DNA of 64,000 nt. It comes from Isoalcanivorax pacificus W11-5. Its GTDB lineage: Bacteria; Pseudomonadota; Gammaproteobacteria; Pseudomonadales; Alcanivoracaceae. This document shows, one piece after another, positions 1 through 64,000 of the stretch. The notes below the pieces were generated by a model. It worked only from the letters and a program-made list of their open reading frames with translations. It had not been told where the DNA came from and ran no database searches. Location of the stretch: assembly GCF_000299335.2 (NCBI RefSeq), contig NZ_CP004387.1, positions 3,860,994 to 3,924,993 of the forward strand. The letters run 5' to 3'. Both the position numbers and the translations under genes were made by a program. Positions within the stretch are counted from its first letter, which is position 1. Each line of letters begins with the position of its first letter.

Positions 1-411
1 CGAGATGGCGAGCAGGTTGAACACCGACAGCCAGATGTAGAAGGTACGCGCCACCCAGGCATTCTCCGGCACACTGCTGAACGCGGCGGCAAAGAGCAGC
101 AGGTTCAGCACGAAGAAGCCGTAGGTCCACGGCAGCAGATGCCGGCGCGCCACCATGGAGGCCAGAAAGCCGAACAGCGGCAATGCCGCCAGCGTCGCAA
201 TGAAGGTGCCGGTGAACAACCATTGCAGGTTCTCGACGCCACCGGCGATGCCCATGGTCTCGCGCACCGGGCGCAGCATGAAATAGCCGGTGAACAGCAG
301 GAAAAACATCAGCAGGCCCGCCGTCACCGGCGGTGCCTCCTGCGGCTTAAGATTGAACAGCCGGCTCACCAGCCGGGTGAGTGCCTGCGCGGCAACGCGG
401 TGCGGCGCCAC
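1..411 (-). CDS. MFS / NTP-NDP-exchange-like transporter, N-terminal part
   Basis: Only the N-terminal ~137 residues are in the window; the gene runs off the left edge. The reading frame is open from a GTG at 411, which lies three bases after the in-frame stop of the aldo/keto reductase, so the two are probably co-transcribed. It begins with a short basic segment, followed by hydrophobic helices. The stretch GYFMLRPVRETMG resembles the first transmembrane segment of the nucleotide (ATP/ADP-type) transporter branch of the major facilitator superfamily. Substrate cannot be told from this fragment. The start codon is uncertain because no clear Shine-Dalgarno precedes the GTG. Confidence 0.65.
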   Translation of the reverse strand, partial: MAPHRVAAQALTRLVSRLFNLKPQEAPPVTAGLLMFFLLFTGYFMLRPVRETMGIAGGVENLQWLFTGTFIATLAALPLFGFLASMVARRHLLPWTYGFFVLNLLLFAAAFSSVPENAWVARTFYIWLSVFNLLAIS

Positions 412-414
412 GGC

Positions 415-1338
415 TCAGGCAAACATGCCAATCAGCGAACGTTGCTGCGCGTCCGTCAGCAGCGGCCCGATGCCGCCCTGGAGATTGTCCGCCTGTCGGT
501 CGGCACGGCTGGTGGCCGGGATCACCGTGGTCACCGCCGGATGACTGATGGCGAATTTCAGGAACATCTGCGCCCAGGAACTTACGCCAGCCTCTTCGGC
601 CCAGTCGGGCAGCGGAGTATTGCGCACACTGGCAAACAGACGGCCATCATCAAAGGCGCGGTTGATCAGCACAGCCACGCCCTTTTCCTGCGCCAGTGGC
701 AGCACTGTGCGCGCGGCATTGGGTGAATTGACGGAATAGTGAATCTGGATGAAATCCAGTTTCTCGGTGCGCAGGATCTGTTCCAGTTCGTCCAGGCCGC
801 TGTCGAGATAGTGGGTCACGCCGACGTATTTCGTCTTGCCCTGCTCTTTCAGTTCGCGCGCATAGGGCAACTGGATTTTCCACTGGCGCAGATTATGGAC
901 CTGCAACAGCTCGACATGATCGGTGCGCAGCCGGCGCTGTGATGCTGCCCATTGCGCCTCGGCGGCCTCGCGCGTGTCAGCGGCAATTTTGGTGGCCAGG
1001 AAGCACTGCTCGCGCCAGCCGCCCTCCTCCAGCAACTGCCCCAGCACCGCATCGGCACCGCTGTAGTTGGGAGAAGTATCGATCAGCGTTGCACCGCCCT
1101 CGAAGAACACCTTGAGGACATCCTTCAACCCGTTGAATTTGTCCGAGCCAGGCGTGGCCTCGAAGCTACCGGAGGTGCCGGCGCCAATGACGGGCAGGGT
1201 TTCACCGGTAGCGGGAATGGCGCGCTGGCGCAGCGCCTGGGCAGATTCGCCGGCCAGGGCAAAGCCGGCGCGGGACACCAGCGCCAGGCCAGCGGTGGTG
1301 GCCATGGCGGCATGAAGAAAACGGCGACGTGAATACAT
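415..1338 (-). CDS. Tat-exported aldo/keto reductase
   Basis: This 307-aa protein has a twin-arginine signal (YSRRRFLHAA, residues 2-11, then a hydrophobic stretch ending in ALA) and an aldo/keto reductase domain. Visible AKR elements are the DTSPNYSGAD segment carrying the catalytic Asp and Tyr, a Lys in LATKIA and a His in LLQVHN. These match the Asp-Tyr-Lys-His tetrad of the family, which reduces carbonyls with NADPH. Export of a folded, cofactor-loaded reductase would explain the Tat signal. The substrate is unknown. It is immediately upstream of the partial transporter. Confidence 0.85.
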   Translation of the reverse strand: MYSRRRFLHAAMATTAGLALVSRAGFALAGESAQALRQRAIPATGETLPVIGAGTSGSFEATPGSDKFNGLKDVLKVFFEGGATLIDTSPNYSGADAVLGQLLEEGGWREQCFLATKIAADTREAAEAQWAASQRRLRTDHVELLQVHNLRQWKIQLPYARELKEQGKTKYVGVTHYLDSGLDELEQILRTEKLDFIQIHYSVNSPNAARTVLPLAQEKGVAVLINRAFDDGRLFASVRNTPLPDWAEEAGVSSWAQMFLKFAISHPAVTTVIPATSRADRQADNLQGGIGPLLTDAQQRSLIGMFA

Positions 1339-1406
1339 GGCGGGCGCTCCTTTGCAGTCTGCTCAGTGGACTACCCTATCCCAACGGCGATAAAGCAGGC
1401 CAATTC

Positions 1407-1677
1407 TTAAGGAACCTCTGAATAACTCCCCAGTGGTTCTGGCTTTCTGGGCGGCGCCTGATCAAGGCGCGACTTCGAAGGCATAGCGGGCTACGTCGAG
1501 AAGTCGTAACGCGGAGCAGGCGCCGCCCAGAAAGCCCCGCAGGGCGGGCGCTACAGCACGCATTAGCCGCGTTGCGACGCTTGGCAAGGGCTACGGCCAT
1601 TGCCGGCGCGCCGCGCCTTGCTACTGCATGCTGTAGCGCCCGCAGAACCACCGGGGAGTTATTCAGAGGTTCCTTAA
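1407..1677. mobile_element. MITE-like nested inverted-repeat element, 271 bp
   Basis: The element is bounded by TTAA on both sides. Its ends are imperfect inverted copies: GGAACCTCTGAATAACTCCC from 1411 matches the reverse complement of 1652-1673. Inside, 1441-1460 (GGCTTTCTGGGCGGCGCCTG) is a perfect 20-bp inverted match to 1517-1536, and 1545-1562 pairs with 1626-1643 with about one mismatch. No transposase frame fits. The ends look like those of IS5-type elements from memory, which is unverified. It fills the gene-free stretch between the reductase and the sodium channel. Confidence 0.75.
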
Positions 1678-1702
1678 CCAGACCAGAGGGAGCGCCCAGG
1701 GT

Positions 1703-2533
1703 TCAGCGCTGCTCCAGTTTCGCCATGCGCTCGCTGATATCACGCAGCAATCGCACGATCTCTTCACGTTCGTGGCGCGCCTTGTCGTCCGCCGCCTGGC
1801 GCTCGGCACGCTGCTCGCTTTCGTGCACTTCCTGGGTGGCGCTGACGATGATGGCGATGAACAGGTTCAGCACCATGAAGCTGGAGATCAGGATAAACGG
1901 CACGAAGAACAGCCAGGCCCAGGGATAGGCTTCCATGACCGGGCGGGCGATGCCCATGGACCAGCTTTCCAGTGTCATGATCTGGAACAGGGTGTAGGCA
2001 CTCTTGCCGAGTGAGCCGAACCAGTCCGGGAACTGATCACCGAACAGCTCGGTGCCCATCACGCCAAATACGTAGAACATCATCAACAGCAGCGCGGCGG
2101 TCCAGCCGATGCCGGGCAGTGCCTGCAGCAACGAATCCACCAGCATGCGCAGGCGCTGCACGGTGGAGAGCAGGCGCAGCACCCGGAGAATGCGCAGGCT
2201 GCGCAGAATCTGCAGCGGGCCGGAGGCCGGTACCAGTGCGATGCCGACAATCAGGAAATCGAACACATTCCAGCCGGATCGGAAAAAGCGCGGGCCGAAG
2301 GCCACCAGCTTGATCACCAGCTCCGCCACGAACACCGCCAGCACGCCCTGGTTGAGCCACAGCAGCACGGCGCCAAAACGCGCCCGCGCCACGTCGGACG
2401 TTTCCACACCCAGCACCACCGCATTGATCAGAATCAGCACAGTGATCAGCCGGCGCAGGGCCGGTGATTCAATCCAGTCGCCGAGACGCTGCTGCCAGCC
2501 CGGGGCCGGGGTCTGCGTGCTGCCGTAATCCAT
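1703..2533 (-). CDS. Voltage-gated sodium channel, BacNav type
   Basis: This 276-aa, six-transmembrane subunit would form a homotetrameric channel in the inner membrane. The S4 voltage sensor is seen at residues 111-120 with arginines every third position (R111, R114, R117, R120). The selectivity filter is TLESWSM at 187-193, the signature found in bacterial sodium channels of the NavAb/NavMs type. S6 (about 210-232) is followed by a charged, heptad-like C-terminus (236-276) that should form the tetrameric coiled coil. It stands alone as a transcription unit next to the MITE-like element. A calcium channel is unlikely because the filter has a single acidic residue. Confidence 0.93.
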   Translation of the reverse strand: MDYGSTQTPAPGWQQRLGDWIESPALRRLITVLILINAVVLGVETSDVARARFGAVLLWLNQGVLAVFVAELVIKLVAFGPRFFRSGWNVFDFLIVGIALVPASGPLQILRSLRILRVLRLLSTVQRLRMLVDSLLQALPGIGWTAALLLMMFYVFGVMGTELFGDQFPDWFGSLGKSAYTLFQIMTLESWSMGIARPVMEAYPWAWLFFVPFILISSFMVLNLFIAIIVSATQEVHESEQRAERQAADDKARHEREEIVRLLRDISERMAKLEQR

Positions 2534-2578
2534 GCCACTGTACTCCGCTCACCACCAAAGCCGGGGAGTATACCCAAG

Positions 2579-3109
2579 TCAGGGGAGCACAGACTCCACG
2601 GCACGGATCAGCGCGTCATCGTCCGGGGCGATACGGCTGGAGAAGCGCCCCACCACATTGCCATCCGCGTCCAGCAGGTACTTGTAGAAATTCCAGCGCG
2701 GCGCACCGCCGCCCTCTTCCGCCAGATAGCGGAACAGCGGCAAGGCATCCTCCCCCTTCACCGGCTGTGGCGCCGTCATGGTGAAAGTGACGCCGTAATT
2801 GATATAGCAGACGCTGGCGGTCTCGGCCTGGTCGTCTGCTTCCTGGCGAAAATCATCGGAGGGCACACCAAGTATGTTCAGGCCCTGGTCATGATAGGTC
2901 TCATACAGGTGTTGCAGCCCGGTGAACTGTTTGGTGAAACCACAGAAGCTCGCGGTATTGACCACCAGCAGTGGCTTGCCGGCGAACTGGCACAGGTCCA
3001 CGGTGTCGCTGGAATGCAGTTTTGGCAGCGTCGCATTGAAGGGCGCGGGACACTCCCCGGCCCGGACGCACAAGGGAACAAGCAACAACAGGGTGACGGC
3101 AGCACGCAT
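2579..3109 (-). CDS. Exported glutathione peroxidase-family protein
   Basis: I start this 176-aa protein at the internal ATG giving [17 protein letters not shown], a normal Sec signal peptide; an upstream in-frame ATG at 3136 would add nine residues in front of it. The peroxidatic cysteine is C56 in [12 protein letters not shown]. The family Gln and Trp-Asn residues are recognisable in DDFRQEA and RWNFYKYL. It is the cysteine (not selenocysteine) form, so thioredoxin-dependent reduction of hydroperoxides in the periplasm is likely. A second, cytosolic homologue lies at 38442-38921. Confidence 0.85.
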
Positions 3110-3173
3110 GATCGGTCGGTCTCCAATGGGGGGCACAGTGTCGTGCCAACGGCAGCACGGTGACGTGAACGCG

Positions 3174-3764
3174 TTACAGGCCTCGCGTCCAGAACATCAT
3201 GGGTTTCTCACTCTCGGTCGCGTCACCCGTATCGCGCCAGGCGTAATGGGTCAGCATGTGCGGCTGGCGCTGGTAACCGCGCGCCATCCAGAAGGTGTCC
3301 AGCGGCCGGTAATCCGCCGGCCGCGCCGGATGGTCAGCCGCCCGCTGCACGGCGCAGAAGGTGGTCACCGGAAACCCGAGCCGCCCGGCAAAGGCTTCGC
3401 GCTCATCGAAAAACCGGTGGCCCAGGCCCCGGCCACGATAGCGGGCATCGAGAACGGATTCGCCAAAGTAGAACACCGACGACACTGGCACGCCCTGGTC
3501 CGTGAACGGTTTCCGGAACGCGGCATCAGCATCCGCCATCGGCAGGCCACTGGACGCACCGATCACCCGGTCGCCGTCCAGTGCCAGCACCATCAGGCTG
3601 TGCGGCGAGTTCGCGTAGCCATGCAGGTAATCGCGCTCATAGGTCTCCGTGCCCTCGTACAGATAGGGCCACTCGCGAAACACCTGGATGCGCAGGCGGG
3701 CCAGGTGATCGAGCCAGGGCAGAATGGCGGTGCCGGAGACCGGCAGGATGGCGAGTTCAGGCAT
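3174..3764 (-). CDS. GNAT-family N-acetyltransferase
   Basis: The 196-aa sequence carries the acetyl-CoA-binding motif A of the GNAT fold, [16 protein letters not shown], preceded by the beta strand [12 protein letters not shown]. It transfers an acyl group from acyl-CoA to an unidentified amine. It is a single-domain protein of usual length and is transcribed leftward between the higBA pair and the exported glutathione peroxidase. Nothing in the neighbourhood points to the substrate. Confidence 0.82.
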
Positions 3765-3836
3765 GGCAGTGCGACAGGGTGGGTAGCAACGAAAGACATT
3801 ATGGGCAGCAAAGCCACCCGGCGCGAGCCCACCGCG

Positions 3837-4124
3837 TCAGGCAGCGACCAGCTTTTTCACATTCAGGCGATGACGATTCTGCTCGGCAAACCAGAGCTCA
3901 TACTGAAGTTGCTGGTTGAGCCAGCTTTCGGCGCTGGTCTCAAAGGCAATGGAAAGCCGCACCGCCATCTCCGGGCTGATACCGGCACGCCCGTTGAGCA
4001 ACGCACTCAGCGCCTTGCGACTGACGCCCAATGCCTCCGCCGCCTCTGTCACAGACAACCCCAGGGGTTCAAGGCAGAGCGCTCTGATGATTTCGCCCGG
4101 ATGGGGCGGGTTGTGCATCCGCAT
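3837..4124 (-). CDS. higA: HigA-type antitoxin, XRE-family HTH
   Basis: This 95-aa protein starts [14 protein letters not shown], the typical N-terminus of HigA antitoxins, and has an XRE helix-turn-helix ([20 protein letters not shown]). The start at 4124 follows a GAGGG Shine-Dalgarno and lies ten bases after the HigB stop; an extended frame to 4196 would overlap higB and is not favoured. HigA neutralises HigB and represses the operon. The toxin-first order is the usual one for hig loci. Confidence 0.9.
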
Positions 4125-4134
4125 GACACGGCCC

Positions 4135-4413
4135 TCAATGATAATCCTCGTAATCCACCACCTCGGCATCCTCACCGTCGAAGCGGAATGTGACACGCCA
4201 GTTAGCGCTGACCGTCACCGACCAGATATCCGCTCGACGCCCGGACAACGGGTGCAATCGCAACCCGGGTAACGCCATATCGCACGGCTCACGCGCCGCA
4301 TGCAGGCGGCCAAGTATCAACCGCAACCTTGCTGCATGGGCGGGCTGGATACCCGCAGTGGTGCCCGTCTGAAAGAAGCGGGCCAGTCCCTTGTGCCTGA
4401 AGCTTCGAATCAT
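4135..4413 (-). CDS. higB: HigB-type RelE-superfamily toxin
   Basis: The 92-aa product beginning [14 protein letters not shown] has the length and start of HigB mRNA interferases, which cut mRNA on the ribosome. The central [20 protein letters not shown] segment and the terminal VDYEDYH are typical of the family. A longer frame to 4446 exists, but the internal ATG gives the canonical N-terminus. It precedes higA by ten bases on the same strand. Both genes look intact. Confidence 0.9.
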
Positions 4414-4453
4414 GCGAATCGTAACCCGATACGTCACAGGTATCAATTAATGG

Positions 4454-4756
4454 TCAACGGCTCTCCAGCAACTGCCGCCCCAGCGCCGCCAGGACCTCCT
4501 GCTCCGCCACCTGGTACACCGCCGTGCCATGCTCTGCCGCCATGTCCGCCAACAGGGCGCGCAGCCGGGCGCAGGCCGCTGGGGTGAACAGCGGTTCGCC
4601 ATCGATAAAGTTGAAGACGACTTCCGGCGGGTCATCCGGGTGGAAGGCGAGCTGGCGCGCGGCCATGGTCTGCCACCAGCGGGTCAGGCCGGTGTGGCTG
4701 CGGTCAGTCCAGTCGGGAATCTGGTCGGCATCAACGCGCTCGGGCTTGTCGGGCAT
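4454..4756 (-). CDS. Unknown 100-aa protein behind a LexA box
   Basis: I do not recognise this protein. The start at 4756 is fixed by a strong GGAGGTG Shine-Dalgarno at 4761-4768. The product is acidic and soluble with no membrane segment or signal. It has an N-terminal part rich in Asp and Trp (IPDWTDRSHTGLTRWWQ), a middle strand (PPEVVFNFIDGE) and a helical C-terminal half. The upstream palindrome ACTGTTCATAAGGACAGT, 40 bp before the ATG, matches a LexA operator and differs at one position from the one before yebG. An SOS-induced role is inferred; the biochemical function is unknown. Confidence 0.8.
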   Translation of the reverse strand: MPDKPERVDADQIPDWTDRSHTGLTRWWQTMAARQLAFHPDDPPEVVFNFIDGEPLFTPAACARLRALLADMAAEHGTAVYQVAEQEVLAALGRQLLESR

Positions 4757-4795
4757 GGTGCACCTCCGGGATGATCTGCCCGACAATAGCAAAAC

Positions 4796-4813
4796 ACTGT
4801 CCTTATGAACAGT
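4796..4813 (-). promoter_or_regulatory. LexA box upstream of the unknown 100-aa gene
   Basis: Read in the direction of the gene, the site is ACTGTTCATAAGGACAGT, which contains the CTGT-N8-ACAG core of gammaproteobacterial LexA operators. It lies 40 bp upstream of the start codon at 4756. The yebG box at 59331-59348 is identical except for one base and sits at the same distance from its start codon. The box abuts the stop codon of the TSUP gene. Confidence 0.8.
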
Positions 4814-5550
4814 TATCGTGCTGCCGCCAGCACCAGCGTGGCGCCGGTGAACAGCAGCAGCACGAACACCGCCTGCCGGAAGCGCTGCTCGTCGATACGC
4901 CGGTGCAGCCATTCGCCGAGCACCACGCCCACCACCAGCAGGGGGACATAGCCCAGCAGCCGGGGCAGCGCCGGCAGCAGGGTGCCGTCGATAAGGAAGA
5001 TCAGGGTCAGCAGGCTGTTGAGCGCAAACCAGACACAGATCAGGGTGGCGCGGAAGCGGGTCTTGTCCAGTTGCACGCCGGTCAGGGCGTAGACCAGCAA
5101 TGGCCCGCCGGAGGCGAACAGGCCGTGGGTCAGGCCGGCGCCGAGCATCAGGGTGCGGGTCAGCCAGGGCGGGTGGGCGCTGCCCTGGGTGGCACGCGCC
5201 ATACGCCAGAGTTCGCGTGCGGCAAACCAGACAATCAGGGCGCCAAAAAGGGTCTTGGCAAGGCCCGCCCCGAGCGCCGGGCGCAACAGGTAGCCGGCAA
5301 CGGTGCCCAACGCCATCAGCGGCAGGATCATCCGCAACAGGGTGGGCAGATGAATGTGCCGGTAGTGACGCAGCGTCAGGTAACCACTCATCAGGATGTT
5401 CAGCGGCACCAGCACCGGCAGCAGCGCCGGTATGGGGAGCAGCATCGCCCCCAGCGAGAGGGCAATGACGATACTGCCGAATCCGGTGACGGCTTCGATG
5501 GTGTAGGCGATCAGGATGAACAGGCCGAGCCACAACCAGGGATCGATCAC
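4813..5550 (-). CDS. TSUP-family (TauE/SafE) membrane transporter
   Basis: This is a 245-aa integral membrane protein with about seven to eight hydrophobic helices and the family's two related halves; GFGSIVIALSLGAMLLPIP is the first-half motif and GLTHGLFASGGPLLVYAL the second. TSUP proteins move sulfite, sulfonates or other organic anions, usually outward. It is the last gene of the leftward operon and overlaps the preceding SDR gene by four bases, so it may export an acid produced by that pathway. Confidence 0.85.
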   Translation of the reverse strand: MIDPWLWLGLFILIAYTIEAVTGFGSIVIALSLGAMLLPIPALLPVLVPLNILMSGYLTLRHYRHIHLPTLLRMILPLMALGTVAGYLLRPALGAGLAKTLFGALIVWFAARELWRMARATQGSAHPPWLTRTLMLGAGLTHGLFASGGPLLVYALTGVQLDKTRFRATLICVWFALNSLLTLIFLIDGTLLPALPRLLGYVPLLVVGVVLGEWLHRRIDEQRFRQAVFVLLLFTGATLVLAAAR

Positions 5551-6335
5551 TGCTGCAGCTCCACCGCGAATTTCTTCATCATGATGCGCAGATACAGGTC
5601 CGGCGCCAGCCGCCAGAGCAGGCTGCCGAACACCGCCAGGTTGTCGGAGTAGACGCGCTTTTTGCGGCGCGTCCAGGCATCGACGATACGCTCGGCCATC
5701 CAGCCGGCGTCTTTCATCTTGCCGACCATGGACCGTGCGTGGGACGCCGGTTTGCCGTCGAACCCAAGCGCATGCTGTTCGATCGGCGTGTCAAGAAAAC
5801 TCGGGTAGGCCATCAGCACATGCACGCCGTGCTGTGCCTGTTCGCAGCGCAGCACTTCAAACGATTGCGCCAGCGCGCTCTTGGCGGCGCAATAGGCAGT
5901 GCGGCCGAGCACCGGCATCCAGCCGGCCATGGAGCCGATATTGATGATGCCGCCCTGGTGTGCCTGCAGTTGCTGCAGGCTGGATAACGCCAGTGCCAGC
6001 GGCGCATCCCAGTCCACCTGCATGACTTTGCGCAGCACCGCCATGTCGGTTTTTTCTGCCAGTGAACGGTGCGTGATGCCGGCGTTATTGACCAGGACGC
6101 GCACGCCGCCAAACCGGGACTGTGCCAGGTCCATCAAGGCATCGCGATGCGCCAGGTGCGTAATGTCACCGGCCAGCGTTGCAACCCGTGCCGGGGTAGC
6201 CAGCTCTGTTTCGCGTTGCGCCAGCAACGCCGCATTCATGTCGGCCAGCAGCACATTTTCACCACGTCGGTGAAACGCCTGCGCCAGGGCCCAGCCAAGG
6301 CCGCCGGCGGCGCCGGTGATCAGGATACAGCTCAT
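5547..6335 (-). CDS. SDR-family oxidoreductase
   Basis: This 262-aa classical short-chain dehydrogenase has the TGAAGGLG nucleotide-binding motif near the N-terminus, NNAG in the middle, a catalytic Ser in NIGSMAG and the YCAAK Tyr-Lys pair. It should oxidise or reduce an alcohol/ketone with NAD(P). It overlaps its neighbours on both sides by four bases, inside the operon headed by the flavin monooxygenase. The substrate is unknown. Confidence 0.88.
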   Translation of the reverse strand: MSCILITGAAGGLGWALAQAFHRRGENVLLADMNAALLAQRETELATPARVATLAGDITHLAHRDALMDLAQSRFGGVRVLVNNAGITHRSLAEKTDMAVLRKVMQVDWDAPLALALSSLQQLQAHQGGIINIGSMAGWMPVLGRTAYCAAKSALAQSFEVLRCEQAQHGVHVLMAYPSFLDTPIEQHALGFDGKPASHARSMVGKMKDAGWMAERIVDAWTRRKKRVYSDNLAVFGSLLWRLAPDLYLRIMMKKFAVELQQ

Positions 6336-7270
6336 ACATCACCCCGTGCGCGCGCATGCTCGACGTAATAACGGAACGTCTGCTCGGAGCTTTTCTCCGG
6401 CAGGTAACCAAATTCTTCCTTCAGGCGACGGTTGCTCAGCACGGGCCGGTAGCGCAGGAAGTTGACCTGCTCGGGGCCATAACGGCCGATACCGAGGTGT
6501 TTGCCCAGCCACAGCACACTGCGTATCAGGCCCGGCGACAGCGTCAGCACCGGTTTGCCGAGGATGTCTGCAATCTGGTGGATGGTGAGCGCGCCATCAC
6601 CTGCCATGTTGTAAATGCCGGCAGCGTCTTCACGGATGCCCAACTCCATGGCACGGATCACATCCCCGTCCCAGATAAACACGAACGGTGAATCACTGCC
6701 CTTGATGGCCAGCAAACGTTTTTTGGCGAACAGGTGGGTAATCAGGTTGCGTGTGTGCGCACCGAGAATGGTGCCGGGACGGAAGATCAGTTGTTTCAGT
6801 TGCGGGTATTCCTGGCGAAACTCCGCCAGCATGGTTTCGATCTGGCGCTTGTGATCGGAATAGGGAAACTCCGGGTTGCCGCGCAGGGCATCCTGCTCAT
6901 CGATCCAGTCCGGATTGTCGGGATAGTAACCATAGGCAGCGCCGGAGCTGGTCACGGTGATATGGGAGACGCCCGCCCGCACGGCACTGATCAGCACGTT
7001 GCGGGTGCCGTTGACGTCAATGTCATAGTCGCGGGCACGGTCGCCGCTGGCATCCAGCACCGATGCCAGATGCACCACGTGGGTAATTTCCTCGCGCTCC
7101 ATCAGTGCCTGGATGGCGCTGTCGCGCACGTCCATTTCTTGCACTGCAAACGGCAGGTCATCGCGGCGGCGGATATCGGTGCCGACGACGTTGAAATCTG
7201 CCGCCAGCCGGGTGCCCAGCAGGCTGCCCACATAACCTGCCGCGCCAGTGATCAGGATATTCTTCTGCAT
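6332..7270 (-). CDS. Extended SDR, NAD-dependent epimerase/dehydratase family
   Basis: This 312-aa protein opens with ITGAAGYVGSLLG, the extended-SDR Rossmann motif. It carries a catalytic Ser in TSSGAAYG and the YSDHK Tyr-Lys motif. Such proteins include sugar epimerases and 3-beta-hydroxysteroid-type dehydrogenases. With no sugar pathway nearby and a bile-acid-type symporter and a monooxygenase in the same operon, a hydroxy-lipid or terpenoid substrate is more plausible than a nucleotide sugar, but this is inference. Confidence 0.85.
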   Translation of the reverse strand: MQKNILITGAAGYVGSLLGTRLAADFNVVGTDIRRRDDLPFAVQEMDVRDSAIQALMEREEITHVVHLASVLDASGDRARDYDIDVNGTRNVLISAVRAGVSHITVTSSGAAYGYYPDNPDWIDEQDALRGNPEFPYSDHKRQIETMLAEFRQEYPQLKQLIFRPGTILGAHTRNLITHLFAKKRLLAIKGSDSPFVFIWDGDVIRAMELGIREDAAGIYNMAGDGALTIHQIADILGKPVLTLSPGLIRSVLWLGKHLGIGRYGPEQVNFLRYRPVLSNRRLKEEFGYLPEKSSEQTFRYYVEHARARGDV

Positions 7271-7285
7271 CGGTAAGCTCCGGGT

Positions 7286-8188
7286 TCAGGCTGTGCGGAC
7301 GTCGCGTGTGCGCGACCAGATTGACGCCAGGGTCAGGCCGGAGACCAGGTGCCAGACACCCCAGAAAGCAGTGATCAGCATCATGCCGCCAGCCTCGGGG
7401 AAGAAGGTGAACAGTATCACCAGCCCCAGGCCCGAGTTCTGGATACCGACTTCCAGCGTCACCGCACGCCGGTCTTCCAGCGGCAGCCGTAACAGACGCG
7501 CCATACCGTTGCCGAGCGACAGCGCGAGCAGGTTGTGCAGCACCACCAGCCAGAAGAAGGTATGAAAACGCTCCAGGAACAGGTCCACATTGTTGCTGAA
7601 CGCAATGCCGACAAAGCCAAGAAAGACCACCAGGGCAAAAATGCGCAGCGGTTTTTCGCTGCGGGCGGCAAAGCCGGGAAAGCGCTTACCGACCCACATG
7701 CCCAGCATCAGCGGCACCCCCAGCACCAGCAGGACCAGTACCAGAATGCTCAACGGATCAAGGGAAATGCTGGTCAGCAGTTCGCGCGTGTTCGGGTTCA
7801 GGTAACCGTAGAGCGCAAAATTCATCGGCGTCAGCACCGTGGCCACCAGGCTGGAGACGGCCGTCATGCTCACCGACACCGCCACATTGGCTCGCGCCAG
7901 CCAGGTCATCACGTTGGAAAAACTGCCGCCGGGGCAGGACGCCACCAGGATCATGCCCAGCGCCAGTTCCGGGTCAATATCCAGCGCCCAGGTGGCCAGG
8001 CAGGTAGTCGCCGGCAGCAATATGAACTGGGCAAACAGGCCGGCCAGTGGCGCCACCGGGGCAATCAGAATGCGGCGGAAATCTTCTGTCTTCAGCGTCA
8101 GTGACACGCCGAACATCATGCACGCCATGATGACGTTGAGCATGATCAGGCTGGCAGGGTCAAAATGAATCGGCAGTGGCCCTGACAT
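7286..8188 (-). CDS. Bile acid:sodium symporter-family transporter
   Basis: This 300-aa membrane protein of the BASS family has about nine to ten hydrophobic helices. Family features are the LVASCPGGSFSNVMTWLA segment in the first half and LEVGIQNSGLGLVILF in the second, which form the crossed-helix sodium and substrate site. These proteins import organic anions such as bile acids or 2-keto acids with sodium. Its start codon shares a base with the stop of the monooxygenase gene, so the two are translationally coupled. Confidence 0.88.
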   Translation of the reverse strand: MSGPLPIHFDPASLIMLNVIMACMMFGVSLTLKTEDFRRILIAPVAPLAGLFAQFILLPATTCLATWALDIDPELALGMILVASCPGGSFSNVMTWLARANVAVSVSMTAVSSLVATVLTPMNFALYGYLNPNTRELLTSISLDPLSILVLVLLVLGVPLMLGMWVGKRFPGFAARSEKPLRIFALVVFLGFVGIAFSNNVDLFLERFHTFFWLVVLHNLLALSLGNGMARLLRLPLEDRRAVTLEVGIQNSGLGLVILFTFFPEAGGMMLITAFWGVWHLVSGLTLASIWSRTRDVRTA

Positions 8189-9522
8189 CAGCGCGCACCC
8201 GCCACGCGCTGACGCGCCCGGGCCAGGCTGTGCTGTTCTTCCCGCATGGCCCTGATCTGCGCCAGCACCGCCTTGCGGTAACTGTCCTTGTGCACGTAAT
8301 AGGCCATCCGCTCCAGTTTCAGGTAATCGTAGCCGCCGTCCATCACGTTGCCGGCCTCGCGCCGTTTGGTCTCTTTCAGCCGCAGGGCCGCCGGCGAACC
8401 GTTGGCCAGTTGCCGGATATACAGCGCCGCCATTTCCGCCTGCTCATTACGCCCTTCCCACCCCAGGCCGGCGGCCTCGATCATGCCCATCATGAACAGG
8501 TTGTCGTAATCCGGATGGAACACATTCAGGTAAAGCTGTGGCGCCCCGGCGCCCTGTGGCCAGTTCAGGTGCTTACGATCAATGAAGGGATAATGCAGCT
8601 TGTAGCCGGTGGCGAGCAGGATGATGTCGTACTCACCCTCGCTGCCATCGGTGAAACACACCCTGTGCCCGTCGATCCGGGCGATATCGCGCCGCGCCTG
8701 AATGTCACCGTGGCCAAGGTGATGCAGGATCAGCGAGTTCATCACCGGGTGCGATTCGTACATGCGGTAATCCGGATCCGGCAGGCCATAGCTGGAGGGC
8801 TTGCCCATCACGAGCTTGATCAGCAGGCTGTCGGCCCACTGCTTGAGCCGGCGCGGCAGTTTCAGTTTGCCGAGCGTGTCGGTGGGCCGGCCAAGCAGGA
8901 ATTTCGGCAGGAAGTAATAACCGCGGCGCACGGACAAATCCACGCTGCGCGCATGGTGTACGGCGTCCACGGCGATGTCGGCGCCGGAATTGCCGCAGCC
9001 CACCACCAGCACACGCTGGTCACGGAATACTTCCGGCGAACGGTATTCGCTGGAGTGCATCACGCGCCCGGCAAAGTCGCCCGGCAACGTGGGAATGTTC
9101 GGATGGTGCAGGGTGCCGTTGGCAATCAGTACGCCATGGAAGCGGCGTGTCCGGGTAACGCCGTCGCGTTCGGAGGTGACCAGCCAGCCAGCGCCGTCCG
9201 GTTCCACGCTCAGCACGCGGGTGTTGAATTCAAAGCGACGGTACAGATCGAAGTGGCGGGCGTAGTCACGGAAGTAGGCGCGCATTGCGTCATGACGCGG
9301 ATAGGGCGCCACGTCGTCGCGCATGGGAAACTCCGCGAACTCGGTCATGGTCTTCGAGGATATCAGGTGCGCTGTCTCGTACATGGTGCTGTGCGGGTTA
9401 TCGATATCCCACAGGCCACCCACGTCATCGTTCAGCTCGAAGCCGGTAAAGGCGATGCCCTGCTTGTCCAGGTTGCGGGCCGTGGCCAGCCCCATCGGGC
9501 CGGCGCCGATTAGCGCGTACAT
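8188..9522 (-). CDS. Flavin-containing monooxygenase
   Basis: The 444-aa protein has an FAD-binding GAGPMGLATARNL at the N-terminus, a second NADPH-binding VVGCGNSGADIAVD near residue 180, and the LLATGYKLHYPF segment typical of flavin monooxygenases. It would insert oxygen from O2 into a nucleophilic or ketone substrate using NADPH. It is the first gene of a five-gene leftward operon and is divergent from an AraC regulator across 143 bp. It lacks the full Baeyer-Villiger fingerprint seen in the second monooxygenase at 27725. Confidence 0.88.
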   Translation of the reverse strand: MYALIGAGPMGLATARNLDKQGIAFTGFELNDDVGGLWDIDNPHSTMYETAHLISSKTMTEFAEFPMRDDVAPYPRHDAMRAYFRDYARHFDLYRRFEFNTRVLSVEPDGAGWLVTSERDGVTRTRRFHGVLIANGTLHHPNIPTLPGDFAGRVMHSSEYRSPEVFRDQRVLVVGCGNSGADIAVDAVHHARSVDLSVRRGYYFLPKFLLGRPTDTLGKLKLPRRLKQWADSLLIKLVMGKPSSYGLPDPDYRMYESHPVMNSLILHHLGHGDIQARRDIARIDGHRVCFTDGSEGEYDIILLATGYKLHYPFIDRKHLNWPQGAGAPQLYLNVFHPDYDNLFMMGMIEAAGLGWEGRNEQAEMAALYIRQLANGSPAALRLKETKRREAGNVMDGGYDYLKLERMAYYVHKDSYRKAVLAQIRAMREEQHSLARARQRVAGAR

Positions 9523-9599
9523 GAGCTCTCCTTCTTGTTATGCTTGGGGTCAAAAGACCAGCCAGATGGGTCAGCATAGGTCAGCCGCCCAGAGGTGTA

Positions 9600-9641
9600 C
9601 CGGCTCATTCGGGACGCCTGCCGGTCAATTCGGGACCGGCC
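9600..9641. promoter_or_regulatory. AraC-type operator: two 21-bp direct repeats
   Basis: CCGGCTCATTCGGGACGCCTG (9600-9620) is followed without a gap by a second copy starting CCGGTCAATTCGGGAC (9621-9641). Both share CCGG and ATTCGGGAC at the same phase. A 21-bp period puts both half-sites on one helix face, as expected for an AraC-family dimer. The pair lies between the divergent monooxygenase operon and the AraC gene, 25 bp before the latter's start. Confidence 0.65.
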
Positions 9642-9665
9642 TGAAATCAGGATGACACCAAGCGC

Positions 9666-10640
9666 ATGTCTCACACCCCTACCATCACGCCCCGCTTCAG
9701 CCAGGCCATCGTGCAAGCCGCCGAACGTCTGGGCGTGGTCTTGCCGCCGGGGCTGTATGACGCGTTGCCGCGCGATGACCTGTCCGACCGTATTCCGCTG
9801 GCGGTGCAGGACCAGCTCTGGGTGACGCTGTGCCAGGCCAGCGATGACCCGCTGATCGGCCTGCGTGTGGGGCTGGATATTCAGGTGGGGCATCTGGACA
9901 GTGTCGGCCTGCTCTTGATGAGCTGCGACACACTCGGCGACGCCGTGGAAGCGCTGCTGGAATACTTCCCGATCATCAGCGAGGGCAGCGCATTTGAACC
10001 GGAACGGGTGCCCGGCGGCTTGCGCCTGCATTACCGCCCCGGCTTCGATACGCTGCTGGATATCCGCGCCGAAGCGGTATTCGGTTGCCTGGTGCATCTG
10101 TCACGCTGGACCACGGGCCAGCGCTTTACCCCTTCCCTGCTCGCCTTCGCCCACGCCCCCCGCGACAGCGAAAGCCGCTACCGGCAATTGCTCGGCGGGC
10201 CCGTGCAGTTCCGCGCTCCGAGCTACAGTATTTTTTATCGCGACAGCGATCTGGCGATGCCATTGATCCAGGCCAACGCCGCCATGCGCGAACATCTGCG
10301 CGCAGTCGCCGACGCCATGCTGGCGGCCCTGCACGAACAGGGGCTGGCGGCGGAAGTGGAACAACTGGTGCGCGCGCATCCACACTGGGGCAAGGAACGG
10401 GTGGCCGAGCAGCTCGGCATCAGTGGCCGGCATCTCAACCGCCGGCTGGCCGAGGAAGGCAGTTCCTTCAAGCTGCTGCGCGATGCCACGCTGCTGCGCA
10501 TGGCGGAGGATAAATTGCGCGGCGATCAGCGCCTGGCGGATATCGCCGAGGCCCTGGGGTTTTCCGATGAGAGTGCGTTTGCCAAGGCGTTCAAGCGATG
10601 GGCCGGCGTGACGCCGGCCCGGTTTCGCGAGCGCGCCTGA
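9666..10640 (+). CDS. AraC-family transcriptional regulator
   Basis: This 324-aa regulator has an N-terminal ligand-binding domain of the AraC-binding-like type (about residues 20-190) and a C-terminal double helix-turn-helix (about 225-322; RVAEQLGISGRHLNRRLAEEG and the closing FAKAFKRWAGVTPARFR). It is divergent from the monooxygenase/symporter operon, with direct repeats in between, so it very likely controls that operon. The ligand may be the transported organic compound. Confidence 0.88.
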   Translation: MSHTPTITPRFSQAIVQAAERLGVVLPPGLYDALPRDDLSDRIPLAVQDQLWVTLCQASDDPLIGLRVGLDIQVGHLDSVGLLLMSCDTLGDAVEALLEYFPIISEGSAFEPERVPGGLRLHYRPGFDTLLDIRAEAVFGCLVHLSRWTTGQRFTPSLLAFAHAPRDSESRYRQLLGGPVQFRAPSYSIFYRDSDLAMPLIQANAAMREHLRAVADAMLAALHEQGLAAEVEQLVRAHPHWGKERVAEQLGISGRHLNRRLAEEGSSFKLLRDATLLRMAEDKLRGDQRLADIAEALGFSDESAFAKAFKRWAGVTPARFRERA

Positions 10641-11909
10641 TCAGGCCTGTTCCAGCGCCTGGGTAATGTCCGCCAGAATGTCGTCCACGTGCTCGATACC
10701 GATCGACAGCCGCACCATGTCGGCACTGACGCCGGCGGTTTTCAGCTCAGCCTCGCTCAACTGACGGTGCGTGGTGGTAGCCGGGTGGCACGCCAGGGTT
10801 TTTGCGTCACCGATATTCACCAGCCGTTTCACCATCTGCAGCGCGTCGATGAAGCGGCCGCCCGCATCGCGCCCACCCTTGATGCCGAAGCTCAGGATCG
10901 ACGCGGGAGAGCCCTGCGTATACCGCTGCGCCAGTGCATGGTAGGGGTCGTCTTTGAGGCCGGCGTATTTCACCCACGCGACTTTGTCGTGGCCTTTCAG
11001 ATACTCCGCCACGGCCTGGGCGTTCTCGCAGTGCCGCTCCATCCGCAGCGGCAGTGTTTCAATGCCCTGCAGGATCAGGAAGGCGTTGAACGGCGACAGC
11101 GCCGCACCCATGTTGCGCAGCGGCACCACACGCGCCCGACCGATAAAGGCCGCCTCGCCCAGTGCTTCGGTATAGACCACACCGTGGTAGGACGGGTCCG
11201 GCTCGTTGAATTGCGGGAAACGCGGGTTGTCTTTCCAGGGAAACTTGCCGGAATCGACGATGATGCCCGCCACGGTGGTGCCATGGCCGCCCATGTATTT
11301 GGTCAGCGAGTGGACGACGATATCGGCACCGAAATCGAACGGCCGGCACAGCACCGGCGTGGCCACGGTATTGTCCACGATCAGTGGCACCCCCGCCTCG
11401 TGGGCCACGTTTGCCAGCGCGGCCAGGTCGACAATATTGCCGGCCGGATTGCCGATGGATTCGCAGAACACGGCACGGGTGCGATCGTCGATCAGCGCCG
11501 CCAGGGCCGCCGGGTCATCACCGCTGGCCATGCGCACCTCGATACCCAGCGTCGGCAGCGTGTGCGCAAACAGGTTATAGGTGCCGCCGTAGAGCTGGCT
11601 GACAGAGATGATATTGTCACCGACGCGCGCCAGCGTCTGGATGGCCGCCGTGATGGCCGCCATGCCCGACGCCATTGCCAGAGCGCCAACGCCCCCTTCC
11701 AGTTCTGCCACGCGCTGCTCAAGCACGGCATTGGTGGGGTTCATGATGCGGCTGTAGATGTTGCCCGGCACTTTCAGATCGAACAGGTCAGCGCCGTGCT
11801 GTGTGTTGTCGAAGTAGTAGCTGGTGGTCTGGTAGATCGGCACCGCGACGGCATGGGTTTCCGGGTCGCCGGCAAAGCCGCCATGGATGGCGACGGTTTC
11901 TGGTTTCAT
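10641..11909 (-). CDS. metY: O-acetylhomoserine aminocarboxypropyltransferase (sulfhydrylase)
   Basis: This 422-aa PLP enzyme of the Cys/Met metabolism family makes homocysteine from O-acetylhomoserine and sulfide. The PLP lysine is in HSLTKYMGGHG. The start at 11909 (MKPETVAIHGGF) is the conserved N-terminus and follows a purine-rich GGAGAAG; the frame stays open to 12020, but the extra residues are not family-like. It is convergent with the AraC gene, whose stop it abuts. Methionine gamma-lyase is a less likely alternative because the N-terminal motif is MetY-like. Confidence 0.88.
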   Translation of the reverse strand: MKPETVAIHGGFAGDPETHAVAVPIYQTTSYYFDNTQHGADLFDLKVPGNIYSRIMNPTNAVLEQRVAELEGGVGALAMASGMAAITAAIQTLARVGDNIISVSQLYGGTYNLFAHTLPTLGIEVRMASGDDPAALAALIDDRTRAVFCESIGNPAGNIVDLAALANVAHEAGVPLIVDNTVATPVLCRPFDFGADIVVHSLTKYMGGHGTTVAGIIVDSGKFPWKDNPRFPQFNEPDPSYHGVVYTEALGEAAFIGRARVVPLRNMGAALSPFNAFLILQGIETLPLRMERHCENAQAVAEYLKGHDKVAWVKYAGLKDDPYHALAQRYTQGSPASILSFGIKGGRDAGGRFIDALQMVKRLVNIGDAKTLACHPATTTHRQLSEAELKTAGVSADMVRLSIGIEHVDDILADITQALEQA

Positions 11910-12006
11910 GTTTTTTCTTCTCCCGGTCTGTGACATTTCAACAGTTACAAAACCGGGACTATAGCGAAGGTAGGCCACCTCTGGCCAAGACCCAATCGTG
12001 CTCAGC

Positions 12007-12786
12007 TCATGCCGAAGCACAATCCAGTATGGAAAAACCGCCGGACATGTAATGCGACGGCAGGGCGTCGAACATCTCGCGGGTGGTGCGCACCAGATGC
12101 GGCTGATCGTAGAAACCGCTGGCGGCGGCCAGCGCCGACACCGTCATGCCTTCGCGCCAGTGTCGGAACAGTTGCTGGGTTTTCAGGTGTAACAGGAAGC
12201 GACGCAGGGTCACGCCGGTCTGCTCGCGGAACAGGTGCGTCAGGCGGGAGGCGGAGAGGTCGATCTCGGCGGCCAGCGCGGCCACGTCGAGTTTGTCAGG
12301 CAGTTGTTCGCGCAGCAGCGTGGCGATATGCAACAGACGCGCATCCAGTGGCGGCGCCGGACAGGCCAGCCGTGCCAGCAGGCGGGCACGCAAGGTGCCG
12401 GCCATCGACACGGACGGCGCCCCCAGCAACGCCTGGGCATCGGCGAGCCATCCGGGATCAAACGGCAGATCGACACTGTCCTGCGGGATGCCCTGTGCGC
12501 CGGACAGATGCCCGGCCAGCTCACGCCAGGCGGGTGTCACCGGATCAAAATGGGCAATCAGGACCAGGCCGTCGCCGGGATCGAGCGCTTGCGGCACATC
12601 GGGTGCCACCAGCGCCAGCCGGGTACTGCGCCAGGCACCCTGCACTTCCAGTTGCAAGGGCGCCTCCAGGCCACACAGTAGCGAGGCCGCCACATGCCGG
12701 TGGGTCCGGTTGGCGCCCTGATGGCCGATAAACAGCCAGTCATGCTGCCACAGACACAGAATGCCCCGCTGGGCAGCGGCCCTCAC
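12007..12786 (-). CDS. AraC-family transcriptional regulator
   Basis: This 259-aa regulator has an N-terminal cupin-like sensing part and a C-terminal AraC HTH (about residues 170-255; LDVAALAAEIDLSASRLTHLF, then LAAASGFYDQPHLVRTTREMF). It starts with GTG directly after the stop of the Mpo1-like gene, so the two appear to be one transcription unit. The last helix-turn-helix ends FDALPSHY rather than the usual ...TPSQYR. Target genes are unknown. Confidence 0.82.
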   Translation of the reverse strand: MRAAAQRGILCLWQHDWLFIGHQGANRTHRHVAASLLCGLEAPLQLEVQGAWRSTRLALVAPDVPQALDPGDGLVLIAHFDPVTPAWRELAGHLSGAQGIPQDSVDLPFDPGWLADAQALLGAPSVSMAGTLRARLLARLACPAPPLDARLLHIATLLREQLPDKLDVAALAAEIDLSASRLTHLFREQTGVTLRRFLLHLKTQQLFRHWREGMTVSALAAASGFYDQPHLVRTTREMFDALPSHYMSGGFSILDCASA

Positions 12787-13287
12787 TCAGCGGTGCGGGT
12801 GAGTCGCGTGCGGGACCGGCAGACCAAGGCGGGCGCCGACTTCAACACTGACGAAAATCGGGCCAATCAGCAAGAACACCAGGTCTTCAATAAACGACGG
12901 CTTCTTGCCTTCCACCTTGTGCCCCCAGACCTGCACGGCCCAGGCCACCAGCCAGACCACCAGCGAGATCCAGAACAGCGACCAGCCGGCGCTCTGGATG
13001 GCCATGATGCCGGCCACCGAGGCAGCAAACCAGGCCACCATCAGCAGGAACACACCGAAGGACAGGCGCAGGTAAACCACCGCCGAAATCACGCCCAGCA
13101 GCGTACCGCCGTTGACCCAGTAGGCCACGTCCGGCGACAGGCCCAGCCAGCGGCCGATCGGGACCAGCCAGAGCAGGCCCAGGGTGGAGAAGAAGATCGC
13201 GGGCACGCAAATGATGTGCACCCACTGGTTAACCGGGTTTTGATGGCTCTCGCCGTAGTCGGCCAGAAACTGATGTAAGTTGCGCAT
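12787..13287 (-). CDS. Mpo1-like 2-hydroxy fatty acid dioxygenase family protein
   Basis: The 166-aa membrane protein has four hydrophobic helices and an N-terminal YGESHQNPVNQWVHIICVP segment. This carries the histidines and the Asn-Pro conserved in the Mpo1/YGL010w (DUF962) family. Yeast Mpo1 is an Fe(II)-dependent dioxygenase that shortens 2-hydroxy fatty acids by one carbon. A role in lipid turnover would suit a hydrocarbon-degrading host, but the bacterial substrate is not known. Confidence 0.8.
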   Translation of the reverse strand: MRNLHQFLADYGESHQNPVNQWVHIICVPAIFFSTLGLLWLVPIGRWLGLSPDVAYWVNGGTLLGVISAVVYLRLSFGVFLLMVAWFAASVAGIMAIQSAGWSLFWISLVVWLVAWAVQVWGHKVEGKKPSFIEDLVFLLIGPIFVSVEVGARLGLPVPHATHPHR

Positions 13288-13390
13288 GGGTCACTCCCTG
13301 TCTCACGGGTTGTTATTCGAGGTCTGAGGCGATGTTAGGCAACCGCACCGGGCAGCGGCTTGTATGAATCCGCTGCCGCCCACCGTCATC

Positions 13391-14077
13391 CTATTCCGGA
13401 ATCTTCATCTCCTTGCGCCATTCCCGCAATAAGGCACTGCGCCGGCGCGGGTAATGCCCCTCGCCCATATCCAGCCGGTTGAGACGGTCGAGCCGGAAGT
13501 GCCGGAAGGCACCGCGCAATTCACACCAGGCCACCAGCATGCGGGTGCGCTCGAAGAACGCCAGCATGACAGGCCAGACCGTGCGCTGGCTGATTTCACC
13601 GTCAGCGCGCGTGTAGTCAATAGTGACCACCAACTCACGCCGGATCGCCTCGCGTACCTGACGCAGGAAGGCGGTGCCGGTATCCTCGTTACATGCCGAC
13701 CAGGCCACCAGCCCGATACCGGCAATGCGCTCCCGCAGGTCGCGCGGCGAGGACGTCGCCACCTTGGCCAGCACATTGTTGGCAGCCCGCACGAGCTCTT
13801 CGTCGCCCTGCTCCGCCACCCAGCGGGCGCCCAGCACCAGCGCCTCCAGCTCGATATCGTCGAACATCAGCGGCGGCAGGAAGAAGCCGGCCCGCAGTTG
13901 ATAGCCCATGCCGGCTTCGCCGTCGATGCTGGCACCCAGGGCGATCAGGCTCTGGATGTCGCGGTAGATGGTGCGCACCGACACGGACAATTGCTCAGCC
14001 AGCCTCGCCGCCGTCACCGGGCGGCGATGCTGGCGCAGGCAGTCCATCAGGCGGAACAGACGTTCTGTGCGGTCCAT
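13391..14077 (-). CDS. WYL-domain HTH transcriptional regulator
   Basis: This 228-aa protein has an N-terminal winged HTH of the HTH_11 type (RPVTAARLAEQLSVSVRTIYRDI, residues 18-40) and a C-terminal WYL-type sensing domain (about 135-215; ARMLVAWCELRGAFRHFRLDRL-like region). It belongs to the YafY group. Its start overlaps the stop of the glutathione S-transferase gene (TGATG), which suggests translational coupling and local regulation of that gene. Confidence 0.88.
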   Translation of the reverse strand: MDRTERLFRLMDCLRQHRRPVTAARLAEQLSVSVRTIYRDIQSLIALGASIDGEAGMGYQLRAGFFLPPLMFDDIELEALVLGARWVAEQGDEELVRAANNVLAKVATSSPRDLRERIAGIGLVAWSACNEDTGTAFLRQVREAIRRELVVTIDYTRADGEISQRTVWPVMLAFFERTRMLVAWCELRGAFRHFRLDRLNRLDMGEGHYPRRRSALLREWRKEMKIPE

Positions 14078-14676
14078 CAGTTGGCCAGTTGCTGGTCGCG
14101 GGCCATCGCACGCTGGAACGTGGGCCGGGCCGTTACACGCGCCAGATAATCACGAAATGCGGGCTTGTCCGGCAGCAGGTTGAACAGTTGCAACCCCCAC
14201 AACACCGCACAGCCAAGCTGGGTGTCCAGCGCCGTGAAGGTGTCACCCAGCGCATAGGGGCCGCGCTCCAGCCGGCGCTCCAGATGCAGCGCCATGTCCT
14301 CGAAACGGCCGAAGGACAGCCCGGAAGGGTCCGCGTCCCAGCCCTGGGCCCGGACAGCGATGCAAGGGTCCACCACCGCATCGCAGTACACCAGCCCACT
14401 GAGGAAGGCGGCGCGCTGTGCATCACCGATCGGCGGCGCAAGGCCGGCTTTGGGGAATTTTTCGCACAGATAAAGGCAAATAGCGGCACGTTCGGTCACG
14501 ATCGTGTCGCCATCCTGCAAGGCAGGCACCTTCTTGTGAGGGTGGATGCGCCGGTATTCCTCCGCCACATTGCCCCGGATATCCACATGATGGACGTCGA
14601 ATGGCACGGCCAGTTCTTCGAGCAGCCACAGAATCCCGGTGGACCGGGACCTTGGCGCATGATGCAGCATCAGCAT
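14077..14676 (-). CDS. Glutathione S-transferase family protein
   Basis: This 199-aa protein has the thioredoxin-like N-terminal domain (SRSTGILWLLEELAVPF with the catalytic Ser/Arg region, and KVPALQDGDTIVTERAAI with the cis-Pro and glutathione-binding Glu-Arg pair). A helical C-terminal domain follows. The start follows AAGGAG. It would conjugate or reduce electrophiles with glutathione. It is co-transcribed with the downstream WYL regulator. Confidence 0.88.
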   Translation of the reverse strand: MLMLHHAPRSRSTGILWLLEELAVPFDVHHVDIRGNVAEEYRRIHPHKKVPALQDGDTIVTERAAICLYLCEKFPKAGLAPPIGDAQRAAFLSGLVYCDAVVDPCIAVRAQGWDADPSGLSFGRFEDMALHLERRLERGPYALGDTFTALDTQLGCAVLWGLQLFNLLPDKPAFRDYLARVTARPTFQRAMARDQQLAN

Positions 14677-14761
14677 GATGGACTCCTTGGATATCGGGGC
14701 AGGAGCCCATGTTATAGCGGCGACTACTGACAGAATATGGCAGCAACCTTCACGCTGGCGC

Positions 14762-15628
14762 TCAGCTCAGGGGCGGCTCGGGCCAGAATGTGAACTGGTC
14801 CGGCACACTCTCGGACACTTTTGCCGTGAACACCGGATCGCGTTTTTCCAGAAACGCCTGGAAACCATCCCGGCCATCCAGTCGCTCACTGGTGAGGTAC
14901 ATCAGCCTGGAGTCCACGCAGTGGGCCTGCATCGGGTGCTCGAAGGAGGGATTGCGCCAGAGCATCTGCCGCGCCAGCGCCAGCGACACCGGCGAGGTCT
15001 TGTGCATCAGCTTGCGGGCCAGAACGTAGGCAGCTTCCAGCACGTCGTCCTTCGGTGCCAGGCTGCGGAACAGGCCTTTTTCCAGCCCCTCTTCAGCGCT
15101 GAATATTTCACCGGAAAGCACCCACTCCATGGCCGCCTGCATGCCCACCAGACGCGGCAGAAACCAGCTTGAGCACGCCTCGGGCACGATGCCGCGCTGG
15201 CTGAATACGAAGCCGATCTTGGCGCCCTCGGCGGCGATGCGGAAATCCATCGGCAGCGTCATGGTGATACCCACCCCAACGGCTGCGCCGTTGATGGCCG
15301 CGATCAGGGGCTTTTTCGAGCGGTACAACGCCAGCGACAGTTCACCACCGGAATCGCGGATCTCCTCGATATTGAGGTTCTCGCCCTGGGGGATGTCATA
15401 GCCGAAAATGTTGCCTTCTTCGCGCTCCAGCTCCATGCCGGCACAGAACACACGACCTGCGCCGGTCACCACGATCACGCCGATATCGTCGTCTTCGTTG
15501 GCGCGCGCCAGGGCATGCAGCATTTCGTCGCGCATGCGCAGCGTCCAGGCATTCAGGCGATCGGGGCGGTTCAGGGTGAGGGTCAGAATGCGGTCACTGA
15601 CCTCATAGCGGATGTCCTGGTAATCCAT
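14762..15628 (-). CDS. Enoyl-CoA hydratase/isomerase (crotonase) family protein
   Basis: I place the start at 15628 (MDYQDIRYEVSDRI), giving 288 aa; the frame is open a further 12 codons. Crotonase features are the LNRPDRLNAWT segment, GAGRVFCAGMELE that forms the oxyanion hole, and INGAAVGVGITMTLPMD. It probably acts in fatty-acid or acyl-CoA degradation. The second oxyanion region and the C-terminal part look complete. It is a single gene, not inside a beta-oxidation operon. Confidence 0.87.
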   Translation of the reverse strand: MDYQDIRYEVSDRILTLTLNRPDRLNAWTLRMRDEMLHALARANEDDDIGVIVVTGAGRVFCAGMELEREEGNIFGYDIPQGENLNIEEIRDSGGELSLALYRSKKPLIAAINGAAVGVGITMTLPMDFRIAAEGAKIGFVFSQRGIVPEACSSWFLPRLVGMQAAMEWVLSGEIFSAEEGLEKGLFRSLAPKDDVLEAAYVLARKLMHKTSPVSLALARQMLWRNPSFEHPMQAHCVDSRLMYLTSERLDGRDGFQAFLEKRDPVFTAKVSESVPDQFTFWPEPPLS

Positions 15629-15741
15629 GGTCGTCCTCAGCGTGTGTGGCAAAGCACTGACCATAACAGGGCCGCATCAGACACCCCATGACCGGAATTA
15701 CCGGGGCCGGGCTGCCATCAGGCAAACCCGGCCCGTGCAGA

Positions 15742-16149
15742 TCAATCGCAGTGGTGACGGTTGTTCTTCAGGGCGGTGAGCACCTGGCTGCGCAGCAGCA
15801 ACCCCACCAGGCGGCGGTGTTCATCCACCACCGGGTAGACCTTCGGTTTCTGCTTGAGCATCTGCTCCGCGATATCCACCACCGAATGATCCTCAGAGAC
15901 CATCAGCGGCTCCGGGTGCATCACGTCTTCGACCTTGGGCGCACCTTCACAGTGATAGCTGGACACCAGCAGACTGCGCAGGCAGTCCTGCTCGGACACG
16001 AATCCGACCACGCGCCGCTCTGCATCCACCACCGGCAGGCCGGTCATCCTGTGTCGCAGCAGTGTATCCACCACGATCGTGAGTTCCGTCCCCAGCGGGA
16101 TCGACGGTGAATGTCGCGCCATCACCTCCCGCACTACCAGACCAGACAT
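15742..16149 (-). CDS. CBS-domain pair protein
   Basis: The start at 16149 follows a strong AAGGAGGGG Shine-Dalgarno and gives a 135-aa protein made almost entirely of two CBS repeats (VREVMARHSPSIPLGTEL..., then VEDVMHPEPLMVSEDHSVV...). Such stand-alone pairs bind adenine nucleotides and act as energy or redox sensors. A longer frame to 16269 is open but has no ribosome site. There is no linked channel or enzyme domain, so the partner is unknown. Confidence 0.85.
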   Translation of the reverse strand: MSGLVVREVMARHSPSIPLGTELTIVVDTLLRHRMTGLPVVDAERRVVGFVSEQDCLRSLLVSSYHCEGAPKVEDVMHPEPLMVSEDHSVVDIAEQMLKQKPKVYPVVDEHRRLVGLLLRSQVLTALKNNRHHCD

Positions 16150-16247
16150 AGCCCCTCCTTGCCGGCTGCTCCGTTGAGCCGCCAAAACACTCGTGCCCTG
16201 CATGACGTGCCTCCATCCTTCCGTTATGTGCTCACCGATGGCGGCGT

Positions 16248-16988
16248 TCAGGCGCCGCGTGTCAGCCATTCAGCCAGATCGTCGGCACCACCGATGCGCT
16301 GCCCTTCAATATACACCTGTGGCGTGGTGCCTGCGCCAGTCACCGCCGCCAGCGTGCTGTAGCTCAGCCCGTTGCCACCCAGGCTGATTTCCTCGAAGCG
16401 GTAGCCAGCCTCCCCCAACAGTTTTTTCGCCCGTGAACAATGCGGGCAGCCAGGTTTGGTGAACAGCGTGACGCGCTTGGGCAACTGCGCGGCATTGTTG
16501 ATGTATTTAAGCATGGTGTCGGCGTCGGAGACTTTGAACGGGTCGCCCGGCTCTTCCGGTTCGATGAACATTTTTTCGATCACGCCATCACGCACCAGCA
16601 TGGCGTAGCGCCAGCTGCGCGCCCCGAAGCCCAGCTCGTCCTTGTTCACCAGCATGCCCATGCCGGCGGCGAATTCCCCGTTGCCATCGGGAATAAAACG
16701 GATGTTCTCCGCCTGCTGGTTCTCGGCCCAGGCGTTCATCACAAACGCATCGTTCACCGACAGGCAAATGATGTCGTCGATGCCGTTGGCGCGGAATACC
16801 GGCGCCAACTCGTTGTAACGCGGCAGGTGCGTCGATGAGCAGGTCGGCGTGAACGCGCCGGGCAGCGCAAACACCACGACACTGCGACCCTTGAACAGGT
16901 CTTCGGTGGTGACATTGATCCAGTCGTTACCCTGACGGGTGCGGAAGGTAACCTCCGGGACCCGTTTTCCTTCGCGGCTGTTCAGCAT
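16248..16988 (-). CDS. Peroxiredoxin-glutaredoxin hybrid
   Basis: This 246-aa fusion has a Prx5-type peroxiredoxin (residues 1-165; peroxidatic C50 in PGAFTPTC) and a C-terminal glutaredoxin (172-246; CPHC at 181-184, then TTPQVYIEGQRIGG). It reduces hydroperoxides directly with glutathione. It is the first of a run of oxidative-stress genes (Dps, catalase, Tpx). The 110-bp upstream region is relatively AT-rich and holds a weak OxyR-like array around 17076-17090 (TTAT-N7-ATAG). Confidence 0.93.
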   Translation of the reverse strand: MLNSREGKRVPEVTFRTRQGNDWINVTTEDLFKGRSVVVFALPGAFTPTCSSTHLPRYNELAPVFRANGIDDIICLSVNDAFVMNAWAENQQAENIRFIPDGNGEFAAGMGMLVNKDELGFGARSWRYAMLVRDGVIEKMFIEPEEPGDPFKVSDADTMLKYINNAAQLPKRVTLFTKPGCPHCSRAKKLLGEAGYRFEEISLGGNGLSYSTLAAVTGAGTTPQVYIEGQRIGGADDLAEWLTRGA

Positions 16989-17126
16989 GATATTCGGCTT
17001 CCTTTTTTGCGGTCAGGTATGTGCAAAGAGCGCTCAGGTTAGCCCGCACAACGCCATTGATTAAACTGTTTACCGTTATCAAAACCATAGCCATTGATGA
17101 TCAATGCCACCCGGCGGCAACGGCAT

Positions 17127-17153
17127 AAAAAACCCGCCACTGGGGGCGGGTTT
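17127..17153 (-). terminator. Rho-independent terminator of dps
   Basis: AAACCCGCC (17130-17138) pairs with GGCGGGTTT (17145-17153). On the minus strand the stem is followed by a run of T, so it ends transcription of the dps gene 22 bp after its stop. Confidence 0.85.
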
Positions 17154-17174
17154 GATGACATGCATGGCCCGGCA

Positions 17175-17618
17175 TCAGCGCAGGTGTGCGGTCAGCATCC
17201 AGACGGTTTTTTCGTGCAACTCGATACGGTCACCGGCAATCGATGAAGTGCCTTCGTCGCCATGCTCCTGCGCCACACGCAGTACACGGTCAGCCTGTTC
17301 AGCCACCAGTTTATGGTCCGCTGCCAGTTCCGCCAGCATCGCCTCGGCATCCGGTGTACCCGATGCATCCTTCACAGCCGAGAGTTTGGCAAATTCCGCA
17401 TAACTGCCCGGCGCACGCTGCCCCAGGGCGCGGATGCGTTCGGCCAGGGTATCCACTGCAGTGGCCAGCTCCGTGTACTGCTGCTCGAACATCAGGTGCA
17501 GGGCATGAAAATTCGGCCCGGTCACGTTCCAGTGGAAATTATGCGTCTTGAGATACAGCGTGTAGGTTTCTGCCAGCAGGCGCGCCAGCGCTGCGGCAAC
17601 CTCAGGATTGTGGTTCAT
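17175..17618 (-). CDS. dps: Dps-family DNA-protecting ferritin
   Basis: The start at 17618 follows AGGAGG and gives a 147-aa protein, MNHNPEVAAALARLLAETY. The ferroxidase region is visible in LKTHNFHWNVTGPNFHALHLMFEQQYTEL (read as His, Asp/Glu-type Dps ligands), of which THNFHWNV is the hallmark. Dps dodecamers oxidise Fe(II) with peroxide, store iron and bind DNA. A typical short terminator follows. It lies between the peroxiredoxin-glutaredoxin hybrid and the catalase. Confidence 0.92.
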   Translation of the reverse strand: MNHNPEVAAALARLLAETYTLYLKTHNFHWNVTGPNFHALHLMFEQQYTELATAVDTLAERIRALGQRAPGSYAEFAKLSAVKDASGTPDAEAMLAELAADHKLVAEQADRVLRVAQEHGDEGTSSIAGDRIELHEKTVWMLTAHLR

Positions 17619-17755
17619 GTAATGCCTCCTTTCTCGAATGACACACAACAGATCAGGGTCATGCCTGGTCCGATCCGCCACTCTGGCACAGGTTCCTTCA
17701 CCGCGTTCTGATCCAGGTCAGCGCGGCGCCTGAAACGCGCCGCGCCCGCCCGGGG

Positions 17756-19276
17756 TCACTTCAGACCAAGCGCCTTCTTCACACCCGCGCCGTAGGCAGG
17801 ATCGGCCTGGGTGAAGTGCTCAATCTGCCGGCGGCAGATGTTTTCCGGCACGCCGCCCATGGCCGCCGCAATGTTGCTGAACAGTTGTTTCTTCTGCTCC
17901 TTGGACATCAGGCGGAACAGATCTCCTGCCTGTTTATAGTCGTCGTTACCGTCCCGGTGATTGTAGCGGTCTGCGTCACCGCTCAATGGCAGTGGTGGCT
18001 CGCGGAAGGCAGGATCTTCCACCGGCCCGCCGAAGCTGTTCGGCTCGTAGTTCACGCTGCCGCCACCGTTGCCATCGAAACGCATGGCACCGTCACGATG
18101 ATAGTTGTGCACCGGGCATTTCGGCAGATTGACCGGCAGTGATTCATAGTTCACACCCAAACGATAACGGTGCGCGTCCGCGTAGGAGAAAATACGAAAC
18201 TGCAGCATCTTGTCCGGGCTGTGGCTGATACCGCGCACCACGTTCGCCGGCGAGAAACTGGACTGCTCCACTTCGGCGAAATAGTTCTCCGGGTTGCGAT
18301 TCAGCTCCAGGATGCCCACTTCGATCAGCGGGTAATCGCCGTGCGGCCAGACTTTGGTCAGATCGAACGGGTTGTACCAGGTCTTGTCGACATCGGCCTC
18401 AGGCATGATCTGCACCATCATGCGCCACTTCGGGTAATCGCCATTTTCGATGCTGTTGTACAGGTCGCGCTGATGGGTTTCACGGTCGCCGCCCACCAGC
18501 TTGGCCGCTTCGCCGTCGGTCAGGTTCTCGATACCCTGCATGCTCTTGAAGTGGAACTTGACCCAGAACCGCTCCCCCTTCTTGTTGAAGAAGCTGTAGG
18601 TGTGCGAACCGAAGCCGTGCATGTGACGAAAGGTGCGCGGCAAGCCACGATCAGACATCAGGATCGTGACCTGATGCAGGGATTCCGGGCTCAATGACCA
18701 AAAGTCCCACATTGCCGTCGGGTTGCGCAGGTTGGTTCTCGGGTCGCGTTTCTGTGTGCGGATGAAATCGGGGAACTTGTAGGGATCACGCACAAAGAAT
18801 ACCGGTGTATTGTTGCCCACCAGATCCCAGTTGCCTTCGTCGGTGTAGAACTTCAATGCGAAGCCACGCACATCACGCTCGGCATCCGCCGCACCACGCT
18901 CCCCCGCCACCGTGGAAAATCGCAGCAGGCAATCGGTGACCTTGCCTTTCTTGCTGAAGATGTCCGCCATGGAGTATTGGGAAATGTCGCCGGTAATGGT
19001 CAGGGTACCGAAGGCTGCCGAGCCTTTTGCGTGCACCACCCGCTCAGGGATACGCTCCCGATTGAAGTGCGCATGTTTCTCAAACAGTTGCCAGTCCTGC
19101 ACCAGCAGCGGACCACGCGGGCCGGCGGTGAGGCTGTTCTGGTTATCTGCCACGGGGATGCCCGCAGAGGTGGTCAGCGTGACCGATTTACCTTTCTTGC
19201 TCACGCTTTTGACGGAATTCACGGCCTTGGCTTTCTTGCCGCCTTTTTTGCTGTCCTTTTCCTTCGACTTGCTCAT
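17756..19276 (-). CDS. katA: Monofunctional haem catalase with Lys-rich N-terminus
   Basis: The 506-aa protein is a small-subunit clade catalase decomposing hydrogen peroxide. The distal His is H82 in [13 protein letters not shown], the active-site Asn lies in [11 protein letters not shown], and the haem-ligand Tyr region is [14 protein letters not shown]. The N-terminus is unusual: residues 1-31 contain about a dozen lysines ([18 protein letters not shown]) before the normal catalase start. This tail is not a signal peptide; it could bind nucleic acid or be a poorly conserved extension. The symbol denotes the family only. Confidence 0.93.
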
Positions 19277-19692
19277 GCGCTGTCTCTCCCTTTGCCTTAC
19301 TGATGTACCAACAGAACCCCGGGGGGCCGCAACCTGTCGTTGCGTTCATCAAGCTAACGCTGCCTCCGGTAACAGGTCAAAAACAACCAGACTTGTGTTG
19401 TGATAGCGTGAAACTATTAAGACAAAACGACCCCCGGGTTCAGCCTTATCGACCGGCATGCCCTCGGCAGCACTCGTCAAACCGGGCCGGTGCCGTTAGA
19501 ATGCGCCCTCTTTCGGCCCCGGGATAGATGAAGACCCTGTCTTCGGAAATCTCAAACGGGCGTTTGATGACGCTGGCCGGGAGCCCCGTCAGGAACAGGT
19601 CGCTGAGTGGTTGAGCACAACCCCTCGGTGCCCGGACTGCGGTGCGCAACGCTGCCGGAGGCCAGAGCAGGCGTTCGGGGGCGAGCAAGTCT
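19277..19692. other. Gene-free stretch: catalase leader and tRNA upstream region
   Basis: No convincing protein gene is present. The left half is the catalase promoter region, with ATAG-N7-CTAT at 19403-19417. The right half lies upstream of tRNA-Ser; a TAGAAT hexamer at about 19497 could be a -10 box. At 19598-19617 the sequence GGTCGCTGAGTGGTTGAGCA resembles the 5' part of the tRNA-Ser gene below it, perhaps a decayed copy. Confidence 0.5.
19403..19417. promoter_or_regulatory. OxyR-like half-site upstream of catalase
   Basis: ATAGCGTGAAACTAT fits ATAG-N7-CTAT, one half of the OxyR recognition array. It lies about 130 bp before the catalase start. No matching second half is evident seven bases away on either side, so the assignment is tentative. 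Confidence 0.4.
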
Positions 19693-19783
19693 GGAGAGGT
19701 GGCTGAGTGGTTGAAAGCGCACGACTCGAAATCGTGTTTACGTTTGTAGCGTAACGAGGGTTCGAATCCCTCCCTCTCCGCCA
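19693..19783 (+). tRNA. tRNA-Ser (anticodon CGA)
   Basis: The 91-nt gene has the acceptor pair GGAGAGG / CCTCTCC, discriminator G and an encoded CCA (19781-19783). It also has the long variable arm of class II tRNAs, the T-loop GGTTCGAATCC and anticodon loop CTCGAAA with anticodon CGA, which reads UCG serine codons. A terminator follows at 19797-19821. Confidence 0.97.
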
Positions 19784-19796
19784 TATTCTAAGGCGC

Positions 19797-19821
19797 AAAG
19801 GGCCCCTACTCGGGGCCCTTT
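19797..19821 (+). terminator. Terminator of tRNA-Ser
   Basis: AAAGGGCCCC and GGGGCCCTTT form a perfect 10-bp stem with loop TACTC, followed by TGTCTTT. Confidence 0.85.
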
Positions 19822-19947
19822 GTCTTTGCGGCGTCCGGTCGCAAGCGTCCGGCCCTTGCGCCGGCAGGCGCACGGGCGTTCGCGATGCGCAACGCAAGGC
19901 GTTGCTCAAGACTCATCGCTCACCCCTCTCCGCCATATTCAAGACGC

Positions 19948-19979
19948 AAAAGGCCCCTACTCGGGGCCTTTTGTCTTTT
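19948..19979 (+). terminator. Second terminator in the duplicated copy
   Basis: AAAAGGCCCC and GGGGCCTTTT form a perfect stem, followed by TGTCTTTT. Compared with the first copy, both arms have changed together, so pairing is retained. There is no intact gene directly in front of it. Confidence 0.75.
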
Positions 19980-20147
19980 CGGCGTCCGGTCGCAAGCGTC
20001 CGGCCCCCGGCCCACAGCGGGTAAAACTTCCTCTACAAGAAAAATACACTCGCCGCTCTCCATTCACGCCACTATGATCCGGTCAAGGTGCCGGGCAAAC
20101 GGCACCCTGCAAACCAATCGCCAATCAGGACGACAGAGGGAAAGCGC

Positions 20148-20576
20148 ATGGGCATGATGCAGGAATTCAGGGAATTTGCCGTCAAGGGCAACGTAGTGGA
20201 CATGGCTGTCGGGATCATCATCGGCGGCGCCTTTGGTACCATCGTGAAGAGTCTGGTCTCTGACGTGATCATGCCGCCAATCGGCCTGATGCTGGGCGGT
20301 GTGGATTTCACCGATCTGTTCGTGGTGCTCCAGGGCGAAGGCGAGTTCAGCACGCTGGCCGAGGCACAGGCCGCGGGCGCGGTGACCATCAATTACGGCA
20401 TTTTCATCAATAACGTGGTGAGCTTCATCATCGTCGCCTTCGCCGTGTTCATGCTGGTGAAAAGCATCAACCGCCTCAAGCGCAAGGAAGAGGAAAAACC
20501 CGCTGCGCCGGCAGCGCCGCCGGAAGATATCGTGCTGCTGCGGGAAATCCGGGACAGTCTGAAGAGCGGCCACTGA
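20148..20576 (+). CDS. mscL: Large-conductance mechanosensitive channel MscL
   Basis: The 142-aa protein starts [20 protein letters not shown]. It has the two MscL transmembrane helices (about 17-45, [20 protein letters not shown], and 83-105) and the cytoplasmic end RREIRDSL-like helix ([11 protein letters not shown]). Homopentamers open under hypo-osmotic membrane tension. The start at 20148 is favoured over an upstream ATG because it gives the conserved N-terminus. A strong hairpin follows the stop. Confidence 0.95.
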
Positions 20577-20587
20577 GGCCACGACCT

Positions 20588-20617
20588 GGCGCGCCCGCGG
20601 GTCGGCGGGCGCGCCTT
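20588..20617. terminator. Terminator between convergent mscL and tpx
   Basis: GGCGCGCCCGC (20588-20598) pairs perfectly with GCGGGCGCGCC (20605-20615) and is followed by TT. The genes converge here, so it probably serves both directions. Confidence 0.65.
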
Positions 20618-20630
20618 CATCATCCAGTGA

Positions 20631-21131
20631 TCACTGGCATGCTTTCAACGCGCCGTCGTAGTCCGGCTCTTCGGTAATTTCCTCCACCAGCTGGGTGTAG
20701 ATCACCTTGTCCTGTTCATCCAGCACCACCACTGCGCGGGCACACAGGCCGGCCAGCGGGCCACTGGTGAGGGCCACGCCATAGTCACGGGCGAAGCCAG
20801 GGTGGCGGAAGGTAGACAGGGTGATCACGTTTTCCAGCCCTTCCGCGCCGCAGAAACGGGCGGCGGCAAACGGCAGGTCGGCGGAAACCACCAGCACCAC
20901 GGTGTTATCCAGACTGCTGGCCTTTTCGTTGAACTTTCGCGCCGACGCCGCACACACACCCGTGTCCACGCTGGGCACAATATTCAGCACTTTGCGCTTG
21001 CCACTGTAGTCCGCGAGCGTCTTGTCGCTGAGGTCCTGCGCGGTAAGGGTAAAGGCCGGCGCCTGGGCACCGGTTTTCGGGAAATCGCCCGCCACATCCT
21101 GCGGCGCGCCTTTGAGTTTGACCTGAGCCAT
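20631..21131 (-). CDS. tpx: Thiol peroxidase Tpx
   Basis: The 166-aa protein begins [18 protein letters not shown], the normal Tpx N-terminus. It has the peroxidatic C60 in [15 protein letters not shown] and the resolving C94 in ARFCGAEG. It is an atypical two-cysteine peroxiredoxin reducing hydroperoxides via thioredoxin. The open frame extends to 21245, but the internal ATG matches the family. It is convergent with mscL. Confidence 0.94.
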
Positions 21132-21250
21132 GCGGGTCTCCTGCGTTGGTGACGAGAAAGGTCTCCGACATTGAGGCAGGCGTGCCCACCTGGCAAGTGT
21201 CGGCCGCAGAGTTTTACCCGCCGTTACGTTAAAGGGCGGCTGCAACTGTG

Positions 21251-22048
21251 TCAGTCTTCGCCAGGGAAATGTCCATGACGGCCCACACCGGACTGGAAAC
21301 GGCCGGCGCCGCTGGCAGCCTCACCGGAACGCAACGTCTCCAGGCCATGCCGGAATTCGTTCTCCAGCGCAGCGGTTTCGTCCAGGCCCCACTGCTCCAG
21401 CACACTGGCGCGGTCGCCGCGCAGGCAGGTTTGTGGAAAAGCCGCGATGTCGTGGGCCAGCGCCTCGGCGGTGCGCATCAGGTCAGCACCCGGCACCACG
21501 CGATTGGCAAGGCCGATGGCCAGTGCTTCCTGCGCGGCCACCGGGCGACCGGTGAGAATCAGGTCCAGCGCGCGGCTCTGCCCGATCAGACGCGGCAGGC
21601 GCACCGTGCCGCCGTCAATCAGCGGCACACCGAAGCGACGGCAAAACACACCAAACACGGCATCCTCGGCCGCCACGCGCAGATCACACCACAGCGCCAG
21701 CTCCAGGCCACCCGCCACACAATGGCCCGCCACCGCAGCGATCACCGGTTTGCTCAGACGCATCCTGCTCGGCCCCATCGGGCCATCGCCCCCGGTGTCC
21801 AGGCGGTTCATGCGCGCAGCATCACCACTGGCAACGGCCTTGAGATCGGCCCCTGCGCAAAACTGGCCGCCGGCGCCAGCGAGGATGGCGACGTGCAGTG
21901 CAGCATCCGCCTCGAAGGTACGAAACGCGTCCGCCAGTGCGGCAGCGGTGGGGCCATCCACCGCGTTGCGCGCCTGCGGACGGTTCAGGGTAATGACACA
22001 CAGCGGCGGGCGGCGCTCATACAGCACCGGCGAGGAAGTAGCGGACAT
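21251..22048 (-). CDS. Enoyl-CoA hydratase/isomerase family protein
   Basis: With the start at 22048 (AGGAG eight bases upstream) the protein has 265 aa. Crotonase landmarks are [26 protein letters not shown] and [19 protein letters not shown], the latter carrying the second oxyanion glycine and an acidic residue. It is only moderately similar to the other crotonase at 14762. Its likely substrate is an enoyl-CoA from fatty-acid or aromatic degradation; no pathway partner is adjacent. Confidence 0.87.
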
Positions 22049-22163
22049 CGGCATGGCTCCTGTAGCGATGGCGGTGACTCGACACCTGATCAAATACTGA
22101 TCGGGCCGGGTGCGCACATCATTACACAGGAAGCCTGATTCCGAAAAACCACGTAATGCCGTC

Positions 22164-22556
22164 TCAGTCCTCGCCCTGCTCCGGACCACGCCTACGATAC
22201 TGCTCACGCAGCATTTTCATGAACTCGATCACCAGCTCGCGCTGGGCAGCGGAGAGTTCGACAAAATCGTCCTGCAGGCGCTGGAGCTCATTACCCCATT
22301 CGGGGTGGTCCGGCTCACCCAGGCAAAGCAGCCCGGCGGGCATTGGCCGGCAGCCCGGCAAGGCCCCGTCCAGCACATCCAGCAAACGTTGCGAGGGCCG
22401 CCACGAACTCGGCGCCGGGTCCAGGCCGGCCGCCTGCCGGCGTGCCCTCACCGCCAGTGTCGCCAGCCGACGGCGCGATAATGGCAAGGCCACCAGTCGA
22501 GAGGGGTTCGCGTCATAACGCACATCATAAGAAACATCGTAGGAGGAACACGGCAT
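22164..22556 (-). CDS. Hypothetical protein related to the neighbouring XRE regulator
   Basis: I do not recognise the 130-aa protein as a whole. Its C-terminal ~40 residues (WGNELQRLQDDFVELSAAQ...LVIEFMKMLREQ) clearly match the end of the XRE regulator at 22696 (WGGELARLQRHVKELTPEN...LVVEFCKLLKR). The N-terminal part is Arg-rich and has no clear helix-turn-helix. The start at 22556 lacks a good Shine-Dalgarno, so a shorter protein is possible. The upstream region shares a sequence block with that of the XRE gene. Confidence 0.6.
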   Translation of the reverse strand: MPCSSYDVSYDVRYDANPSRLVALPLSRRRLATLAVRARRQAAGLDPAPSSWRPSQRLLDVLDGALPGCRPMPAGLLCLGEPDHPEWGNELQRLQDDFVELSAAQRELVIEFMKMLREQYRRRGPEQGED

Positions 22557-22615
22557 GCCTGATCACCCAATCAGCAATGGAAAGCCCGATTATGGGGTAA
22601 AGGGGATATTGCATA

Positions 22616-22655
22616 CCATGCATATTCGCCATGATTTTTTTGGCGTCAACGCCAT
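22616..22655. promoter_or_regulatory. Shared upstream block, copy A
   Basis: The block starts CCATGCATATTCGCCAT, runs through TTTTTGGCG and ends GCCAT. It resembles copy B at 23106-23150. It lies 60-100 bp upstream of the 130-aa gene. The CGCCAT/TGGCG elements form an inverted repeat, as expected of an operator. Confidence 0.45.
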
Positions 22656-22695
22656 ACGCTTCATGGCGAAAAACGCCGACAGAGCACAACGCGCG

Positions 22696-23073
22696 TCAGT
22701 CGTCTGCTGCCGTTTTGTCCGCCTCACCGCTGCCACGCTGCACACGCTTGAGCAGTTTGCAAAACTCGACCACCAGCAGACGATTCTCCGGTGTCAGCTC
22801 CTTGACGTGGCGCTGCAACCGGGCCAGTTCGCCCCCCCAGCGGCTGACCGGCGGGTCTGGCATGTGCTGGGTGCGTTCGACCTCCAGGTAAAGGTCCGAC
22901 ACGCGCGTTTCCAGCGCCCGCGCCAAAGCTTCCAGCAAACCCACCGAAGGTTGCTGGGTACCACGTTCGATACGTGAGAGATTACTGGCGTCGGTACCGG
23001 CCCGGTAGGCCACCTCTTCCAGCGTCTCGCCGCGATCGTCCCGTCTGAGTTTGAGAACCGCGCCAATTTTCAT
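22696..23073 (-). CDS. XRE-family HTH regulator
   Basis: The 125-aa protein starts MKIGAVLKLRRDDRGETLEEVA. It has an XRE helix-turn-helix at residues 17-40 (TLEEVAYRAGTDASNLSRIE) and the typical RGTQQPSVGLLEALARAL helix. The C-terminal 45 residues are a domain shared with the neighbouring 130-aa protein. Local composition is more AT-rich than the flanks, in keeping with acquired DNA. The target is probably its own promoter and that of its relative. Confidence 0.85.
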   Translation of the reverse strand: MKIGAVLKLRRDDRGETLEEVAYRAGTDASNLSRIERGTQQPSVGLLEALARALETRVSDLYLEVERTQHMPDPPVSRWGGELARLQRHVKELTPENRLLVVEFCKLLKRVQRGSGEADKTAADD

Positions 23074-23105
23074 GGCTGAATTGTGCGAAGTACAATAGCG
23101 GCGCG

Positions 23106-23150
23106 CCATGCGCATACGCCATTCTTGTTATAAATTTTGGCGAATTCCAT
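23106..23150. promoter_or_regulatory. Shared upstream block, copy B
   Basis: The block begins CCATGCGCATACGCCAT, includes ATTTTGGCG and ends TTCCAT. It is 33-77 bp upstream of the XRE start and parallels copy A at 22616-22655, which suggests common regulation of the two related genes. Confidence 0.45.
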
Positions 23151-23210
23151 GAATGCCTCCCTGCTGGCTTCAGCACCCGGAAAGACCCGGGCTTCAATTA
23201 CGTGCCGTAA

Positions 23211-23233
23211 GATGATATCAATATGACATCATC
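23211..23233. promoter_or_regulatory. 23-bp near-perfect palindrome
   Basis: GATGATATCA (23211-23220), a three-base centre ATA, and TGACATCATC (23224-23233) pair at nine of ten positions. It lies in the divergent region between the XRE gene and the 95-aa frame. It looks like a dimeric repressor operator of unknown owner. Confidence 0.45.
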
Positions 23234-23331
23234 TTTCAATCCCCGGCCCATCGCTTGTGACAGCCCACCGACGGACGCTCGTGCGCCGCACCGGCGTCGC
23301 GCTCGCCTGACCGGGATGACAGGGCATCATT

Positions 23332-23619
23332 GTGGAATCAGCCATCACCCCGGATCAGTTAAACAGCGCTCATCTGGAAGAATACTGGATGATTTACGCC
23401 GTTTGTCCAGCCACCGACGAAAGCCTCAAGGTATGGGACTGCAAGGAGCTGTCGCTGTTTGCCTCCGGCGGTGGCCGCCCCCTGCCCGCTACCCGCCTGC
23501 ATGTTGTTGTGCCAGCTCTGGATAACCGGACGCTGCGGCCCCTGCTGGCGCACATCGCGGCCATCGACCCGTTCGGCCGGCGCCGGTTGTGTGTCGACCC
23601 GGACATGCCACGGCCCTGA
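23332..23619 (+). CDS. Hypothetical protein, 95 aa
   Basis: I do not recognise this protein. The frame starts with GTG (MESAITPDQLNSAHLEEYW) and has no signal or membrane segment. It contains a Cys-containing strand pattern (YAVCPATDESLKVWDCKEL). No strong Shine-Dalgarno is visible. The N-terminal amphipathic look and the absence of a better frame here favour a real gene, but evidence is limited to the open frame. Confidence 0.4.
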   Translation: MESAITPDQLNSAHLEEYWMIYAVCPATDESLKVWDCKELSLFASGGGRPLPATRLHVVVPALDNRTLRPLLAHIAAIDPFGRRRLCVDPDMPRP

Positions 23620-23709
23620 TATATCACCGGCAGCCCTTCCGGCAGGAAATGACGTCCATTCACGGTTTCGCCACCTCGGGGCCAGTGCTAGGCTCACTCT
23701 TTGATCTGC

Positions 23710-24369
23710 ATGAGCCGCCCATCCGTGGAAGACGTCTACTCCCCGACCGAAGAAGTACTCAACAGCCTCACCCACGGCATCGGTGCTGCCCTCAGTGTCG
23801 GTGGCACGGTGTTGCTGGTGGTGCTGGCGGTACAGCTCGGTGATCCCTGGAAGATCGTCAGCTTCAGCATCTTCGGTTTCAGCCTGGCGCTGCTGTATCT
23901 GTCCTCCACGCTCTACCACGGTTTTCGCAATCCGCAGCTGCGCCGCATCTTCAAGATGCTCGACCATTGCGCCATCTTCATCCTGATCGCCGGCACCTAC
24001 ACGCCGTTTCTGCTGGTCAACATGCGCGGCCCGGTGGGCTGGACACTGTTCGGCATCATCTGGGGGCTGGCGCTGCTCGGCGTCATCCTGAAACTGGTGT
24101 TCGGACACAAGTACAAGATCCTGCGCGTGGTGATTTATCTGCTGATGGGCTGGCTGGTGATGTTCGCGTCCGGCGAATTGCTGGCGCGGCTCAACAACGT
24201 CGGCTTCTGGTTGCTGCTGGCCGGCGGCATCACCTACACCTTCGGTGTGATTTTCTATCTGGTACACCTGATACCGTTCAACCACGCCATCTGGCACCTG
24301 TTCGTGGTGGGCGGCAGCGTGTGCCACTTCCTCGCCGTGCTCTACGGCGTGCTGCCCTACCAGGCCTGA
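23710..24369 (+). CDS. Hemolysin III (PAQR/YqfA) family membrane protein
   Basis: The 219-aa protein has seven hydrophobic helices. It shows the conserved residues of the PAQR family: EEVLNSLTHGIG near the N-terminus, STLYHGF in the middle, CAIFILIAGTYTPF, and a C-terminal HAIWHLFVVGGSVCHF. The Ser/His/Asp/His set would bind a zinc ion and suggests hydrolase activity in the membrane. An in-frame TTG at 23701 is an alternative start. It forms its own transcription unit. Confidence 0.88.
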   Translation: MSRPSVEDVYSPTEEVLNSLTHGIGAALSVGGTVLLVVLAVQLGDPWKIVSFSIFGFSLALLYLSSTLYHGFRNPQLRRIFKMLDHCAIFILIAGTYTPFLLVNMRGPVGWTLFGIIWGLALLGVILKLVFGHKYKILRVVIYLLMGWLVMFASGELLARLNNVGFWLLLAGGITYTFGVIFYLVHLIPFNHAIWHLFVVGGSVCHFLAVLYGVLPYQA

Positions 24370-24515
24370 CCCCAACGCATCAGAAAAACTGATAACTCCG
24401 CTCAAGGCGGTGCGGTGTTTGCCCCGCCCGTGCACGCCTAGCATTGAAAACCCGTGAGCCACGGCTCACACCGGATTTCAAACTACCTGGCAGGTTTTCA
24501 GAAGGAGCCGCGGAT

Positions 24516-25118
24516 ATGGCGAAGATTCTTGTTCTCTACTACAGCACCTGGGGTCATGTGGAAACGATGGCAGCCGCCATCGCAGAAGGCGCACGCGGCG
24601 TTGCCGGCACCGAGGTCACCCTCAAGCGGGTGCCGGAAACCATGCCCGAGAGCGTGACACAGCAGATCGGCGCCAAGACGGACCAGCAGGCCCCCATCGC
24701 GGACCCGAACGAACTGGGCGACTACGACGCCATCATCTTTGGCACCCCGACCCGCTTCGGCAACATGGCCGGCCAGATGCGCAACTTCCTCGACCAGACC
24801 GGCGGGTTGTGGGCGCAGGGCAAGCTGATCGGCAAGGTCGGCAGTGTATTTGCCTCCACCGGCACCCAGCACGGCGGCCAGGAAACCACCATCACCTCGT
24901 TCCATACCACGCTGTTTCACCACGGCATGGTGGTCGTGGGGGTGCCCTACGCCATTCCGGAACTGACCAACATGAAGGAAATCACCGGCGGTTCGCCCTA
25001 TGGTGCGACGACGCTGGCCGATGGCGATGGCAGCCGCCAGCCGAGCGAGAATGAACTGGCCATTGCCCGCTATCAGGGCAAGCATGTGGCCGAGATTACC
25101 GCCAAACTGGTCAACTGA
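24516..25118 (+). CDS. wrbA: NAD(P)H:quinone oxidoreductase WrbA
   Basis: The 200-aa flavodoxin-like protein starts after AGGAG at 24516 ([19 protein letters not shown]). It carries the FMN phosphate loop YYSTWGHVE, the insertion typical of WrbA ([22 protein letters not shown]) and the [12 protein letters not shown] loop. It reduces quinones by two electrons, limiting redox cycling. A hairpin between it and the convergent tetR gene probably terminates both. Confidence 0.93.
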
Positions 25119-25126
25119 TCGGCCTT

Positions 25127-25154
25127 GCTGACCGGCGCGCCCGCGCCGGTCAGC
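25127..25154. terminator. Hairpin between convergent wrbA and tetR genes
   Basis: GCTGACCGGCGC (25127-25138) pairs with GCGCCGGTCAGC (25143-25154), a perfect 12-bp stem. It is followed by GTTTC on the plus strand and overlaps the end of the TetR gene. Confidence 0.6.
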
Positions 25155-25776
25155 GTTTCCCGCCCGCCTCCAGCTCCCGCAGGCTGCCTTCCACCATGTA
25201 CGCCACCATGTCACCCAGGCCATCCACCAGCTGGTCGAAGCTGATCACCGGGTTTGGCTCCGCCAGATGGCGAATGATGGTAAAGATACCGCCGTTAATG
25301 ATGATGTAGGACTTGGTCGGCAGGTCCGGCAGCTTCAGCAGGTGCGGGTGGTGCATCACGTACTGCACCACCAGCTCCATCAGCATTTTGTTGATCGGCT
25401 CGAGATTGTCCCGGTGCGCCATGTGTACCGTATAGCTGACGTAGCTCAGATACCGGCTGTCATCCCGCAGCAGCCAGGCGCGGAACTCGCGCAGCAGGGC
25501 AATCACCGCATCACGGATCTCCATGTTCACCAGTTTCGGCGTCAGCGGGCGGATGATGGCGACGATGTCCCGCACCGCATGCTGGTACATGGCGTCAAAC
25601 ACCGCTTCCTTGTTGGCGAAATACTCGTACAGCGAACCCACGCTGATGCCGGCAATCTCGGCGATATGCCGCGTGGTGGTTCCTTCCATCCCGTGCCGGG
25701 AGAGCGAAATGAAGCCGGCCTCGACAATGGCGTTCACGGTTTCCCTGGAGCGGCGTTGCTGCGGTTTTCTGGGCAT
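25150..25776 (-). CDS. TetR-family transcriptional regulator
   Basis: The 208-aa repressor has an N-terminal TetR HTH (residues 10-60; HIAEIAGISVGSLYEYFANKEAVFDAMY). The all-helical ligand domain is of the type with a TetR_C C-terminal region. It is divergent from the SDR/diiron/monooxygenase genes, with an 18-bp palindrome in the 136-bp gap. The likely role is repression of that cluster until a lipophilic ligand appears. Confidence 0.9.
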   Translation of the reverse strand: MPRKPQQRRSRETVNAIVEAGFISLSRHGMEGTTTRHIAEIAGISVGSLYEYFANKEAVFDAMYQHAVRDIVAIIRPLTPKLVNMEIRDAVIALLREFRAWLLRDDSRYLSYVSYTVHMAHRDNLEPINKMLMELVVQYVMHHPHLLKLPDLPTKSYIIINGGIFTIIRHLAEPNPVISFDQLVDGLGDMVAYMVEGSLRELEAGGKR

Positions 25777-25816
25777 AGGCGTAACCGTCTTGTGATGGGG
25801 CGCTATCCGAATTGAA

Positions 25817-25834
25817 TCCGAACAATTGGTCGGA
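25817..25834. promoter_or_regulatory. Probable TetR operator
   Basis: TCCGAACAATTGGTCGGA is an 18-bp dyad with 16 of 18 positions symmetric. It is situated between the divergent tetR and SDR genes, about 40 bp from the repressor start and 80 bp from the SDR start. Confidence 0.6.
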
Positions 25835-25912
25835 ATATCGTGACATCGTTCAATGGCACGGTCAATCTGACATCACCGTGCCGCCTACCGGACACCCATC
25901 AAGCGAGGCAGC

Positions 25913-26743
25913 ATGTTCAACAAGAAGAAAGTCTCCCGCAATGCAGCGGCCGTGGTCACGGGTGCCGGCAGCGGCATCGGCGAGGCCTTTGCCCTGGAGC
26001 TGGCCCGGCGTGGCAGCCGCGTGGTGTGCAGCGATATCAACCAGCACACCGCCGAGCAGACCGCCCAGGCCATCCGCGACACTGGTGGCAGCGCGCTGGG
26101 GCTGGCCTGCGATGTCTCCCGCCTGGATCAGGTAGAGCAGCTGGCCGCCGCCGCAGAGGAATGGCTCGGCCAGGCACCCGATCTGGTCATCAATAACGCT
26201 GGCGTCGGCGCCGGTGGACAGCCGATCGGCGAAACGCCGATGGATGATTGGCAGTGGGTGCTGGGGGTGAACCTGTGGGGTGTCATTCATGGCAGCCACG
26301 TGTTTGCGCCCAAACTGCGCGCGCTCGGCCACGGCGGCATCATCAATGTCTGTTCCACGGCGAGCTTCGCTGCCGCGCCGCTGATGGGTCCGTACAACAC
26401 CAGCAAGGCCGCCGTGCTCGCCCTGTCGGAAACACTGGCCGCGGAAATGAGCGGCACCGGCATTCATGTCACAGCGCTGTGCCCCACCTTCGTGAAAACC
26501 AACATCACCCGCGATGGCCGCATTCCTGACAGCACCTCGCAGATCGCCAACAACCTCATGAAGTGGACCGGCATCTCCGCCGCACGCGTGGCCCGCACCA
26601 CGCTCGACGCGCTGGACCGCAACCAGCTTTATGTTCTGCCGCAACTGGATGCACGCACCATCTGGCGCATGAAGCGCCTTGTACCGGGCACCTATACCCG
26701 TGGCGCCGGGCTGCTCAATCGCCTGGCCTTCTCGCGACTCTGA
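25913..26743 (+). CDS. SDR-family oxidoreductase
   Basis: This 276-aa classical SDR has VVTGAGSGIGEAFA at residues 14-27, NNAGVG, a catalytic Ser in CSTASFAAAP and YNTSKAA. It is the first gene of a rightward operon with the diiron protein (13 bp downstream) and the Baeyer-Villiger-type monooxygenase. A dehydrogenase feeding a ketone to such a monooxygenase is a common pathway logic (alcohol to ketone to ester); that reading is inference. Confidence 0.87.
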   Translation: MFNKKKVSRNAAAVVTGAGSGIGEAFALELARRGSRVVCSDINQHTAEQTAQAIRDTGGSALGLACDVSRLDQVEQLAAAAEEWLGQAPDLVINNAGVGAGGQPIGETPMDDWQWVLGVNLWGVIHGSHVFAPKLRALGHGGIINVCSTASFAAAPLMGPYNTSKAAVLALSETLAAEMSGTGIHVTALCPTFVKTNITRDGRIPDSTSQIANNLMKWTGISAARVARTTLDALDRNQLYVLPQLDARTIWRMKRLVPGTYTRGAGLLNRLAFSRL

Positions 26744-26756
26744 CAGGAGCAACTGC

Positions 26757-27683
26757 ATGGCTTCCATCGACCTGGACAAAATGCTCGCCAAGATCAAGAG
26801 CACTCAATGGGCGCTGGCCGACATCGACTGGGACGCCCCGGGTGCGGAACGGATCACCGATGAACAGTGGCCAAAACTGAAAGCCTTCATGGCCGACCTG
26901 ATGTGGATCGAGCACGTCGGCGCGCGCGCCTTCGCCGCCATGGCGAAAAAAGCGCCCACCGAGACACTGCGCGAAATCTACACCTATTTCCACGCCGAAG
27001 AGCAACGTCACGCCAACGCCGAAATGGCGCTGATGAAACGCTGGGGCATGCTGGAAGGCGACGAGATTCCGGAACCGAACATCAACCTGCGCCTGGTCAT
27101 CGAGTGGCTGGACCGCTACGCCGACGAGATGCCGGTGTATGTGCTCGGCACCGTCGTGCCGATGCTTGAAGTCGCGCTGGACGGCGCACTCTGCACCTTC
27201 CTGCTGGAAACCGTGGACGACCCGGTCTGCCACCAGGCGTTCGAGAAAATCAACGATGACGAATCACGCCACCTGGGCGTGGGTTTTACCGTGATGGAAA
27301 TGCAGGGTCGCGGCAAAACGTTCATCAAGCTCACCCAGATGGTGGCGCCGCTGCTGGACCCGCGCCTGCTGCTCGGCATCGCGTCGTACTTCCCGCTGCT
27401 GAACAAGATGCGCGACAACATCATGGACATGGGCCTGCCGGAAGAGAAGCTGTACAACGCCATGCGCAAGTTCGAGAAGATCGGCGGGCGCACGGCCGAT
27501 GGCCGCCGCAACCCCTGGTTCCAGATCATCAGCCGCCATGGCCGGTTCGTGATCGACCGCGACAACCGTTTCTATCACGCGCCTGTGGATGCGCTGGTGC
27601 GCGCCACCCAGTACATCCCGCGACGCGCCCTGCCGGCCGTGCCGAGCTGGGTAAAAGAGCTGACCTATCAACCTGCGGCCTGA
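26757..27683 (+). CDS. Ferritin-like diiron protein
   Basis: The start at 26757 follows AGGAG and gives 308 aa. Six carboxylate/His ligands of a four-helix diiron site can be placed: E52 (MWIEHVG), E82-x-x-H85 (EEQRHAN), E138, and E169-x-x-H172 (DESRHLG). This matches ferritin-like oxidases/oxygenases rather than iron-storage ferritin, whose length is half. The gene is between an SDR and a flavin monooxygenase, so oxidation of an organic substrate is likely, but the reaction is unknown. Confidence 0.78.
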   Translation: MASIDLDKMLAKIKSTQWALADIDWDAPGAERITDEQWPKLKAFMADLMWIEHVGARAFAAMAKKAPTETLREIYTYFHAEEQRHANAEMALMKRWGMLEGDEIPEPNINLRLVIEWLDRYADEMPVYVLGTVVPMLEVALDGALCTFLLETVDDPVCHQAFEKINDDESRHLGVGFTVMEMQGRGKTFIKLTQMVAPLLDPRLLLGIASYFPLLNKMRDNIMDMGLPEEKLYNAMRKFEKIGGRTADGRRNPWFQIISRHGRFVIDRDNRFYHAPVDALVRATQYIPRRALPAVPSWVKELTYQPAA

Positions 27684-27724
27684 CGGCCGCAGCGTTTCAC
27701 GCATTGACCAGGAACACCTGACGC

Positions 27725-29278
27725 ATGAGCACGACACCCGCCAACCCGGCCAAGGCCGTGAAGAAATCCGCCCCGCGCAAAAAGACCCGCCGCGCCGACA
27801 CGCCGGCCATCAGCGCCGTGCAGAAGCCCGCCTCGGTATTGATCATCGGCGCCGGCTTTGCCGGCCTGGGCATGGCGATCCGCCTGCAACAGGCCGGCAT
27901 CCGCGATATCGTCATTCTGGAACGTGCCGACGCGGTCGGCGGCACCTGGCGCGACAATACCTATCCGGGGGCCGCCTGTGATATCCCCTCGAACCTGTAT
28001 TCCTATTCGTTTGCGCAGAATCCGGACTGGTCGCGCAGTTTCTCCGGCAGTGGCGAGATCCTGGAGTACATCCATTATCTGGTCTCGCACTTCAATCTGA
28101 AGCCGTATATCCGCTTCAACAAGAACGTCACCGGCCTGCAGTTTGATGAAGCCGCCGGGCTCTGGCATGCCAGCACCGACGATGGCGAACGCGTCAGCGC
28201 ACGCGCCGTGGTGATGGCGCAAGGCCCGCTGTCCAACGCCAGCTTCCCGGACATGCCGGGCCTGGAGACGTTTGAAGGCCACAGGATTCACAGCGCGCGC
28301 TGGGACCACGACTACGACTTTACCGGCAAACGCGTGGCAGTGATCGGCACCGGCGCCAGCGCCGTGCAGATCATTCCCGAACTGGTGAAGCAGGCCGGTT
28401 TCGTCAAGGTCTTCCAGCGCACCGCCGGCTGGGTGCTGCCACGCCCGGACTTCGAAACGCCCGCCTGGAACCGGTCGCTGTTCCGCAAGTTTCCCGGCGC
28501 CCAGGACGCGCTGCGCAAGGCGCTGTATGTCACCCACGAATCCATGGCCCTGGCGGTGATCTGGAATTCACCGCTGACCAGCGTGGCCGAGCGCATCAGC
28601 CGGCTGCACCTGCGCCGGCAGGTGAAGGACCGCTGGCTGCGCCGGCAACTGACGCCGAACTTCCGCATTGGCTGCAAGCGCGTGCTGCTCTCCAGCGATT
28701 ACTACCCGGCGCTGCAAAAAGACAACTGCAAGCTGATCACCTGGCCGATTGCCACGCTGTCGCCGAAGGGCATCCGCACGGTGGAAGGCATTGAACACCA
28801 GTTTGACTGCATCGTGTTTGCCACCGGCTTCGACGTGAGCAAGACCGGCACGCCGTTCCCGGTGACCGGCCTCGGTGGACGCAAGCTGGATGAAGAATGG
28901 GCGCGTGGCGCGCAGGCCTACAAGAGCATCAATGTGGCCGGCTACCCGAACCTGTTCCTGACCTTCGGCCCGAATTCCGGCCCCGGGCATAACTCGGCAC
29001 TGGTCTACATGGAATCGCAGCTGGATTACGCGGTGCGTGGCATTCAGAAAATTCTCGACGAGAACCTGAAAGCACTGGACGTCAAAGCCGATGCCCAGGC
29101 CAGCTACAATGTCGCCATCCAGAAACGGCTGGCAAAGACCAACTGGAATTCCGGCTGCAAGAGCTGGTACCTGACCGAGGATGGCCACAACGTGACCATG
29201 TACCCCGGTTTTGCCACCCAGTATGCCTTGCAGATGAAAACGCTGGAGCCGTCGGACTACGAGGCCACCCCGGCCTGA
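27725..29278 (+). CDS. Baeyer-Villiger-type flavin monooxygenase
   Basis: The 517-aa protein has two dinucleotide motifs, GAGFAG at 42-47 (FAD) and GTGASA at 208-213 (NADPH). Between them is FEGHRIHSARWD at 183-194, which fits the FxGxxxHxxxW fingerprint of class B Baeyer-Villiger enzymes. They turn ketones into esters or lactones using O2 and NADPH. The N-terminal ~35 residues are rich in Lys, Arg and Pro and are not part of the fold. It is the third gene of the operon. Confidence 0.9.
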   Translation: MSTTPANPAKAVKKSAPRKKTRRADTPAISAVQKPASVLIIGAGFAGLGMAIRLQQAGIRDIVILERADAVGGTWRDNTYPGAACDIPSNLYSYSFAQNPDWSRSFSGSGEILEYIHYLVSHFNLKPYIRFNKNVTGLQFDEAAGLWHASTDDGERVSARAVVMAQGPLSNASFPDMPGLETFEGHRIHSARWDHDYDFTGKRVAVIGTGASAVQIIPELVKQAGFVKVFQRTAGWVLPRPDFETPAWNRSLFRKFPGAQDALRKALYVTHESMALAVIWNSPLTSVAERISRLHLRRQVKDRWLRRQLTPNFRIGCKRVLLSSDYYPALQKDNCKLITWPIATLSPKGIRTVEGIEHQFDCIVFATGFDVSKTGTPFPVTGLGGRKLDEEWARGAQAYKSINVAGYPNLFLTFGPNSGPGHNSALVYMESQLDYAVRGIQKILDENLKALDVKADAQASYNVAIQKRLAKTNWNSGCKSWYLTEDGHNVTMYPGFATQYALQMKTLEPSDYEATPA

Positions 29279-29282
29279 CCCT

Positions 29283-30158
29283 TCATCCGTTGCCCGCCCT
29301 GTCCCGTGCGGCGGCCTTTGCGGCCGCGCGGGACACCAGCCTGTTCAGCATCCGCATCGCCACCTCGTACGGCCAGGCAAACTTGCGCTGGAACCAGTAG
29401 CCGATGCGGATATCCGGCGACGTATAGACCATATAGCGCCCGCGCCGCACCCCCTGGAGAATCCGCCGCGCCGCCGTTTCCGGCGTCACCGCATGGCGCT
29501 GGAAACGCCCGGTGAGTTGCTGGAGTTCCGGCGCCTCGCGGTCCACCCCGACAATCTCCACCGTGCGCACCAGCCCGGTATCCACCCCCCCGGGGCACAC
29601 CAGGCTGACCTGGATACCGTGCTGGCGCAGATCAAACCGCAGCACCTCGGAGATGCCCCGCAAGCCAAACTTGCTGGCGCTGTAGGCCGCATGCCAGGGC
29701 AGGCCGAACAGGCCGGCGGCGGACGATACATTGACCAGATGGCCGCCGCGCCCAGCCTGGATCATCGCCGGCAGAAACGCCTGCATGACGTGCACCGGCC
29801 CCATCAGGTTGATGTCCAGCACACGCCGCCAGTGATCCAGCGTCAGTTGCTCGATGGTGCCCCAGACCGAAATCCCGGCGATATTCATCAGCACATCCAG
29901 GCTACCGTGCGCGCGGTGCAGCTGTTCGGCGAACGCGGCCACCGCCTCGGCATCGCGGATATCCATCGCCTCCGCCGCCAGCACGGTGGCACCCGCCTCG
30001 CGCAGCGCGGCGGCGGTGTCCGCCAGCCCCGCCGCATTGACGTCGGTCAGGCACAGCAACGCCCCGTCACGGGCCAGAGCCTCTGCCACCGCGCGCCCGA
30101 TACCGCTGGCCGCGCCGGTCACCAGGCACCGCTTGTTCCGAAAGTCTGTTTTCGCCAT
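29283..30158 (-). CDS. SDR-family oxidoreductase
   Basis: The start at 30158 (MAKTDFRNKRCLVTGAASGIG) gives a 291-aa classical SDR with catalytic Ser in VNVSSAAGL and YSASK. It ends four bases from the monooxygenase stop, converging with it. It is divergent from the AraC regulator, with 23-bp direct repeats in the gap, so it is probably regulated by that AraC protein. Its C-terminal hydrophobic and basic stretch (WFQRKFAWPYEVAMRM) might associate with membranes. Confidence 0.88.
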   Translation of the reverse strand: MAKTDFRNKRCLVTGAASGIGRAVAEALARDGALLCLTDVNAAGLADTAAALREAGATVLAAEAMDIRDAEAVAAFAEQLHRAHGSLDVLMNIAGISVWGTIEQLTLDHWRRVLDINLMGPVHVMQAFLPAMIQAGRGGHLVNVSSAAGLFGLPWHAAYSASKFGLRGISEVLRFDLRQHGIQVSLVCPGGVDTGLVRTVEIVGVDREAPELQQLTGRFQRHAVTPETAARRILQGVRRGRYMVYTSPDIRIGYWFQRKFAWPYEVAMRMLNRLVSRAAAKAAARDRAGNG

Positions 30159-30219
30159 AGCCCAATGACTCCCTTGGTTTTCCGGCACCCAGCTTGCCCC
30201 AGGCCCGCGCCGCTGACAG

Positions 30220-30265
30220 TATCCCGAACGGCCAGCGCGGCGTATCCGAAACGGCCAGCGCCGCA
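30220..30265. promoter_or_regulatory. AraC-type direct repeats, 23-bp period
   Basis: TATCCCGAACGGCCAGCGCG (from 30220) and TATCCGAAACGGCCAGCGCC (from 30243) repeat directly with a 23-bp period. They lie between the divergent SDR and AraC genes. A further TATCCG with a GGCC follows at 30276. An operator for the adjacent AraC protein is likely. Confidence 0.6.
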
Positions 30266-30320
30266 CGGGCACTGATATCCGTGCGATACTGGCCGCTCAC
30301 CTCAGCGCCACAGGTGTTTC

Positions 30321-31373
30321 ATGGAAGATTCGCACAGGGCCGATGGCTGGGTATCGGCCCGTCATTTACAGCATATCGTTGCCCGCGGCGACAGCGCCGG
30401 CCTGGGCATGGGGCCGCTGCTGCGGCAGGCCGGGCTGCACCGCGGCCTGCTGGCCGATTGCGCCGGCAGCGTGCCCGTCAGCGCCCTCGAACTGCTGCTG
30501 CAACACGCCAGCGAGCACTTCCGCGATCCGCTGATCGGACTGCGCCTGGCCTGCGCCATCCAGCCGGCCACCTTTGGCGTCATCGGCCACCTGGTGCAGA
30601 CCTGCCATCGCTTCCAGGATGTGCTCGACGCCCTCACCCGCTACAACGGCCTGCTCAGCAATATCGGCACCACGTCGATCAGCCGCGCGCCCGGTCAGGT
30701 GCGGGTGCACTGGCAATGCCATGTCGGCGGCCCGCTGTTTCGCCGGCACGCACGGGAATATGTCCTCGGCGCCTTCGTCACACTGGCGCGCCGGATGCTG
30801 CCCGACGAGCCGGACCTGCCGCTGGCGGTGCACCTGCCCCATGAGCGGCCCGACGACCATCAGATCCAGGCCGACTACCGGGCACTGTTCCGCTGCCAGG
30901 TCCATTTTCACCAGCGCAGTGCCTGCGTGGTGCTGCCGGCCCGCCTGTTGCGGCGGCGGCTGCCGCACGGGGATACCTCGCTGCACGACATGCTCGACCA
31001 ACACGCCAGCGCCGAACTCGCCCGCCGTGCCCCGCCACCGGCGCGGCGCACGCTGACCGGGGACGTGCGGCAACTGCTCGGCACAACACTGACGCACACC
31101 CCCAGCCGCGACCAGCTCGCCGCGCAACTGGGCCTGAGCAGCCGCAGCCTGCACCGGCACCTGGCCAGCGAAGGCACCCGCTACCAGTCCCTGCTGGACG
31201 CCGTCCGCCTTGAACGGGCCTGCCAATTGCTTGGCCATTCCGGCGCACACCACAGCGACATCGCCGCCGAACTGGGCTTCGCTTCGCCGCAGTCCTTCAT
31301 GCGCTGGTTTCGCCGCCTCACCGGCCACACACCGTCCGGATATCGTCAGCATCAGACCGGGAGCCGCACATGA
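30321..31373 (+). CDS. AraC-family transcriptional regulator
   Basis: The 350-aa protein has the same layout as the regulator at 9666: an N-terminal AraC-binding-like domain (about 25-210) and a C-terminal AraC HTH (about 250-345; DQLAAQLGLSSRSLHRHLASEG, then FASPQSFMRWFRRLTGHTP). The central part is His- and Arg-rich. It overlaps the CMD-family gene by four bases and is divergent from an SDR gene. A lipophilic inducer is plausible given the oxidation cluster. Confidence 0.87.
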   Translation: MEDSHRADGWVSARHLQHIVARGDSAGLGMGPLLRQAGLHRGLLADCAGSVPVSALELLLQHASEHFRDPLIGLRLACAIQPATFGVIGHLVQTCHRFQDVLDALTRYNGLLSNIGTTSISRAPGQVRVHWQCHVGGPLFRRHAREYVLGAFVTLARRMLPDEPDLPLAVHLPHERPDDHQIQADYRALFRCQVHFHQRSACVVLPARLLRRRLPHGDTSLHDMLDQHASAELARRAPPPARRTLTGDVRQLLGTTLTHTPSRDQLAAQLGLSSRSLHRHLASEGTRYQSLLDAVRLERACQLLGHSGAHHSDIAAELGFASPQSFMRWFRRLTGHTPSGYRQHQTGSRT

Positions 31374-32002
31374 ACACTGACCTGCTGCAACCCGAAGGAG
31401 GCTGGGCGGGCCCGGCCCAGGCGCGGCTGGAGGTGCCGCCGCCGTCGCAGCGCGGCCTGCTGTTCCGCACCGCGTCGCGCGTCTCGCACCTGTTCGACCG
31501 GCCCGAGTTGCCGGCCGTCTTCCCCCTGCTGCACCGCAATCCGCGCCTGTTCTGGGGCTGGCTGTTCTTTGCCTCGCGGCTGATGCCCTGGGGCCGGCTG
31601 GCGGCGCCGGCGCGCGAGTTGCTGATTCTGCGCACCGCCTGGCTGTGCCGTTCGCGCTACGAGTGGGGGCAGCATGTGGAAATTGCCGAACGGGTCGGCG
31701 TGGCGGACCGCGACATCCTTGCCGTGACCCGCGGGCCGGAGGCGTTCAGCAATACCACGCTGCGCACGCTGATCCAGGCCTGCGATGAATTGCATCAGGC
31801 CGATTGCCTCAGCGACGACACCTGGCGCCAGTTGCAGGTCCGTCACAACGACAGCCAGTTGCTGGAAATCATGATGCTGGTGGGACACTACCGGATGCTC
31901 GCCGGTGTGCTGATCAGTTGCGGCCTGCCGCTGGAAGCGCGCATGGAAGACAACCTGAAGGCCTTCTACGCACGCATCCGCGCACTTATTCAAACAGACT
32001 GA
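31370..32002 (+). CDS. Carboxymuconolactone decarboxylase (AhpD-like) family protein
   Basis: The 210-aa helical protein carries the CMD core (RELLILRTAWLCRSRYEWGQHVEIA, read with conserved Glu-Leu, Cys, Trp and His). The second cysteine of the AhpD CxxC pair is replaced (CRSRYEWGQH), so a disulfide reductase role is unlikely. It may act as a lactone decarboxylase or hydrolase after Baeyer-Villiger oxidation, which is inference from its operon with the AraC regulator. Its 3' end overlaps the convergent msrAB gene by 17 bp. Confidence 0.8.
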   Translation: MNTDLLQPEGGWAGPAQARLEVPPPSQRGLLFRTASRVSHLFDRPELPAVFPLLHRNPRLFWGWLFFASRLMPWGRLAAPARELLILRTAWLCRSRYEWGQHVEIAERVGVADRDILAVTRGPEAFSNTTLRTLIQACDELHQADCLSDDTWRQLQVRHNDSQLLEIMMLVGHYRMLAGVLISCGLPLEARMEDNLKAFYARIRALIQTD

Positions 32003-33083
32003 GATAGTCGCCGTAGCCGAGGCGCTGCATGTCCTCTTTCGGCACGAAGGTCATGGCGGCGGAGTTCATGCACCAGCGCTCACCCGTGGGCGCCGGGCCA
32101 TCATTAAACACATGGCCCAGGTGCGAATCCGCGTAACGGCTGCGCACTTCGGTGCGCGTCATGAACCAGGAACGGTCTTCGTGCAGCGTCACCATGTCAC
32201 GCTTGATCGGCTGCGTGAAGCTCGGCCAGCCGGTGCCGGAATCGTATTTGTGCACGGAAGCGAACAGCGGCTCGCCACTGACCACATCGACATAGATGCC
32301 GGCCTCTTTGTTGTCCCAGTAGGCATTATTGAAAGCAGGCTCGGTTTCATCCTCGCGCGCCACCTCAAACGCTGTCTCCGGCAGCAGGCGCTTGAGCGTT
32401 TCATCGTCGGGCCGTACAAACGCAGCGCCTTCCCACGGCGGACCGATCCGGCTTTTCGCATCGCCTTGCGGGGCGGCAGCGGGTGCCGGCATCCAGCTTG
32501 GCTGATCCGGGTCATCCCAGTGCGCCTCAAGGAACTGATCACGACCGGAGCGGTAACGGTAGTATTTGTAGCGCAGCGGGTTCTTGCGATAGTAATCCTG
32601 GTGATATTCCTCCGCCGGATAAAACGCATTCAGCGGCAGGATTTCCGTGACCAGTTGCGCCTCGAAACGGCCACTTTGCGCCAGCGCATCCCGCGAGGCC
32701 TCGGCCTGCCGGCGCTCCCCGTCGGAGCCGTAGAAAATCACACTGCGATACTGCGCACCACGGTCGACAAACTGGCCGCCGGCATCGGTCGGATCAATGT
32801 GCTGCCAGAACCAGGACAGCAATTGCGGGTAGGTGACGACGGCCGGATCATAATGCACCTGCACGGCCTCAACATGGCCCGTTTCGCCGCTGGCCACCTG
32901 CTTGTAGGTCGGATTCCTTTCCTCACCCCCGGCAAAGCCGCTGATCACGGCGGAGACGCCTTCCAGCTTTTCAAAGTCGGATTCGGTACACCAGAAACAG
33001 CCACCGGCAAACACGGCAGTGGCCTCTGCTGCCAGCGCAGGGCCGGCCAGCAGGGTCAGGCACAGAACGACAACGGCTTTCAT
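31986..33083 (-). CDS. msrAB: Exported MsrA-MsrB methionine sulfoxide reductase fusion
   Basis: A Sec signal peptide (residues 1-18, LLAGPALAAE) precedes MsrA with GCFWC (C29 and C32) and a C-terminal MsrB domain with YDSGTGWPSF and catalytic RWCMNSAAM. The fusion repairs both S- and R-methionine sulfoxide in the periplasm. The MsrB zinc cysteines are missing (the usual CG.PLF start reads GEPLF), so this is the zinc-free form. It is convergent with the CMD-family gene. Confidence 0.93.
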   Translation of the reverse strand: MKAVVVLCLTLLAGPALAAEATAVFAGGCFWCTESDFEKLEGVSAVISGFAGGEERNPTYKQVASGETGHVEAVQVHYDPAVVTYPQLLSWFWQHIDPTDAGGQFVDRGAQYRSVIFYGSDGERRQAEASRDALAQSGRFEAQLVTEILPLNAFYPAEEYHQDYYRKNPLRYKYYRYRSGRDQFLEAHWDDPDQPSWMPAPAAAPQGDAKSRIGPPWEGAAFVRPDDETLKRLLPETAFEVAREDETEPAFNNAYWDNKEAGIYVDVVSGEPLFASVHKYDSGTGWPSFTQPIKRDMVTLHEDRSWFMTRTEVRSRYADSHLGHVFNDGPAPTGERWCMNSAAMTFVPKEDMQRLGYGDYLSLFE

Positions 33084-33188
33084 GACAGATCCTCCTGTTG
33101 ATGCCCATTCGATGCATCACTGCCCCGAATGTTGCACAGCCGAAGCCAAACTGCCGTGAAAAATTGTTACTTTGCGGGCGCCGGCACG

Positions 33189-34058
33189 TCACAGCCGGTT
33201 GACGGGCACCTTGAGATACACCACGCCGTTGTCCTCCGCCGGCGGCATCTGCCCGGCGCGGATATTCACCTGGATCGCCGGCAGGATCAGCCGTGGCATG
33301 TCCAGCGTGGCATCCCGCTTTTCACGCATCGCCACAAAGGCATCCTCACCGATACCCTCGCGCACATGGATATTGCCCCGCTTCTGTGCCGCAACGGTGG
33401 TCTCACACTGATGCTCGCGGCCTGCAGGTGGATAATCGTGGCACATGAACATGCGCGTTGCGTCCGGCAACGCCAGCAGGCGCTGGATCGATCGATACAG
33501 AGTGCGTGCATCACCTCCCGGAAAATCACAGCGCGCGGTGCCCACATCCGGCAGGAACAGGGTGTCACCGACAAACAGCGCATCGCCGATCAGCCAGGCC
33601 ATGTCCGCCGGCGTATGGCCCGGGGTGTGGAATACACGGCCGGTCAGCGCACCGATGTGGAAGGTGTCCTCTTCGCTGAACAGATGATCGAACTGGCTGC
33701 CGTCGCACAGAAACTGTTTCTCCAGGTTGAACACCTGGCGAAAGATGCCCTGCACCTCGCGGATATGCTCGCCGATCCCGATACGGCCACCGACCGCATC
33801 CCGCACGAACGGCGCGGCAGAGAGATGATCGGCGTGGGCGTGGGTTTCCAGAATCCAGTCCACGGTCAGTGCCTGCTCGCGGACAAAATCCACCAGCCGC
33901 TGGGCGCCGTCTGTCGAGGTGCGACCGGACTTGTTGTCGAAATCCAGCACCGGATCAATCACGGCGGCATGGCCGCCGGGGTGGTCGTAGACCACATAGC
34001 TCCAGGTTTCGGTATCCGGGTCGAGAAAAGGGGCCACTTGCGGGCGGACTGTACTCAT
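33189..34058 (-). CDS. blh: Persulfide dioxygenase-like MBL-fold hydrolase (Blh/ETHE1 type)
   Basis: The 289-aa metallo-beta-lactamase-fold protein has the HAHADH motif at 73-78, a distal HTPGHTPADM and late CHDYPPAG. These ligate a single Fe(II) in persulfide dioxygenases, which oxidise glutathione persulfide to sulfite. It is divergent from the BigR-type repressor, the arrangement known for bigR-blh loci. It would act in sulfide detoxification together with the downstream transporters. Confidence 0.88.
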   Translation of the reverse strand: MSTVRPQVAPFLDPDTETWSYVVYDHPGGHAAVIDPVLDFDNKSGRTSTDGAQRLVDFVREQALTVDWILETHAHADHLSAAPFVRDAVGGRIGIGEHIREVQGIFRQVFNLEKQFLCDGSQFDHLFSEEDTFHIGALTGRVFHTPGHTPADMAWLIGDALFVGDTLFLPDVGTARCDFPGGDARTLYRSIQRLLALPDATRMFMCHDYPPAGREHQCETTVAAQKRGNIHVREGIGEDAFVAMREKRDATLDMPRLILPAIQVNIRAGQMPPAEDNGVVYLKVPVNRL

Positions 34059-34102
34059 AGCGTTTCTCCTGGGCCGGAATCAGAGAAGGCCGGCGAATGG
34101 CA

Positions 34103-34140
34103 TCAATATATATTTACATATAATGTATTTCAATATATTG
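34103..34140. promoter_or_regulatory. AT-rich BigR-type operator region
   Basis: The gap between blh and bigR contains a 38-bp AT-rich block unlike its surroundings. It includes CAATATAT near 34104 and the perfect palindrome CAATATATTG at 34131-34140, with ACATATAATGT between. BigR-type repressors bind AT-rich dyads overlapping divergent promoters, so this is the expected operator. Confidence 0.6.
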
Positions 34141-34171
34141 TTTAGCCCATCATCGACCACCGGACCGCCCC

Positions 34172-34507
34172 ATGCCCGATACCACCGCCATCAGTCTGGA
34201 CCAGATGCGCGCCGCCGCTGGCGACGCCACCCTGATGCTGCGTTCGCTGGCGCACCAGGATCGCCTGCTGCTGCTGTGCCAGCTCAGCCAGGAAGAGATG
34301 TGCGTGAGCGATCTGGAGCAACGCCTGGGCATCCAGCAACCCAGCCTGTCCCAGCAGCTCGGCGTGCTGCGCCGCGAAGGGCTGGTGCTCACCCGGCGCG
34401 AAGGCAAGCATGTCTACTACCGCGTCGCCGACGCCCGCGTGCTGGGCCTGTTGCAAACCCTCTACACCCTGTTCTGCGATACCGGGGAGGCCCGCCATGC
34501 AGATTGA
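34172..34507 (+). CDS. bigR: BigR/SqrR-type ArsR-family sulfide-responsive repressor
   Basis: The 111-aa winged-helix protein has the ArsR HTH (DLEQRLGIQQPSLSQQLGVLRREG) and two well-placed cysteines, C44 (EEMCVSDLE) and C102 (TLFCDTG). These correspond to the conserved pair that forms a disulfide or tetrasulfide bridge in BigR and SqrR. An extra C36 is present. Bridging releases the DNA and derepresses sulfide oxidation genes. It overlaps the first YeeE/YedE gene by eleven bases. Confidence 0.9.
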   Translation: MPDTTAISLDQMRAAAGDATLMLRSLAHQDRLLLLCQLSQEEMCVSDLEQRLGIQQPSLSQQLGVLRREGLVLTRREGKHVYYRVADARVLGLLQTLYTLFCDTGEARHAD

Positions 34508-34931
34508 CCTGAACGCCTTTACCCCCGTCAGCAGCTTCGGCGGCGGCCTGATGATCGGCCTCGCCGCCGCCCTGCTGGTACTGCTCAACGGCCGCATTGC
34601 CGGCATTTCCGGCATCCTCGGCGGGCTGTTGCGGCCGGCCGCCGGCGAAGTGGGCTGGCGCGCAGCGTTTATCGCCGGGCTGGTGCTGGCGCCCGTGCTC
34701 TGGCTGCTGTTCGGTGCACTGCCGGCAATACAGATCGACGCCGGCTACCCGCTGCTGATCGCGGCCGGGCTGATCGTCGGCGTCAGCACCCGCTACGGCG
34801 CGGGCTGCACCAGTGGCCACGGGGTGTGCGGGTTGTCGCGGCTGTCACCGCGTTCGCTGGTGGCCACGCTGGCCTTCATGGGCAGCGGGTTTGTCACCGT
34901 GTTTGTGGTCCGTCACCTGATCGGAGGCTGA
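34497..34931 (+). CDS. YeeE/YedE-type sulfur transporter, first half
   Basis: The start at 34497 gives a 144-aa membrane protein with four helices and the motif [19 protein letters not shown]. This is the Cys-containing substrate site of the YeeE/YedE (TsuA-like) family. These proteins import thiosulfate or related sulfur species. The gene is followed after three bases by the second half, so the two short proteins would form the complete transporter. Confidence 0.9.
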
Positions 34932-34934
34932 GGC

Positions 34935-35354
34935 ATGTCACGCATCAGTGTTTCAGCGTTTCTCGCCGGCCTGCTGTTCGGGCTGGGCCTGCTGGTGTCC
35001 GGCATGGCCAACCCGGCCAAGGTACTCGGCTTTCTGGATCTGGCCGGGCACTGGGACCCGTCGCTGGCGCTGGTGATGGCTGGCGCCATTCTGGTCGGCC
35101 TGGTGGCCTTCCGGCTGGCCGGCCAGCGGCAACGCTCGCTGCTGGCGGAGCCGATGCGGCTGCCCACCTCGCGGGCTATCGACCGCCGGCTGGTGCTCGG
35201 CGGCATCGGCTTTGGCGTGGGCTGGGGGCTGGCCGGCTTCTGCCCCGGCCCGGCGCTGGTGGCCCTCGGCGCGGGTGAGATGAAAGCCGTGGTTTTTGTG
35301 GCCGCCATGCTCGCCGGCATGGCATTGTTTGAAGTGCTTGATCAACGGACCTGA
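34935..35354 (+). CDS. YeeE/YedE-type sulfur transporter, second half
   Basis: The 139-aa membrane protein carries the second-half motifs GLGLLVSGMANPAKVLGFLD and GLAGFCPGPALVALG, with its single conserved Cys. It complements the preceding 144-aa protein. The split into two genes is common in bigR-linked loci and is not a frameshift, since each has its own start. It is followed by sulP. Confidence 0.9.
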   Translation: MSRISVSAFLAGLLFGLGLLVSGMANPAKVLGFLDLAGHWDPSLALVMAGAILVGLVAFRLAGQRQRSLLAEPMRLPTSRAIDRRLVLGGIGFGVGWGLAGFCPGPALVALGAGEMKAVVFVAAMLAGMALFEVLDQRT

Positions 35355-35383
35355 ATCCGGCCAGGAAGGAAACGTCGCGCGTC

Positions 35384-37084
35384 ATGTTGTCCGCATTCTC
35401 CCGGCGCCTGCCTGACTGGCTGCGCCATTACCGCCGCGACCTGTTCGCCGGTGACCTGCTCGCCGCCCTGATGACGGTGATGCTGGCGGTGCCCCAGGGG
35501 CTGGCCTACGCCGCCCTGGCCGGGTTGCCGCCGCATGTCGGCCTGTATGCCAGCCTGCTGCCACTGGTGGCCTACGCCCTGCTTGGCTCCAGCCCGGTGC
35601 TGTCGGTGGGGCCGGTGGCGCTGCTCGGATTGATGACCGCCTCCGCACTGGCCCCGCTGGCGGCGCCCGGCAGCCCCGAATACCTCGCCGCCGCCGCCCT
35701 GCTGGCGCTGCTGTCGGGCCTGATGCTGCTGCTGTTCGGGTTGCTGCGCCTGGGCGCGCTGTCGCAACTGCTCAGCCATCCGGTGATCAGCGGTTTTGTC
35801 TCCGGCGCGGCAATCCTGATCATCATTGGCCAGTTGCAGGCGCTACTGGGCATCCGCTCCGATGCCGGTGCCGGCGCGCTGATGCTGCTGGATATCGCCG
35901 GCCACCTGCACCAGCTTGCACCGCTGACCGCCAGCCTGGGGCTGGGTGCGCTGCTGGTCCTGATACTCTCGCGGAGCCTGTTGCCCCGGCTGCTGCACCG
36001 TCTCGGGCTGCCGGCCAACCGGGCCGCCTTGCTGGCGCGGCTGATGCCGATGCTGCTGGTGGTGGCGTCGATTCTGCTGGTGCAATCGTTTTCCCTGCCG
36101 GTGGCCGTGATCGGCGCCCTGCCCGGCGGGCTGCCGCCACTGGGCCTACCGGCGGCGGACTGGCCACTGGTGCGCGCCCTGCTGCTGCCCGCGCTGATGA
36201 TCGGCCTGATCGGCTTTGTGGAAAGCATTTCCATTGCCCAGCGGCTGGCCAGCTATGCCCCGTCGCGGGTGAACCCGGACGCCGAGCTTCGCGCACTGGG
36301 CGCAGCCAACATCGCCAGCGCCGTCTCCTACGGCATGCCCGTGGCAGGCAGCTTTGCGCGCAGCATCGTCAATGCCGAAGGTGGCGCCCGCACGCCGCTG
36401 TCCGGGCTGCTCGGGGCGCTCGGGCTGGCCTGTGTGCTGCTGTGGTTCACCACTCTGCTGCGCGCGCTGCCGCTGGCGGTGCTGGCGGCCATCATCATCA
36501 GCGCCGCCAGCGCGCTGATCGATCTGCGCACACTGCGCCGCGCCTGGCGTTACGACCGGGCCGATGCCTACGCCCTGCTGGGCACGCTCGGCGGCGTGCT
36601 GGTGTTCGGCATCGAGGCCGGCATCGCCATTGGCATCGGGCTGTCGCTGGCGACGCTGATCTGGCACGCCAGCCGGCCGCACATCGCCGTGGTGGGTCGG
36701 GTGCCGGGCACGGAGCATTTCCGCAATGTGCAGCGCCATGAAGTCAAAACCCACGACAACGTGCTCTGCCTGCGCATCGACGAGAGCCTGTTCTTCGGCA
36801 ATGTGCGCGCGGTCGAGGCGCGCATCATGAAAGAGCTGAAGCGGCATCCGAACGTGCGGCACCTGGTGCTGATCATGTCCTCGGTGAGCCGCATCGACAG
36901 CACCGCGCTGGACATGCTGCACCAGCTCAACAGCGATCTGAGGCAGCGGGACATTCAACTGCATCTCGCCGAAGTGAAGGGGTTTGTGCTGGACCAGCTC
37001 CAGCAGGCGGACCTGCTGGAGCAACTCAGCGGCGAGGTCTACCTCACCGCCTTTGAAGCGGAAGTGCATCTCGGCGGCAAATAG
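35384..37084 (+). CDS. SulP-family anion permease with STAS domain
   Basis: The 566-aa protein has the SulP transmembrane core (about 10-420; early motif AVPQGLAYAALAGLPP, later GFVESISIAQRLA) and a C-terminal STAS domain (about 450-560; HLVLIMSSVSRIDSTALDML). SulP proteins transport sulfate, sulfite or bicarbonate. As last gene of the sulfide module it may remove the sulfite or sulfate made by the persulfide dioxygenase, which is inference from context. Confidence 0.9.
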   Translation: MLSAFSRRLPDWLRHYRRDLFAGDLLAALMTVMLAVPQGLAYAALAGLPPHVGLYASLLPLVAYALLGSSPVLSVGPVALLGLMTASALAPLAAPGSPEYLAAAALLALLSGLMLLLFGLLRLGALSQLLSHPVISGFVSGAAILIIIGQLQALLGIRSDAGAGALMLLDIAGHLHQLAPLTASLGLGALLVLILSRSLLPRLLHRLGLPANRAALLARLMPMLLVVASILLVQSFSLPVAVIGALPGGLPPLGLPAADWPLVRALLLPALMIGLIGFVESISIAQRLASYAPSRVNPDAELRALGAANIASAVSYGMPVAGSFARSIVNAEGGARTPLSGLLGALGLACVLLWFTTLLRALPLAVLAAIIISAASALIDLRTLRRAWRYDRADAYALLGTLGGVLVFGIEAGIAIGIGLSLATLIWHASRPHIAVVGRVPGTEHFRNVQRHEVKTHDNVLCLRIDESLFFGNVRAVEARIMKELKRHPNVRHLVLIMSSVSRIDSTALDMLHQLNSDLRQRDIQLHLAEVKGFVLDQLQQADLLEQLSGEVYLTAFEAEVHLGGK

Positions 37085-37118
37085 ATCACCGCCTGCGCTG
37101 GCAGCCCGATGACGGGCA

Positions 37119-37790
37119 TCAGAACCGCAGCGATACCGCCGCCATCGACGGCGTCAGCACCCAGTCATACCGCACCGGCAGCGTACCGCCCCCGGCCCGC
37201 AGCGTGAACTGCTGCACCGGGTGCGCCTGCGACACCGCCTGGCTCTGGGTGCGCAGACGCAGCTCGGACACCAGCATGCCGGTGGCAAAATTCAGCGCAC
37301 CGTCGCCGGGGCGGTCATCATCGATGGCGATGGTCAGCCCGGCCGCCAGGTTCACCAGCAGTGGCCCGAGCCGCGCACGCAGGCTGCGGCGGCGCTGTTC
37401 CTCGGCGGCCACCCCGGCCATCAGCGCGCGCGCTTCGTCCAGCTGCCCATCGGCTTCCAGCGTCTGCAGGCGGCGTTCGGCGCGCACGTGCGGTTGCGGA
37501 AACAGCAGCACATCCGCCAGGCCGAGCGCGGTCTTCACGGCGCTGACGCGGGCATCGTAGCGGTCGTCCTCGTCACTGGCCTGATCGGCGCGCACGCCAT
37601 AGAACACCGTCGCCGCCCCATAGCCACCGGCCCAGGCGTACTGCCAGCGTCGGGCCTCGCTTGCTCCCTGGGCCAGCACACTGCGCATCATGCGCCATTC
37701 GTCGTCCGCACCGGCATCGCCCTGCTGGGCCAGCGCTGGCGCGCCGCACAGCAACCCGACCCCCACCATCCACCACATCCTGTGCCGCAC
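37119..37790 (-). CDS. Exported hypothetical protein
   Basis: I do not recognise this 223-aa protein. It has a signal peptide (MWWMVGVGLLCGAPALA, residues 5-21) and Ala-rich helices in the middle, including GPLLVNLAAGLTIAIDDDRPG. The C-terminal stretch has alternating beta-like residues ending VLTPSMAAVSLRF, with a terminal Phe as in some outer-membrane proteins. A small periplasmic or outer-membrane protein is likely. It is convergent with sulP. Confidence 0.65.
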   Translation of the reverse strand: MRHRMWWMVGVGLLCGAPALAQQGDAGADDEWRMMRSVLAQGASEARRWQYAWAGGYGAATVFYGVRADQASDEDDRYDARVSAVKTALGLADVLLFPQPHVRAERRLQTLEADGQLDEARALMAGVAAEEQRRRSLRARLGPLLVNLAAGLTIAIDDDRPGDGALNFATGMLVSELRLRTQSQAVSQAHPVQQFTLRAGGGTLPVRYDWVLTPSMAAVSLRF

Positions 37791-37958
37791 TCGTCACGCT
37801 CCCGCCTGATGTAAAGAGCCTTCATCCAAGCAAAGCCGCCAGGGCACCACAACCAACAGCCGGCAATTTTTTGTTGAATGCGGGCAGTGGCCGCGCGTTC
37901 CATTCCGGAACCCGCCGTCCTATGCTTGCCGGGTCATGCAGCCTGAAAGGACCCTGAC

Positions 37959-38441
37959 GTGAAGTGGAACGATATCGGCCACCAGACCTGCTCGGTGGCG
38001 CGCACGCTGGCCATCGTCGGCGACCGCTGGACGCTGCTGGTGCTGCGCAACGCCTTTCTCGGCACACGCCGGTTCGAGGATTTCCAGCAGCATCTGGGCG
38101 TGACCCGGCATGTGCTGGCCAGCCGGCTCAAGCGGCTGGTGGAAGCAGGCGTGTTCCGCAAGGAGGCCTACCAGCCCAACCGGCATGAATACCGGCTCAC
38201 CGACATGGGGCTGGCGCTGTATCCGGTGATGATGGCCATGGCGCACTGGGGCGACACCTGGCTGGATGAGGGCAAGGGCGCACCGCTGGTGTACCGGCAT
38301 CGCCCCTGCGGGCAGCTCACCACACCGACACTGGTATGTTCCGAATGTGGCGAGCCGCTGGACCCGCGCCAGGTCACGCCGCTGGCGGGGCCGGGCCTGC
38401 AGCCCGGCGCCCTGCCGCGCACCTTGCCCGACGCCGGCTGA
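37959..38441 (+). CDS. HxlR-family transcriptional regulator
   Basis: The 160-aa protein starts with GTG after AAAGGA. It has the HxlR winged helix (CSVARTLAIVGDRWTLLVLRN, then GTRRFEDFQQHLGVTRHVLASRLKRL) with the family's N-terminal Cys. An unusual C-terminal part contains CxxC (VCSECG) and another Cys (RPCGQL), a possible small zinc-ribbon. The target gene is unknown. It converges with the glutathione peroxidase gene. Confidence 0.88.
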   Translation: MKWNDIGHQTCSVARTLAIVGDRWTLLVLRNAFLGTRRFEDFQQHLGVTRHVLASRLKRLVEAGVFRKEAYQPNRHEYRLTDMGLALYPVMMAMAHWGDTWLDEGKGAPLVYRHRPCGQLTTPTLVCSECGEPLDPRQVTPLAGPGLQPGALPRTLPDAG

Positions 38442-38921
38442 TCAGAGCAGTTTTTCGATGTCCTTGCCGAGTGACTCCGGCTTGTCGGTGGGGGCGTAAC
38501 GCTTCACCACCTTGCCGTCGCGGCCGACCAGGAACTTGGTGAAATTCCACTTGATGCCCTTGCTGCCCAGCACCCCCGGCGCCTCTTCCTTGAGGTGACG
38601 GTACAAGGGGTGCGCGCCGCTGCCGTTCACTTCGATCTTGGCGAACAGGGGGAAACTCACGCCGTAGTTCAACTCGCAGAATTCGCTGATCTGCGTTTCG
38701 TCACCCGGCTCCTGGTGACCGAACTGGTCGCAGGGAAAACCGAGAATCACCAGGCCCTTGTCCCGGTACTGTTCATACAGCGCCTGCAGCCCTTTGTACT
38801 GTGGTGTGAAACCGCACTTGCTGGCGGTGTTGACGATCAGCAGCACCTGGCCGCGATAGTCGCCCAGGGTGCGTTCTTTGCCATCAATGGTGGTGGCGGA
38901 AAACCCGTATACATCGGCCAT
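38442..38921 (-). CDS. Glutathione peroxidase family protein
   Basis: The 159-aa cytosolic protein has the peroxidatic Cys in NTASKCGFTPQYKGLQ, the FPCDQFGHQEPG segment with the Gln, and KWNFTKFLVGRDG with Trp-Asn. Members of this type reduce hydroperoxides with thioredoxin. No signal peptide is present, in contrast to the exported homologue at 2579. Confidence 0.92.
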   Translation of the reverse strand: MADVYGFSATTIDGKERTLGDYRGQVLLIVNTASKCGFTPQYKGLQALYEQYRDKGLVILGFPCDQFGHQEPGDETQISEFCELNYGVSFPLFAKIEVNGSGAHPLYRHLKEEAPGVLGSKGIKWNFTKFLVGRDGKVVKRYAPTDKPESLGKDIEKLL

Positions 38922-39067
38922 GGCTGGCACTCTCCCGACATCGGCAAAAAGGAAAACCGCGTTGAGTGTACCGGAGCGCCCCCGGCGCGCCTACGCCGCC
39001 CGGCGAGGGTGGCGCGCGCACGCCGTGCCCGGTAGATTGCAGCCTTCAGCTTCTATCCGGACAGCGC

Positions 39068-40423
39068 ATGGACTGGCAGACACTGCTCAACAAGGGCCGC
39101 CTGGGTGGCCGCGCGGCGAAAGACGAAAGCGGCCGCACCGCCTTTATCCGCGACCACGACAAGATCATTTTCTCCGGCGCCTTCCGCCGGCTGGCGCGCA
39201 AGACGCAGGTGCATCCGCTGGCCACCAATGACCATGTGCACAACCGCCTGACGCATTCGCTGGAAGTGTCCTGCGTGGGCCGCACGCTCGGCATCCGTGT
39301 CGGCGAACGGCTGGAGAAACGCAACCTGCTGCCGGCCCAGACCGGCGCCACCGATCTCGGCGATATCGTGCAGTCCGCGTGCCTGGCCCACGACATCGGC
39401 AACCCGCCGTTCGGTCATACCGGCGAGCGCGCCATCCGTGCCTGGTTCGGGGATCGCGGGGCGCACTATCTAGAGTGCCTGACGCCCGCCCAGGCCAGCG
39501 ACCTGCGCGTGTTCGAAGGCAACGCCCAGGGTTTCCGCATTCTCACCAAAAGCGAATATCACCAGTACGCCGACGGCATGCGGCTGACGTACGCCACGCT
39601 GGGCGCCTTTCTGAAGTATCCCTGGCTGTCTTCCACCAGTGAGGCCGAAGGGTGCCCGCGACCGCACAAGTACAGCGCCTTCCTGGCCGAAGCCGAGGCG
39701 TTTCGGGAAGTCTGCGCCGCCACCGGCCTGACATCGCTGGCCGCCGATATTCATGCACGCCACCCGCTCGCCTATCTGGTCGAGGCGGCGGACGATTTCT
39801 GCTACGCCATCATTGATCTCGAAGACGGCCTGGAAATGGACCTGCTGCACTGGGACGAAGTCCACGCGCTGTTGTCGCCGGCCATTCCCGACAGCGACGA
39901 AGTACGTGCACTGCTGCATTCGGATGTGCGCGTCGGCCGCAAGGCGGCGCTGCTGCGCGGCAAGATCATCGAGCGCTGCATCGAAGCCGGTGTGGAGGCG
40001 TTCATGGCCAACCACGACCGCCTGCTGGCCGGCAAGCTGGCCGGCGACCTGATCTCGCACTGCGAGCCGGCGGTGCGCAATGTGGTGGAAAATGCCAAGC
40101 AACTGGCCAAGACCAAAGTATTTGAACACCCGCGCAAGATCGAGCTGGAAATCGGCGCCTTCGAAGTGATCGGCACCCTGCTGGACGGCCTGATCGAGGC
40201 GGCGGTGAGCCATGCCCGCGACGACACCTCCAACTACCGTCACCAGCGCATCATCGACCTGATGGGCCGGCACAGTTTTCCGCCGGACCTGCGGCAGTTG
40301 CCGGAACATGAACGCATCTACCAATGCATGATGCGCGCACTGGATTTTCTCTCCGGCATGACCGACGACTATGCCACCTATCTGGCCAAGCAGTTTTCCG
40401 GCATGGCGGTGACGCGCTACTGA
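39068..40423 (+). CDS. dgt: Deoxyguanosinetriphosphate triphosphohydrolase-like protein
   Basis: The 451-aa HD-domain protein starts MDWQTLLNKGRLGGR. The metal-binding residues lie in HNRLTHSLEVS and CLAHDIGNPPFGHTGE. It hydrolyses dNTPs to nucleosides and triphosphate, controlling pool balance. The length and motifs fit the dGTPase type 2 branch, distinct from E. coli Dgt. The 3' end overlaps the convergent cyclotransferase-like gene by seven bases. Confidence 0.92.
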   Translation: MDWQTLLNKGRLGGRAAKDESGRTAFIRDHDKIIFSGAFRRLARKTQVHPLATNDHVHNRLTHSLEVSCVGRTLGIRVGERLEKRNLLPAQTGATDLGDIVQSACLAHDIGNPPFGHTGERAIRAWFGDRGAHYLECLTPAQASDLRVFEGNAQGFRILTKSEYHQYADGMRLTYATLGAFLKYPWLSSTSEAEGCPRPHKYSAFLAEAEAFREVCAATGLTSLAADIHARHPLAYLVEAADDFCYAIIDLEDGLEMDLLHWDEVHALLSPAIPDSDEVRALLHSDVRVGRKAALLRGKIIERCIEAGVEAFMANHDRLLAGKLAGDLISHCEPAVRNVVENAKQLAKTKVFEHPRKIELEIGAFEVIGTLLDGLIEAAVSHARDDTSNYRHQRIIDLMGRHSFPPDLRQLPEHERIYQCMMRALDFLSGMTDDYATYLAKQFSGMAVTRY

Positions 40424-40797
40424 GGCTCGCCCACCGTCGGGCGGGCGCGCACCCTGCGCCAGTTTCCGTGCGGCAATAGCCGCCCGCCTTGTGGCGGCTG
40501 CTTTTGGTAGTAGACCCAGGCCGGGCCGAAGGGGGTACGCAACTGCCGGCGCAGATAATCCACCGGGTAATCTTCCAGCCGGTCGAGCAACGCCAGGCCG
40601 GCCTCATCGACGCGATACATTTCGCCTTCCACGGCATACCGGCCACCGGGCACCAGCACCGGATACGCGCCCAGTGAAAACAGCCGGTAGCACGCAGGCG
40701 TGCGCCACGCGCCCAGGCAGGGCGCGCCGCGCAACCAGTGATGGTTCGCCTCGCCGGCAAGCAGCGTGCCGTAAACGAAAACACGATGAAAAGCCAT
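40417..40797 (-). CDS. Gamma-glutamylcyclotransferase (AIG2-like) family protein
   Basis: The 126-aa protein starts MAFHRVFVYGTLLAGEANH, with the YGTL substrate loop of the family. It has the catalytic-type Glu in VEGEMYRVDEAG. Such proteins release 5-oxoproline from gamma-glutamyl amines or peptides. The start at 40797 is preferred over 40839 because it gives the canonical N-terminus. Confidence 0.87.
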   Translation of the reverse strand: MAFHRVFVYGTLLAGEANHHWLRGAPCLGAWRTPACYRLFSLGAYPVLVPGGRYAVEGEMYRVDEAGLALLDRLEDYPVDYLRRQLRTPFGPAWVYYQKQPPQGGRLLPHGNWRRVRARPTVGEPQ

Positions 40798-40869
40798 GCG
40801 CGGGAGTGTCGCGCGACACCGCGCCCGCTCGCAAGCCATGTGCGAGCCGGGCGGGTGATCGTGGCCAGG

Positions 40870-42102
40870 TCAGGGAGTTTCGCTGAAGAACAGGTATTCC
40901 AGCACCCGTTCCTGCGGCAGGTAACCTTCCTCCGGCGCGTCATGGCTCACATGATAGGAGCTGTACACCACCTGCCCCTGCCCGTGACGGAACGTCAGCG
41001 TCAGGATCGCATCCGTGTTGCCGGGGAAACCGGCAGCGCTCACATCCGCCCGTACCAGTGGCGTCACCGCGCCGGGCACAGGTTGCGCCAGGTGCCAGCC
41101 GGAGAGCATGCCTTCTATCTGGATCTGTTCACCCGTGATGCAGTCACCGCCGGCACAGGTGACACCGCCCAGCCAGGTGGCCATGGCCGTATTCACCACG
41201 CGGGCGGTCAGCTCTCCGACACCCTCGCCCCAATCCTGCGCGGGCTGCAGATAGTCCGTGAAGCCCTCCAGCCAGACACTGGACTGGTCGGTGACATACA
41301 GGGCGCCGCCCTGGGACACATAACTGCTCAGCAGATCCCGCCAGCTGCCGGTGGTGGGTTCATCTGCGCCGCAGTTGATATAAATGATGTCGTACTCGTA
41401 CAACCGCACCTGGCCGTTGACCGTGCTGAACAGGGCGTCAACATCGGGATACTGGGATGGCAAGGCACCGTTGCCGTCGTACAGGTCGAATTTTTCAGTT
41501 CCCAGTTTCAGCGGCAGCGAGCGCGGCGCCACTTGCGTTGTGCGCGGTGCGTGAACATGGGCATGGCCCGCCCTGGCGGCAAGCCCGTCGTTGTCCTCCA
41601 CTTCACCCAGCCCCATTTTGGCGAGCAGGTATTCGATGTTGTCATAATCGCCCGTGACCACCGCGATGCGCGCCGCCCCCGCAGCGGTATCGGTCTTGAA
41701 TGCGACAGCACCGAGGGCCCCCGTGCTCTGCGCGGTAAAGCGCAACGGCTGGCTCAGCGTCCACGCTCCTTTCTCAGCGTGCAGGGTGCTGCCCGGCGGC
41801 AGACCGGTCACGTCGAAACTGAATTCGCCCGTGGTCCCGGAGCAAGTCCATTCGCTCTGTGTCTGCGGCGCCGGGCAGGCACCATTGTCAGCACCGCGTG
41901 GCAGTACGCGGGCCGATGCACCCGGAGATTCGATATATACGGTCGCGCCCGGAATGGGCGTCACACCATTGGGTGCGACAAGCTGTCCTGAAATTTCGCC
42001 AGTAAAGGCCACCAGCGGCGGCCCCGAAGGCCCACCACCACCGCCACCGCCACACGCCACCAGCAGCAGCGCAAACGTCATCCATAGTGCTGATCTGTAC
42101 AT
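40870..42102 (-). CDS. Lipoprotein with carboxypeptidase-regulatory-like and ThuA/GATase-like parts
   Basis: The 410-aa protein has a lipoprotein signal (LLLVAC, then a Gly-rich linker). A CarbopepD-like beta domain follows (about 35-130; GQLVAPNGVTPIPGATVYIES). The C-terminal ~250 residues read as a flavodoxin/GATase1-like domain (RIAVVTGDYDNIEYLLAKMGLGE, YDIIYINCGADE, GGALYVTDQ, YSSYHVSH). It lacks ELWxxDGT repeats. It is 22 bp downstream of the next lipoprotein gene and is probably its co-transcript. The role at the cell surface is unknown. Confidence 0.75.
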   Translation of the reverse strand: MYRSALWMTFALLLVACGGGGGGGPSGPPLVAFTGEISGQLVAPNGVTPIPGATVYIESPGASARVLPRGADNGACPAPQTQSEWTCSGTTGEFSFDVTGLPPGSTLHAEKGAWTLSQPLRFTAQSTGALGAVAFKTDTAAGAARIAVVTGDYDNIEYLLAKMGLGEVEDNDGLAARAGHAHVHAPRTTQVAPRSLPLKLGTEKFDLYDGNGALPSQYPDVDALFSTVNGQVRLYEYDIIYINCGADEPTTGSWRDLLSSYVSQGGALYVTDQSSVWLEGFTDYLQPAQDWGEGVGELTARVVNTAMATWLGGVTCAGGDCITGEQIQIEGMLSGWHLAQPVPGAVTPLVRADVSAAGFPGNTDAILTLTFRHGQGQVVYSSYHVSHDAPEEGYLPQERVLEYLFFSETP

Positions 42103-42124
42103 GATGCACTCCTTGCTTTTCGCT

Positions 42125-43495
42125 TTACGGGACGTAATAAGGTTCCCAGCCGCTACAGGCACCGGGACAGATATCCTGAACCAGCACAGTGCTTTCAAAA
42201 GTGCCTTCCGAGCGCCACAACTCGACGCCATGCGCGCTGTCCTCGGCCAGGAACATCAGGCGGTCATTCAGCACGAAAGGCGGGTTACCGTTATCCAGAT
42301 ACACGCTGGCATTCAGGATTTCTGCCACATCGCCACCGTCCTGCAGACGCCACATCACATGGCGCCCATCCCAGAGCGCACCGAAGTAGAGGCTGTCGCG
42401 GTAGATCACCGGCACATTCATGGCGCGCACGCTATTGCCATCCGTGTCACGGATTTCCACCGTTCCCGCCGCCGTGCCGTCTGTTCGCCACAGGCCGGAA
42501 GAGGTGCCGCCAGAGTAGGCTGCGAAGTAAAGCTGTCCTGCGTGCGCAATCAGCCATTGCGGATTGGACGAGTCGGCACCAGGCAGCAGGTCCAGCACGT
42601 TCTGCGTGCCTGCTTCCGTGCCATCGCTTTTCCATATCTCTGTACCGTGCTCGCCATCATTGGCCCGGAAAAACAGCAGATCGCCGGCCACGGTAAACCA
42701 TCCCAGGTTTGCCTGTTGCGCCAGGCGTATGCCGCGAACGCGTGTGGTGCCGTCCGCGGTACCGTCGCTCTTCCACAGCCCATACTCCGTCTCCACAATC
42801 GCCGAAAAATAAAGGCTGTCTCCCCAGGGAGTCAGGTTGGCCGGATAACTGCCATTCTGTGGTGCCAGCACCGCCACGGTACCTTCTGCAGTACCATCCG
42901 TTTTCCACAGGCCCGGCCGTCCAATGCAGCTGTTGATGGCAGAAAAATAAAGCGCCCCGTCAAACGCCGTCAGTGAAGCGGGGTGGCTGTTGCAGCTTCC
43001 CGGTGTCAGGTCAATGACCATCTGGGTGCCCGCCGGCGTTCCGTCGCTGCGCCACAGCTCCGAGCCATGCTCCTGTGTGGTCATGACGAAGTAGAGAAGG
43101 TTTTCCACTGCGGTGAGCTGATTCAGATAGCCCTCTGAGCCCGCCTGAACGAGCAGGGTCAGCCCATCATCGCTGCCATCCGTCACCCAGAGGTTTTCGC
43201 TGTCAGCATCCCAGGCGGTAAAGAAGGTACGGCCCCCGATCTGAGTGATATTTTCCGGATAGGAGGCCGCTTCCGCCGAGACATCATGTACCCGTGCAGT
43301 CCCCTCGGCGGTGCCGTCCGTACGCCAGAGTTCCCAGTCTTCCTGGTCACCACCAAGGTGCGAACCCGAAAAATAACGGTACTGCGTCACCTCTGGTTCA
43401 TCACCTGAATGACGCGCTCCGCCACCGCTGCCTCCACAGGCAGCCAGCGTGCACAAGGCGCCGCATGCCAGCGCCATCAATAGCGTTCGTTGCAT
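42125..43495 (-). CDS. ELWxxDGT-repeat lipoprotein 1
   Basis: The start at 43495 follows AGGA and gives a 456-aa lipoprotein (lipobox LAAC, then GGSGGG). Repeats of about 45-50 residues carry ELWRTDGTAEGT-like cores (ELWRSDGTPAGT, LWKTDGTAEGT, LWKSDGTADGT, EIWKSDGTEAGT and others), as in the ELWxxDGT repeat family, suggesting a beta-propeller. Two cysteines spaced C-x21-C and a terminal DICPGAC are shared with its three paralogues. A 19-bp dyad lies upstream at 43575-43593. Confidence 0.8.
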   Translation of the reverse strand: MQRTLLMALACGALCTLAACGGSGGGARHSGDEPEVTQYRYFSGSHLGGDQEDWELWRTDGTAEGTARVHDVSAEAASYPENITQIGGRTFFTAWDADSENLWVTDGSDDGLTLLVQAGSEGYLNQLTAVENLLYFVMTTQEHGSELWRSDGTPAGTQMVIDLTPGSCNSHPASLTAFDGALYFSAINSCIGRPGLWKTDGTAEGTVAVLAPQNGSYPANLTPWGDSLYFSAIVETEYGLWKSDGTADGTTRVRGIRLAQQANLGWFTVAGDLLFFRANDGEHGTEIWKSDGTEAGTQNVLDLLPGADSSNPQWLIAHAGQLYFAAYSGGTSSGLWRTDGTAAGTVEIRDTDGNSVRAMNVPVIYRDSLYFGALWDGRHVMWRLQDGGDVAEILNASVYLDNGNPPFVLNDRLMFLAEDSAHGVELWRSEGTFESTVLVQDICPGACSGWEPYYVP

Positions 43496-43574
43496 GAATC
43501 TCATCCTGAAATAAAGTGTGTTGATACGAGTTACGATCACGCGGGGCAGACTATCGGCGGGAAACACCGGCCGC

Positions 43575-43593
43575 CCCACCCCGACAAGGTGGG
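43575..43593. promoter_or_regulatory. 19-bp dyad upstream of lipoprotein gene 1 (site a)
   Basis: CCCACCCC-GAC-AAGGTGGG, six of eight arm positions paired. It lies 80 bp upstream of the lipoprotein start at 43495, between two genes of the array, and matches the shared consensus. Confidence 0.55.
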
Positions 43594-43601
43594 ACGTGCC
43601 G

Positions 43602-44945
43602 TCAGTAACCGTTGCACGGGCCCGGACAGAGATCCTGAATCATGACCGTGCCCTCCGGCGTGCCGTCCGTGCGCCACATTTCGCTGCCATACTGATCATG
43701 CAAGGCGCTAAACAGCAGCCATCCGTTGACCTGCCGGTACTGGCTGATCGAGGAGACCAGCGGATCGTTCAGCAACTGGAGCGTGCCTGCCGGCGTGCCG
43801 TCCGTGCTCCACAAGGACCTCTGACCGGCGTGTTCGACCGTGAACAGAAAACGATCGCCATACGCCCGGATATTGTAAATATCCCCGGGGCCGACAATGG
43901 CAGGGTCTGTCACTCTGTGCGTGCCTTGCGCCGTGCCGTCAGTACGCCAGACGGCCTGCCCCTCCCCGTCGTCGGCGGCGAAATATCCCACGCCATCAAT
44001 GGCCGAAAAACTGAAAGGGTTCGACGATGCCGCACCCTCCGCGATATCGCGCACAAGGGAAGCACGCCGGCCCGTCTCATCGACACGGTACAGCTCGACA
44101 CCTTCGTCCCGGTTTAACGCCGCGAAGAACAATGACGCCCCCAGGCGCCACAGGCTGTAATGCACCTCGGCCTGGGTGCCCTGTTCATCCACCACGACAG
44201 GGTAGGTCTGCTCCGCCGTACCGAACGAGACCCACAGCTGGCTCCGCCCGTCCCGTTGTTCGACGAAAAAGACGCGCTCAGCCACATTTTCCAAACGGCT
44301 GATGTAACCTTGCGTCTCATAGAGTTGCACCGCTGTGCCGGTGCTCAGGTCCAGCCGCCATGGCACGCGCGGCCCCTCGCATTCCGCCCGTGCCAGGAAA
44401 TAAATGATGTTGCCTGCGCCATGCACATCGCCTGGCGCACTGCTGCAACCCGCAGGCACCAGATCCACAAGCTGCCGTGTCCCCGCAGCGGTGCCGTCAC
44501 TGCGCCACAGTTCGTTGCCGCTCTCACCGTCGTTTGCGTCGAAATAGACCACACCCTCAATCAGGTAAAGCGAATCGATCCCTGCGTGTGATGAGCCGGG
44601 GCGGATGTCCCTGACCATCCGGGTGCCCGAAGCTGTGCCATCCGACGTCCAGAGTTCACGACCATGAACACCATCATCGGCCACGAAGAAGCCGGTGCCG
44701 GCCATCCAGCGTTGCTCGGTTACACTCTTGCTAACACCACCAGAGGCGTCGTTCAGATCCCGCAGCAGCCGTGTGCCGGCCATCGTGCCGTCGGTCTGCC
44801 ACAGCTCCCAGTTCCGCACCGGTTCCGGCGCAGTGTTCCCGGCAAACAGGATGTATTCTGTTCTGGCACCGGAGCCGCCACCGCCGCCCCCGCAAGCGCT
44901 CAAAAAAGCCGCGGACACCATCATCCCGATCATGCATCTTTTCAT
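43602..44945 (-). CDS. ELWxxDGT-repeat lipoprotein 2
   Basis: This 447-aa paralogue has the lipobox LSAC at 14-18, then GGGGGGSG. Repeats such as ELWQTDGTMAGT, ELWTSDGTASGT, ELWRSDGTAAGT, AVWRTDGTAQGT and EMWRTDGTPEGT can be read throughout. The C-x21-C pair (AGC...AEC) and the terminal DLCPGPC are conserved. Function is unknown; cell-surface or extracellular interactions are likely for such propellers. It has its own upstream gap containing a weak dyad. Confidence 0.8.
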   Translation of the reverse strand: MKRCMIGMMVSAAFLSACGGGGGGSGARTEYILFAGNTAPEPVRNWELWQTDGTMAGTRLLRDLNDASGGVSKSVTEQRWMAGTGFFVADDGVHGRELWTSDGTASGTRMVRDIRPGSSHAGIDSLYLIEGVVYFDANDGESGNELWRSDGTAAGTRQLVDLVPAGCSSAPGDVHGAGNIIYFLARAECEGPRVPWRLDLSTGTAVQLYETQGYISRLENVAERVFFVEQRDGRSQLWVSFGTAEQTYPVVVDEQGTQAEVHYSLWRLGASLFFAALNRDEGVELYRVDETGRRASLVRDIAEGAASSNPFSFSAIDGVGYFAADDGEGQAVWRTDGTAQGTHRVTDPAIVGPGDIYNIRAYGDRFLFTVEHAGQRSLWSTDGTPAGTLQLLNDPLVSSISQYRQVNGWLLFSALHDQYGSEMWRTDGTPEGTVMIQDLCPGPCNGY

Positions 44946-45023
44946 GCTTATCCACTCGACATGTCATAAGGGACGCGATATGCATCCATGCCGCGCAGCC
45001 TATGCTGTGCCGGTTCGCATCAC

Positions 45024-45042
45024 CCCACCTGACAAGGATAGG
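45024..45042. promoter_or_regulatory. Weak 19-bp dyad upstream of lipoprotein gene 2 (site b)
   Basis: CCCACCTGACAAGGATAGG shares GACAAGG and outer CCC/AGG with site a, but the arms pair poorly (about five of eight). It is 78 bp upstream of the start at 44945, the same distance as site a from its gene, which is the main reason to keep it. Confidence 0.35.
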
Positions 45043-45157
45043 TTCAGCAGCGATTAACCTGCTGAATGACAAGCGCTCCACTATGCCTTCAGGAAAACGG
45101 TGTAAACCGGACAGGCCGCCAGCAGCGAATCTGCACAGAAGGAGGCGTTAGAGAATA

Positions 45158-45186
45158 CGCCCCACCACGCGAGCGGGGCGCTTTTT
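45158..45186 (+). terminator. Plus-strand terminator without an obvious gene
   Basis: CGCCCC (45158-45163) pairs with GGGGCG (45175-45180), followed by CTTTTTC. The T-run is on the plus strand, whereas the flanking genes are on the minus strand, so it may end a small RNA transcribed from about 45050 onwards. Confidence 0.45.
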
Positions 45187-45242
45187 CAATCATTTTCCAT
45201 CGACCCTGTTGAGCGCTCGATGGCACGTTCACGGAGGGCCGA

Positions 45243-46583
45243 TCACATGGGTCCGTCGCAAGGTCCCGGGCAGATATCCTTGATCAGCACGGTGCCTTCG
45301 TCAGTACCGTCGGTGCGCCATATTTCCCGGCCGTATTCCTGGTGTGGCGCATCGAATATCAGCTGACCGTAGACCACGCCCAGCAGGGTCGGCACCCCGA
45401 AGCCGGCCTCGGCGGCCACGCGCCGGCTGCCTTGCTCGGTCCCATCACTCAGCCACAGCTCACCATTGCCCGCCGCGATGGCCACCAGATGGTCGCCGTA
45501 CACCGCCAGGGTCCGCCATATTTTCCGGGGCAGCACGCGCCATGTACCAGCCTGCGTACCGTCCGTCCGCCACACTTCCGGTTGTGAACCGGCGACACTG
45601 TGCGCAAGGAAATAGGTGATCTCGCCCAATGTGACGAACTGCTCCGGCAAGCTGTCTTGCTGGCCTTCAAGAATATCCAGGGTCTGCAACGCGTCTGTCA
45701 CCGGGTCATACCACCAGAGCTCTTCACCCTGCGCGTCCGTTCTGGCAGTAAAGAACAGGTGGTTGTAGCCGCCGGACAAATTGTTGATATAGCGTATGCC
45801 CGCCATTTCACCGCCCAATAACAGCCGCGTGCCCTCTGCGGTGCCGTCGGATTGCCACAGGCTGTACTCGCGACTGGTCGACGTCACCCAGTAGACGTGC
45901 CCCTGCCAGACCTGCGTCATGAACACGTTCTGCCGGTCAAAATCCAGCCCCTCCAGCCGGTAGGTGCCCTGTTCCGTCCCGTCACTGCGCCACAGCGATG
46001 GCCAGGTTTCACAGCTATCCCTGACCCAGAACAACAGGGTGTCGCCCACGACCGTCAGCGCTCCGGGCGCCCCCTCGCAAACCCCCGGTGCGATATCCTT
46101 CACCAGCCGGGTCCCCGCCGGCGTTCCATCACTGACCCACAGCTCACGGCCATGCACGCCGTCGTCGTGTGTGAAGAACAGTTGCTCGCCCATCAGCGTC
46201 AAGGACAGTGGCGACACCACATCAGGGCCCGGATGAATATCCCCCAGCAGGATCGTGTTCTTCCCGGCGCCGTCGGTCACCCAGACCTCTGGACCATGCA
46301 CGCCGTCACTTGCAACGAAGAAAGTGCGCCGACCGGATTGTGTAATGCTGACGGGACGACTGCCGCCGCTCTCTGCGATCTCGTGAACGACCCGCGTCCC
46401 GCTTTCCGTTCCATCCGTACGCCAGAGTTCTGCATTGAGATAGTTATCAGTATCCGTAGCCGTGAAAGGCAGATAATCACGTTCCTCAACCGGTGGCGAT
46501 GCATTCCTGCCATCGCTTCCACCGCAGCCATACAACACTAGGGTCATGCCCGCCAGAAAGGCTGGCCGTACTTTACGCATCAT
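45243..46583 (-). CDS. ELWxxDGT-repeat lipoprotein 3
   Basis: Started at 46583, the 446-aa paralogue has the lipobox VLYGC, then GGSDGR. It carries repeats such as ELWRTDGTESGT, ELWVSDGTPAGT, LWRSDGTEQGT, LWQSDGTAEGT and EIWRTDGTDEGT. The C-x21-C pair (PGVC...DSC) and the terminal DICPGPC are identical in spacing to the others. A start at 46607 is also possible. It is 49 bp downstream of lipoprotein gene 4, so the two are probably one transcript. Confidence 0.8.
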   Translation of the reverse strand: MMRKVRPAFLAGMTLVLYGCGGSDGRNASPPVEERDYLPFTATDTDNYLNAELWRTDGTESGTRVVHEIAESGGSRPVSITQSGRRTFFVASDGVHGPEVWVTDGAGKNTILLGDIHPGPDVVSPLSLTLMGEQLFFTHDDGVHGRELWVSDGTPAGTRLVKDIAPGVCEGAPGALTVVGDTLLFWVRDSCETWPSLWRSDGTEQGTYRLEGLDFDRQNVFMTQVWQGHVYWVTSTSREYSLWQSDGTAEGTRLLLGGEMAGIRYINNLSGGYNHLFFTARTDAQGEELWWYDPVTDALQTLDILEGQQDSLPEQFVTLGEITYFLAHSVAGSQPEVWRTDGTQAGTWRVLPRKIWRTLAVYGDHLVAIAAGNGELWLSDGTEQGSRRVAAEAGFGVPTLLGVVYGQLIFDAPHQEYGREIWRTDGTDEGTVLIKDICPGPCDGPM

Positions 46584-46632
46584 TATCCCGTCCCGGTTTA
46601 TTGTCATGCCTCTGCTGGGTAGCAACGTTTTT

Positions 46633-48000
46633 TCACAGATGACCGTTACAACGGCCGGGGCAGATATCACTGATGATTTCTGCAGTGCCGAGTAACGTAT
46701 CCGAGCGCCACAGCTCCTGGCCCAGCTCATTGGTGTAGCCGATAAACAGCAGCTCATCGTTGAGGGCGAGCATGCCGAACCCTAATGCCGGCGAAAGCCT
46801 CTGTTGAAGACAGCCGTGAGCACCTTGTTCCAGATCGACACGGCACAGCCGCCGCACCATGTCTTCTGCCACCATGAAGAAATACAGCACGCCTTCATGA
46901 TCAAAGTGCAGGGCCGGTGACGAAAATCCGGTCGCCGGCGGCTGGTAGACTTCACGCGCCACCGCTTGCGGGCTGTCCACCGCCCAGATACGGTGCGCAC
47001 TGCTGAGTACCGGCGCGACATACACCAGCTTCCCGGCTGCCGCCCGCACACTCTGGAATTGAGTACTGCCTGGCCCCGGCGTTTTGTTTTCCACCATGCG
47101 CGTGCCGGCGAAGGTGCCATCCGTCACCCACAGTTCTCTGCCATGCGTCGTCTCCGTGGCAACGAAGTAAAGGTGATCCCCGACGCGTGTCAGGTATTCA
47201 AAAATAGCCAGGTCACCCAGCGCGGGCAGTTCCAGCAGAAGCGTGCGGGCGCCGTCCACCGGATCAATGGCAAGCAGCCGATGGCTGCTGCCCTCTCGCA
47301 CAGACACGACCCAAAGACCGCGCAGCACAACCGGTTCGCCACGCGAAGAACCACTCAACGCCCACAGCGCCGTGGCGTCATTGCGGGTGGTATCCAGACG
47401 TACCAGCGTCTGTGTGCCATTGCAGTCAACGTCACCGAAGAACATCAGATAGCCTGCGACCACACGCAGGGCTTGCGGATTTACCGGGCAACCCGACGCT
47501 GTCAGGCCGTCGATGCGCGCGGTGCCCTCCGGCGTACCATCACTGGCCCACAGGTCACGCCCCTGGTCGGCGGCCGCAGAAAAGAAAATCCTCGCATCCA
47601 GCTCCACCATGTCGCGCACGTCGTACGGGCCGGCATACAGGGCGCTGTGTATCGCAGACGTACCCTGCGCAGAGCCATCCGTCACCCACAGCCCCGCCCG
47701 CTGGCCTGCTTGAGCACCCGCGAGATAGTGCCTGTCCGCCAGCAGCGTGGTCTTTGCGATCAGTGTTGTGGTGCCAAAATCAGGCATCAGACTGTCATGG
47801 ACACGCACCGTGCCAGGCCCGGTGCCATCAGTGCGCCACAGACGCGCCGGCTCGCCACCGGCTTCATGCGCGGAGAAAAATACAACGTCCCGCTGTTCCG
47901 GTGGTGGTGGCGCCATGCCGCCTTCCCCGCCCGAACCACCTCCGCCGCCGCAGGCGGCCAATAACATCCCCCACAGCACAATCACCGCTTTCCCCGCCAT
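46633..48000 (-). CDS. ELWxxDGT-repeat lipoprotein 4
   Basis: Started at 48000, the 455-aa protein has lipobox LLAAC, then GGGGGSGG. Repeats are more diverged (LWRTDGTGPGT, LWASDGTPEGT, ELWVTDGTFAGT, ELWRSDTLLGT). The C-x21-C pair and terminal DICPGRC are kept, and an extra Cys pair is present (RRLC...HGC). It is the first gene of the array downstream of the divergent LuxR regulator, with a dyad 63 bp upstream of its start. Confidence 0.8.
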   Translation of the reverse strand: MAGKAVIVLWGMLLAACGGGGGSGGEGGMAPPPPEQRDVVFFSAHEAGGEPARLWRTDGTGPGTVRVHDSLMPDFGTTTLIAKTTLLADRHYLAGAQAGQRAGLWVTDGSAQGTSAIHSALYAGPYDVRDMVELDARIFFSAAADQGRDLWASDGTPEGTARIDGLTASGCPVNPQALRVVAGYLMFFGDVDCNGTQTLVRLDTTRNDATALWALSGSSRGEPVVLRGLWVVSVREGSSHRLLAIDPVDGARTLLLELPALGDLAIFEYLTRVGDHLYFVATETTHGRELWVTDGTFAGTRMVENKTPGPGSTQFQSVRAAAGKLVYVAPVLSSAHRIWAVDSPQAVAREVYQPPATGFSSPALHFDHEGVLYFFMVAEDMVRRLCRVDLEQGAHGCLQQRLSPALGFGMLALNDELLFIGYTNELGQELWRSDTLLGTAEIISDICPGRCNGHL

Positions 48001-48062
48001 CCATCCCCCGATATCGATCACCTCAGCAGGTGCCGACTCTATCGCCCGGGGATGTGGCACAC

Positions 48063-48081
48063 CCGACCCCGTCAGGGTAGG
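48063..48081. promoter_or_regulatory. 19-bp dyad upstream of lipoprotein gene 4 (site c)
   Basis: CCGACCCC-GTC-AGGGTAGG pairs at six of eight arm positions. It lies 63 bp upstream of the lipoprotein start, 29 bp from site d. Confidence 0.6.
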
Positions 48082-48103
48082 TTGCCCCGGTATGACATCC
48101 TGC

Positions 48104-48136
48104 GCAGCACCCTACCCCGACGGGGTAGGGTGCTGC
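48104..48136. promoter_or_regulatory. Perfect dyad upstream of the LuxR-type regulator (site d)
   Basis: GCAGCACCCTACCCC (48104-48118), centre GAC, and GGGGTAGGGTGCTGC (48122-48136) are perfectly paired over 15 bp. The core CCTACCCC-GAC-GGGGTAGG (48111-48129) is the best match to the consensus. It is about 54 bp upstream of the regulator start and is a likely autoregulatory operator. Confidence 0.75.
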
Positions 48137-48182
48137 GGTAACAGTGGATTTATATTCCCGGGGTGGGCTAGATTCTCGGCAG

Positions 48183-49322
48183 ATGGCCCCGCCCGACACG
48201 GAATTCCGAGCCATGACCGACGCCACCCGCCGGCGGAAAGCGTTACAACGCATTCGCCGCCTTGCCTGCCTGGATATCAGCGGGCCTCAATTGGCCCCGC
48301 TTCTGTTACGGGAATTGCGGGATGTGCTCTATTTCGATTCGGCGGGATACTTCTGGCGCAACGAACACGGTGCCACCGACCTGTTCATGGACGACCAGGC
48401 CGTCATTGATCTGCTGCCCCTGTATATGGACGACTACATACAGAAGGCGGAACGCGAGGCCGGGCGCTCCTTCGAAGAGGGCCTGCGCGAGGACTTCGGC
48501 CCTATCCGCACCGAACAGATGATCAAGCTGCCGCTGCGTCAGTTTCTTCGCCACGACTATTACAATCTGATCCTGCGGCCGATGGGCCTGAACCAGTGCG
48601 CCAGCCTGGTCCCCCGCCTCGCGGGCGGGCGCCCCACCGGCGCGCTGAAACTGTACCGGCGTGACCCGCGTCATCACTTTACCGATGACGAAATGCGCCT
48701 TTTCGGCGCGCAGGAACGCTACCTGGCCGACGTGCTGGATCACACCGCCGCAGGCCATGAACAGGATCTGGTCAACGACGCCATCCTGGTCACCACACTG
48801 GATGGCGAGTTGCAATGGATATCCGATCAGGCCCGGCAGATTCTTTCGCTGGCCTTCAGCAGCCGCTGGCACCAGCACAGCAGCAACCTGCCCGGCATGC
48901 TGCGTTTTCTGTTGAAAAAACTGTCGCAACTGAGCAACGGCCGTGAAGCACAAGGTTTGCCCCACGCCGCCATCACCACGCCACACGGCCGGTTTGTGTT
49001 CAAGGCACGCCTGATGGTCTCCACCACCGGCCAGGACAATGTGGCCGGCATTCGCGTCGAACATCATCGCCCGCGCCATTTACGCGTGCTGGAAGCCCTG
49101 CGCGACATGCGCCTGCCGCCACAACAGTCGGAAACCTTCTACTGGCTCAGCCAGGGCTTCTCCGAACAGGACATTGCCCAGCGCATGCAGATCAGCATCA
49201 ACACCGTGGTCTATCACCGCCGCCAGCTGTATGCCCGTTTCGGTGCCGCCAACCGCCGTGAGCTGCTCTCGCAACTGGACATCGCGATACAGACCACCTC
49301 GCCACAGGCCATCATTCGCTGA
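48183..49322 (+). CDS. LuxR-type HTH transcriptional regulator
   Basis: The 379-aa protein has an N-terminal GAF-like region (about 20-180), a PAS-like middle (about 200-300; DAILVTTLDGELQWISDQARQ) and a C-terminal LuxR HTH (about 310-370; SETFYWLSQGFSEQDIAQRM, then ISINTVVYHRRQLYARF). It is not an acyl-homoserine-lactone-binding LuxR by sequence. Starts at 48183 and 48213 are both possible. It is divergent from the lipoprotein array and behind the best copy of the shared dyad. Confidence 0.88.
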   Translation: MAPPDTEFRAMTDATRRRKALQRIRRLACLDISGPQLAPLLLRELRDVLYFDSAGYFWRNEHGATDLFMDDQAVIDLLPLYMDDYIQKAEREAGRSFEEGLREDFGPIRTEQMIKLPLRQFLRHDYYNLILRPMGLNQCASLVPRLAGGRPTGALKLYRRDPRHHFTDDEMRLFGAQERYLADVLDHTAAGHEQDLVNDAILVTTLDGELQWISDQARQILSLAFSSRWHQHSSNLPGMLRFLLKKLSQLSNGREAQGLPHAAITTPHGRFVFKARLMVSTTGQDNVAGIRVEHHRPRHLRVLEALRDMRLPPQQSETFYWLSQGFSEQDIAQRMQISINTVVYHRRQLYARFGAANRRELLSQLDIAIQTTSPQAIIR

Positions 49323-49806
49323 GCTGCTGCACACGGCTTCCCAGCGCCCGCATGTAGTCTGCATTCGCTTCAAAAAAGCGCACGTTCTCCAGCGGCGCGC
49401 CACTGCGCTCAATCATCCTGTCACGCTCCGCCGGCGAAGCATTCTGCAACATGGCGGATGCCATGCCGGCCTGCAGCCAAGACATCAGGCAGAGCGCAAA
49501 TTCATCGACACTCAGGCCCGCCTCTTCGATGGCCCGGCGCAGCGCCGGCCGCGAGCGGTACAGGTCGGCAATATCGCTGATGCTCTCTGCGTCCTCGCGG
49601 TCCTCTTCCGTCAGCAGCCCCGCATCGCTCTGCATCACGTCAGCGAGGTTGGCTATTGCAGCGTCCATTTTCTTCAGCACCGGCATGCTCAGCCGGTAAC
49701 TGGCCAGCCGCGCCTCATCCGGCTGCGCATGCGCCGCCGACAGACCGGTCACCAGCAATATGACCGTAATGATCAGGCTGCCCATTGAAGCGGTTTTCAT
49801 TGCCAT
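49312..49806 (-). CDS. Exported hypothetical protein, possible member of the dyad regulon
   Basis: I do not recognise this 164-aa protein. A signal peptide (IITVILLVTGLSAAHA, cleaved near residue 28) is followed by an all-helical mature part of about 135 residues rich in Glu, Asp, Ala and Met, with one Cys. The start follows GGAG eight bases upstream. It overlaps the regulator end by 11 bp on the opposite strand. Its promoter region carries a copy of the dyad found before the lipoprotein genes. Confidence 0.75.
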   Translation of the reverse strand: MAMKTASMGSLIITVILLVTGLSAAHAQPDEARLASYRLSMPVLKKMDAAIANLADVMQSDAGLLTEEDREDAESISDIADLYRSRPALRRAIEEAGLSVDEFALCLMSWLQAGMASAMLQNASPAERDRMIERSGAPLENVRFFEANADYMRALGSRVQQLSE

Positions 49807-49858
49807 ATCGAGATCTCCATCCGATACGGCCAGTGTAGGGACGCCGCCAGGCCGATAC

Positions 49859-49877
49859 CCCACCCCGCCAGGGTGGG
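49859..49877. promoter_or_regulatory. 19-bp dyad upstream of the exported 164-aa protein (site e)
   Basis: CCCACCCC-GCC-AGGGTGGG pairs at seven of eight arm positions. It is 53 bp upstream of the start at 49806. Confidence 0.65.
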
Positions 49878-49990
49878 CGGCGCTTTACCGAATTTTGCAT
49901 TTTAAACACTGCTTTAAGTGAGCCGGGCAGCCCCGCTGTGTACTCTCAGAGATCCCGACCCCACACATCCATATGTAGAAGGGAGATCGC

Positions 49991-50533
49991 ATGAGCACGA
50001 AACAGCCTTTTCTCACCGACATCCAGACCCTCCGCGACCGGGCACGCCAGCATATCGAGCAAGGCGCGGTGACCGCCGGTTACCAGGCGGATCGTGAAAC
50101 GGTGCTGAAACTGCTCAATGAAGCCCTCGCCACCGAGATCGTCTGCACGCTGCGCTACAAGCGCCACTACTACATGGCCGACGGTCTGAGCGCGAGCATC
50201 GCAGCAGCGGAATTTCTCGAACACGCCCAGCAGGAACAGCAACACGCCGACTGGCTGGCCGAACGCATCGTGCAACTGGGCGGCGCACCGAATTTTTCAC
50301 CGGAAGGTTTGCAGGCACGCTCGCACGCCGAGTATGTGGAAGGCGATACATTGCGCGAGATGGTGAAGGAAGACCTGATCGCCGAGCGCATTGCCATCGA
50401 CAGCTATCGGGAAATCGCCACCTACCTCGGTGACAAGGACCCGACTACACGGCGCATCATGGAAGATATTCTGGCGCAGGAAGAAGAACACGCCGACGAC
50501 ATGGCGGCGATCCTGGAAGCCCTGCCGGCCTGA
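49991..50533 (+). CDS. Bacterioferritin-like ferritin-family protein
   Basis: The 180-aa four-helix protein has ferroxidase-type ligands: Glu in LATEIVCTLRYKRHYY, Glu-x-x-His in EHAQQEQQHADW, Glu in DLIAERIAIDSY, and EEEHADDMAA. The start follows GAAGGGAG. Bacterioferritins store iron as ferric oxide; haem binding by a central Met cannot be decided here. A strong hairpin follows the gene. Confidence 0.87.
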   Translation: MSTKQPFLTDIQTLRDRARQHIEQGAVTAGYQADRETVLKLLNEALATEIVCTLRYKRHYYMADGLSASIAAAEFLEHAQQEQQHADWLAERIVQLGGAPNFSPEGLQARSHAEYVEGDTLREMVKEDLIAERIAIDSYREIATYLGDKDPTTRRIMEDILAQEEEHADDMAAILEALPA

Positions 50534-50540
50534 GCAGCAT

Positions 50541-50568
50541 GACGGCGCCGGGCCTGCCCGGCGCCGTC
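50541..50568. terminator. Bidirectional terminator between bacterioferritin-like gene and lrgB
   Basis: GACGGCGCCGGG (50541-50552) pairs perfectly with CCCGGCGCCGTC (50557-50568) around loop CCTG. The genes converge on it. There is no T-run on the plus side, so its efficiency is uncertain. Confidence 0.55.
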
Positions 50569-51256
50569 ACACAAACAGCCACACCAGCACCGGCCCGGCC
50601 GCCAGATTGAGCAGCCCCATCAGCACCATCACCAGCCCGGCCACAGTCCCTTCCTCACCACCCACTTCCCGCGCCCGCGCCACCCCGGCACCGTGCGCAC
50701 CAACGCCAAACAACGCCCCCCGCGCCAACGCGGTTTTCAACGGCAGCCAGCGCAGCAACACGCCACCGCACAAGGCGCCGAGCACGCCGGTCAGCATCAC
50801 GAAGATGGCCGCCAGCTCTGCCACGCCGCCCAGGCTTTCCGCCAGCGGCATGGCAAACGGCGTGGTCACGGAACGGGGCACCAGCGAGCGGCTGATCTCG
50901 CCATCCAGCGACAGCAGGCTGGCCAGCCACCAGGAACTGCCCACCGCCACCGCACTGCCCGCCAGCATGCCGCCGAGCAGCGCCAGCCAGTGCCGTGCCA
51001 GCAGGCGCCGCTGCTGCCAGATCGGCACTGCAAACGCCACCGTGGCCGGGCCAAGCATCAGCGCCAGGTAGTGCGCATCGGCGGCATAGTCCGCATAGCG
51101 CACATGCAGCGGCACGGCCACCGCCAGCAGTACGGCCGGTGTCATCAGCAGCGGCGACAGCAGATAGCGCGGCCAGCGCCGGTACAGCGCCCGGCTCACC
51201 GCATAGGCCGCGACCGTGAACAGCAGCCAGAACAACGGCACGGCATCAAGCGTCAT
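50567..51256 (-). CDS. lrgB: LrgB/CidB-family membrane protein
   Basis: Started at 51256 after GGAG, the 229-aa protein has about seven helices and LrgB motifs LGPATVAFAVPIWQQRR, VTTPFAMPLAE and FGVGAHGAGVARARE. With LrgA it forms a holin-like pair affecting murein hydrolase activity or pyruvate/glycolate transport. It overlaps lrgA by 11 bp and is controlled, by context, by the divergent LysR regulator. Confidence 0.9.
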   Translation of the reverse strand: MTLDAVPLFWLLFTVAAYAVSRALYRRWPRYLLSPLLMTPAVLLAVAVPLHVRYADYAADAHYLALMLGPATVAFAVPIWQQRRLLARHWLALLGGMLAGSAVAVGSSWWLASLLSLDGEISRSLVPRSVTTPFAMPLAESLGGVAELAAIFVMLTGVLGALCGGVLLRWLPLKTALARGALFGVGAHGAGVARAREVGGEEGTVAGLVMVLMGLLNLAAGPVLVWLFV

Positions 51257-51626
51257 GGCGCACACTCCAGCGACACAGCCCTTCCACCGTCAGCGCCGTG
51301 GCCAGCATCACCAGCAGTGTGCTGCCGCCGATCACCAGCAGAATGCGCAGGCCGGCATCGCGGATCAGCGCGCCGTAATCCAGCAGGCTCATCAATGCCG
51401 GCACAAAGAACAGCAGCATCTCCGCCAGCAACAGGCCGGCGGCCCACTGTACGGACGCCGGCTGCACCCACCCGGTTGCAAACGCCGCCAGCAGCAATGC
51501 CAGCCCGATCACCCCGCCGGGCACCGGCCAGCCCAGCCAGCGGGCCAGGGCCGTACCGAACAGGTACAGCCCCACCAGCACGGCCAGTTCCAGCACACGA
51601 CGCAGCCCACGGGTCACGGTTTTCAT
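51246..51626 (-). CDS. lrgA: LrgA/CidA-family membrane protein
   Basis: The start at 51626 follows CTGGAGG and gives a 126-aa protein with four helices. It has the family segment LARWLGWPVPGGVIGLALLL and LLLAEMLLFFVPALMSLLDY. It is the partner of the overlapping LrgB gene. The pair is divergent from a LysR regulator, as in cidABR loci. Confidence 0.9.
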   Translation of the reverse strand: MKTVTRGLRRVLELAVLVGLYLFGTALARWLGWPVPGGVIGLALLLAAFATGWVQPASVQWAAGLLLAEMLLFFVPALMSLLDYGALIRDAGLRILLVIGGSTLLVMLATALTVEGLCRWSVRHDA

Positions 51627-51711
51627 TACAGCCTCCAGGTTCACTGGTATTCAGCTTAGGGCTGCGTCTATCATCACAAAAGCGAATTATCAGACTTGGG
51701 GCTATTCCAGA

Positions 51712-52599
51712 ATGGAATTCAGGCAACTGCGCGCCTTCGCCGAGGTGATCCGCCAGGGCGGCTTTACCCAGGCAGCGCGCGTACTGCACGCCAGCCAGTC
51801 GGCGGTGAGCAAGCAGGTGGCACAACTGGAGCAGCGGCTGGGCCAGCCCTTGCTGGAGCGCAACGGCCCGCATATCCGCCTGACCGATGCCGGGCAGGTG
51901 GTGCTGCGCCATGCGGAGGTGATGCTGCGCCAGCAGCAGGAGCTGCGTACCGAGCTGGATGACCTGGCCCAGGTGACCCGGGGCGAACTGCGCCTGGGCC
52001 TGACCATGCTCGGCGGCGACGCCCTGTTCGCCGCCCCCTTCGCCGAATATCGCCGGCGCTATCCGGGCGTGAACGTGCACCTGATGGAAGGCGGCTCGAA
52101 AACCGTCGAGCAACTGATCCTCAACGGCGAACTGGATGTCGGCGCCAGCCTGACGCCGGACAGCACTGCGTTTGACTGCCAGCCATTCTGCAACGAGCCG
52201 CTGGATGTACTGCTGCCCGCAGACCATCCGCTGGCCAGCGAGCCGCACCTCAACCTGGCGCAACTGGCCGATACCCCGTTTGTGCTGTACCAGCAGAGTT
52301 TCACGCTCAACGACCGGCTGATGCGCGCCTGCCGCAGCCTGGGCTTCACACCAAAGGAAGGCGGCCGCAGCGGCCAGGCGGATTTTCTCGTGGCGCTGGT
52401 GGCGGCCGGCCAGGGCGTGTTGCTGTTGCCGCGCATCGTGGCGCACTCACTGGGGCGGCCCGGTGTGGTGTGCCGGCCGTTGCAGGGCTCCGACCTGCGC
52501 TGGGACATCGCCTTTATCTGGCGGCGCGGCGGTTATCTGTCCCGCGCCGCGCGCGCCTGGCTGGCGTTGCTGGAAGAATACCCGGCACCGGGCGCCTGA
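51712..52599 (+). CDS. LysR-family transcriptional regulator
   Basis: The 295-aa protein has the LysR HTH (MEFRQLRAFAEVIRQGGFTQAARVLHASQSAVSKQVA-type start, key residues at 1-35) and a C-terminal periplasmic-binding-type effector domain (about 90-290). It is divergent from lrgAB across 85 bp, so it is likely the CidR-type activator. It ends four bases before the convergent NnrU gene. Confidence 0.9.
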   Translation: MEFRQLRAFAEVIRQGGFTQAARVLHASQSAVSKQVAQLEQRLGQPLLERNGPHIRLTDAGQVVLRHAEVMLRQQQELRTELDDLAQVTRGELRLGLTMLGGDALFAAPFAEYRRRYPGVNVHLMEGGSKTVEQLILNGELDVGASLTPDSTAFDCQPFCNEPLDVLLPADHPLASEPHLNLAQLADTPFVLYQQSFTLNDRLMRACRSLGFTPKEGGRSGQADFLVALVAAGQGVLLLPRIVAHSLGRPGVVCRPLQGSDLRWDIAFIWRRGGYLSRAARAWLALLEEYPAPGA

Positions 52600-52602
52600 G
52601 CG

Positions 52603-53283
52603 TCAGCCCATCACGCGATGGTGGAACAGGAAAATCAGCCCGAACAGCAGCACCGCCAGCACCAGCGCCAGCGGGTTCAGCTCCCGCAGGACCAGCCGGT
52701 TGCGCCCCTGCAGAATGGCGACAAAGGGCAGGAAAGACGTCTCCGCAAAATACTCGCGGGTCCCCGGCTCACCCGCCTGGCGACGCCGCCAATCCTGATG
52801 CGCGCAACCCAGCAGCGCATACAGCAGCAACCCGCCAAAGAAGACGCGATCAAGCAGGCTGTGATTGACCAGCAGGTGTGCCGCGCCCATCAGCGCCACC
52901 CCCATAAACGCGGGATGCCGTGTAATGCGCAGCGCGCCGGCAGCGGCTGCACCAGAGCGATTCATCAGGACAGATACCGGATTCGGCCGCGAAAAACCGA
53001 GCACCAGCAACAGAATCGCGACACCCATCAGCGCCATTGTCAGCCACCAGATCCCGGGGGTCTGCACCAGCACGGGCAACGGCACCGTATGCGCAGTGCG
53101 GGAGGCGAAGAACACCCACACCAGCGGCACAAAGGTGGCGAGCGCGACCAGCGAATACAGCAGCAGATAACCACGCAAGCCAAGACGACTCACCAGCGGA
53201 GCACGCACCGGCGGATGGCACAACACCGTATGCGTTGCGGCAAACAGCACCCACAGCAGTAGCACAATCCAGGCAGCGTTCAT
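52603..53283 (-). CDS. NnrU-family membrane protein
   Basis: The 226-aa protein has about six hydrophobic helices. The NnrU/isoprenylcysteine-methyltransferase-like segment RITRHPAFMGVALMGAAHLL with conserved Arg-His-Pro can be seen. NnrU is linked with nitric-oxide reductase loci in some bacteria, but no denitrification gene is near. The related fold suggests a membrane methyltransferase or isomerase activity. The start at 53283 follows GGTGAGG. Confidence 0.85.
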   Translation of the reverse strand: MNAAWIVLLLWVLFAATHTVLCHPPVRAPLVSRLGLRGYLLLYSLVALATFVPLVWVFFASRTAHTVPLPVLVQTPGIWWLTMALMGVAILLLVLGFSRPNPVSVLMNRSGAAAAGALRITRHPAFMGVALMGAAHLLVNHSLLDRVFFGGLLLYALLGCAHQDWRRRQAGEPGTREYFAETSFLPFVAILQGRNRLVLRELNPLALVLAVLLFGLIFLFHHRVMG

Positions 53284-53302
53284 CAGCACACCTCACCCGT
53301 TG

Positions 53303-53548
53303 TCATGAGCCCACAATACACAGCGCGATCAGCGGCGCCAGATTGAGCAGCAGAATACCGAGCTTGTACAACGTCATGCCACCGTAATGCAGCGCATCAA
53401 ACGTGGCACCGGAGAGATCGAACCAGCGCGTATGCAGCCGGTACATTGCATCACGGGCCAGCACGACAGCGGCGAACCAGATCATCAGCAACAGGTAATT
53501 GATCAACGTGCTCCACAGCAGCACGTCTCTGAACTCGGCAATCGACAT
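53303..53548 (-). CDS. Small two-helix membrane protein (DUF6868-like)
   Basis: The 81-aa protein has two hydrophobic segments (LLWSTLINYLLLMIWFAAVVL, read as residues 9-30, and LYKLGILLLNLAPLIALCIV) separated by a conserved loop with RLHTRWFDLS. Small proteins of this shape are found widely in marine gammaproteobacteria; no function is known. It is 19 bp upstream of the NnrU-family gene on the same strand. Confidence 0.75.
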   Translation of the reverse strand: MSIAEFRDVLLWSTLINYLLLMIWFAAVVLARDAMYRLHTRWFDLSGATFDALHYGGMTLYKLGILLLNLAPLIALCIVGS

Positions 53549-53686
53549 GACGAACCTCCCTGGTCAGTAACCGTCCGCACCGGACAGCCCGATCTCCCTC
53601 TTCGGCATCATGGCACCGTCAACACAGAAAGCAAAAGCGGCCGCGCTGTCACATTACTGACGCACAGCACAGCGACACTGCCCGGC

Positions 53687-54652
53687 ATGCTGCCCGATAC
53701 CGCCCCGCTGCCTGGCCTGCCGATCCCGGAAATGTTGCTGGCCCCGGCCGATGGCGACAGCCGTACCCTGCACGAACGCTGCGCCGGTCGGCGCAGCCTG
53801 CTGGTACTCGGCGGTGACGCAGCATTGCTGCATGCACTCGCCCGGCTGGCGCCGCAGACCCTGGTGATCGCGCTGGGCGGCGCGCCGGGCGACTGGCCGT
53901 TTACGCAGCGCCGGGATGACGACGGCACGCTGTGCCAACGCTGGCTGCAGCACCTGAACGCCACCACGCTCGCGCTGCCCGTCCTGCTGAATGTGGAGCC
54001 CAACCTGCGCATCCGTCAGGTGTTCGCCGCCGCCACCGCCGATGATCTCGCGCACCTGGACATGCCGCCGTCTCTGCCCGCCGCGCCCCTCCAGCACGCC
54101 GCGCCAGTGCTGTGCATTCCGGACGTTGTGCCGGCCTCGCTCTGCCAGGCACTGATCCAGGCGCACGACACCGACCACCACGACAGCGGCCTGCTGCGCC
54201 GGCGCAACACCACCACCACGCTGGTACCGGACTATCGGATCAAGCGCCGGCGAGATCATGCGCTTGCCATACCGGCTCTGACCGAGCGAGTGACCGACGC
54301 ATTGCGCCAGCGCGTATTGCCCCTGGTGCAACAGGCCTTCACCTTTCCGGTGACACAACTGGAGGGGTACAAGGTGGTCGCCTACCACGGTGGTGAGCAG
54401 GGACACTTTGCCCTGCACCGCGACAACACGTTGCCGGACACACGGCATCGCCGGCTGGCACTCTCGCTGTTGCTCAGTGATGACTACGACGGCGGCGAGC
54501 TGGTGTTTCCGGAGTTCAGTGCGGCCGGCGTCGGTGCAGCCCGCTACCGGCCGGCTGCCGGCAGTGCGGTGGTGTTCTCCGGCAGCCTGCTGCATGGCGT
54601 GCAGCCGGTAACCCGGGGGCGGCGGGATGTGTTGCTGACGTTTCTCTGGTAA
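53687..54652 (+). CDS. 2OG-Fe(II) oxygenase, prolyl-4-hydroxylase type
   Basis: The C-terminal half of this 321-aa protein is a double-stranded beta-helix oxygenase with the iron ligands in FALHRDNT (His-x-Asp) and SGSLLHGVQPVTRGRR (distal His and the 2-oxoglutarate Arg). The N-terminal ~120 residues look like a thioredoxin/peroxiredoxin-like domain without a clear active Cys. I start at 53687, but the frame is open upstream and a non-ATG start is possible. The hydroxylated target is unknown. Confidence 0.85.
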   Translation: MLPDTAPLPGLPIPEMLLAPADGDSRTLHERCAGRRSLLVLGGDAALLHALARLAPQTLVIALGGAPGDWPFTQRRDDDGTLCQRWLQHLNATTLALPVLLNVEPNLRIRQVFAAATADDLAHLDMPPSLPAAPLQHAAPVLCIPDVVPASLCQALIQAHDTDHHDSGLLRRRNTTTTLVPDYRIKRRRDHALAIPALTERVTDALRQRVLPLVQQAFTFPVTQLEGYKVVAYHGGEQGHFALHRDNTLPDTRHRRLALSLLLSDDYDGGELVFPEFSAAGVGAARYRPAAGSAVVFSGSLLHGVQPVTRGRRDVLLTFLW

Positions 54653-54656
54653 CCCG

Positions 54657-54980
54657 TTACCGGCGCGCCCGGCGGGCAGCCGCAAACGCGCGGCGCGCCC
54701 AGTGAACGGCCACCTCCGGATCATCGAGCATGTCATCCGGGGCCTGGAAATAGGAAAGCTGCACACGTTTGCCGCGCTTCTCGTAACCGAATGCCGGCAA
54801 CCCCGCGGCCTCGAAATCCGGCCGGTTTTCGTCATCCGCTTTCAGGTACAGCACGTCGTCCGCGACCAGCGCAAACATCAGCCCCGCATGGAAGATACCG
54901 TGGCCGCCAAACATGCGGCGCGCCGTGACCGGACCAAAGTCCGACAGCACTTCCCGCAGGTATTCCGTGTATTCACTCAT
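54657..54980 (-). CDS. TfoX N-terminal-domain protein
   Basis: The 107-aa protein starts at 54980 after AAAGAGG and contains the TfoX_N signature TARRMFGGHGIFHAGLMFALV followed by LYLKADDENR. It corresponds to the N-terminal half of TfoX/Sxy competence regulators without the C-terminal domain. Stand-alone copies are common and their role is unknown. It is convergent with the oxygenase gene. Confidence 0.88.
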   Translation of the reverse strand: MSEYTEYLREVLSDFGPVTARRMFGGHGIFHAGLMFALVADDVLYLKADDENRPDFEAAGLPAFGYEKRGKRVQLSYFQAPDDMLDDPEVAVHWARRAFAAARRARR

Positions 54981-55114
54981 CGCCTCTTTCCCGCCAGGTC
55001 CGCCCGCGTCGTTCACAGTTCATTACACGCCGCCACGCACGCCCGTGCAATCTGTTACCCATTGCAACCGGGCTCACGCGCCGATTGACCGCGTCACCCC
55101 CCAGGCCTTAAATA

Positions 55115-55145
55115 GAGAACGCCCGTCAGGAACAGGAACGTTCTC
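55115..55145 (+). promoter_or_regulatory. Hairpin around the ribosome site of the flavoprotein gene
   Basis: GAGAACG (55115-55121) pairs with CGTTCTC (55139-55145), which directly abuts the ATG at 55146. The AGGAACAGGAA Shine-Dalgarno region lies in the loop. Such a stem could tune initiation. Confidence 0.4.
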
Positions 55146-57014
55146 ATGACCATCACCCGCAGGGATTTTCTCAACGGGGCGGCGCTGACCATCGCCGCCG
55201 GCTTCACTCCCCTCCAGGCACTGCGCGCCGCCCCCCAATTGTATTACCCACCCATTCTCACCGGCATGCGCGGCAACCATCCCGGTTCGTTCGAAGCCGC
55301 ACACAAGGTCGGCCGGCAGGGGCACCGCTTCCCGCTCGGCGGACTGTCGGTCAGCGAACAGTATGATCTGGTGGTGGTCGGCGGCGGCATCAGTGGCCTG
55401 GCCGCCGCGTATTTTTATCGCCAGCAGCACCCGAAAGCGACAGTGCTGATCCTCGACAATCATGATGACTTCGGCGGCCACGCCAAGCGCAATGAATTTC
55501 ACGAAGGCGGGCACACGCTGCTGACCTACGGTGGCAGCGAATCCTTCCAGTCGCCGAAGGCACTGTTCAGCGAACGCGTCAACGGCCTGCTGCGTGAGTT
55601 GGGCGTGGACGCCGACAAATTCATGCGTTACTTCGACCGCGACTTTTATTTTCGTCAGGGCCTGAGCCGGGGCGCCTTCTTCGACAAGGCGCACTTCGGT
55701 GTCGACAAGGTGATCGGCGGCAGCCCGGAAATGGGCATTGCCGACGACCTGCGGCCAGACCTGCTCAACAGTCGTTCGCTGGAAGCCTACATCAACGACT
55801 TCCCCTTACCGGAAGCCGACCGTCGCGCCCTGATCACCCTGCACACCGATCCGCCGGACTATCTGCCCGATATGTCCCTGGAAGAAAAAGAGGAATACCT
55901 CGCCACCATCAGCTACAGCACCTTCCTGAAGCAGCACGTCGGCCTGAGCGATGACGCCATGCTGTATTTCCGCTCGATGAGCAACGAATTCTACGGCTAT
56001 GGTGTCGATGCCATTGCCGCCATCGACGCCTACGAAACCCGCTACCCCGGCTTCGATGCCATGCACCTGCCGCCGATCAGCGAGGAAGTGCAGGCCGAGC
56101 TGGACGAGCCGTACATCTACCACTTCCCCGACGGCAACGCGTCCGTGGCGCGGTTGCTGGTGCGTGCTCTGATCCCGAACGTGGCACCCGGTGCCGACAT
56201 GGACGACATCGTCATGGCGATGTTCGACTACAGCCAGCTCGACCAGCCCGGCAACGCCGTGCGCCTGCGCCTGAACAGCACCGCCGTGCAGATCGACAAC
56301 CCGCAAGGCCCGGTGGATATCGGCTACCTGCGCGACGGCGTACTGCATCGCGTGCAAGGCAAACAGTGCATCCTCGCCTGCTACAACATGATGATCCCGT
56401 CGATCATGCCGTCGCTGCCAGACGAACAGAAACAGGCGCTGCACCGCAACGTGAAAGCACCGCTGGTCTACACCAAAGTGCTGCTGAAAAACTGGCATGC
56501 CTTCAAGAAACTGGGCGTGCATTCCCTGTACGCCCCCACCGCGCCCTACAGTCTGGTGAAATTGGATTACCCGGTGAACATGGGCGGCTACACCCACGCC
56601 CGCAGCCCGGACGATCCGATCATCGTGCACATGGTGCAGGTGCCCACCGTGCCGAACACCGGCCTGGATGTGCGCCAGCAGTTGCGCATGGGCCGCTCGA
56701 AACTGCTCGGCATGTCGTTCGACGAGATGGAAGCGGAAATCCGGCAACAACTCGGCGCCATTCTTGCCACCGTCAACGAACCCCTGGACCCGCTGATCAA
56801 GGCCATCACCATCAACCGCTGGTCACACGGCTACAGCTACGAGGAAACCAGCCTGTTCGATGATTCAGACCAGGCGGAGCAGACCATCAACCTGGCGCGG
56901 CAGGCCCACGGCCAGGTGGCCATCGCCAACTCCGATTCGGGCTGGAGCCCGTACATGCATGCGGCCATCGACGAAGCCTGGCGCGCGGTCAACGAACTCA
57001 ACGGGGAGGGCTGA
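55146..57014 (+). CDS. Tat-exported FAD-dependent dehydrogenase, spermidine-dehydrogenase-like
   Basis: The 622-aa protein has a Tat signal (TRRDFLNGAAL) and an FAD Rossmann motif VVVGGGISGLAAA at 76-88. The length and N-terminal region resemble Pseudomonas spermidine dehydrogenase (SpdH), a periplasmic FAD enzyme of about 620 aa that also binds haem b. The catalytic residues cannot be confirmed by eye. It lies three bases before a tri-haem cytochrome c, so electrons probably pass to the respiratory chain. Other amines or organic substrates are possible. Confidence 0.75.
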   Translation: MTITRRDFLNGAALTIAAGFTPLQALRAAPQLYYPPILTGMRGNHPGSFEAAHKVGRQGHRFPLGGLSVSEQYDLVVVGGGISGLAAAYFYRQQHPKATVLILDNHDDFGGHAKRNEFHEGGHTLLTYGGSESFQSPKALFSERVNGLLRELGVDADKFMRYFDRDFYFRQGLSRGAFFDKAHFGVDKVIGGSPEMGIADDLRPDLLNSRSLEAYINDFPLPEADRRALITLHTDPPDYLPDMSLEEKEEYLATISYSTFLKQHVGLSDDAMLYFRSMSNEFYGYGVDAIAAIDAYETRYPGFDAMHLPPISEEVQAELDEPYIYHFPDGNASVARLLVRALIPNVAPGADMDDIVMAMFDYSQLDQPGNAVRLRLNSTAVQIDNPQGPVDIGYLRDGVLHRVQGKQCILACYNMMIPSIMPSLPDEQKQALHRNVKAPLVYTKVLLKNWHAFKKLGVHSLYAPTAPYSLVKLDYPVNMGGYTHARSPDDPIIVHMVQVPTVPNTGLDVRQQLRMGRSKLLGMSFDEMEAEIRQQLGAILATVNEPLDPLIKAITINRWSHGYSYEETSLFDDSDQAEQTINLARQAHGQVAIANSDSGWSPYMHAAIDEAWRAVNELNGEG

Positions 57015-57016
57015 TC

Positions 57017-58222
57017 ATGCGCCATACGGCACTGCTTATCGCGCCCCTGCTCGCGCTGACACCGTTGCTGCACGCAGCGGATGCTGAACAGATCCAACGC
57101 GGCGAATACCTCGCCCGCATCGGCGATTGCGTCGCCTGCCACACCGCACCCGGCGGCGCATCACTCGCCGGCGGCCTGCCGATGGAAACACCTGTCGGCG
57201 CCATCTACACCACCAACATCACCCCGGACAAGGACACCGGCATCGGCGACTACACGCTGGAGGATTTCACCCGCGCCATGCGCGAAGGCGTGGCACGCGA
57301 CGGCCACCATCTTTACCCGGCCATGCCCTACCCCTCGTTTGCCAAAGTCAGCGACGATGACATCGCCGACCTGTACGCCTATTTCATGCACGGCGTGGAA
57401 CCCGTTTCGCAACCCAACAAAGACGCCGACATCCCCTGGCCGCTGTCCATGCGCTGGCCGCTGGCGATGTGGAAAATGATGTTCCTCAAGGAAGGGGTGT
57501 ACGAAGCCGACAGCGAACAGGATGCCGAATGGAATCGCGGCGCCTATCTCGTGCAGGGTCTGGGCCACTGCGGTGCCTGCCACACCCCGCGCGGCATCGC
57601 ATTCCAGGAAAAAGCGCTGACCGACGCCGACGACGCCTACCTCAGCGGCGCCACACTGGATGGCTGGTGGGCCACCAGCCTGCGTGGCGACTGGCGTACC
57701 GGCATCGGCGGCCTGTCGGTGCCGGCGCTGGTGGCATTATTGAAAACCGGCTTCAGCAACCAGCTTTCCGTCTCCGGCCCGATGGACGATGTGATCACGC
57801 ACAGCACCACGCATCTCAGCGACGAAGACCTGACCGCCATGGCCGTGTACCTGAAATCCCTCTCCGACCAGCCCGCCACGCAGACCACGCGCGTCAACGA
57901 GCCGGTGCTCAACGGCGGCGAACTCTATAGCGAATACTGCGCCACCTGCCACCGCGACAACGGCGCCGGCTACCCCGGCGTAACCCCGGCGCTGTCCGGC
58001 AACCCGACCGTGCTGGCCGACCACAGCAGCTCCGCCATTCGCGTGATCCTGCACGGCGCGCGCAGCCCCGACACCGGCGCAGGCAACACGCAATACGGCA
58101 TGCCGGGCTACGGCTGGCAGCTCAGTGATGCGCAGATCGCGGCACTGGTGAATTATCTGAATACGCGCTGGGGGAATCGCGGCGACGCCGTCAGCGACAA
58201 GGACGTCGCCGGCCTGCGTTAG
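57017..58222 (+). CDS. Periplasmic tri-haem cytochrome c
   Basis: The 401-aa protein has a Sec signal (residues 1-20) and three CxxCH haem sites: CVACH at 38-42, CGACH at 185-189 and CATCH at 308-312. The layout matches the cytochrome subunit of membrane-bound alcohol, gluconate and sorbitol dehydrogenases. Here it follows the Tat-exported flavoprotein by two bases, so it should be its electron acceptor toward quinone or oxidase. Confidence 0.93.
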   Translation: MRHTALLIAPLLALTPLLHAADAEQIQRGEYLARIGDCVACHTAPGGASLAGGLPMETPVGAIYTTNITPDKDTGIGDYTLEDFTRAMREGVARDGHHLYPAMPYPSFAKVSDDDIADLYAYFMHGVEPVSQPNKDADIPWPLSMRWPLAMWKMMFLKEGVYEADSEQDAEWNRGAYLVQGLGHCGACHTPRGIAFQEKALTDADDAYLSGATLDGWWATSLRGDWRTGIGGLSVPALVALLKTGFSNQLSVSGPMDDVITHSTTHLSDEDLTAMAVYLKSLSDQPATQTTRVNEPVLNGGELYSEYCATCHRDNGAGYPGVTPALSGNPTVLADHSSSAIRVILHGARSPDTGAGNTQYGMPGYGWQLSDAQIAALVNYLNTRWGNRGDAVSDKDVAGLR

Positions 58223-58275
58223 ACATGTTCTGCTGATCCGGGATAATGCGGTGCACTACCGCAGCCCGGATCAGC

Positions 58276-59271
58276 ATGCAGAATTCACTGTTTCCCGATC
58301 AGGATGACCAGCCCCTCGCCAGCGTCCGCCCCGCACCGCAGGCCCCCACCCTGCGCGCACTGGCCGGGCAACTGCCCGCCAACCTGCGGCTGGGCACCTC
58401 GTCCTGGCACTACCCCGGCTGGGCCGGCCTGGTGTGGGACAAGCTCTACACCGAAGCACAACTCTCCCGCGATGGCCTGCCCGCCTACGCACAGCATCCG
58501 CTGTTTCGTACCGTCGGCGTGGACCGTGGCTTCTATCGCCCCCTGACGACCGAGCAATACGCGGCCTACGCAGCACAAGTGCCCGACGACTTCCGTTTCG
58601 TCATCAAGGCACCGAGCCTCGTCACCGACGCGCAGATTCGTGGCCCCGGCGGGCAGGGGCGCGAAGACAACCCCGCCTTCCTCAGCGAAGACGCCGCCAT
58701 CACCCAGTTCGCCGAACCGGCCCTCGCCGGCCTCGGCCACAAGCTCGGCGCGCTGGTGTTCCAGATCAGCCCGCTGCTGATGCCCGCACTGAAACAGATG
58801 CCGCGCCAGATAACCCAATTGCATCGCCTGCTGCGCGCCTTGCCCGCCCTGCACGAGCGCGCGCCCGATGCCGTCGTGGCGGTAGAAGTCCGCGACCCGC
58901 AGTGGCTCACGCCCGATTTTGTCGCTGCCCTGCGCGACACCGGCGCCACCTATTGCCTGGGTCTGCACGCCAAGATGCCGCCCATCACCGAACAACTGCC
59001 AGTCCTGCGTGCCCTCTGGCCCGGTCCACTCGTATGCCGCTGGAACCTCAACCCGGTCCACGGTGCCTTCGGCTACGAAGACGCCCGCGACCAGTATTCC
59101 CCCTTCGACAAACTCGTCGATGAAGACCTGGTCACGCGCCAGGCCCTGGCAAACGTGATCGCCGGTACCGTTAACGCCGGACAGCGCGCCTACGTCACCC
59201 TCAGCAACAAGGCCGAGGGCAGTTCCCCGCTGTCGGTGATCAAACTGGCCGAGGCGATCCTCGCGCGCTGA
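58276..59271 (+). CDS. DUF72-family protein
   Basis: The 331-aa protein has the TIM-barrel-like DUF72 core with LRLGTSSWHYPGWAGLVWD, VDRGFYRPLT, FRFVIKAPSLVTD and late FGYEDARDQYSPF. The biochemical role of this widespread family is not established. The start at 58276 gives MQNSLFPDQDD; an upstream ATG at 58246 adds ten residues. It is a single-gene unit ahead of yebG. Confidence 0.85.
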   Translation: MQNSLFPDQDDQPLASVRPAPQAPTLRALAGQLPANLRLGTSSWHYPGWAGLVWDKLYTEAQLSRDGLPAYAQHPLFRTVGVDRGFYRPLTTEQYAAYAAQVPDDFRFVIKAPSLVTDAQIRGPGGQGREDNPAFLSEDAAITQFAEPALAGLGHKLGALVFQISPLLMPALKQMPRQITQLHRLLRALPALHERAPDAVVAVEVRDPQWLTPDFVAALRDTGATYCLGLHAKMPPITEQLPVLRALWPGPLVCRWNLNPVHGAFGYEDARDQYSPFDKLVDEDLVTRQALANVIAGTVNAGQRAYVTLSNKAEGSSPLSVIKLAEAILAR

Positions 59272-59330
59272 CCGCACTCTTTGGCTCTCGCCCCTGTGCA
59301 AACACCGCGTTCTGGTCTATCCTGCGTCAT

Positions 59331-59348
59331 ACTGTTCATATGGACAGT
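59331..59348 (+). promoter_or_regulatory. LexA box upstream of yebG
   Basis: ACTGTTCATATGGACAGT has the CTGT-N8-ACAG core and lies 39-40 bp before the yebG start. E. coli yebG is a known LexA target, so this is the expected operator. It differs at one position from the box at 4796-4813. Confidence 0.88.
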
Positions 59349-59386
59349 TATCACATTCTTTCAACGGGAAGGCACAGAGGTAATGA

Positions 59387-59641
59387 ATGGCCGTCGAAGT
59401 GGTATATCGCAGCACACGGGATCCGGAGCAGCTTTTCATGGATAAGGCCGAAGCGGATCGTCACGACAAGATGCTGGAACTGGCCGAAACCCTGCGCGAT
59501 GTGCTGCAGAAGGCCGTGCCGTCGCTGAGCGAACAGCAAGGGGAAGAGCTGGGGATCTTTATGGCGAAGAACCGGGCGGTGTTTGCGAAGGCGTTCAAGA
59601 ATCAGGCTGAGGCGTTGAATGAGTTGGAGATGCCGGGCTGA
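59387..59641 (+). CDS. yebG: SOS-response protein YebG
   Basis: The 84-aa protein begins MAVEVVYRSTRDPEQLFMDK and continues EADRHDKMLELAETL, the N-terminus conserved in YebG (E. coli MAVEVKYVV...KKEADAYDKMLD). YebG is DNA-damage-inducible; its molecular role is poorly known. The C-terminus is shorter than in E. coli. It is preceded by a clear LexA box and followed by the AT-rich islet. Confidence 0.9.
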   Translation: MAVEVVYRSTRDPEQLFMDKAEADRHDKMLELAETLRDVLQKAVPSLSEQQGEELGIFMAKNRAVFAKAFKNQAEALNELEMPG

Positions 59642-59725
59642 GCGCCTGCTTGCCCGTCCACCGGGGAGCCGCTACCGTTCAGGGCTTCCCGACATTGATT
59701 GCTAACGGTAGGCAAGGCGCTTTTT

Positions 59726-59956
59726 ATGAATGACCTGACGATCATGGGGCTGGATAAGGATTTGATGGCCAGGCTAGCCGACCGGGCAGCGAAACAGGGT
59801 CGTTCCATAGAGGAAGAAGCGCGGGATATTCTGCGGATTACGCTTTATCAGGAATCTGACACGAGCGAATCACTGGTGGACGCCATCCAGGCAAGGGTCA
59901 AGGCAGCGGGCATCGGCGTAGATTTTGACTTACCGTCGCGGGACAAGATTCGTTGA
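59726..59956 (+). CDS. FitA-like ribbon-helix-helix antitoxin, orphan
   Basis: The 76-aa protein has the FitA N-terminal RHH core (MNDLTIMGLDKDLMARLADR, then AAKQGRSIEEEARDILRITL) and a C-terminal tail ending VDFDLPSRDKIR. FitA antitoxins normally precede a PIN-domain FitB RNase; no PIN gene follows here. Instead the 3' end overlaps a convergent GIY-YIG gene by 27 bp. It may be a remnant of a decayed toxin-antitoxin pair. Confidence 0.8.
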   Translation: MNDLTIMGLDKDLMARLADRAAKQGRSIEEEARDILRITLYQESDTSESLVDAIQARVKAAGIGVDFDLPSRDKIR

Positions 59957-60256
59957 TTCCATTGCCTGATTGATACTTAAAATGACTTGGTTAGCCAAGG
60001 CGGCATCATAGTTATATAACTCCGACCTATACACACAACCTGACGACCTAATTAGTTTGTGAATCACCCTTTCCGCCTTCTCGCAATCATGGAACCAGTG
60101 GATAGCGTAAATAATCCATTTTATCTTGTGGTGAATTTCAAGTTCTCTTTTCCTGGTATGAGGATGTCTTTTTGTTCTCCCTATCTTTAAAAGGCGGGGA
60201 TTACTTGAATCATAAAGAACATAGACATACCCTGCTTTGCTTTCCGCTTCATACAT
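59930..60256 (-). CDS. GIY-YIG (T5orf172-like) nuclease-domain protein
   Basis: The 108-aa protein has GYVYVLYDSSNPRLLKIGRT, then HPHTRKRELEIHHKIK, and a later CEKAERVIHKLI. This arrangement fits the T5orf172 branch of the GIY-YIG fold, with a conserved Arg and Glu. It is short, with no DNA-binding extension. Its DNA is clearly more AT-rich than the flanks. A phage-derived or defence-related origin is likely, but not shown. Confidence 0.75.
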   Translation of the reverse strand: MYEAESKAGYVYVLYDSSNPRLLKIGRTKRHPHTRKRELEIHHKIKWIIYAIHWFHDCEKAERVIHKLIRSSGCVYRSELYNYDAALANQVILSINQAMESTNLVPRR

Positions 60257-60268
60257 CTTCAGCTCACC

Positions 60269-62062
60269 TTAAATAATTTGATCACCCAAACCAGTGTGAC
60301 GAGACACACTCCTACTCATCGCAGCATTCAATGATCGCTCATCCATGGTCATCATCACCCGCTCTTTGGCGCGGGTAATCCCGGTATAAACCAACTCTCT
60401 CCCCAGAATCAGGCTGTCACTCTCCGGCAACACCAACACCACCTCATCAAACTCACTCCCCTGACTCTTGTGAATCGTCATCGCCCAGCATTCCTCAAAC
60501 GCCGGCAAGCGCACGGGCGGCACATAACGCACTTGCTCATCCGGCGCGAGGAACGCGACTTTGAGCTGGCCATCTTCCGGGTCGAGGACGGCGACGCCGG
60601 CATCGCCGTTGAACAGTCCCAGCGCCCAGTCGTTACGTGTCAGCAGCACGGCGCGGCCGGGATACCATTCCTCGCTGTCAGTGAGGCCGGCGCGGCGCAG
60701 TGCGCGGGTGATCTGTGTGTTGATCTGTTCGACGCCCCATGGGCCGCGACGCAGGGCGCAGAGGATGCGGAAGCGGCCGAAGGCGGTCAGGACGTCTTCG
60801 GCGGGGGCGCCGGTGGCGGCCAGTGTGAGCATGGGCTTCAGTGCGTTGACGGCGTACTGGATTAACGCGGCGCGGTCCGGGGCGGCCCAGGCGAGGTCCG
60901 GCGGGGGCGTGTCACGCAATGCCTGCACGGCGCGTACGTCGCCCGTGCGGACAGCCTCGGCGAGTTGGGCGATACCTGAAGTGTGTCCGAAGCGATGCGT
61001 GCGGGTGAGCCGGACAACGGTGTCATCGACCAAGCTGGTCTGCTGGGCGCTGTCCGGCACATGAATGCCTTCCAGCGCCAGCCGCTCGGCAAGTGGCGCG
61101 GAAAATTGTGTGCCGCCCTGGCCACACAGATCGGCAAAAACGCTGCCCGCTTCCACGGAAGCGAGTTGGTCACGGTCGCCGACCAGATACAGGCTGGCCT
61201 GTTCGGGCAGGGCGGCAACCAGTTGGGTCATCAGGCCGAGGTCGATCATGGAAGCTTCGTCGACGACCACGATATCCACCGGCAGTGGACGTGAGGCGGT
61301 GTAGCGCGGGCGGCCGTCGCGGCCGGCGCCGAGCAGGCGGTGCAGGGTGACGGCTTCGCTCGGCAGGGCGTCGCGTAATGCGTCATCTATCTGCAGTGAC
61401 GGCAAGGCGGCGCGCAGGGATTCTGTCAGGCGTGCCGCCGCCTTGCCGGTGGGGGCGGCGAGGCGGATGCGCGGCAGCGGGTCATCCGGCGCAAGTGTGT
61501 GGGCGACCAGCAGTTGCAGGGCAAGCATGCGCGTGACGGTCCAGGTTTTGCCGGTGCCGGGGCCGCCGGTGATGATGCCGAAGCGATGCAGGGTGCAGTT
61601 GATGGCGGCGATGCGTTGCCAGTCTGTTTCCTCTGCGTTGTCGGGAAACAGGGTGCCGGCCAGCTGGCCGGTCAGGCCCGTGGGCAGTTCGCGGAGCATG
61701 AGGCGATGGCGCACGGCGGCGGCCACGCGGCCTTCGGCCTGGTAATGCCGCGACAGGTATAGGCGGGTGTCATCCAGAATCAGGGGCGCGTTGTCGCCGG
61801 GCGCGCCGATCAGTGTGCCGTCGATGGGCGGCGGCGTGTCGGGTCGCCAGGGGCAATCCGGCAGATCAAACGGCTCCGCCGGGGCGTGGGCCAGATCAAG
61901 GCAGACGTGTCCCTGGGTCGACATGAAGCTGACCAGCGCCGTCAGCCAGACGGCGTGATCGTCGCCACCGTGTTCGGCGACAAAGCGCGCCAGGCTCACA
62001 TCCAGTGGCCGCAGGCCGCCACGGCCCACGCGTGCTTCCAGCCATTGCAGCGCCGCGCTCAT
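60269..62062 (-). CDS. recD: RecBCD exonuclease V alpha subunit (RecD)
   Basis: The 597-aa SF1B helicase has Walker A TGGPGTGKTWTVTRML, motif II VVDEASMIDLGLM, and late TIHKSQGSEFDEVVLVLP. It is the fast 5'-3' motor of RecBCD. It overlaps the end of recB by four bases, the usual recB-recD arrangement. Length and motifs are normal for gammaproteobacterial RecD. Confidence 0.95.
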   Translation of the reverse strand: MSAALQWLEARVGRGGLRPLDVSLARFVAEHGGDDHAVWLTALVSFMSTQGHVCLDLAHAPAEPFDLPDCPWRPDTPPPIDGTLIGAPGDNAPLILDDTRLYLSRHYQAEGRVAAAVRHRLMLRELPTGLTGQLAGTLFPDNAEETDWQRIAAINCTLHRFGIITGGPGTGKTWTVTRMLALQLLVAHTLAPDDPLPRIRLAAPTGKAAARLTESLRAALPSLQIDDALRDALPSEAVTLHRLLGAGRDGRPRYTASRPLPVDIVVVDEASMIDLGLMTQLVAALPEQASLYLVGDRDQLASVEAGSVFADLCGQGGTQFSAPLAERLALEGIHVPDSAQQTSLVDDTVVRLTRTHRFGHTSGIAQLAEAVRTGDVRAVQALRDTPPPDLAWAAPDRAALIQYAVNALKPMLTLAATGAPAEDVLTAFGRFRILCALRRGPWGVEQINTQITRALRRAGLTDSEEWYPGRAVLLTRNDWALGLFNGDAGVAVLDPEDGQLKVAFLAPDEQVRYVPPVRLPAFEECWAMTIHKSQGSEFDEVVLVLPESDSLILGRELVYTGITRAKERVMMTMDERSLNAAMSRSVSRHTGLGDQII

Positions 62063-64000
62063 GCGTCACCTCCGAGCAGGGCATCCAGGTGCTGCAGCAA
62101 GGTCGGCGCGGGCGTGTGGAACCAGATGCCGTGGCCTTCGCGGCTGATGCCGCGCACAAACAGGTAACCAACGCCGCCAAAATGGTGCGCCGGGTCGTAG
62201 TCCGGCACGGTGCGTTGCAGATGACGGTGCAGCGCCACAGCGTAGAGCATCGCCTGCACGTCGTAGCGGTGTTCGGCCATGGCGGCATCGAGGGCCTCGG
62301 CGTGGTAATCCGCGACGCTGACGCCGAGCCAGTTGCTTTTGAAATCCACCAGGAAGTAACGGCCCCCGACGCTGAACACCAGATCGATAAAGCCGCGCAG
62401 CATGCCGGCCACATCGTCAAAGTGCAGGGTCGGGCGCGGTTGTGTGGCGGGCAGGATATTCACGGCGGCATCCAGGGCGGCGGCGTTCAGGTTGGTGAGC
62501 GGCAGCATGAATTCCATTTCCGGACACCAGAGATCCGCATCGCCCAGGCGCGGTTGGCCGCTGGCCAGTGGCGCCTGCAAGGTCTGTTCGACCATCTGAC
62601 GCAACACGTTGGTCCAGGCGGGATCGAAACCATGACGGCTGAGCTGGGCGCGGACCATGTCGTCGGAGAGGCGGAACGGCAGCTGATACTCGACGCGTTC
62701 GAAAATGCTGTGCAGGCAAATGCCCGCCGCAGCGCCGCGTGGAAACGCATGGATGGAGGTGAACTGGGCGGCCGGCAGACTGAACACCGGCAGTTCCGCC
62801 GGCTCGAAATGCTCGGCGTGTGGATGCTCCAGGTCGCGCGTCAGGCCGGTGTAGCTGGTCAGGCGCCAGTGATCGCTGATGTGGCCGGTGAAGCGGCGCA
62901 CCTGATCGGTACGCTGTGCGGGCGGCACGGGCACGTCGCCGGCGGCGGCCGGCGGTTCATCGGTCCAGGTGACCTGATCGCCGTGGGCCAGGGCGTCGAG
63001 CCGTACGCGGTAATGGTCGGTGTCGGTTTCGTCGGCGCCGAGGGCAAGCAGGTGATGCAGTGCGGAATCGGCACGGCCTTTGCCCACCGGCGCCAGCATG
63101 ACGTAGCAGCGCTGGATGCTGCGGGTCAGTGCCACATAAAGCAGCCGCATGTCTTCGCCGAGCTGTTCGCGCCGGGCGGCCGCGCGCAGTGCCTCGACGC
63201 GCGCTTCCGGCAACAGGCGTGCGGCATCCAGTGCGCAGTATTGCTGTTGTGTGCTGTCGTCGTAGTAACCGATATCGTGACTCGCGCGCGACGGCGCATT
63301 CCACATGCCTGCCACGAAGGTGACCGGATACTGCAGCCCTTTGCTGGTGTGGATGGTGACCACCTGGACCAGATTGTCTTCGCTTTCCAGCCGCAACTGC
63401 CGGGCGTCATCTTCCATCGGTTCCTGGCGCTGGCGGGCATACCAGTGCAGCAGTTCGCGCGGGCCACCCTGGGTGCCGGCGGCCTGTTGCAGTAATTCGC
63501 ACAGATGCAGAAGATCGGTGAGCCGGCGTTCGCCGTCTTCGCCGGTGCGCAAACGCACGAGCACTTTTTTCTCTTCGAATAATCGATACAGTGCGGGCAG
63601 CACACCCTGCCGCCGCCACAGCGCAGCGAGTTCGCGGAATTGTTCGAGTGTGCGCTGCCAGCCACGGGCATCGTTGAACAGTTTGTGCAGCGCCAGCGGG
63701 GCGATGGCAAACAGCGCGGTGCCCAGCGCACTGCGCACCAGGGTTTCGTTTTCCGGCTCGACCAGCGCGGCCAGCACCTGTTCGAGGTCGGCCGCGAGCA
63801 CGGTGGTGAACACACTTTGCCGGCCACGGTACACACAGCCGATCGCTTCGGCCGCCAGCGCATCGCGCACCAGGCGTGCTTCATTGTGACCACGCACCAG
63901 CACGGCAATGTCGCCCGCCGCCAGTGGCCGGTCACCCTGCATCGCCTTGCCTTGCGCGGCGAGGCTCAACAGCCGCCGAATCTCGGCGGCGATCCAGCCC
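62059..64000 (-). CDS. recB: RecBCD exonuclease V beta subunit (RecB), C-terminal part
   Basis: The frame is open to the right window edge, so only the C-terminal ~646 residues are present. They include helicase motifs VTIHTSKGLQYPVTFVAG and RLLYVALTRS-like LLYVALTRSIQR, and the RecB nuclease domain (RGFIDLVF...LVDFKSNWLG) with the Asp and Lys of the catalytic site. It cooperates with RecC and RecD in double-strand-break repair. recC is expected beyond the edge. Confidence 0.95.
   Translation of the reverse strand, partial: GWIAAEIRRLLSLAAQGKAMQGDRPLAAGDIAVLVRGHNEARLVRDALAAEAIGCVYRGRQSVFTTVLAADLEQVLAALVEPENETLVRSALGTALFAIAPLALHKLFNDARGWQRTLEQFRELAALWRRQGVLPALYRLFEEKKVLVRLRTGEDGERRLTDLLHLCELLQQAAGTQGGPRELLHWYARQRQEPMEDDARQLRLESEDNLVQVVTIHTSKGLQYPVTFVAGMWNAPSRASHDIGYYDDSTQQQYCALDAARLLPEARVEALRAAARREQLGEDMRLLYVALTRSIQRCYVMLAPVGKGRADSALHHLLALGADETDTDHYRVRLDALAHGDQVTWTDEPPAAAGDVPVPPAQRTDQVRRFTGHISDHWRLTSYTGLTRDLEHPHAEHFEPAELPVFSLPAAQFTSIHAFPRGAAAGICLHSIFERVEYQLPFRLSDDMVRAQLSRHGFDPAWTNVLRQMVEQTLQAPLASGQPRLGDADLWCPEMEFMLPLTNLNAAALDAAVNILPATQPRPTLHFDDVAGMLRGFIDLVFSVGGRYFLVDFKSNWLGVSVADYHAEALDAAMAEHRYDVQAMLYAVALHRHLQRTVPDYDPAHHFGGVGYLFVRGISREGHGIWFHTPAPTLLQHLDALLGGDA

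Follow-up and report, generated by a model that had tools for sequence, protein, structure and literature searches.

A LuxR-type regulator gene of the marine bacterium Isoalcanivorax pacificus W11-5, a set of ELWxxDGT repeat lipoprotein genes and a gene for a small exported protein probably form one local circuit, best explained by a self-activating LuxR-type activator working at lux-box-like promoters. These genes lie in a 64,000-nucleotide stretch of DNA, referred to below as the window. A preliminary description had read the locus as a regulon marked by a shared dyad, a reading that is supported by the clustering of the sites, the GerE helix-turn-helix (HTH) of the regulator, the lux-box-like position of the dyads and a sister locus in a second species. 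The features of the locus are as follows.

40870..42102, minus strand: lip0, an ORF resembling a lipoprotein gene (by eye), which follows lip1 after 22 bp
42125..43495, minus strand: lip1, ELWxxDGT repeat lipoprotein (TIGR04534, 2.5e-98); in-frame ATG also at 43504
43548..43553, minus strand: predicted -10 TAGTCT of lip1, lying 22 bp past the dyad's last base
43575..43593, minus strand: dyad (putative operator) of lip1, 0 mismatches; counterpart dyad at 6683 of the sister locus (L026)
43602..44945, minus strand: lip2, ELWxxDGT lipoprotein (TIGR04534, 5.7e-88)
44997..45002, minus strand: predicted -10 TAGGCT of lip2
45024..45042, minus strand: weak dyad of lip2, rank 18 by dyad score; TANNNT at +22
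45243..46583, minus strand: lip3, ELWxxDGT lipoprotein, without a dyad, 49 bp after lip4
46633..48000, minus strand: lip4, ELWxxDGT lipoprotein (TIGR04534, 4.5e-42)
48036..48041, minus strand: predicted -10 TAGAGT of lip4
48063..48081, minus strand: dyad of lip4, 0 mismatches; weaker counterpart at L026 9524
48111..48129, plus strand: perfect dyad before the regulator gene and putative site of its autoregulation, with 0 mismatches on either strand; identical at L026 9571
48151..48156, plus strand: predicted -10 TATATT of the regulator gene
48213..49322, plus strand: LuxR-type regulator gene, GerE HTH and marginal GAF; other possible starts ATG 48183 and GTG 48144
49312..49806, minus strand: small protein, signal sequence apparent by eye
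49832..49837, minus strand: predicted -10 TACACT of the small exported protein gene
49859..49877, minus strand: dyad of the small exported protein gene, 0 mismatches; counterpart at L026 11320

The dyad spans 19 bp with a central base. Within the 64-kb window the 19-mer CCNACCCCGNCRRGGTNGG was matched with 0 mismatches at 43575, 48063, 48111 and 49859, and the core common to these four strong dyads is CCNACC-N7-GGTNGG. The motif formula of the preliminary description pointed to real sites and was slightly too strict, as the right side of the dyad at 43575 reads AAGGTGGG, which departs from it. The perfect dyad with 15-bp arms described before the regulator gene was found on direct reading at 48111. 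At up to three mismatches, CCNACCCCGNCRRGGTNGG had 17 strand-wise matches in the window versus a mean of 4.87 in 100 shuffles (largest 14), a test that is partly circular because the consensus was made from the sites themselves. A leave-one-out matrix is free of this circularity, the site being left out before scoring, and with it every strong dyad ranked third or fourth in the 64 kb, with only fellow strong dyads scoring above it. The copy at 45024 is indeed weaker, as had been described: it ranked 18th in the window on dyad score alone, and with a matrix trained on seven strong sites it scored 2.5, below a place outside the locus, 21185, at 5.3. That place is a weak composite match with TANNNT at +22, and it was rejected; the plus-strand ORF downstream of it overlaps a minus-strand ORF that resembles a true gene (by eye). 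A partial dyad match at 44188, within the coding DNA of lip2, has no -10 and was also set aside.

All five dyads of the window are followed on the gene side, 21 nt on (+22 from the last dyad base), by a -10-like hexamer TANNNT. The same hexamer was found at +22 at 4/4 dyads of the sister locus, so that 9/9 sites over both loci have it on the gene side and 0/9 on the opposite side. If TANNNT at this fixed distance is the -10, the predicted dyad centre falls near -43 at all nine sites. At none of the nine could a -35 be recognised: with spacers of 16-18 nt, 0-2 of the six bases agreed with TTGACA. No quintet among 20,000 picked at random within the same intergenic regions had at least four members with a common offset; the fixed spacing had been noticed by inspection, and this statistical test of it is post hoc. 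At three promoters whose spacers have diverged between the two species (21/63 identical), the dyad arms are 29/30 identical and the T-A-T of the -10 is 9/9 identical. The spacing between the dyad and the -10-like hexamer is a new observation here, and it appears to match the placement of the lux box.

The dyads point towards their genes at short distances. From the dyad end to the start codon we measured 80 bp for lip1 (71 to the alternative in-frame ATG), 79 for lip2, 63 for lip4 and 53 for the small exported protein, which agrees with the 53-80 bp first described; for the regulator the distance is 54 bp (ATG 48183) or 84 bp (ATG 48213). Alignment of the regulator with its relatives begins at ATG 48213 and the start was chosen accordingly, although it is still uncertain. 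The gene pairs without a dyad are separated by 22 bp (lip1-lip0) and 49 bp (lip4-lip3), as had been reported, and lip0 is probably co-transcribed with lip1.

Genome-wide, the exact core occurs at eight places in 4.17 Mb, four of them in the locus, and with at most one mismatch to the 21-letter form there are four places in the genome, all in the locus. The core has no genome-wide enrichment, because a reversed control pattern has 16 places in the same genome versus eight for the core; what is unusual is the clustering at the locus. Loose forms of the motif likewise showed no genome-wide enrichment over the reversed control. The sister genome has three of its eight exact cores in the sister locus, and TANNNT at +22 was present at 0/26 other places checked across both genomes, so that the motif is not spread randomly; random spread was the outcome that the preliminary description had named as counting against its reading. 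At 163323, a palindromic place outside the locus, TANNNT is missing at the fixed distance.

An orthologue of the regulator is present in 2/46 genomes of the family, its own included (two species), and a scan of genome contigs gave one locus, in Alcanivorax sp. S71-1-4; a search of the regulator against plasmids gave no match. When the window matrix was run over the 19 kb of the sister locus, the three strong sister sites were the top three places, and the weak sister site at 9524 scored slightly under an unrelated place at 1339. At 48111 the 19-mer is identical in the sister locus, and the outer arm differs, with 9/30 upstream bases identical. The support that the sister locus lends to the proposed regulon is largely independent. 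Neither the eight loci around distant regulator relatives nor five further loci contained a dyad of this sequence. Unrelated palindromes with TANNNT at 21-23 in two of these loci (L138 and L149) are within chance; the one at L138 4673 has TATGGT at +22, a single match in 13 loci versus a mean of 0.27 per offset. Beside distant regulator relatives lie a cluster of exopolysaccharide type and a LodA-type oxidase.

The regulator has 369 aa and carries the Pfam GerE (LuxR-type HTH) domain (1.2e-9, 38 bits versus a cut-off of 23.5), which is present in 7/7 members of regulator set A1, its own included. A GAF match is marginal (1.5e-4; 22.8-24.1 bits versus a cut-off of 22.4 in the two orthologues), and at E<=0.01 GAF was found in none of five distant relatives. 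Neither an autoinducer-binding domain nor a receiver domain was matched in Pfam at E<=0.1. The HTH profile matched CviR, VpsT, RhlR, NarL, VraR, EsrB and FixJ chains, and the structure model is usable only at the HTH, with 291/369 residues below pLDDT 50 and an unreliable N-terminal part. The regulator thus shares the C-terminal HTH with NarL/FixJ response regulators but lacks a match to their receiver domain. It also shares the LuxR-type HTH with LuxR solos, which an excerpt of PMC4338825 defines by an autoinducer-binding domain, whereas none was detected here.

All four of lip1-lip4 matched TIGR04534, the family of ELWxxDGT repeat proteins, at 142-322 bits versus a cut-off of 65. The model of lip1 is all-beta and propeller-like (mean pLDDT 81.6) and matches sortilin Vps10p chains with a TM of 0.52-0.56 over the query; LRP6 chains came first by E-value, yet with a TM below 0.31. 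The literature searched yielded no paper on ELWxxDGT proteins under that name or four variants of it, and no function. Neither lip0 (at E<=0.1) nor the small exported protein matched a Pfam or NCBIfam family.

LuxR acts at the lux box by class II activation. By analogy, the regulator (48213-49322), probably as a dimer, would bind CCNACC-N7-GGTNGG at about -43 at five promoters, those of lip1-lip0, lip2, lip4-lip3, its own gene and the small exported protein, where the bound protein would take over the role of the -35 and, like LuxR, recruit RNA polymerase, also activating its own gene. The N-terminal part may sense a signal, and the propeller-like lipoproteins may act at the cell surface. The lux box is a 20-bp inverted repeat centred at -42.5 in an excerpt of PMC3376562, and the likeness to LuxR-type boxes that had been suggested agrees with the centre near -43, the GerE-type HTH and the missing -35. 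In contrast to LuxR at the luxI lux box, the dyad here is GC-rich, odd and 19 bp long, and the 369-aa protein has a marginal GAF match and, at E<=0.1, none to an autoinducer-binding domain.

The same regulator could instead repress from the same sites, its dimer covering the -35 region and blocking RNA polymerase until a signal arrives. The dyad does overlap the place where a -35 region would lie, and repression of ainS by LuxR needs a lux box overlapping the putative -35 (PMC5601948, excerpt). We nevertheless consider repression unlikely, since none of the nine sites has a -35 hexamer and the spacing is invariant at all of them, whereas a repressor would be expected to tolerate a variable position and to act on a self-sufficient promoter. 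Still less probable is that another DNA-binding protein, encoded elsewhere, binds the dyads, with the adjacent LuxR-type gene a mere target. The strong sites cluster at the regulator-encoding locus in both genomes, and five congeners without the regulator have merely scattered exact core matches (4-6 each), which argues against such a protein; in its favour, the distant regulator relatives do not have this dyad nearby, and the LuxR-solo section of PMC4338825 names Alcanivorax pacificus W11-5, which, if it is the same strain, would have another LuxR-type protein elsewhere.

It is very improbable that the dyads act as RNA hairpins, whether for termination or for processing, or that they belong to a family of mobile repeats, although they are GC-rich inverted repeats outside genes and the one at 43575 lies between two genes of the same direction. 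None of 17 terminator-like sites in 40300-50600 falls at a dyad, each predicted -10 lies downstream of its dyad, conservation around 48111 covers the 19-mer but not the outer arm, and the core is no dispersed repeat.

The regulator gene, several of the lipoprotein genes and the small exported protein gene share a switch at an equal distance from the predicted promoter, so that the locus resembles one private, self-regulated circuit. We can suggest only tentatively that the regulator belongs to an undescribed, scattered GerE subfamily of ~370 aa, each member with a private circuit for an exported or surface function and a locus-particular operator that replaces the -35; no description of it was found in the parts of the literature searched. 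If this is true, an operator and a complete five-promoter regulon could be read directly for the subfamily. The mechanism is a familiar LuxR-type switch, which adds to knowledge rather than overturning it, and the locus would yield the operator, promoter architecture and regulon of the subfamily, together with a handle on the timing of ELWxxDGT lipoprotein production.

The four strong dyads lay where the preliminary description had placed them; all are 19-mers sharing the core CCNACC-N7-GGTNGG. Together with the weak dyad, they mark the following locus:

43575: strong dyad before lip1 (lipoprotein gene, minus strand)
45024: weak dyad before lip2 (lipoprotein gene, minus strand)
48063: strong dyad before lip4 (lipoprotein gene, minus strand)
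48111: strong dyad before the regulator gene
48213..49322, plus strand: GerE (LuxR-type) regulator gene
49859: strong dyad before the gene for a small exported protein
49991-50533: ferritin-like gene, divergently oriented relative to the gene for the small exported protein

The 19-mer with ≤3 mismatches gave 17 strand-wise matches in the window, and the largest number among 100 shuffles was 14, in a test that is partly circular because the consensus was derived from the sites themselves. In non-circular leave-one-out ranking, the strong sites were 3rd or 4th in 64 kb and were beaten by other strong sites only. The proposed weaker form at 45024 fared less well, ranking 18th in 64 kb with the leave-one-out matrix.

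Each of lip1-lip4 encodes a lipoprotein with ELWxxDGT repeats (TIGR04534, 142-322 bits). The predicted lip1 structure is all-beta and propeller-like (mean pLDDT 81.6), with a TM score of 0.52-0.56 to sortilin Vps10p chains. The regulator combines a GerE HTH with a marginal GAF match and, unlike AHL receptors, has no autoinducer-binding domain detected in Pfam at E≤0.1. The small exported protein had no match in Pfam or NCBIfam. The short gaps reported for gene pairs lacking a dyad were confirmed (lip4-lip3, 49 bp; lip1-lip0, 22 bp).

TANNNT starts exactly at +22, counted from the last dyad base towards the gene, at all nine dyads, five in the window (TAGTCT, TAGGCT, TAGAGT, TATATT, TACACT) and four at the sister locus of Alcanivorax sp. 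S71-1-4 (TACGCT, TACTGT, TATATT, TAGGCT), and at 0/9 in the direction away from the gene. Across the window, TANNNT has a background rate of 0.27-0.28% per position. Among 20,000 random quintets drawn from these intergenic regions, where TANNNT occurs at a rate of about 1%, none had at least four members with a common offset in the range 10-54 and 13 had three; the test is post hoc, since the offset was spotted by inspection of both loci. Taking the hexamer as the -10 would place the dyad at -52 to -34 and its midpoint at -43; one published account gives the lux box as an inverted repeat of 20 bp whose centre lies at -42.5 (PMC3376562). No TTGACA-like hexamer was observed at the dyad promoters (0-2 of 6 matches).

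Outside its own genome, the regulator was found only in Alcanivorax sp. S71-1-4, both among 46 family genomes and among 390 order genomes (order level: E≤1e-12, with up to five candidates in each genome scored), and a scan of genome contigs returned this single locus. The sister locus contains three ELWxxDGT ORFs versus four in the window. At the regulator promoter, 21/21 spacer and 42/43 downstream bases are identical, so its spacing is uninformative. At the lip1, lip4 and small-protein promoters, just 21/63 spacer bases are identical with length unchanged, and identity is 29/30 in the dyad arms and 9/9 at the T-A-T positions of the -10. The sister lip4 site is weaker, its matrix rank falling behind one unrelated place, yet it carries TANNNT at +22. 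DNA identity between window 42125-48000 and 5232-9434 of the sister locus (L026) is about 69% over lip1, with only short matches elsewhere, and the flanks reach 86-90%, far above the lipoprotein genes; the ELWxxDGT genes of both loci are fast-changing paralogues. The sister lip1 dyad overlaps a second, longer inverted repeat (L026 6677-6702), in which CCCACCCC and GGGGTGGG are eight bases apart.

In the scanned genome (a single contig of 4,168,427 bases), the 21-letter form of the motif with ≤1 mismatch occurs at four places, all at the locus; with 3 mismatches, 52 and 36 matches on the two strands, versus 37 and 46 for the reversed control, show no excess. The motif was not randomly spread, as four of eight exact-core places in this genome and three of eight in the sister genome are at the locus; in five congeners lacking the regulator, the exact core occurs 4-6 times each (reversed controls, 9-16). 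A symmetric probe from the perfect dyad at 48111 (≤2 mismatches) found 22 places, four at the locus, and 16 for the reversed control, which makes its off-locus places background at that looseness. TANNNT at +22 in either direction was found at 0/26 non-locus places, namely 21 in the own genome (union of exact-core and symmetric-probe places) and five exact cores in the sister; 2/26 have it at +23 or +24. Looser 21-letter matches were checked at the returned loci with ≤4 mismatches to the symmetric probe, and given that scope, a few weak extra targets may exist. With a matrix built from seven strong sites, 50 strand-wise 19-mers of the window reached a score of ≥2. Six of these carry TANNNT at +22, namely the four strong sites together with 21185 (5.3) and 45024 (2.5). 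The weak dyad-like sequence at 21185-21203 (TACGTT at +22) was rejected as an extra target; it precedes a plus-strand ORF overlapping a minus-strand ORF whose frame was judged by eye to be the gene, and is probably a chance match.

Judged from sequence, the fixed spacing, the sister-locus conservation and the clustering of strong sites support the regulon reading proposed earlier. A local LuxR-type activator would bind the lux-box-like promoters of the locus, its own included, and is probably the best explanation, accounting for direction, spacing, the missing -35, conservation and clustering at the locus. Repression by the same regulator would use the same sites and seems unlikely. Binding of the dyads by another protein is less probable still, and hairpins or terminators are disfavoured as highly improbable.

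The ferritin-like gene is present in just 2/7 genomes of the genus, own included, as is the regulator, and the block with both looks accessory. Across the class, 7/369 genomes, own included, had regulator matches at E≤1e-7, the six others being 27-31% identical. Neighbours differ between the relatives' loci inspected, an exopolysaccharide-type gene (YjbH) adjoining the relative at L138 and LodA-type (L-lysine epsilon-oxidase) and FAD-oxidoreductase genes lying near that at L142 (2612-10006). Within the L138 exopolysaccharide-type cluster, a palindrome of other sequence, AAAGCAGATGATCTGCGTT (4673-4691), with TATGGT at +22, is within chance but a candidate operator of that relative. The window's dyad sequence occurs in none of eight loci around regulator relatives, so the operator is particular to the window and sister locus. 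In another genus of the family (L146, 5395-9344), an ELWxxDGT gene lies beside a histidine-kinase-like ORF, identified by eye, and a gene whose product has receiver and GerE domains. ELWxxDGT lipoproteins may often adjoin LuxR/NarL-type regulators.
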